A stretch of 23,845 nucleotides of DNA from a virus. Under the pieces are notes generated by a model. The model did no database searches and had not been told where the DNA came from. It saw nothing but the letters and a program-made list of their open reading frames with translations. The translations under genes were made by a program, and so were the position numbers. Numbering within the stretch: the stretch's first letter is position 1; each line of letters opens with the position of its first letter. The stretch lies in the IMG/VR virus record IMGVR_UViG_3300032282_005514, positions 1 to 23,845 of that record, one strand, 5' to 3'. Below, piece after piece: positions 1-23,845 of the stretch.

Positions 1-360
1 AGATGAACCAGAAGATCCATTTGATCCACTGTTACCGCTAGTTCCAGAAGATGCACTTGTACCAGATGAACCAGAAGATCCGTTTGATCCACTGTTACCG
101 CTAGTTCCAGAAGATGCACTTGTACCAGATGAACCAGAAGATCCGCTTGATCCACTGTTACCGCTAGTTCCAGAAGATGCACTTGTACCAGATGAACCAG
201 AAGATCCACTTGTTCCAGAAGAACCTCTTGTTCCAGAAGATCCACTTGATCCACTGTTGCCGCTAGTTCCAGAAGATGCGCTTGTTCCTGATGAACCAGA
301 TGAACCAGAAGATCCGCTTGATCCACTGTTACCGCTAGTTCCAGAAGATCCACTTGTACC
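1..360. repeat. Tandem 63-bp repeats coding 21-residue (seven-triplet) collagen units
   Basis: The landmark AGATGC recurs at 49, 112 and 175, exactly 63 bp apart, and again at 274 (99 bp later, a 63-bp unit plus a 36-bp insertion). A related unit lacking the Ala codon begins near 346. Neighbouring 63-bp units differ at only a few bases. All spacings are multiples of 3 and of 9, so the frame and the G-X-Y register are kept. This pattern fits copy-number change by slippage or recombination. Confidence 0.85.
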
Positions 361-540
361 AAATGAACCAGAAGATCCATCTCTACCACTTGTTCCTGAA
401 GATCCAGATGAACCAGAAGAACCATCATTTCCTGCGCGACCTATAGGTATAACTTCACTAATAATTTCTTTTTTATTAGTTAAAGTTACATCAATATTTT
501 TGTTACAACTTTCTAATGTAATATTTATATTATTAGACAT
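1..540 (-). CDS. Collagen-like Ser/Thr-rich fibre protein, N-terminal part (runs off left edge)
   Basis: The frame opens at ATG 538-540 and stays open to the window edge, giving 180 visible residues. Residues 1-33 are a non-repetitive head (begins MSNNINITLE). From Gly34 onward the protein is almost pure G-X-Y triplets (GSS, GTS, GNS, GSN, with early GRA, GND, GRD), about 49 triplets. This is the composition of phage collagen-like tail-fibre, head-fibre or spike proteins, in which the repeats form a rigid triple-helical stalk. It starts 1 nt after the stop of the upstream gene, so the two are co-transcribed. In four places a Gly is replaced by Ala (GTS-ASS-GTS), always at the same point of the repeat. 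Proline is absent from the visible triplets, unlike animal collagen. The triplets are loaded with Ser/Thr hydroxyls, possible O-glycosylation sites. The distal receptor-binding end is not visible, so the exact virion location is unknown. Confidence 0.85.
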   Translation of the reverse strand, partial: MSNNINITLESCNKNIDVTLTNKKEIISEVIPIGRAGNDGSSGSSGSSGTSGRDGSSGSFGTSGSSGTSGNSGSSGSSGSSGSSGTSASSGTSGNSGSSGSSGTRGSSGTSGSSGSSGTSASSGTSGNSGSSGSSGSSGTSASSGTSGNSGSNGSSGSSGTSASSGTSGNSGSNGSSGSS

Positions 541-541
541 T

Positions 542-871
542 TTAAATATGTGTTACATCTGGCAAAACATTAAGGCGAAATTCTAAAAAAGTACGATCAT
601 CAAAACCAGTTGCATAATAATGTATATCTCCATATAAATTAATTGGAGGAAATGATTTTGTTACGGATGATGGTATATTAAACTGTACTTGACCTGTTCC
701 CATGACACCAGTAATTATTGTTGGAACAAATGTATATAATAAATTACCATCTGGATGCGGTCTAATTTGTCCGGTGCATGTAAAATTCGTAAAATCAATA
801 TCTTCTGCAACAATAGTAACCGTTTCAGTGCATAAAGTATCGCCTCTAATTACCGATAATTGAGTAGCCAT
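542..871 (-). CDS. Small putative virion/fibre-associated protein (109 aa)
   Basis: This is a 109-residue protein with no signal peptide or membrane segment. It opens with an R-G-D-T motif (residues 9-12) and alternates polar and hydrophobic residues throughout, as expected for a beta-sandwich. Small proteins with an early RGDT element followed by beta strands occur beside fibre and baseplate genes of phages (BppU/DUF2479-like N-terminal domains), but I cannot assign a family firmly. Its stop lies 1 nt before the collagen-like fibre start, suggesting an adaptor or co-expressed partner of the fibre. It is the first gene after a strong terminator and has its own GTGTAA motif 10 nt before the ATG, so it probably starts a separate transcript. 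Function is inferred from position only. Confidence 0.7.
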   Translation of the reverse strand: MATQLSVIRGDTLCTETVTIVAEDIDFTNFTCTGQIRPHPDGNLLYTFVPTIITGVMGTGQVQFNIPSSVTKSFPPINLYGDIHYYATGFDDRTFLEFRLNVLPDVTHI

Positions 872-906
872 TTTTAATAATTTACACTTGATTTAAAAAA
901 AGTGAC
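872..906 (-). promoter_or_regulatory. Candidate phage promoter/leader before the 109-aa gene (GTGTAA box)
   Basis: On the minus strand this gap holds GTCACTTTT followed 19 nt later (start to start) by GTGTAA, which ends 10 nt before the ATG. The same two blocks in the same order precede the portal gene. The upstream edge abuts the T-run of the terminator at 907-936, so a terminator is followed directly by a new promoter. It does not match Bacteroidota or sigma-70 consensus sequences. Confidence 0.5.
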
Positions 907-936
907 AAAAAAACCCCCATCTTGCGATGGAGGTTT
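907..936 (-). terminator. Rho-independent terminator after the SAP-like gene
   Basis: On the minus strand AAACCTCCATC pairs with GATGGGGGTTT (one G-U pair) around a GCAA tetraloop (GNRA class), followed by an uninterrupted T-run (907-913). It lies 19 nt after the stop of the SAP-like gene and before the 109-aa gene. Confidence 0.85.
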
Positions 937-954
937 GTTAAAAGATAATAAATA

Positions 955-1389
955 TTAAATCTCTTTTAATATTCGAATTGTTTTTGCATGTTCAGGATTA
1001 TTTGGATCTAAATTAAAAGCTGGATTTTGTGTTGTCATTGAGATCGTGCCGCGAGAATGCTGCTTGAATTGACGGAGTAATTTTTCTTTTAATTCCATTC
1101 TTGATCCACTACCAAATATGCCTAACTTTTCACACATATTTTGTAAATCTAGCATTGTCATCTCCGCTAATTTTTCCTTAAATACTTCTAAATTAGAAGT
1201 GCCAAAAGGATTCATTTTTTTGATGCCTAAAATTTCTTCAAGCTCTTTTACCTTTTGAATATCAGGATCATCTTTCTTCTTGCCATCTGCTAAAATTAAA
1301 TTATCTAGCTGTGATTTATTTTCAGTAGCTTTAATTTCTGTTTTTGACTCAACCTTCTTTGTTGTATTTTTCTTGGTCTTTTTAGCCAT
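955..1389 (-). CDS. SAP-domain-like basic protein (144 aa)
   Basis: The chosen start is the ATG at 1387-1389 (MAKKTKKN). The ATG at 1437 would add a 16-residue hydrophobic peptide encoded inside the terminator hairpin of the capsid gene and is unlikely. The first 30 residues are rich in Lys and probably disordered. Residues about 74-108 match a SAP-type helix-extension-helix (pattern L-x-x-M-x-x-x-D-L-Q-x-x-C-x-x-L-G-I, then R-x-E-L-K-x-x-L-L-x-x-F), a fold that commonly binds nucleic acid. It lies directly downstream of the major capsid gene and is flanked by terminators on both sides, so it must be made by read-through or by its own promoter. A DNA- or RNA-binding role is inferred. The exact function is unknown. 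Confidence 0.75.
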   Translation of the reverse strand: MAKKTKKNTTKKVESKTEIKATENKSQLDNLILADGKKKDDPDIQKVKELEEILGIKKMNPFGTSNLEVFKEKLAEMTMLDLQNMCEKLGIFGSGSRMELKEKLLRQFKQHSRGTISMTTQNPAFNLDPNNPEHAKTIRILKEI

Positions 1390-1423
1390 ATAAGATAATA
1401 GTAAAATAATGATATATTTAAAT

Positions 1424-1455
1424 AAAAAAAGAGCCACCCTTTCGGATGGCTCTTT
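1424..1455 (-). terminator. Strong rho-independent terminator after the major capsid gene
   Basis: On the minus strand AAAGAGCCATCC pairs with GGGTGGCTCTTT (12 bp, one G-U pair) around a GAAA tetraloop, followed by a T7 run (1424-1430). It begins 17 nt after the capsid stop codon. Both terminators in this window use GNRA loops. Confidence 0.9.
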
Positions 1456-1471
1456 GATGATTTAATTTATA

Positions 1472-2662
1472 TCAGACGATTAGACCGACTAAAGCGCGGT
1501 TGTCGAGAACCATACGGCCCTCTTCTAATGCACCATAGTAACCAATCTTGCCTTGACGCAATGTATATTGGTCATCAGCGATAAGATTGAATTCGGAACC
1601 AGTGTCAGAATCAACAGCGACAGCACGAACGAGAGAATCGCGGGATCTATCGAGACCAACGATAACTTGTTCGGTTGTTTGAATAGCTCTGGCAGTACCA
1701 CCGTTTGCAGGTAGAGCATAGTTATCAGCATAGCTGTATCCAGCAGATACTGTGCTGAAGATTGTGTTGAACTTCTTACCAACACCGAATTCTAGAACTT
1801 CCATGATGGAAACACCAAAGAATTCAGGAATACCAGCTTGGCTAAAGATTTGATCACGAATAGCGTCTGTAGCTACGACACCGTTATTACCGCCAGTTTG
1901 ATTAGCAGCATAGCCAGCGGCTGTGCCACCTTTAGCTAATGAACCTTGTGTGTTAATGGGGTTATAAGCCATACCACGAATTTCTTCGATGATTTCGGGT
2001 GAAACGATAAGATCTGTTAAACCACGACGAGCACCTGAAGGAGTACCACCAACGAATGAAGCGTTGATTCTCTTGATCTTTGTGAACAACTTATTCAAGT
2101 CATTCAAAACAAATCTACCAGGAGCAGCAGAGCGGAAAACATGATAGTTATCAGCTGCTGTAGAAGAATTACCAGTTGAAGCAGCAGCGAGAGCTGTCAT
2201 TAGAAGATTAGCAGAAGTTCTCTCTTGCTTAAGCATAACTTCTTGAGCTACGCGAGTGAAAGATTTGCTAACAACATCTAAACGGCTCTTAGCAGCATAC
2301 TTCTTATCGAATGCGACAGCACTGTCCAAACGATAAGTAGCGATCTTGAGTTCAGAAGCCAAAGGTTGTACGATATTCTGAGGAAGACCACCAGCTACAG
2401 ATTGGCTGTAAACTTTGATATAATCTTCATCGAAGATATCATAATATAGATCCAAAGGAATGGAGGGATTATCTTCGGCGTTGAATTGAAGACTTGTAAA
2501 CAAGTTAGAAACAGTAGGAGCATTATTGATAACTTCAGCCAAAACAGGACCAATGAATTCAGCCAAAGCTACTTGAGCTTCATAGGCTACTTCACGATTC
2601 TTGGAAGCTAATGCTTTGATTAGTTCGACTTGTTCGTCTGTTCTCTTTAAAACGATTTTCAT
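1472..2662 (-). CDS. Major capsid protein, HK97-fold type
   Basis: This 396-residue protein lies last in the run terminase-portal-protease/scaffold-decoration, where tailed phages place the shell protein. It starts MKIVLKRTDEQ. An acidic, helical N-terminal arm (residues 1-60) is followed by mixed alpha/beta sequence with many small residues. A run of A, G, S, T and N at about 160-270 would suit the E-loop and P-domain of the HK97 fold, though I cannot place the subdomains exactly. Codons are biased to C- or G-ending forms (AAC, AAG, ATC, TTC), unlike most of its AT-rich neighbours, consistent with very high expression. A strong terminator follows 17 nt after the stop. There is no Shine-Dalgarno sequence before the ATG. 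It resembles capsid proteins known from uncultured large phages, by recollection and not by search. Confidence 0.85.
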   Translation of the reverse strand: MKIVLKRTDEQVELIKALASKNREVAYEAQVALAEFIGPVLAEVINNAPTVSNLFTSLQFNAEDNPSIPLDLYYDIFDEDYIKVYSQSVAGGLPQNIVQPLASELKIATYRLDSAVAFDKKYAAKSRLDVVSKSFTRVAQEVMLKQERTSANLLMTALAAASTGNSSTAADNYHVFRSAAPGRFVLNDLNKLFTKIKRINASFVGGTPSGARRGLTDLIVSPEIIEEIRGMAYNPINTQGSLAKGGTAAGYAANQTGGNNGVVATDAIRDQIFSQAGIPEFFGVSIMEVLEFGVGKKFNTIFSTVSAGYSYADNYALPANGGTARAIQTTEQVIVGLDRSRDSLVRAVAVDSDTGSEFNLIADDQYTLRQGKIGYYGALEEGRMVLDNRALVGLIV

Positions 2663-2680
2663 ATTATGTTAAGTTGGATA

Positions 2681-3352
2681 TTAGACAACGTAAGATGTAA
2701 CGCAGTCGATTTGAACGAGAGCATATTTTCCTGTTGTGGCACCAGCGAAATAATCGCTCTTACCATTTTGGGAAACACGTTGACCAGTAGCTAGAATTCT
2801 ACCGACGATGCTTGTAGTACCGGTGAGTGGTGATACTGCGGAAGCAGCGAGACCGGAAACCTTACCAGCGTTAGCAGAAATGATAAGGTGATTATTAACA
2901 GTCATGCTAGCATCAACCCAGTCAATAGCTGTATCAGCTAGTGTGAAAATACCGCGAGTAGCGACAGGAACAGCTTGACCAGATAGAACAGCTTGAAGTT
3001 CAGCTCTCTTAATAGGATTATAAAGAAGCTTTTCACCATTCTCATCATTTAGAAGAGATTGATTGAGCGTAATACCAAGAACTGGAACACCAGCGGTAGC
3101 CGCAGTAAATGTGAGAGGTACAGAAGGATATTGAGCAGCACCCAAGAAAGGATAATCTGTCTTACCTAGTACTGTATCGTTTGTAGCATAAGTAATTGGA
3201 TCTAGATCCAAGTTACCAGCTGATACCTTGACGAAAACACCAGCAGAACCATTACCATTTGTTGATGGTGTGGAATCTACAGTGTCGCTTGCGAACAAGT
3301 TAATAACATCATGTTCGCTATATTGTCTAAATGGATATAATCTTAGTGACAT
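2681..3352 (-). CDS. Putative capsid decoration/head-stabilising protein (223 aa)
   Basis: This 223-residue protein lies between the protease-scaffold and major capsid genes, the usual place for decoration or cement proteins. The sequence is beta-rich, with many short hydrophobic strands and A/G/T/S/V turns (for example residues 40-110 and 150-215), no cysteine cluster, no membrane segment and no recognisable enzyme motif. Codon choice is of the same highly expressed type as the capsid gene 18 nt downstream. It begins 6 nt after the scaffold stop, so these genes form one transcript. Alternatives are a head-fibre or head-completion protein. The structural role is well supported by position and composition, the exact role less so. 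Confidence 0.7.
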   Translation of the reverse strand: MSLRLYPFRQYSEHDVINLFASDTVDSTPSTNGNGSAGVFVKVSAGNLDLDPITYATNDTVLGKTDYPFLGAAQYPSVPLTFTAATAGVPVLGITLNQSLLNDENGEKLLYNPIKRAELQAVLSGQAVPVATRGIFTLADTAIDWVDASMTVNNHLIISANAGKVSGLAASAVSPLTGTTSIVGRILATGQRVSQNGKSDYFAGATTGKYALVQIDCVTSYVV

Positions 3353-3358
3353 ATAGTT

Positions 3359-4069
3359 TTAAAATTTAACTGTTATATTTTCCTTACTGAAAGCCTTGCT
3401 AAGTCTTTCTTTCCAAGAAACCTTCTCTTCAGTCGGCTCAATGCCTTGAGCGGGTATAGCAGCATCTTCAGCCTTTGCATTAGCTAAAGCGGTTTCGACT
3501 TCAACAGTTTTTTCAACTACTTCGCTTGCTACTGTTTTTACTTGTCCCATTCTCTTAGCTAGTTCGGCTTCGAGACGGTCTTGGAAAGCTTTTTCTTGAT
3601 CAGATTTAAAAGCTTTGCTCTTATGTCTATAAACTACTGCTAGCTTATCCTTATAAGAAGCAAAAGCTTCATCTGACTTATCTAAAGCGCTAATTTCTTT
3701 AGCGAGAAATTGACGATCTACATCATCAAAATCATATTCAGTGTCTAGAATATTCATTCTAGAATTAAAAAGTTCTTGAGCGGCTTGGGCGCTCATTGTG
3801 GTTTCGAGTTCATTCAATCTAGCTAATGAATCAGCTAGCTTCTTGTTATTCTCTTCAAGATCTTTCTTGAACTGTTCGGCTTGAGCGACGGCTTCGAGCT
3901 TTGCTTTTTCAGCAGAAGCTATCTCAGCTTTGATTTCGTCGTTCTTGAGTTTGATGCTTTCAGCGATCTTTGCAGAAATAGAAGCAACAGCTTCTTCACT
4001 GAATTTTTCAGATTCTTGCTTTTCAGCGAGAACTGTTTTTAGCGCGGATAATATTTGGTCTAAATCCAT
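3359..4069 (-). other. Possible nested scaffold reading frame from internal Met296
   Basis: An in-frame ATG at 4067-4069 begins M-D-L-D-Q-I-L-S-A-L, exactly where the coiled-coil scaffold half starts. Before it codons are AT-ending (AAA, AAT, ATA, TTT); after it they switch to AAG, AAC, ATC, CTC and GCC, like the capsid gene. This suggests that the distal part is made separately in high amount, as with lambda Nu3 inside gene C. No Shine-Dalgarno sequence is visible before the ATG. Confidence 0.45.
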
Positions 4070-4954
4070 AACTTTATTTTTGGTAATATTTACAGTATTA
4101 TTTTGATTTTGTGAAAAATTATCTACTATTACTTTTTTAGGTGTATCGATTTCAATTGATTCAACGATTTCTAAAACTTCTGCTTCTGTATCTTCTTCAA
4201 CTTCATTTTCTTCTTCATTATCGATAATAACACCTTGAACATCAGCAGCTGGATTCGTAGTAAATCCAATGCCTAATGGATAAATTCTGCCAGTTACTAA
4301 TCTGTAAACTGGAGTACCATCATTTAAAGTACCGGGACCGTCGAAACCTTTTAAGAATTTCTTAAATTCTTCTATTTGATTTTGTTTAGTAATTATTTCA
4401 GCATTTTTTAAATCCATACTACCAATTGCAATTGCGTATTCATTAAAACCAATTTCCCAACTTGCACTAATCTTTTGGTATAATGGAGAATCAGGATTAT
4501 TAGAATTAACTAAGGCATCAGCAAAATCACGATCAACTGTTTTATAAACAACAGCAGCTAAAGCAATGTTGAATGGATCTAATTTTCCTTTAACATCGTC
4601 TTCAAATAATAATTGATTATCACCATAAGATGAAAAAGCAGAATTAACAATATGACCAACAACTCTTGTTTTCTTATGTTCGATATTTGTAGGTTTATGG
4701 ATAAAATATTTCTTAAAAGCAATTGCTGTATCGGTATTAATACCATCGCCGTTTTTATTAAAACGATTTACTACAGCAGCGTTAAACGCAGCGCCGACAA
4801 GATCAATATTCTTATCTAAGTTAACACTATTAGGAATTAAACTTTTTAAACCATCTAATGAAGCAACAGACAACAATGGATTTTGATCAAAATTCAATGA
4901 AGCTGTAACAATGTTATCAAATTTAGTTTTATAACGATAAAGATCGCTTGACAT
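3359..4954 (-). CDS. Prohead maturation protease fused to scaffold (531 aa)
   Basis: Residues about 50-240 look like a prohead protease of the herpesvirus/T4 gp21 type. A histidine lies in H-K-K-T-R-V-V-G-H (93-101), a beta strand NIALAAVVYK follows, and the candidate nucleophile serine lies in I-S-A-S-W-E (162-167). An acidic linker (about 244-272) leads to a long charged coiled coil (about 300-480) typical of scaffolds, and the protein ends in a basic tail. Such proteins build the core of the prohead and then digest it. The reading frame is continuous, but codon use changes sharply at Met296 (see the internal-start feature). Its start is 11 nt after a GTGTAA motif that overlaps the portal stop. 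The catalytic assignment is by pattern only; the third catalytic residue is not identified. Confidence 0.8.
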   Translation of the reverse strand: MSSDLYRYKTKFDNIVTASLNFDQNPLLSVASLDGLKSLIPNSVNLDKNIDLVGAAFNAAVVNRFNKNGDGINTDTAIAFKKYFIHKPTNIEHKKTRVVGHIVNSAFSSYGDNQLLFEDDVKGKLDPFNIALAAVVYKTVDRDFADALVNSNNPDSPLYQKISASWEIGFNEYAIAIGSMDLKNAEIITKQNQIEEFKKFLKGFDGPGTLNDGTPVYRLVTGRIYPLGIGFTTNPAADVQGVIIDNEEENEVEEDTEAEVLEIVESIEIDTPKKVIVDNFSQNQNNTVNITKNKVMDLDQILSALKTVLAEKQESEKFSEEAVASISAKIAESIKLKNDEIKAEIASAEKAKLEAVAQAEQFKKDLEENNKKLADSLARLNELETTMSAQAAQELFNSRMNILDTEYDFDDVDRQFLAKEISALDKSDEAFASYKDKLAVVYRHKSKAFKSDQEKAFQDRLEAELAKRMGQVKTVASEVVEKTVEVETALANAKAEDAAIPAQGIEPTEEKVSWKERLSKAFSKENITVKF

Positions 4955-4965
4955 ATAGTATAATA

Positions 4966-4971
4966 TTACAC
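4966..4971 (-). promoter_or_regulatory. GTGTAA box before protease-scaffold gene
   Basis: GTGTAA overlaps the last two codons of the portal gene (Val-stop) and ends 11 nt before the protease-scaffold ATG, followed by TATTATACTAT. Because part of it is coding, this copy is the least independent of the four. Confidence 0.4.
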
Positions 4972-6999
4972 GGAAAACTTAGTGCTGTGATATAATAAGC
5001 TTGCTGAATATGTATCTAATTGATGCTCGGCAGCCATTTCTTGAATAGAATTTAGTATTCCTAGTTTATCTAACGCAGTAGGATCATTTAATACTGAAGA
5101 TGCAGTTTTAGGCCAATCTTTAAATTCAGTTCCAGTAATAATCGCTTCAGTAATACCTGTTGCTAATTTTTTCTGTTCTGCACTTAATGATTTCTTATTA
5201 TATTTCTTTTTTAACCCCGCTTCAACTAAACCATTTAATGTTTTTGATTCATCCATGACTTTAGCAATTGCGTTTTTGGCAAAAACAGAAGCTTTAGTTG
5301 TTCCTTTTGGACGACCTGCTGTGTTAGGTGTTTGATTTTTAACTGGGACTTGACTAGCCGCTATACCGGGAATCGGAGGAGGAATCATTGGAACACCACC
5401 AACAATTGGATTGTAATAACCTTGTTCTCTTTGCTGAACAAATTTTTCTTGAGCAGCAACTAATTCTTCTGATGTAGGATAAATACCAGTTTCGATAACC
5501 TTAATGCCTTCTTCTGGTGGCAATATTCCTAATTCCATCATTCTTGTAACAACACGATTAAATTGAGTTTCGTCTTTTATCGAAACTTCTTCGAATCTTG
5601 CTTTAGGACATTTACCTTTAAATCCTAGATTTTTGAATATACCTTCAATTTCAGGTTGTAGAAAATCATTTATAAAAGCATTTCTTGATTCTTTTAATCT
5701 TTCGAAAAATACTTGAGCTTTAACAGTAGTATTAGCAAACTTTTCAGATCCAATTAAAATATTTTGCAAACCTTCTTTAATATCTTCATTAACAATACGA
5801 TATTTTTCATATCCTAAAACTTTATTCATATCAGGAATAATGAATTCTGCTTTTGTTGTATAATCTGCAACAAGTACGCGACCAACTGATTGATTATTTA
5901 ATAAGCTTTGCATGGCTTTAATGTTTTTATGATTAATGCCACCCTTGCTTGGTTCAGTACCTAAAGTAATTAATAGAATTACATTCTCAATTGTTCTACA
6001 AATAGCTTGATCAATTTTTTTCATTTCAAGCTTAAAGTTGATATCATCTAAAACTGGAAAACCAAATGGAATAGAAAATGGCTCATAATCTTGCTTTTTA
6101 TAGAATGAAGCAATAACATTTGTTGGATCTAATTGAATCTTTAAACCATCACGCGCCCATTGACCATTCTTGATTTTATCTTTTGTTTGATCATCTAATT
6201 GATCAAAGATCATTTTATCATGATCATTCTTTGGAGTCCTTAATCTTTCTAATTCATATTCAGACAAAATCTTTTGATATAACATCTGTTTCCATGAGCT
6301 TGTTCTATTTACAGTAACATAATATGGATTTAATAATGTATAAGAAACAGGTATTTGATTTTTTACATCATAATTACTTGGATAAGGCAATAATGAAACA
6401 TCTGTTGTATAAGATTGACCATCATATGTAGCATAAGATTCTAAAATCTTTTGAAAGTCATTTATATCAAACTTCGCATTTATTTTATAAAAGAAAACAT
6501 TACCACTTCTGTAATACTCACGAAAATATTGATCTTTAATTCCCCAAATCTTTATATATTTCATCCATTTTGTGAAAAAGTCTCTTGCTTTTTGACTTCC
6601 ACCTTCTAAATATATTTCAGCGTTAGCAAACTCAGACATAATATCAACAGCATTTCTGAAAATAGCTACATTTGCATAAGCTTTTTGACATAATTCAATT
6701 GCATCGCGAATATTGTAACCATTAATAGAAGTCTCAAAGGGCAATAAACCTTCTCGAATGTTAGCATAACGATAAATTTTTGGTCCTACGTAAGCTAAAT
6801 TACGACGAATACCTGTAGGATTATCTGTATTTTGTGATCTTTCGTAAGAAGCTTTAGCATCATGATTATAAAAAGGCTCACCAACCAAAGTAGGTTCAGA
6901 ATAATCTCTAATCAAATCTTCTAATGGAGCCGATTGATCTTCTGTTCCTTTAGAAAATTTGCTCCAATATTCTGACTTCTTTGTATATTTACGGCTCAT
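4966..6999 (-). CDS. Portal protein (677 aa)
   Basis: The large size, the position between the large terminase and the prohead protease/scaffold, and the mixed alpha/beta sequence with a long central helical region fit a T4 gp20-sized portal. The portal forms the dodecameric ring at the unique vertex through which the terminase pumps DNA. Visible parts are an N-terminal polar segment (1-60), a wing-like mixed region containing Y-R-S-G-N-V-F-F-Y (about 165-172), a helical stretch with many acidic and basic residues (about 330-480), a Pro-rich loop around 545-560 and an Ala/Lys-rich C-terminal end. No enzyme motif is present. The start ATG is preceded by a GTGTAA box at 11 nt and a 52-nt gap, the largest in this part of the operon. 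Family assignment rests mainly on synteny. Confidence 0.85.
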   Translation of the reverse strand: MSRKYTKKSEYWSKFSKGTEDQSAPLEDLIRDYSEPTLVGEPFYNHDAKASYERSQNTDNPTGIRRNLAYVGPKIYRYANIREGLLPFETSINGYNIRDAIELCQKAYANVAIFRNAVDIMSEFANAEIYLEGGSQKARDFFTKWMKYIKIWGIKDQYFREYYRSGNVFFYKINAKFDINDFQKILESYATYDGQSYTTDVSLLPYPSNYDVKNQIPVSYTLLNPYYVTVNRTSSWKQMLYQKILSEYELERLRTPKNDHDKMIFDQLDDQTKDKIKNGQWARDGLKIQLDPTNVIASFYKKQDYEPFSIPFGFPVLDDINFKLEMKKIDQAICRTIENVILLITLGTEPSKGGINHKNIKAMQSLLNNQSVGRVLVADYTTKAEFIIPDMNKVLGYEKYRIVNEDIKEGLQNILIGSEKFANTTVKAQVFFERLKESRNAFINDFLQPEIEGIFKNLGFKGKCPKARFEEVSIKDETQFNRVVTRMMELGILPPEEGIKVIETGIYPTSEELVAAQEKFVQQREQGYYNPIVGGVPMIPPPIPGIAASQVPVKNQTPNTAGRPKGTTKASVFAKNAIAKVMDESKTLNGLVEAGLKKKYNKKSLSAEQKKLATGITEAIITGTEFKDWPKTASSVLNDPTALDKLGILNSIQEMAAEHQLDTYSASLLYHSTKFSV

Positions 7000-7051
7000 G
7001 ATATAAATAGTTACACATTGTAACTTTAAAAGTGACTTTTAAACATTAATT
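7000..7051 (-). promoter_or_regulatory. Candidate phage promoter before the portal gene (GTCACTTTT + GTGTAA)
   Basis: On the minus strand the terminase-portal gap holds GTCACTTTT (7036-7028), then GTGTAA (7016-7011), then 11 nt to the ATG. The arrangement, including a CAA just before the second box, is shared with the gap at 872-906. The 52-nt gap is notable in an operon where most genes overlap or nearly touch. Confidence 0.5.
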
Positions 7052-8917
7052 TTATGCAATAAATAACGGCTCAAAAGTTTCCATAACATTATCAACTTGA
7101 GTATTTTCCATATCAAAATAAATTTTTGCTAACCAATTACCTAATACTAAAGCTGAATAACTATCTTTTCTAGGTTTATCTGGACCGGTTTTACGTTTTA
7201 AGTTTGCTGGTAAATCAAAATTCTGCAATCCTTGAGCAGAAGTAGTAATTTGTATTAGTGCGCATTCTGTTTTTGTTAATAAAATCATATCAGTTAAATG
7301 CTCAACAAAATCAATCATTTTAGCTTCTTCATTTTCTTTTTCTGAATCTAATGAATTAGAAAACTTTAAATTAGTAATACCAATTCTTTTTTTAGTTTGT
7401 ACTCTGAAATTGTCATCAATTGCTCTGCTACCGAAGAATATACGACGATGATCAAAATTAGCTTGCAACATTTCATTCGCTAAACGTATCCAAGAAGAAG
7501 TTGGCTTTCTTAAAAATACATATTTATATTCCGATTTGTTATATTCCATTTTAGCAGAATATAAGTTTTGAGCATATTCTTCAGGACGCTCAAATTCTGT
7601 TGTGATTGATTTTAGATTGATTTTAGCATCTTTAAAAAGCTCGCTTTCATTACAAGAATTCATAAACTGAACGCCACCGTTATAATCCATACATATTGCA
7701 ACAACATTAAAATTTTGTAGTATATATAAAAAGTATTTGATGTGTTCTTTTAATGATGAACCAGATAAAGCATAAGAATGAACAAGAGTTGATATTTGTT
7801 TTTCTCTATTTATCTTCAACACTTGAATAGCGAAATCGTCAGAAGATTCAGTTTCTGACCAAGAAGGGTCAACAGAAACTATATATTCGTCCTCTGCATG
7901 ACCCGCTACTTCAATTGAAGGCTGTTCACCATCAGGTATAGTACAAAGAGCCATTTTAGAAATTTTAAAATAACCAGAACTATCATCTGTAAATTGTGCT
8001 CCGAATTCTCTTAAAAACTGAGATTCACTCATCGTTGCTTTTGCTTGATTGATCAAATTTTGATCATACAATTGTGTTGGCGCACAATCATAAGAAAATT
8101 GCATAACACAACGTCTAGTAGTATCTTTAGTTTTTGGATTAAAAATTAAATTTTCATATTGCTCGTACAACTTATATAAATATTCAAATTTAAAAGATGC
8201 AGAAGATAATGCAATTAATTTATTATTAGGCCATTGATAGCGATCTTCTTCTTTCATCTCGCCTTTTTCAATCAATTGTGTTTCAAGATTATAAAGTTCT
8301 TCTCTTTGTGTTGGGTTTTGCACAACAGACAAGAATGGAACAATGACTTCATTATAAATACGTTCAGGCATCAATAAAAACTCGTCAATAATAATACGAT
8401 GAAAACGAAAACCACGAAGCTTTTCACCATCGCCTAATGGCAATGCTCTTATTCTGCTTTTACCAATTTCCATAACCCATTCATCATTACTTTTAGATAC
8501 ATGAGTTATACATTGTTTTAATAAATAAGCTTCAGGCTTTGCAGCAATATCTTCAATCTTTTTAAATATCATTTTAGACTGACGAAACGATCTAGACAAA
8601 ATTCCGGTTTCGATACCTTGATTCAAAATAGCATCCAATACAGCATAAATACCAGTAGTATAAGACTTACTCATACCACGGCTCCAAACTCCCAAAAAAT
8701 AATCGCTTTCCAACATGCCTTTAATAGCCATATGTTGAAAAGGAAACAATTTAACTCCAGTAATTAAATCAGTTGAGAATGTAATATTATTTCTTAAGAA
8801 CTGATAAAATAATAATTTAGCTTCTCTTTCTTCTATGTAACCATCTTTTTGGAGAAGCTCTTCATTTGTGATCAAGTAATTCTTTTTTTGTTTCTGGCTC
8901 CCGGTTTCCCAGCTCAT
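7052..8917 (-). CDS. terL: Large terminase subunit (TerL)
   Basis: This 621-residue packaging motor has both expected domains. ATPase domain: a Q-rich entry (FPFQHMAIKG, 58-67), a Walker A of the terminase variant S-R-G-M-S-K-S (79-85), Walker B IIIDE (175-179) and a coupling motif LIALSSAS (234-241). RNase H-like nuclease domain: first acidic residue in SVDPSW (Asp350), second in CMDYNGG (Asp411), third near KDSYSALVLGN (Asp585). All catalytic landmarks are present, so the protein should be active. Headful packaging cannot be told apart from other modes here. The start overlaps the upstream nuclease gene by 56 nt; the next Met is at residue 63, beyond the N-terminal region the fold needs, so this start is kept. 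The portal gene follows after 52 nt. Confidence 0.95.
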   Translation of the reverse strand: MSWETGSQKQKKNYLITNEELLQKDGYIEEREAKLLFYQFLRNNITFSTDLITGVKLFPFQHMAIKGMLESDYFLGVWSRGMSKSYTTGIYAVLDAILNQGIETGILSRSFRQSKMIFKKIEDIAAKPEAYLLKQCITHVSKSNDEWVMEIGKSRIRALPLGDGEKLRGFRFHRIIIDEFLLMPERIYNEVIVPFLSVVQNPTQREELYNLETQLIEKGEMKEEDRYQWPNNKLIALSSASFKFEYLYKLYEQYENLIFNPKTKDTTRRCVMQFSYDCAPTQLYDQNLINQAKATMSESQFLREFGAQFTDDSSGYFKISKMALCTIPDGEQPSIEVAGHAEDEYIVSVDPSWSETESSDDFAIQVLKINREKQISTLVHSYALSGSSLKEHIKYFLYILQNFNVVAICMDYNGGVQFMNSCNESELFKDAKINLKSITTEFERPEEYAQNLYSAKMEYNKSEYKYVFLRKPTSSWIRLANEMLQANFDHRRIFFGSRAIDDNFRVQTKKRIGITNLKFSNSLDSEKENEEAKMIDFVEHLTDMILLTKTECALIQITTSAQGLQNFDLPANLKRKTGPDKPRKDSYSALVLGNWLAKIYFDMENTQVDNVMETFEPLFIA

Positions 8918-9815
8918 AATCTAAAAAGTATTGTATATCTACTTGCCATAACTTATTACCATGATATAAAAGTTTCGGTATAATATCTAAAGATTTTTCG
9001 CGATTACCTGTAAATATGAATTGAATATGTCTCGCATATTTATGAGTTAAATAACGCATATTATGAAAAACATATTCTAAACTTGTTCTGCGATTATATT
9101 TTTTATGATTATATTTTATATCATTTATAGTAGATTCGATAACTACAAATAAATAACTGTTTAATCCCACTGCTTTTTCTATCTCTCTTTCAAATCTACT
9201 TAATCCAGAAGCCATTGTTCCTAGAAAATCTGATTCACTTTTTCTGTCAACAAAAGTATAACTATATGTATTATTTTCTAATAAATAATCGCCAACATAT
9301 AATTTTTCAATACGCGAATTAGCAAACTCTAATGGCATTTGTTCTCTAGTATCAATTAATATAGTGGCATTCTGCAAATCAACATTATTAAAATCTGATA
9401 TTATATTTTTATTAAATACTGGTTCTTTATTCAATTCTTTGCAAAATGTATTATATGAACCAAAATGCTTTTTAATTATATTTATAGGTGGCAAAGCTAA
9501 TGTTTTAATTTCATTATGAAAAGGTGCATAAGCATAATTCTTTTCCTTAATACGTTCAGAAATTATTTCCAGACATTTAGATTTAACGACTTCTTGAGGT
9601 TGTGATTTTTCCCATTGCAAAAATTCATTCAAATCAATAAATTCTGTTTCAAAATATTGTTTCTTATTCTTAAATGGAATTTGTTTTTTATAAAAAAAAG
9701 AATATCTTGGATAATATTTACAATAATATTCAGCCTGATAAAGACTATGCTTTTTTAAATGAGCATGAAAGCATTTATCATTTATAAAAGATTCATTACA
9801 TATAGCGCATATCAT
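8862..9815 (-). CDS. Zinc-finger / ERCC4-type endonuclease, possibly a mobile endonuclease
   Basis: The chosen start is ATG 9813-9815 (317 aa). The upstream ATG at 9869 would overlap the methyltransferase gene and add a peptide before the zinc finger. Residues 3-23 form a classical C2H2 finger (C-x2-C-x12-H-x3-H). Residues about 100-132 contain a P-x-x-x-I-I-K-K-H-F-G-S-Y element like the repeats associated with homing endonucleases. Residues about 150-260 are an ERCC4/XPF-type nuclease core: I-D-T-R-E-Q (154-159), V-G-D-Y, V-D-R-K-S-E-S-D-F (189-197, the ERKxxxD-type active site) and V-V-I-E-S. It probably cuts branched or specific double-stranded DNA. The gene sits between a methyltransferase and terL and overlaps terL by 56 nt. 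A recombination/repair nuclease is the alternative to a homing role. Confidence 0.8.
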   Translation of the reverse strand: MICAICNESFINDKCFHAHLKKHSLYQAEYYCKYYPRYSFFYKKQIPFKNKKQYFETEFIDLNEFLQWEKSQPQEVVKSKCLEIISERIKEKNYAYAPFHNEIKTLALPPINIIKKHFGSYNTFCKELNKEPVFNKNIISDFNNVDLQNATILIDTREQMPLEFANSRIEKLYVGDYLLENNTYSYTFVDRKSESDFLGTMASGLSRFEREIEKAVGLNSYLFVVIESTINDIKYNHKKYNRRTSLEYVFHNMRYLTHKYARHIQFIFTGNREKSLDIIPKLLYHGNKLWQVDIQYFLDYELGNREPETKKELLDHK

Positions 9816-9823
9816 ATTTAAAA

Positions 9824-10486
9824 TTAAGAAAAATAATAAGTAGTTTGAGTGTGAGACCCTAAAAACCAATCAAAATAAAATAATCTATTTTTATTTATAT
9901 TAGCAATTAATTCATTATTTCTATTTGGATCGTGAACTTCAATTGCTATTTTTCTGATTTTAGATAAAATATTTTTATCTATATCTCTAAATATATCGTA
10001 TTCAGAGCCTTCTATATCGATCTTTAAAAAATCAATTTTTTCTAAATTATATAAATTGAATATGTCAGATATAGTTACATTTATTTTAGAAGGATTAGCC
10101 CAAGTTCGATTTATTTTAGAAGTTTCTGAAACTACATTTGCATTAAGATATTCAATATTTGTATTGTGATAAGTGTTTTTAATTAAACACGCAAAAAACC
10201 CATCTCCACCTTCTACTGAAATAATTCTTTTACATTTTTTAGCCGCATAATCACTAAAGAATCCAACGTTAGCTCCTAAATCTACTACTACGTCATCTGG
10301 TTCGATTATGCAGTTGTCCCTTTCATAGATACAATTTGTTGGAGAAAATTCTAGCGCATACATTTCTTTATAAAAGAAATCATACCAATGATGACTTGTA
10401 TCAGTCAGAACATTTTTAAAATCTTTTTCATAAAAAAATCTAGATTTATCTTCTACTAATAACCATTTCTTTTCGTGATCTATCAT
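9824..10486 (-). CDS. FkbM-family SAM-dependent methyltransferase (220 aa)
   Basis: Residues 66-77 (VVVDLGANVGFF) are the SAM-binding motif I, and residues 152-162 (DFLKIDIEGSE) are the signature of FkbM-type O-methyltransferases, which usually methylate sugars or related hydroxyls. Length is typical for a minimal FkbM domain. Its ATG overlaps the stop of the upstream 356-aa gene in an ATGA junction, so it is translationally coupled to the packaging operon. The gene lies next to a mobile-type nuclease, well away from the glycosylation block at 13427-22362. A related FkbM domain is embedded in the 1367-aa protein of that block. The substrate is not known; a sugar or protein of the virion is plausible. 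Confidence 0.85.
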   Translation of the reverse strand: MIDHEKKWLLVEDKSRFFYEKDFKNVLTDTSHHWYDFFYKEMYALEFSPTNCIYERDNCIIEPDDVVVDLGANVGFFSDYAAKKCKRIISVEGGDGFFACLIKNTYHNTNIEYLNANVVSETSKINRTWANPSKINVTISDIFNLYNLEKIDFLKIDIEGSEYDIFRDIDKNILSKIRKIAIEVHDPNRNNELIANINKNRLFYFDWFLGSHTQTTYYFS

Positions 10487-11553
10487 ATAGCATCTTCCTT
10501 TGTAATTCCTAATATTCTAGCTTTCCATGCAGACATGTTTTCAAGCCTATTAGCCTCTTCTTTAACAACTTGTTTTTGCATTTCAGCTATTTTAATCATC
10601 ATTTTTCTTTCATTTTCATCTTGGAATAATTCTACAAGATTAATAATAGAAGCATTTTTTTGTTGATGTTGTTCAACTCTTCTTGAACGTTCGCCGTTAA
10701 GCTTTTGAATAGATTTATCTATGCGTTGTGCACATTGATTATATTCTTCGCTAATGGTCTTTAGAATTTCAGTTAAACGTATAGTAAGATCTTTTTGATC
10801 TTGAGTATCGTTAAACATTTCATTAACTTTATTCTTTTTAATATCAATTTGCCGCAAATTAATATAATCCATACAAACATTAATATATAAATTAATTTCA
10901 TCAATTGTTAGATCAGGTTTATCCCATACTGATCTTACAAATTCCGCCTCAAACAATTCTTTGTCTGTAGAGCTAGTATATGAATCATAATTACCAACAA
11001 AACGTGGACTGGCTAAATAAGTTAATAATTTGTCCATATATTTTCTATGTTGCAAAGAAAGTTTCTCTTCACTTAACTCTTGGCCGCACCATCTATTTAC
11101 TTTGTTGATAACTGTTTTAATAGAACGCGGTATAGAATAACGTTCATTAACACCAGACTCATTATCTACTAAAAAGTCTGGATATTTTTCTTTTACATAT
11201 TTATGAACAGCGCGATATTCTGGGGTGATGAATATATTTAAATTTTGGACTCCTTGAAACTTTTCATTAAATAAAAGTTCTGTGATTTGTTTTGGAGTTA
11301 TTCCTGTTTTTATATTCTGGTCAATAAACTCATATTGAGTAGAACTAAGAATATCAGTTGTTACTGCTTTAGGTTTATCTTTTTTACCTGCGAGAAACCC
11401 ACTATTTACTAAATAATCTCTCACTTCTTTTGCTTCTTTAGATCGACCAGTTAGATCCTGTCGATTATGAAGCATGTTTGCGATTAAAACATAATCATTA
11501 TATCCTTGTTCAATTTTTTGTGCAATAAATTTAGTTTGTTCTTCGTTTAACAT
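10483..11553 (-). CDS. Unknown 356-aa protein with duplicated N-terminal unit, candidate small terminase
   Basis: I do not recognise the family. Residues about 5-53 and 72-125 look like two copies of one unit: each has an x-Q-x-x-F-I-x-Q-x-I-x-x-G start, a helix-turn-helix-like middle and an E-x-R-x-V/D-x-Y end. Such units often bind DNA. The remainder is strongly helical and charged (about 170-356), with a long coiled-coil-like segment from about 255 to 335. There is no membrane segment or catalytic motif. It starts 1 nt after the sigma-like gene and ends overlapping the methyltransferase start. No other gene in the window looks like a small terminase, and the DNA-binding plus coiled-coil plan upstream of terL would suit one, but this is inference only. 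Confidence 0.65.
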   Translation of the reverse strand: MLNEEQTKFIAQKIEQGYNDYVLIANMLHNRQDLTGRSKEAKEVRDYLVNSGFLAGKKDKPKAVTTDILSSTQYEFIDQNIKTGITPKQITELLFNEKFQGVQNLNIFITPEYRAVHKYVKEKYPDFLVDNESGVNERYSIPRSIKTVINKVNRWCGQELSEEKLSLQHRKYMDKLLTYLASPRFVGNYDSYTSSTDKELFEAEFVRSVWDKPDLTIDEINLYINVCMDYINLRQIDIKKNKVNEMFNDTQDQKDLTIRLTEILKTISEEYNQCAQRIDKSIQKLNGERSRRVEQHQQKNASIINLVELFQDENERKMMIKIAEMQKQVVKEEANRLENMSAWKARILGITKEDAI

Positions 11554-11554
11554 A

Positions 11555-12271
11555 TTATTCGTTAAATATATCGTTTTCCCCTAAAAGAAATTGTGCTTTT
11601 AAAAACAACATCTTTTTTAAATTTTTAATCTGCTTATAACCCGCTTTTCTTCCTTTTTCTGAAGTCTTAAATCTTAGTATTTTAGCGACTTGATCATCAG
11701 TTAAATTGTCAATAAAAAACATTTTATAAATAAAAAAATGTTTATCGCTAAGATGACTCTTCATTAGATCATGCAATTTATATTCAGCATCTAAATAATC
11801 ATGATCTCTTGAAGATTCAAAAGCAAAATGATAATTTTTATGATTTTCCAAACTTACTGTCATTTTTACATCATATGCGCTTTTCTTAACTTTTTCCCAT
11901 TTAGCATATAATGGACATTCATCACATTGCTTTCTGCTTTTTGTAAAACCGCAGGAAAATTCATCGCCTGATTCGCCACCAATATTCTGATTAAATGGAC
12001 AAGACAAACATGGACGCGCAAAAGAGGTATAATTATTACGTATTATATTTTTTATTTGATTCGTAACTATACGATTAATCCAAGGTTCAATAGGTCTAGA
12101 TTGATCCCATAAATGCCATTTTCTATATATATGCAATTTAATAATTTGCTCAATATCTTCAAAGTCAAACCAAGTGATTGCTTTTAGCTTCCATTTGTTT
12201 CGGCGTTTCTTGATGACTTTATCAATTGTTTCATACATTTCCTCAAATTTTTTTTTATTGCTGCGTTTCAT
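11555..12271 (-). CDS. Sigma-70-family-like RNA polymerase sigma factor with Cys-rich insert
   Basis: Residues about 33-79 resemble sigma region 2: an aromatic-acidic W-F-D-F-E-D-I-E-Q segment, then R-P-I-E-P-W-I-N-R-I-V-T-N-Q and the basic helix I-K-N-I-I-R-N. Residues about 165-225 resemble region 4, with a helix-turn-helix (L-T-D-D-Q-V-A-K-I-L, then basic residues). Between them lies an insert with C88-x2-C91, C107, C116-x2-C119, a probable zinc site absent from ordinary ECF sigmas. The length (238 aa) is close to that of small sigma factors. It lies between a zinc-ribbon gene (17-nt overlap) and the packaging genes, a position suited to a late-transcription factor analogous in role to T4 gp55. 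Candidate targets are the GTGTAA boxes. Function is inferred from motif layout and is not proven. Confidence 0.75.
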   Translation of the reverse strand: MKRSNKKKFEEMYETIDKVIKKRRNKWKLKAITWFDFEDIEQIIKLHIYRKWHLWDQSRPIEPWINRIVTNQIKNIIRNNYTSFARPCLSCPFNQNIGGESGDEFSCGFTKSRKQCDECPLYAKWEKVKKSAYDVKMTVSLENHKNYHFAFESSRDHDYLDAEYKLHDLMKSHLSDKHFFIYKMFFIDNLTDDQVAKILRFKTSEKGRKAGYKQIKNLKKMLFLKAQFLLGENDIFNE

Positions 12272-12641
12272 CTATGTCTTTGGGATTTCTAGAAGGCCGA
12301 CATTCAGATAATGACTGTTTAAGATATTCTTCCCTAGAAGGTATTTTAAAATCACTATTAAGATTATAATTCATGCGTTCCGAGGAAGGTGGAACGCTTA
12401 TGATTTCTGAAACAGAATATTTACTTTTTGATTTTTCTATTTCGTAACTTAATCTATTTGGTTTAACAAATGTAGTTGGCAAACCATCTTCATCGTATTC
12501 AGGTGAACGAACTGAAGGTTTCTTGATTTGCTGTTGATTACTATGCAAAGCAGAAGCGCCAATTTGATTGCCACAATTGAAACAAAACTTAGCGCCCAAA
12601 TTATTTTTAGTACCACAGCTGGTACAATAAATATTTCCCAT
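12255..12641 (-). CDS. Zinc-ribbon protein with disordered tail (128 aa)
   Basis: Residues 6-23 form a compact zinc ribbon (C-x2-C-x10-C-x2-C, with Cys at 6, 9, 20 and 23) of the double-zinc-ribbon/zf-ribbon type found in many bacterial and phage proteins. The rest (about 30-128) is polar and rich in S, K, E, P and N, with no predicted fold. The gene overlaps the start of the sigma-like gene by 17 nt, so the two products are probably made together. It could help the sigma-like factor bind polymerase or DNA, but no motif proves this. The ATG is preceded by AGGTGT, one of the few faint Shine-Dalgarno-like sequences in the window. Confidence 0.75.
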   Translation of the reverse strand: MGNIYCTSCGTKNNLGAKFCFNCGNQIGASALHSNQQQIKKPSVRSPEYDEDGLPTTFVKPNRLSYEIEKSKSKYSVSEIISVPPSSERMNYNLNSDFKIPSREEYLKQSLSECRPSRNPKDIDETQQ

Positions 12642-12653
12642 ACACCTATTATA

Positions 12654-13400
12654 TTAGTGTATAGGCGGTTTATCTAATTTCTTTAATGTATGTATAATAT
12701 ATTTTAATATTTCACTTCTTAAAATATCTTCTTCGTTAAATTCAAAACAAAAAATTCCTTTATCACGACTTTCATCATTATTAAAGATATCATATATTTT
12801 CATAAAACCTGATTTATTTCCAACGTCTGATTGCATAGAATCGCCGCAAATAAACATTTTTGTATTTTCGCCAATACGTGTTATAGCTGTTATTAATTCT
12901 TTAGTTGAAAAGTTTTGACATTCATCAATTAATACAATCATATCTTTCCAAGTAGCGCCTCTAAGAAAATTAACAGGTAAAGCTTCAATTAGTTTTTGCT
13001 GCTCAAGATATTTTGTTTGATTTAAAGGAATCAACTCATCCAATTTATCATACAAAGGTATCATAAATGGATTAAACTTTTCATCAACAGTTCCAGGTAA
13101 AGCTCCTAATGCTCTTTCTCCAGATTCAGCTATTGTACGAATATATTTAATTTCAGAATGTGCTCCAGTATTAAATAAGTGAAGAGCACAATAAACACTA
13201 ATGAAACTTTTAGCCGATCCTGCGGGTCCATTTATAAATATTATTTTTGTATTTTTATCGAATGCCTTTGCTACGATGTTTTTTTGTTTTTCCGTTAACT
13301 TGAAATCTTTGATGTTTAATTTTATATGCTTGAAGAAATTATCTTCTACGCTTTCATCGATTTCGTGTTTGATATGTTTTTTCTTTTTTTTACTAGACAT
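12654..13400 (-). CDS. PhoH-like P-loop ATPase (248 aa)
   Basis: Walker A is GPAGSAKS (58-65) and Walker B is MIVLIDECQN (154-163). A sensor-like FICGDSMQSD segment sits where PhoH proteins usually have G-D-x-x-Q. The I-R-T-I-A-E-S-G-E-R-A-L-G-x-L-P-G block (about 88-103) is also typical of PhoH. PhoH-like ATPases are very common in phages; some have RNA helicase or RNase-linked activity, but their role in infection is not settled. A basic Lys-rich N-terminal end (residues 4-9) precedes the domain. It is the first gene of the minus-strand structural block and is divergent from a plus-strand glycosyltransferase, with only 26 nt between the two starts. A GTGTAA box lies 13 nt before its ATG. 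Confidence 0.9.
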   Translation of the reverse strand: MSSKKKKKHIKHEIDESVEDNFFKHIKLNIKDFKLTEKQKNIVAKAFDKNTKIIFINGPAGSAKSFISVYCALHLFNTGAHSEIKYIRTIAESGERALGALPGTVDEKFNPFMIPLYDKLDELIPLNQTKYLEQQKLIEALPVNFLRGATWKDMIVLIDECQNFSTKELITAITRIGENTKMFICGDSMQSDVGNKSGFMKIYDIFNNDESRDKGIFCFEFNEEDILRSEILKYIIHTLKKLDKPPIH

Positions 13401-13426
13401 ACTTCAGTTATATTTACACAATAAAT
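13401..13426. promoter_or_regulatory. Divergent 26-nt intergenic control region with GTGTAA box
   Basis: On the minus strand GTGTAA (13419-13414) precedes the PhoH start by 13 nt and is followed by ATATAAC. On the other side the first 12 bases of the plus-strand glycosyltransferase gene form an interrupted palindrome (GTGA-TATT-TCAC). The gap is too short for two separate promoters without overlap into coding sequence. I found no good sigma-70 pair for the plus-strand gene. Confidence 0.4.
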
Positions 13427-14470
13427 GTGATATTTCACTGTTTAAGTGTTCCATATACAGCAACTCGTAAAGAATATTCTTTATGCGCTTTTACTCAAAA
13501 AGTATATAAATTTTGTGATGAAATGACCAAACGAGGACATACAGTATATCATTATGGCCATAAAGATTCTGTAGTAAATTGTACTGAACATATAACAGTT
13601 ACTGACGATGATATTCTTAGAGAAACTTATGGTGATTTAAATTCTTGGCGAACAAACGGTTACGATCAACATGTTGATAATAAAGCCTGTAATATATTTA
13701 ATAGTAATTGCCATAAAGAAATTAATAAACGGTTAAAATCTAAGAATGAATTTATTTTATGCTGGTTTGGATTTGGCAATCTAAAATGTGCTGAAAATTT
13801 TTATGAAAAAGCCATAGTAATTGAACCAAGCATCGGTTATGATAGTATGTTTGCTCCAGTAAGAATATTTGAAACGCGAAGTCAGCAACATAAATTACAT
13901 GGAAATTATTCATCAATTGTTGATTTTGGACGCGAATTTATTAACTATCCTGGTTTTAATAAAAACGATTTTGAATATAAATCAGAAAAATCTAATATAG
14001 CTTTATTTTTAGGTCGAATTATAAATGAAAAAGGCGCTCGATTAACTTATGATATTTGTAATCATATAAAACAAGAAATAATATTTGCCGGTCCTAATAT
14101 TTTAAAACTACCAGATACAAAATATTGTAAATTCATAGGTTTTGTTGATCCAGAAAAAAGAAAAGAATTATTAAGTAACGCAAAATTTTTAATTGCACCG
14201 AGCTTATTTATTGAACCATGCAATTGGACTGTAATAGAAGCGCAGTTTTCTGGGACACCAACAGTAACAACAGATTTCGGCGGTTTCACAGAAACAGTTA
14301 TACAAAATAAAACAGGCTATAGATGTTTTAGCCCTAAAAATTTAGTTAATGCAATTTTAAACATACAAAATATTTCTCCGAATGATTGTTATCTTAATGC
14401 AATAAATAGATACACAATTCAAAAACAATGCGATAATTATGAAATGATATTTAAATCTCTGCTTCAATAA
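13427..14470 (+). CDS. GT4-like (GT-B fold) glycosyltransferase (347 aa)
   Basis: The start is GTG at 13427; there is no usable upstream in-frame ATG, and the sequence VIFHCLSVP is a natural first beta strand of a GT-B enzyme. The N-terminal half (1-180) is the acceptor domain. The C-terminal half holds F-L-G-R-I-I-N-E-K-G (194-203, donor-binding loop) and the E-x7-E motif of retaining GT4-type enzymes (Glu263 and Glu271, in IEPCNWTVIEA), followed by G-T-P-T-V-T-T-D-F-G-G. There is no membrane segment, so it should act in the cytoplasm on a nucleotide-sugar donor. The next gene, a GT-A enzyme, starts 12 nt after its stop. Its sugar and acceptor are unknown. It is the only plus-strand operon in the main part of the window. 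Confidence 0.85.
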   Translation: MIFHCLSVPYTATRKEYSLCAFTQKVYKFCDEMTKRGHTVYHYGHKDSVVNCTEHITVTDDDILRETYGDLNSWRTNGYDQHVDNKACNIFNSNCHKEINKRLKSKNEFILCWFGFGNLKCAENFYEKAIVIEPSIGYDSMFAPVRIFETRSQQHKLHGNYSSIVDFGREFINYPGFNKNDFEYKSEKSNIALFLGRIINEKGARLTYDICNHIKQEIIFAGPNILKLPDTKYCKFIGFVDPEKRKELLSNAKFLIAPSLFIEPCNWTVIEAQFSGTPTVTTDFGGFTETVIQNKTGYRCFSPKNLVNAILNIQNISPNDCYLNAINRYTIQKQCDNYEMIFKSLLQ

Positions 14471-14482
14471 ATATTATAGACG

Positions 14483-15322
14483 ATGACGATAAAAACTGTA
14501 ATTAATAATACAAAAAACCTTGATATTCAAGGAGTTACGCTAACTATGACTTGTTGCAAAAGATTACATTTGTTTAAAAAAACTATCAATTCTTTCCACG
14601 AATTTTGTTTAGATAAAAATTCTATAAGTCAAATAATTATTTACGACGATAATTCTAAAATCGAAGATAGATTTGAAATGGAAAAAGTTATTGCAACTCT
14701 ATTTCCTAATACCAATGTTTGTTATAAATATTTTTCTGAAATACCTACAAAATATCGACATGCTTACATAATGCAAAATTGGTACGATGATATTCAAACA
14801 GATTTTGTTTTTCATTTAGAAGATGATAGATTAATTACTAAACCATTTTATATATTTGAGCTGGTTGATATTTTAAAAAGAGATGAAAACGTAGGCATCG
14901 TAAATATATCTCAAACAAAAAGAGATTTTCCAAAAGAATATTTAGAAAAATATAATTTAGTTATAGATTACTCTAAAAATAAAAATTATTGGGTGTGGCC
15001 TTACATAAAGAGTATGCCGTGTGCAGAAATTGTTTTTTATGATACAGTTCGCAGCCAAGAAGGTTCAATCGAATACGGATTTCCTTATTTTGAACAATTT
15101 ATTAACTACGCTGGATTTGGTTTGCAGCCTTGTGTTATGGATATGCGAAAAATAAAAACAATCGAAAAATTTAGATTAAATGACTGTTTAGAGGCTGATT
15201 TTGGTATTAGATATTCAGAAAAATATATAACAATATGTCATAATGAATCCAAATCTATACATTTAGGTTCGTCTTGGTTTCAAGAAAAATCCGCTTATGA
15301 AACAAATAATTCAAACAGATAA
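14483..15322 (+). CDS. GT-A fold (GT2-like) glycosyltransferase (279 aa)
   Basis: A first strand with VTLTMTCCKR (18-27) is followed by a helix, then IIIYDDNS (51-58, the nucleotide-binding acidic motif) and HLEDDR (111-116, the metal-binding DxD equivalent). These are the hallmarks of a GT-A glycosyltransferase of GT2-like type. The later part contains aromatic patches such as NYWVWPY that may bind the acceptor. There is no signal peptide or membrane segment. It follows the GT-B gene by 12 nt on the same strand and meets the minus-strand heptosyltransferase-like gene tail to tail with 12 nt between stops. Donor and acceptor are unknown. Confidence 0.85.
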   Translation: MTIKTVINNTKNLDIQGVTLTMTCCKRLHLFKKTINSFHEFCLDKNSISQIIIYDDNSKIEDRFEMEKVIATLFPNTNVCYKYFSEIPTKYRHAYIMQNWYDDIQTDFVFHLEDDRLITKPFYIFELVDILKRDENVGIVNISQTKRDFPKEYLEKYNLVIDYSKNKNYWVWPYIKSMPCAEIVFYDTVRSQEGSIEYGFPYFEQFINYAGFGLQPCVMDMRKIKTIEKFRLNDCLEADFGIRYSEKYITICHNESKSIHLGSSWFQEKSAYETNNSNR

Positions 15323-15341
15323 AATGCAAAAACTTTATCTG
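15316..15341. terminator. Weak inverted repeat between convergent genes
   Basis: CAGATAAA (15316-15323) is complementary to TTTATCTG (15334-15341) with a 10-nt loop. It spans the ends of both convergent genes and could act as a bidirectional terminator. It has no clear T-run on either side and the stem is AT-rich, so the call is tentative. Confidence 0.3.
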
Positions 15342-16192
15342 AAACTGGTGATATCTAAAATACATTTATCTATTTGAGATTTTACCATTTCAAAATTTAT
15401 ACTTTTTGTGCATTCAAAATCCTTATCTCTTGGACAGTACATCCAATGAGTAAGAATTCCATTTGAATTGTCTATTTTGCTATCATTTAAACATCCATGA
15501 CAAACACTTTTGTTAATCACTCGATAACAATTATTCTTAAATTCATTGTCTTCGTTTGTGCAACCAGAGATCATAACTACTTTTTTATTCAAAGCCCAAG
15601 CTAACCATGATAAACCGCTGCTCAATCCAATAAAAAAACTACAATTTTTGATTTGTTGAATTCTATAATCAATAGGATAGTTTCCTGTTTCATTTATAGC
15701 GCCATCAGGAATCTTATTCCATTTTTCTTTTAATCCATACAGTTCATCCTTGTCAATTACATAAACATCATAATTCAATTTTTTTAAATAACGAACTACT
15801 TTCTGCCAACCAACACCATTATTCCAATATTTCATTTGCGAAGTAGAATGGACACTGATGCAAACATATTTTTTCTTTTTATTAAAAGAGTACTTACTCG
15901 AAGTATTTATAAGAGGAATAAGTTCTTCGTATTCCAAACCTAATGCATCACACGCTATTTTTTGCATTGGTCCTTCTCTAAATACGAAATGAATATCTTT
16001 CACTACATCGAAATCATCTTCATAATTCAAATCAACAAAAATTACATTTGGATTATCTGAATAAAATAAAAAATACCATTTAGTCTTTACATAAACTTGT
16101 CCACCATATTTTTTTTGATAAGCGTCTCCATAAATAGAAAAAGCTATATTATCACCTAAACTGTGAGTTACAAAATTTATTAAAGTCTTCAT
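15335..16192 (-). CDS. TibC/BAHT-like heptosyltransferase paralogue, short form (285 aa)
   Basis: This is a paralogue of the gene just upstream. Shared landmarks in order are S-L-G-D-N-I-A (11-17), V-H-S-T-S-Q-M-K-Y-W-N-N (114-125), G-W-Q-K-V-V (128-133), F-F-I-G-L-S-S-G-L-S-W-L-A-W (186-199), V-V-M-I-S-G and the four-cysteine metal finger C231-x2-C234, C253-P, C261-T-K-S-I. This set is typical of the bacterial autotransporter heptosyltransferase (BAHT) family (TibC, AAH), which moves heptose from ADP-heptose to serines of repeated adhesin domains. Compared with its neighbour it lacks about the first 90 residues, the beta-rich N-terminal domain, and starts directly at the Rossmann domain. Its start overlaps the upstream stop in an ATGA junction, so it is coupled, and the frame is intact. 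It may be a reduced active enzyme or a partner subunit. Confidence 0.8.
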   Translation of the reverse strand: MKTLINFVTHSLGDNIAFSIYGDAYQKKYGGQVYVKTKWYFLFYSDNPNVIFVDLNYEDDFDVVKDIHFVFREGPMQKIACDALGLEYEELIPLINTSSKYSFNKKKKYVCISVHSTSQMKYWNNGVGWQKVVRYLKKLNYDVYVIDKDELYGLKEKWNKIPDGAINETGNYPIDYRIQQIKNCSFFIGLSSGLSWLAWALNKKVVMISGCTNEDNEFKNNCYRVINKSVCHGCLNDSKIDNSNGILTHWMYCPRDKDFECTKSINFEMVKSQIDKCILDITSFR

Positions 16193-17376
16193 TTCTTTAG
16201 ATCAGATATGCAAGCATCTATTTTTTCTTTTACCATTTCAAACGTAATCGATTTTGTGCATTCAAAAATTCTTTCATCATTTTTATGTTCTGGACACCAA
16301 AGCCAGTCACCAGCGTCAAATTCATAGTTAGTATTATTCCAACAACTGTTGCAAACTTTGTTATTATGAACTCTATATGGTGTATAAAATTCTGAATTAG
16401 GATTAGAAAAACCAGATATCAAAACAACTGGCTTTTTACAAGCCCAAGCTAACCAAGAAAGACCAGATCCTAAACCAATAAAGAAATCACAATTATAAAT
16501 ATCTTGTATTCTTTCTGATAGATTTTTATTTCCAGTTTTGTCAATACAGTTGTTTGGAATACTATTGAAATTATTTTCAATACCGAAGGTATGCTCTTTG
16601 TCGATACAAATAACTTTATAACCTAAAGAATTTAAATAATCAACGGTTTTTTGCCAACCATCTTTATTATTCCAGTATTTTGCTTGTGCAGTGCTTTGTG
16701 TAGCAATACATACTATTTTTTGATTATTAGTTATATTATTTAGTTTTAATAATTCAGGAGGATTATTACCGTAAGATAATCCCAATATTTCATTAGCCAC
16801 ATCGCTCAAAGATATAGTTCTCCAATCTTTGCGACAATTTTCATTTGCACCAAAAGGTCTGAAACAACCTATTTTATAAATAAAAATATATTTATCAGTA
16901 TTAACTTCTGAAAAATTAAAAAAATTGATATTTTTATAAAATGATTTATCAAAAATTTCATGTAATGTTGAATAATAATCTATAATACAATCATGTTTTT
17001 CTTGAAATTTTTTTATTGAATCCATCCATGCAAGAGTATCGCCTAAAGATCCTGAATCATTAATAATACAAACTTTTTTATTTTTTAAATCTAAATCTAT
17101 TTGATTACAATATGATTCAGATTTTATATTAATTCTCCAAGGTACGTAATATTTAATACCACAACTGGTCCACATTCCGTTAGTTATAACTGTCGAATGA
17201 ACAGTAGATCCATTACTTCTATCTTCAAAGCTGATATCATATTTTTCATTTAAAGAACCAAGAATCTCTACAAAAGGTCCGTTTCTAAATGAAATATTAA
17301 TAACATTTTTTTGTTTTAAAGAACGTTGTATTTTAAACGGTGTATTAGTATAATTTTTTAATAAAGCTTCTTTCAT
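16189..17376 (-). CDS. TibC/BAHT-family autotransporter-type O-heptosyltransferase homologue (395 aa)
   Basis: Length is close to the roughly 400 residues of TibC. An N-terminal beta-rich domain (1-95) with F-R-N-G-P-F-V-E-I precedes a GT-B catalytic part: I-I-N-D-S-G-S-L-G-D-T-L-A-W (104-117), A-T-Q-S-T-A-Q-A-K-Y-W-N-N (225-237), G-W-Q-K-T-V-D-Y-L, F-F-I-G-L-G-S-G-L-S-W-L-A-W (298-311) and V-V-L-I-S-G-F-S-N-P. The C-terminal end has the metal-finger cysteines C342-x2-C345-W-N, C361-P and C373-T-K-S-I. Family members are cytoplasmic enzymes that glycosylate serines in repetitive surface proteins, usually with heptose. It overlaps the upstream GT4 gene by 4 nt and the downstream paralogue by 4 nt. 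The donor sugar here is not shown by the sequence, and no ADP-heptose synthesis gene is in the window. Confidence 0.85.
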   Translation of the reverse strand: MKEALLKNYTNTPFKIQRSLKQKNVINISFRNGPFVEILGSLNEKYDISFEDRSNGSTVHSTVITNGMWTSCGIKYYVPWRINIKSESYCNQIDLDLKNKKVCIINDSGSLGDTLAWMDSIKKFQEKHDCIIDYYSTLHEIFDKSFYKNINFFNFSEVNTDKYIFIYKIGCFRPFGANENCRKDWRTISLSDVANEILGLSYGNNPPELLKLNNITNNQKIVCIATQSTAQAKYWNNKDGWQKTVDYLNSLGYKVICIDKEHTFGIENNFNSIPNNCIDKTGNKNLSERIQDIYNCDFFIGLGSGLSWLAWACKKPVVLISGFSNPNSEFYTPYRVHNNKVCNSCWNNTNYEFDAGDWLWCPEHKNDERIFECTKSITFEMVKEKIDACISDLKK

Positions 17377-18305
17377 TTTTTTTGTTTATAAATTTTTAAC
17401 ATTTTATCTACGACCTCAGACCAATCATTTTCTTTGGCAGATTCTAAAGTGATTTTCTTATAAAAATCATAATTTTCAATTGCTTGTTTTATTTTTTCTA
17501 CAATAAATCTATGATTTCTTTCTATTCTTATTAACCCTTTAAGATCATTATTTTTTTCAAATGTAGCTAAAACAATTAATCCACAAGCTTGAGCTTCTAA
17601 TAAAGTTAGATTCGGATGACCTCCTTCTAAAATTGAAGCATGGATAAATATAGTATGTTCTTGATACGTTTCTAACAATTGTTGTTCAGTTAAATCATAA
17701 CGAATTTCCAATTTGTCATATTGGACATTCATTCTATCAAAAAACTTTTGATTATTCTTGGGTCCAGCGATTGTGATCGGCATGTTCAATCTTCTTGCTG
17801 CTTCTATCGCATAAGAAAAACCTTTTCGATCTTCACTGCTGTCATGACTAAAACCGTTATTAGCCACACATAATAACTTATGCTGTTTTATATCATTTTT
17901 AGGTTTAAAAAAAGAATTATCCACACCTAAAGACAAATAACTTACATTGGGCAAATCAAAATAATCTACTAAAAATTTTGCAGATACAAATGTATGTATT
18001 GAATTTTTTGCAGCAAGATAATTTTCTTTAAAAGTATAAGAATCTTTACCATATAAATAAGCATGATGATCATTCATGCTAAAAAAATAAGGTATATTTT
18101 TTTCATGTAAAAGATTTGCTAAATTTCCTACATGAGAATGAACAACATCAAATTCATTTTGATGAATATCATCTGTATATCTTATTTCGCTAATATAATT
18201 TTTATTTAAAGAATGAGTATGATAAAACCAAATTAATTTTTCAATAGCGCCCCAACCATTAGGAGGAATTGGTAATAAACCGGGATGCGTGTGAACTATT
18301 TTCAT
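17373..18305 (-). CDS. GT4-family glycosyltransferase (310 aa)
   Basis: The sequence opens with a short beta strand and the loop H-P-G-L-L-P-I-P-P-N-G-W-G-A-I-E-K (7-23), typical of GT4 enzymes (the PPxGWGGxE loop). The donor domain shows L-G-V-D (126-129) before the interdomain hinge, D-R-K-G-F (159-163), I-T-I-A-G-P (177-182) and E-G-G-H-P-N-L-T-L-L-E-A-Q-A-C-G (227-242), the retaining GT4 signature. At 310 residues it is a compact member. Its first 47 nt lie inside the end of the 1367-aa gene, and its end overlaps the TibC-like gene by 4 nt, so all are translated from one message. The donor and acceptor are unknown. Confidence 0.9.
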   Translation of the reverse strand: MKIVHTHPGLLPIPPNGWGAIEKLIWFYHTHSLNKNYISEIRYTDDIHQNEFDVVHSHVGNLANLLHEKNIPYFFSMNDHHAYLYGKDSYTFKENYLAAKNSIHTFVSAKFLVDYFDLPNVSYLSLGVDNSFFKPKNDIKQHKLLCVANNGFSHDSSEDRKGFSYAIEAARRLNMPITIAGPKNNQKFFDRMNVQYDKLEIRYDLTEQQLLETYQEHTIFIHASILEGGHPNLTLLEAQACGLIVLATFEKNNDLKGLIRIERNHRFIVEKIKQAIENYDFYKKITLESAKENDWSEVVDKMLKIYKQKK

Positions 18306-21300
18306 TTTTAATTCTTAAAACATTATCAATATTAATTGTATCAACAATATTTATTATTTTTTGAAAATTTTCTTTGACTATTGTAACCTTAGTTGGTTTT
18401 TTATCAAACTTTATTAATTCTAAACAATAAGGATTAGATTTGTCAATGATAAAATTATATTCTTTTATGACTCCTTCTATTTCGACAGTAAACTTACATT
18501 CATTTTTTTGACCGTTACTCATGTCTATAATTGCAATACCGAAAGTATCTTCAAGCAATACATCGTTTTCATACACTCTAAAAACATTTGGTATGCATCC
18601 ATTAATAATTTTATCACTTTCTACTGGAGATAGAATACGATTCCACGAACTATTTTTTCCATAATCAGTAAAAATTAAATCACTATCTTTTATAATTATT
18701 TCATCTATTTTTGGCGAGACAATATTTGTCAACAATTCTTCTGCTGATAAAAACTTTTCATCACGAATATAATTTTGATAATCTTTTTCATTATTTATTT
18801 GAGGAAAAATAGACAACAAATAATCGATTTCAAAATACATTACATGATAAGAAGTGAAAAGATCACCATTATCATTATGTAAATAAATCAACCCTTTTTT
18901 ATCTGAATCAACCACGTTTTGCAATTCTTCAAGTATTCTATTTGTATCCTCTATCATACAATCAGCTTCAGTTTTTATTATATGAGTATAATTTAAACTC
19001 TTTAAAAATACCAAAGCTCTATAAAAATTAGATAATACTGATAATCCATGCTTTTGTTTTCCTAAAGTTGGAACATGAAAATTATGAAACTGATTAGAGT
19101 AAAACAAGATTAAAGACTTATAATTTTTATATTCATGTTTAAAAAGCCTATTTTCCTTATCATATATTAAATAATCTACATAATCGATTACTTTAGGATC
19201 AAATTTAGAATTAGTCATCAACAATATCGGCAAACCTGTTTTCTTCATATTTATTGCATAATTAATAAAATTATCAAGATTCGATTGAGTATGAAAAAAT
19301 ACATCAGCAGCTATTACAGCTTTTATAGCGTTACTCTTTCGTGAAAATATAAACTTAAGATTTCGATCAAAAAAATCTATCTTAACATTAATATCATTTA
19401 CTATATCTACTGAAGACCAATTATAATTTAACGCAACAGGATCAAGCTCACAATCATCGATAGCAAATGCTGAAAAATTTATTTTTCTTTTTTCTATTAT
19501 GATTTTATTAGTATTTGCATCATATATATCAATATATCCTTCAAAACTTGCTTGTCTAGTTTGTGTATAAAAATCAATTATATTTTTATTTCTTTTGATT
19601 TTTAAAGTTGCATGTAATATATCAGCATCATGAATTTGACCTAATTTTTTTCCTTGCTTAAAAACTTTTTTCCTTTTCTTTTGTTCACTAAGATGTGAAA
19701 AATCTGAAGTTTCATGTAATCTGTAAACTACTGTTGGAGAACCTTTTTGGTCATTATAGCCTTTGCCAAATTGAAGCATTAATAAAGGATATATCCAATA
19801 AAAATCAAATACTTCTTCGCAATCATATTTTTTTAGCAAATGCAAATTATTTTGTAATATATCATTTCTATACATAACTCCACAAGAAACATAATTACAA
19901 AAGACATTTTGTTCAAAACTTAATTCTTTTATTACTGAATACCTTAAATTACCATAATCATTATGATAAAGATAGGTTGGACTATGCAAAATGTAATCAT
20001 TGTTTTTTTCTAAAAAATCTATTTGTAATTGTAATTTATTGTCTGTTATATAATAATCATCACCATCTAAAAAAGTAATATATTTAGTTTTACATGTAGA
20101 TAAAAGATTATAAAATCTAGAAAAAACTATGCCAATATTTTTTTCTTCATTTATAATTGTTACATTTGATAAATTTTTATATTTCTGTAAGATATTGAAA
20201 GTTTTATCTGTAGATCCATCATTTGTTATTAAAATATTTACTTCAGCAATATTTTTTTGCATAAGAATTGAATCTATACATTGTTCTATATATTTTTCAT
20301 GATTATATGTTGGAATAACAACAGTAACTAATTTAGGACAAATGTTTATATTTGTAGCTAAAAAAGTACCATTAATAGAATTTATAAGTTGATCTTCTGA
20401 ACATGAATTTTCTCCAACCGCGAAATTATTTATTTTAAATCCACAACTTCTCAAATAAGAAATCAAATTTTTAGCTTTGTCATTCACATTTTCATGTATT
20501 TCAACTAATAGATTTTTTACTTTAGAATAAAAATCTTTATTCAAAGAATTCAAAATCATGTATTCGGCACCTTCAACATCAATTTTTATTAAGTCTATAG
20601 TATTTATATTTTGTGATGCACAATATTCATCTAATTTAATAGTTTCAACTTCACAACTAAGTATTTCATTCTCTGGAAGATGAGGAGTAATATGGTTTTT
20701 ATCAAAAGCGCTAATTGTTGAATTTTCAGGATGATAATAAAAAGTCAACTTACCGGAATTATCGCTTACAGCTTTATTAACAATTGTTACTTTATTATTT
20801 GAACCATAACGATGTCTTAAATTAGATAAGGCATTGGGGCTTGGTTCAAAACCATAAATTTTCTGCGCTCCATTTCGCAACATTTTTTCTATAAAAATTC
20901 CGTTATTAGCTCCGAGATCTAAAATCGTTTTAAGATTATTTAAATCAAGAGTAGGAAACTCTCTTTCTATATTTTTAAAAATAAAAAATTCTTGATAATT
21001 CCAAAATGTTCTATCAAATGGATTATGCAGTGAAAACTCTATTTTATCAGGATGTCTATTTGTATTTCTTATGAAATGTTCTTTACTAAACAAAAATTTA
21101 TAATTCAGATCGTAAAAATCTACAATAAAACCTCTAAAATCTTCTTTACTACCAAAATTAACAGATGGACCCATTGGTAAAATCCACGTATTAATATCTT
21201 TATTAAATTTGTGATTCCTTATTGAATAAAACGTAGTCAAAGAATCAATGTCCTTGAAAACCAAATGTGCGCGAACTTCTGGATTATTAATAGGATTATC

Positions 21301-22362
21301 TAAACATGAAATCCAAAATTTATCTTCTTTCATGTCAAAGTTTAATGAATAATGAGAGCTATCAATATGTTTACCAATTACTTCATCATACACAGACGTG
21401 ATCTTTTCTTTCAGCATATTAAGATTGATATCTTTATCTAATGATAAAAACATCATGTTATCATATTTATTGTACATATTACAATAAACAGGTAAGTTAT
21501 ATAAGAAAATAGGCAAATTCCAACCAATGCATTCTTTAATAACTAATGGACTAGTTTCTTTATCGTGTTCAAAACCTTTTGAAGCAAAGAAAAAGAAGTC
21601 AGCTGCATCATAAAAATTATCGACATCACTTCTTTCGCCCCAGATTTTACAGTTCGGCGGTAAATCTTTTATTGCATCTTCCCAGTAATATTTAAAATTA
21701 TCTGCTAAAGAACCAATAAAATGAAACTGCACTGGTAAATTAGTCAGTTTTCGAGCATAGTCTATTAATTCTTTCTGATTTTTACGAGCAGTAAATAATC
21801 CAATATTAATAACATGAACAAGATTAGGATCAAGGTCTAACTTTTTTAACGCTGTTAACCTATTTGATTTCTTCTTGTATGTAATAGGGAATTCTACTAC
21901 TTCCGAATCTATATTGATACTTGACATCATTTGACGTTGATATTCGCTAACAAATAAGAACTTATCAGGAAAAAATAATTTATTATCAGGATTAAAACTA
22001 CTATCATGTGATGTTTCAAATATCTTGTATGTACGATTAACATTATAAATCGCTTCTGCAACTTCGTATGTACAAAAATATTCTGGCATTTCCTCGAAAT
22101 GAATGATGTCGGGCGCAATACGCTTTATTTCATCGAGTACCTGCATTTTATTTTGACCAATAGTAATGAGTTTATTACCTAATATTCTTTGTATTTCTGA
22201 TCTTTGAACAACAAGTACTCCGCCAGTAATGTCATCATATTCAATACAATAGATTTCACATGAATCATTTAATAGTTTAATTTTTTCTAGCAGATAACGA
22301 GGTGCGCCACCAGTAGATAAATGTGGAGTAATAAATAATACTTTTAATTGTTGATTTGACAT
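18259..22362 (-). CDS. 1367-aa multi-domain glycosyltransferase-methyltransferase fusion
   Basis: At least three, probably four, catalytic domains occur in one frame. Residues 5-340: GT-B/GT4 enzyme (T-P-H-L-S-T-G-G-A-P-R near 12-22; E269-x7-E277 in KETSPLVIKE). Residues about 460-645: FkbM methyltransferase (I-L-D-L-G-A-N-N-G-I-F, 480-490; L-I-K-I-D-V-E-G-A-E, 591-600). Residues about 677-900: GT2/GT-A enzyme (V-V-I-P-T-Y-N, 681-687; N-D-G-S-T-D, 714-719; F-L-D-G-D-D, 764-769). Residues about 1015-1200: probable second GT-A domain (L-P-I-L-L-M-T-N-S; Y-L-I-Y-D-K-E-N; a DxD-like E-A-D-C at 1132-1135). Beta-rich linkers around 365-430 and 925-1010 resemble each other. There is no membrane segment. 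The ATG overlaps the preceding stop (TAATG). It could build and methylate a short glycan in one protein; the substrate is unknown. Confidence 0.85.
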   Translation of the reverse strand: MSNQQLKVLFITPHLSTGGAPRYLLEKIKLLNDSCEIYCIEYDDITGGVLVVQRSEIQRILGNKLITIGQNKMQVLDEIKRIAPDIIHFEEMPEYFCTYEVAEAIYNVNRTYKIFETSHDSSFNPDNKLFFPDKFLFVSEYQRQMMSSINIDSEVVEFPITYKKKSNRLTALKKLDLDPNLVHVINIGLFTARKNQKELIDYARKLTNLPVQFHFIGSLADNFKYYWEDAIKDLPPNCKIWGERSDVDNFYDAADFFFFASKGFEHDKETSPLVIKECIGWNLPIFLYNLPVYCNMYNKYDNMMFLSLDKDINLNMLKEKITSVYDEVIGKHIDSSHYSLNFDMKEDKFWISCLDNPINNPEVRAHLVFKDIDSLTTFYSIRNHKFNKDINTWILPMGPSVNFGSKEDFRGFIVDFYDLNYKFLFSKEHFIRNTNRHPDKIEFSLHNPFDRTFWNYQEFFIFKNIEREFPTLDLNNLKTILDLGANNGIFIEKMLRNGAQKIYGFEPSPNALSNLRHRYGSNNKVTIVNKAVSDNSGKLTFYYHPENSTISAFDKNHITPHLPENEILSCEVETIKLDEYCASQNINTIDLIKIDVEGAEYMILNSLNKDFYSKVKNLLVEIHENVNDKAKNLISYLRSCGFKINNFAVGENSCSEDQLINSINGTFLATNINICPKLVTVVIPTYNHEKYIEQCIDSILMQKNIAEVNILITNDGSTDKTFNILQKYKNLSNVTIINEEKNIGIVFSRFYNLLSTCKTKYITFLDGDDYYITDNKLQLQIDFLEKNNDYILHSPTYLYHNDYGNLRYSVIKELSFEQNVFCNYVSCGVMYRNDILQNNLHLLKKYDCEEVFDFYWIYPLLMLQFGKGYNDQKGSPTVVYRLHETSDFSHLSEQKKRKKVFKQGKKLGQIHDADILHATLKIKRNKNIIDFYTQTRQASFEGYIDIYDANTNKIIIEKRKINFSAFAIDDCELDPVALNYNWSSVDIVNDINVKIDFFDRNLKFIFSRKSNAIKAVIAADVFFHTQSNLDNFINYAINMKKTGLPILLMTNSKFDPKVIDYVDYLIYDKENRLFKHEYKNYKSLILFYSNQFHNFHVPTLGKQKHGLSVLSNFYRALVFLKSLNYTHIIKTEADCMIEDTNRILEELQNVVDSDKKGLIYLHNDNGDLFTSYHVMYFEIDYLLSIFPQINNEKDYQNYIRDEKFLSAEELLTNIVSPKIDEIIIKDSDLIFTDYGKNSSWNRILSPVESDKIINGCIPNVFRVYENDVLLEDTFGIAIIDMSNGQKNECKFTVEIEGVIKEYNFIIDKSNPYCLELIKFDKKPTKVTIVKENFQKIINIVDTINIDNVLRIKNENSSHASRFITNSS

Positions 22363-22682
22363 TATAGATTAGCTTCCTTTTTGATAAATTGTTTAATCAT
22401 TGTAGTAAAAAACTTCTCAAATCCAAGTTTTTTTATACATTCGCTGATTTTTTTTGATGCAACCATTTTACCCACGATCTCACCTTCTATATAATCATAG
22501 TCTTCATTACCACAATCACAGAAAATTTCCGGGTTTTCTACTTCCATAACAAGAACTTCAATGCTTGTTATATCTTCTTTAAAATCTGAGAAGTTGATTT
22601 TTGTTTTATAAACACCTTCTTCATCCGGTATTGCCGCCATTTTAGTACCGCGACCATCTTTATATATCAGCACATAATTCAT
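22362..22682 (-). CDS. Unknown small acidic protein (106 aa)
   Basis: I do not recognise a family. The protein starts M-N-Y-V-L-I-Y-K-D-G-R-G and is acidic in the middle (many D and E at 25-70), with a C-D-C-G segment (55-58) that is too small for a zinc site by itself. It ends with a basic helix. There is no signal or membrane segment. Its start overlaps the HNH gene by 23 nt and its stop shares a base with the start of the 1367-aa gene (TAATG), so it is tightly coupled to the glycosylation operon. It could be a small accessory protein or be unrelated to glycosylation. Confidence 0.65.
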   Translation of the reverse strand: MNYVLIYKDGRGTKMAAIPDEEGVYKTKINFSDFKEDITSIEVLVMEVENPEIFCDCGNEDYDYIEGEIVGKMVASKKISECIKKLGFEKFFTTMIKQFIKKEANL

Positions 22683-23382
22683 TACTTATAATATCTATTT
22701 TTATATCATTTTCTTGTAAATAATTAGGTTTGGCGAATTCTATTTTTTGTTCACTGATTTCATATTCGTCGTTATATAATGTTTGTTGAATAACGGTAGA
22801 TTTATTATTCCTAATCAAAAAATCTTCAGGTGAAACATAATATTTTTTTAATTTTTCACGACCGCATTTATTATTAAAAGTCTTTATTGAATGACAATTG
22901 GCACACATAATAACGCATTTGCTAATTTCTTCCATTGTTTTTTGAAAGATCGCGGGTCTCTTTTTATTGCTCGCTAATCTATAAGGATGAACTAAGTCAC
23001 TAACATCGGCTGATTTTTTATCTGGTTCTACATGATCAAATAGTAATGCTTGTATGTTTTCTTTATATCCACATATACAACAACAACCTGCTCTTTTAAT
23101 ATCGTTAACAACTTTTGTTAAATGTAAAGCTTCTGGAGTATTAGCTTTTTCAATTCGTTTCTGATTCTTATATTCTATATGTGGTATAAATAAAGAATGA
23201 TGGATAAAATAATTAAATTTAAATTTTTTTGTTTTAACACTAGTACAACAATACTTTTCAAAAACATCACCGATTTGTACCAAAACTATTTCACCAGATG
23301 ACCATTTTTTTGGCTCGCCATCTTCATCTAATACGTTTTTAAGTTTAGTTGATTTGATGTATTCAGGAACGTGGGCGGCCAT
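22660..23382 (-). CDS. HNH endonuclease, free-standing (240 aa)
   Basis: The zinc-knuckle HNH core is clear: C101-x2-C104 before the first strand, D116-H117 in F-D-H-V-E-P-D-K-K, and C160-x2-C163-H164 in I-M-C-A-N-C-H-S-I-K-T. The preceding 95 residues, basic and aromatic (K-K-F-K-F-N-Y-F), probably recognise DNA. Free-standing HNH proteins of this type are common homing or nicking endonucleases in large phages. It is the first gene of the glycosylation operon, behind a sigma-70-like promoter. The start ATG 23380-23382 is only about 8 nt from the -10 box, so the message may be almost leaderless. A packaging-type HNH is less likely because the head genes lie far away. Confidence 0.85.
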   Translation of the reverse strand: MAAHVPEYIKSTKLKNVLDEDGEPKKWSSGEIVLVQIGDVFEKYCCTSVKTKKFKFNYFIHHSLFIPHIEYKNQKRIEKANTPEALHLTKVVNDIKRAGCCCICGYKENIQALLFDHVEPDKKSADVSDLVHPYRLASNKKRPAIFQKTMEEISKCVIMCANCHSIKTFNNKCGREKLKKYYVSPEDFLIRNNKSTVIQQTLYNDEYEISEQKIEFAKPNYLQENDIKIDIISNELCADI

Positions 23383-23390
23383 TTGTGTGT

Positions 23391-23419
23391 ATTCTATCTT
23401 TTTTCATATTTTGTTTCAA
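23391..23419 (-). promoter_or_regulatory. Sigma-70-type promoter of the HNH/glycosylation operon
   Basis: On the minus strand TTGAAA (23419-23414), a 17-nt spacer and TAGAAT (23396-23391) match 5 of 6 consensus bases in each box with ideal spacing. Transcription would begin about 6-8 nt later, at or just before the HNH start codon, with no room for a Shine-Dalgarno sequence. Confidence 0.65.
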
Positions 23420-23541
23420 GGAAAAAGGGCGTTTATTTTTTTTGATTTCAACTAAGCACATAATAGAAAATGTAGATATATATTTTTAAAAAAGGGGGGA
23501 GGGGTATTATATGTATATTTTTATATATATGTTTATATATC

Positions 23542-23580
23542 ATGGGACATATAAATAGAGGAATATAATGAAATGGGACA
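23542..23580 (+). repeat. Direct repeats ATGGGACA, 31 bp apart
   Basis: ATGGGACA occurs at 23542-23549 and 23573-23580, spaced 31 bp (about three helical turns). They lie 83-114 bp before the sigma-54 box, where enhancer sites for activators usually are. Their role as activator sites is inferred. Confidence 0.4.
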
Positions 23581-23662
23581 AAATGGATTAGAGATTGAGG
23601 AAAACCTCCCCCCACCGCAACGCGAAACAAGCAAGTCAAAAAATTTTTGAAAATTGGGGGGG

Positions 23663-23679
23663 TTGGCACGATCCTTGCT
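23663..23679 (+). promoter_or_regulatory. Sigma-54 (RpoN) promoter, full consensus match
   Basis: TTGGCACGATCCTTGCT fits the published -24/-12 consensus YTGGCACGRNNNTTGCW at every defined position with correct spacing. It points right, toward the partial frame at 23769, with about 80 nt of leader. A palindromic A/T tract (TCAAAAAATTTTTGA, just upstream) could bend DNA between activator and polymerase. Confidence 0.7.
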
Positions 23680-23768
23680 CTCGGCAGAGTGAACGCTGTC
23701 CAGGAATCGAAAAAATCTGCATAGAAGTTGTTGACGGATCGGCGTCCGTCCTGTAAGCTGTAAGCACA

Positions 23769-23845
23769 ATGAATCACGACAAGAGCCTCTTCGAAAAAGT
23801 CAGCGACACCATCGTTATCTTCACCGTGACGGTCTTCTACTGTAT
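23769..23845 (+). CDS. Partial plus-strand reading frame, unknown protein (25 residues visible)
   Basis: ATG at 23769 opens a frame that is still open at the window edge. The visible residues begin M-N-H-D-K-S-L-F-E-K-V-S-D and then become hydrophobic (T-I-V-I-F-T-V-T-V-F-Y-C), which could be the start of a membrane helix. Codons are GC-richer (GAC, AAG, AGC, CTC, ATC, GTC) than those of the phage genes to the left. It lies about 80 nt behind the sigma-54 promoter. No Shine-Dalgarno sequence is evident. No family can be named from 25 residues. It may belong to a different genetic context, such as host DNA or a recently acquired gene. Confidence 0.45.
   Translation, partial: MNHDKSLFEKVSDTIVIFTVTVFYC

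Follow-up and report, generated by a model that had tools for sequence, protein, structure and literature searches.

Tandem TibC-type BAHT glycosyltransferases in a phage operon and their possible link to collagen-like, serine-rich tail fibres

The enzymes closest to those described here are TibC of ETEC (PDB 4rap and 4rb4) and AAH, and in the literature that we found BAHTs appear only as modifiers of bacterial adhesins. In TibC, Asp110 is the catalytic base, Thr226, Lys230, Arg286 and Trp305 belong to the donor site, and four cysteines make up the iron finger, while position 300, a proline in TibC and a serine in AAH, governs heptose stereoselectivity (PMC4358343). Furthermore, a hydrophobic thumb tip (F265/V266) is required for the TibC dodecamer and for activity, and TibA is no longer modified once TibC lacks its first 80 or 95 residues (PMC4358343). 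Literature searches for phage-encoded BAHTs returned nothing relevant.

Glycosylation of virions by phage-encoded glycosyltransferases is reported for mycobacteriophages, where capsid and tail-tube C-termini are named as targets (Freeman et al. 2023, as related in PMC12619734 and PMC10877033). The pair of phage genes analysed here is proposed to act in a comparable manner, in that phage-encoded enzymes would decorate structural proteins of the virion, but the enzyme is of the TibC type and the target is probably a collagen-like, serine-rich fibre. The pair shares with TibC and AAH the fold, the catalytic Asp, Lys and Trp, the four-cysteine iron finger and, in its long form, the N-terminal barrel. 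Unlike TibC and AAH, it belongs to a separate viral clade whose thumb tips are polar rather than hydrophobic, it resides in a phage operon, it includes a barrel-less short paralogue, giant fusions are found among its relatives, and autotransporter acceptor repeats were not found in 46 phage records.

The gene pair and its operon

The window, i.e. the whole stretch of 23,845 nucleotides that was analysed, comes from an IMG/VR virus contig carrying a T4-type terminase and PhoH, in agreement with the phage operon setting assumed in an earlier note on this DNA. The tandem arrangement at 15335-17376 likewise holds, and consists of two minus-strand ORFs of 285 and 395 amino acids. The features of the window are as follows.

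1 to 540, minus strand: collagen-like (Gly-Ser/Thr-Ser)n protein, candidate acceptor, incomplete at the window edge (PF01391 Collagen, 3.8e-20)
9824 to 10486, minus strand: FkbM-family methyltransferase (TIGR01444, 1.5e-19; PF05050)
13427 to 14470, plus strand: GT4 glycosyltransferase (PF00534, 5.6e-16; phrog_3408, 1.9e-61)
14483 to 15322, plus strand: convergent 279-aa protein, family unassigned, with a homologue in the related locus L001
15335 to 16192, minus strand: short BAHT, a barrel-less paralogue of 285 aa
16189 to 17376, minus strand: long, full-length BAHT of 395 aa, with N-terminal beta-barrel, GT-B catalytic domain and iron finger
17373 to 18305, minus strand: GT4-type glycosyltransferase (PF00534, 5.3e-8)
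18259 to 22362, minus strand: 1367-aa protein with a GT4-like N-terminal part (PF13692), an FkbM methyltransferase (PF05050, 2.5e-24), a GT2 domain (PF00535, 1.1e-21) and a further C-terminal part

The stop of the long gene and the start of the short one share 4 nt, and an overlap of the same size joins the long gene to the GT4 gene upstream, which in turn is overlapped by the gene of the 1367-aa protein. Relatives of this GT4 protein occur fused to BAHTs in other phages (L004 and others). The convergent 279-aa protein, which matched nothing in Pfam or PHROG, is possibly GT-A-like, to judge by a LEDDR motif. In L001 (7048-8281) and L002, the short BAHT gene is set apart from the convergent genes by a LicD/nucleotidyltransferase-like gene and a cytidylyltransferase. 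The window has neither of these two, and the gap there is just 12 bases (15322-15335), which suggests a phospho-decoration step that varies between phages.

Both proteins are members of the TibC/BAHT family, as had been claimed from their motifs. Against the NCBIfam profile TIGR04414 (Aah/TibC, cut-off 200), the long protein scored 338.4 bits over positions 10-372 of 374 (338.2 in the genome scan), and the short one scored 209.7 bits over positions 86-373, passing the cut-off narrowly in the genome scan as well (205.5 bits). The next-best family reached 23-30 bits for the two proteins, the curated GT9 families WaaC/WaaF gave 12-30 bits against cut-offs of 134-569, and a PHROG search returned no match for either. 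Sequence matches to TibC in the PDB had E values of 5.9e-72 for the long and 3.3e-42 for the short protein. AlphaFold (AF2) models of the two (pLDDT 93.2 and 95.1) were compared by Foldseek with the whole PDB, and TibC chains came out on top for both: 4rb4 for the long form (E 4.5e-40, TM 0.85, 37% identity in the structural alignment) and 4rap for the short form (E 7.2e-26, TM 0.88, 32% identity). WaaC and WaaF, which have the GT-B fold in common with the pair, followed at E values of about 1e-6 to 1e-10, but they lack both the iron finger and the beta-hairpin thumb, modules unique to TibC (PMC4358343).

Since its profile match is confined to positions 86-373, with the first 85 missing, the short protein lacks the N-terminal barrel, as the earlier note had proposed; the barrel is present in the predicted long form and absent from the predicted short form, which additionally lacks some 20 residues of the N-lobe. 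The landmarks and the cysteine finger read earlier from the sequence were found in both proteins, in order (SLGDTLA/SLGDNIA, QAKYWNN/QMKYWNN, GLSWLAW common to both, and the cysteine motifs C-x2-C, CP and C-TKSI). Residues D113, T229, K233, R289 and W308 of the long form correspond to D110, T226, K230, R286 and W305 of TibC, and its cysteines C342/345/361/373 align with the four iron-finger cysteines, while the short form retains the equivalents of all of these. The cysteines at TibC 339, 342, 358 and 370 are aligned in the pair and in every viral and bacterial member examined, and alignment and predicted fold together point to an iron-finger metal site in both phage proteins.

A viral clade and its short branch

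A profile scan of viral contigs yielded at least 581 confirmed BAHT relatives and a scan of bacterial genomes 331, the best 80 of each being used for a tree of the catalytic domain. In this tree the viral proteins form a clade of their own (support 100/99), distinct from that of the bacterial TibC proteins. The only bacterial-labelled sequences inside the viral clade of this best-80 tree are two MAG contigs, L088 and L092 (4.4 kb). Their labels read Chloroflexi and uncultured bacterium, the autotransporter acceptor repeat TIGR04415 is absent from both genomes, and they are probably phage sequence binned into MAGs. A separate, bacterial case of tandem genes is seen in Acidaminococcaceae (L151, L163), where two full-length BAHTs lie near each other.

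Many of the best 80 of the at least 581 viral BAHTs are domains of fusion proteins, either GT4-BAHT proteins of about 710 aa or proteins of 1000-1900 aa that include FkbM or GT2 domains. In Microcystis phage Mel-JY01 (L007, PP395634.1), a gene at 4750-8430 is annotated as 'methyltransferase FkbM', and its C-terminal BAHT domain was missed. Several large glycosyltransferase fusions (L018, L019, L029, L033, L058, L064, L066) carry an extra, weak GT9/BAHT-like domain at residues of about 290-550.

The short forms constitute a single clade (95/89; 14 rows of the tree of the best 80 viral and best 80 bacterial proteins), which grew to 21 rows when L184/L185, L182 and the 297-aa proteins of L186/L188 were added, the deeper forks being weak. 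Their own partners do not form their sister group, and the duplication is therefore old. A recent duplication of the pair is thus rejected by the tree, and the earlier idea of a duplication confined to this phage is not supported. The partner is a free full-length BAHT, a GT4-fused BAHT or a barrel-less fusion, and for 16 of the 20 distinct short proteins this BAHT lies directly upstream, adjoining or overlapping. A rule that the short form always stands beside a partner is untrue: the one in L182 lies 3.8 kb from a BAHT, one interrupted copy is 634 bp away, and the two of L184/L185 have no BAHT partner within the locus. In both of the latter contigs, whose BAHTs are barrel-less, a possible stand-alone BAHT beta-barrel is encoded (L184:4338-4826, L185:1122-1643), moderately supported by hhalign (probability 88%, P 3e-6) and by an HMM i-E of 0.018, and barrel gene and barrel-less BAHT possibly make up a split enzyme.

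Both genes of the pair are under purifying selection (dN/dS ~0.1, from dN of 0.05-0.20 and dS of about 0.9-2.6). This bears on the idea that linkage or a role as structural subunit is all that preserves the short copy, which would then be a decaying or non-catalytic remnant. The loss of the barrel and of about 20 N-lobe residues would fit such a remnant, as would an in-frame stop that interrupts the short BAHT in L045 and L047 (about 7177-8034), two contigs from different metagenomes in whose lineage the protein may be dispensable. Against this, D110, T226, W305 and all cysteines are kept across the short clade (K230 is K or R), dN/dS is about 0.05-0.11, and the fold of the short form is predicted with high confidence; we regard a remnant as improbable. 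At the site of TibC position 300, the short form of the window has a serine, as do 20/20 short forms, and glycine is found in 17/20 partners, a difference which suggests that the two forms may handle the donor differently.

The two forms may also differ from TibC in their assembly. The thumb-tip loop reads IENN in the long form and LKEK in the short one. By a motif-based count, which alone was used since the alignment column varied between two alignments, the tip is hydrophobic in 63/78 of the bacterial proteins, 2/76 of the viral ones and 1/21 of the short forms. As the tip is so rarely hydrophobic on the viral side, the phage BAHTs probably do not form a TibC-like ring through this contact. 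A hetero-complex of long and short forms is plausible from their conserved adjacency. In its strictest version, tailed phages would O-glycosylate long (Gly-Ser/Thr-Ser)n tail fibres by means of an obligate long-short hetero-complex, a virion pathway undescribed in the literature that we found, and the TibC family would gain a new class of acceptor; we consider this version tentative and somewhat doubtful.

Candidate acceptors and donors

The earlier note pointed to repetitive autotransporter adhesins, the acceptors of the characterised family members. TIGR04415 occurs in 33/40 genomes behind the bacterial BAHT matches (L088 and L092 are among the 7/40 without it), and it was found in 0/46 BAHT-bearing phage records, which include sequences of 190, 636 and 735 kb and are mostly fragments. 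Autotransporter repeats were accordingly rejected as a phage-encoded acceptor. A role in modification of the host, in which an autotransporter or a surface glycan would be heptosylated during infection so that receptors are changed or superinfection is blocked, draws on the action of characterised BAHTs on autotransporters (PMC4358343) and on serotype-converting glycosyltransferases of phages, which are established knowledge (also PMC12619734). It is set back by the separation of the viral clade from the bacterial one and by the same 0/46 count, and it leaves the association with serine-rich phage fibres unexplained; on balance we find it unlikely.

This association begins in the window itself, where the ORF at 1-540 matches PHROG tail-fibre families (9.8e-22) and contains a 63-bp tandem array. 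Collagen-like, Ser-rich repeat proteins resembling it were found in 27/46 BAHT records, a count to be read with the ease in mind with which low-complexity repeat matches are inflated, and they lie close to the BAHT gene in L007, L092, L186, L188 and L195-L198. In Mel-JY01 (L007), the Gly-Ser/Thr-Ser ORF is directly upstream of the FkbM-BAHT gene, and the collagen-like protein of L188 ends in a Peptidase_S74 fibre chaperone. A collagen-like protein with Gly-Tyr-Thr repeats near the BAHT gene in L015 (4652-6643), L016 and L214 is a possible variant acceptor.

Because such repeats match one another easily, the association was also approached from the side of the repeats, and viral contigs chosen solely for a run of eight G-[S/T-like]-[S/T-like] codon triplets in tandem were scanned with TIGR04414. 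A BAHT was present in 19/50 of these GSS/GTS-repeat contigs, compared with 1/50 and 0/49 in collagen-like controls with G-P-x and G-[K/N/D/E]-x repeats, respectively (Fisher p 9.7e-10). The difference persisted when contigs were matched for length (15-130 kb) and GC (0.30-0.48), at 10/33 vs 1/55 (p 1.7e-4), and among those of 30-130 kb, at 7/23 vs 1/33 (p 0.006). The BAHTs of the repeat-contig set are diverse, with a maximum identity of 64% and a median of 39%. Since they are placed non-randomly on the tree (5 changes vs 16.7 when shuffled), lineage is a possible confounder, and the co-occurrence could stem in part from shared phage lineages.

We thus favour, with a probability of roughly one half, a virus-specific BAHT pair that O-glycosylates the phage's own collagen-like (Gly-Ser/Thr-Ser)n tail fibres, with donor, acceptor, order of steps and complex being what we infer. 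During infection, the long enzyme, whose barrel makes it the likely protein-acceptor enzyme, would recognise the repetitive Ser/Thr fibre, perhaps via the barrel, and would transfer heptose or a related ADP-sugar to a fibre serine or threonine. The short enzyme may share a complex with the long form or may add a different or second sugar, and the remaining glycosyltransferases and methyltransferases of the operon would extend and methylate the glycan before virion assembly. Against this reading, 31/50 repeat contigs carry no BAHT, 19/46 BAHT records (many of them fragments) carry no such repeat, and the adenine contact R286 is lost in some relatives.

A different order of events is conceivable, in which the BAHTs add heptose-like sugars to a glycan begun by other glycosyltransferases of the operon on a virion protein, DNA or lipid. 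The fusion of viral BAHTs to GT4, GT2 and FkbM domains speaks for it, as do the fold shared with the glycan-acting GT9 enzymes WaaC/WaaF and the lack, in the short form, of the N-terminal part that TibC needs for TibA modification (PMC4358343). The pair is far nearer to TibC than to WaaC/WaaF, though, and the association with Ser-rich repeats indicates a protein acceptor, which makes such an extension rather unlikely, if somewhat less so than an action on the host. As for DNA as the acceptor, the ORFs of the window include no evident base-modification gene, the contig being a fragment.

For fibre glycosylation by the pair, a donor has to be supplied. ADP-heptose pathway genes were not found in the window, so that the donor would need the host or the missing part of the genome as its source. 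Some other BAHT phages carry genes of this kind, which speaks for the proposed reading: gmhA scored above cut-off (LR756504), an RfaE domain I-like kinase reached 306 bits, below the 345-bit cut-off (LR756501), and a partial RfaE domain II lies at the contig end of the L185 record. Near the barrel-less BAHT of L184, a PfkB kinase resembling RfaE/HldE domain I (13773-14537) and a LicD-cytidylyltransferase fusion (10950-11939) are encoded.

Implications for the family and for phage fibres

Most likely, the pair has another target and another origin than was first proposed, with serine-rich fibres strongly associated in the place of adhesins. A large branch that is virus-specific and probably acts on another acceptor extends a family described so far, in the literature that we found, through bacterial enzymes. 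It also accounts for phage genes that have remained unannotated, such as those of the window, or that, like the Mel-JY01 copy, bear a label which covers only another domain. The prediction which follows is that many phages, this isolated Microcystis phage among them, bear glycosylated collagen-like, Ser-rich tail fibres. If true, this would bear on fibre stability, on host recognition and on the escape from defences that cut or bind fibres.
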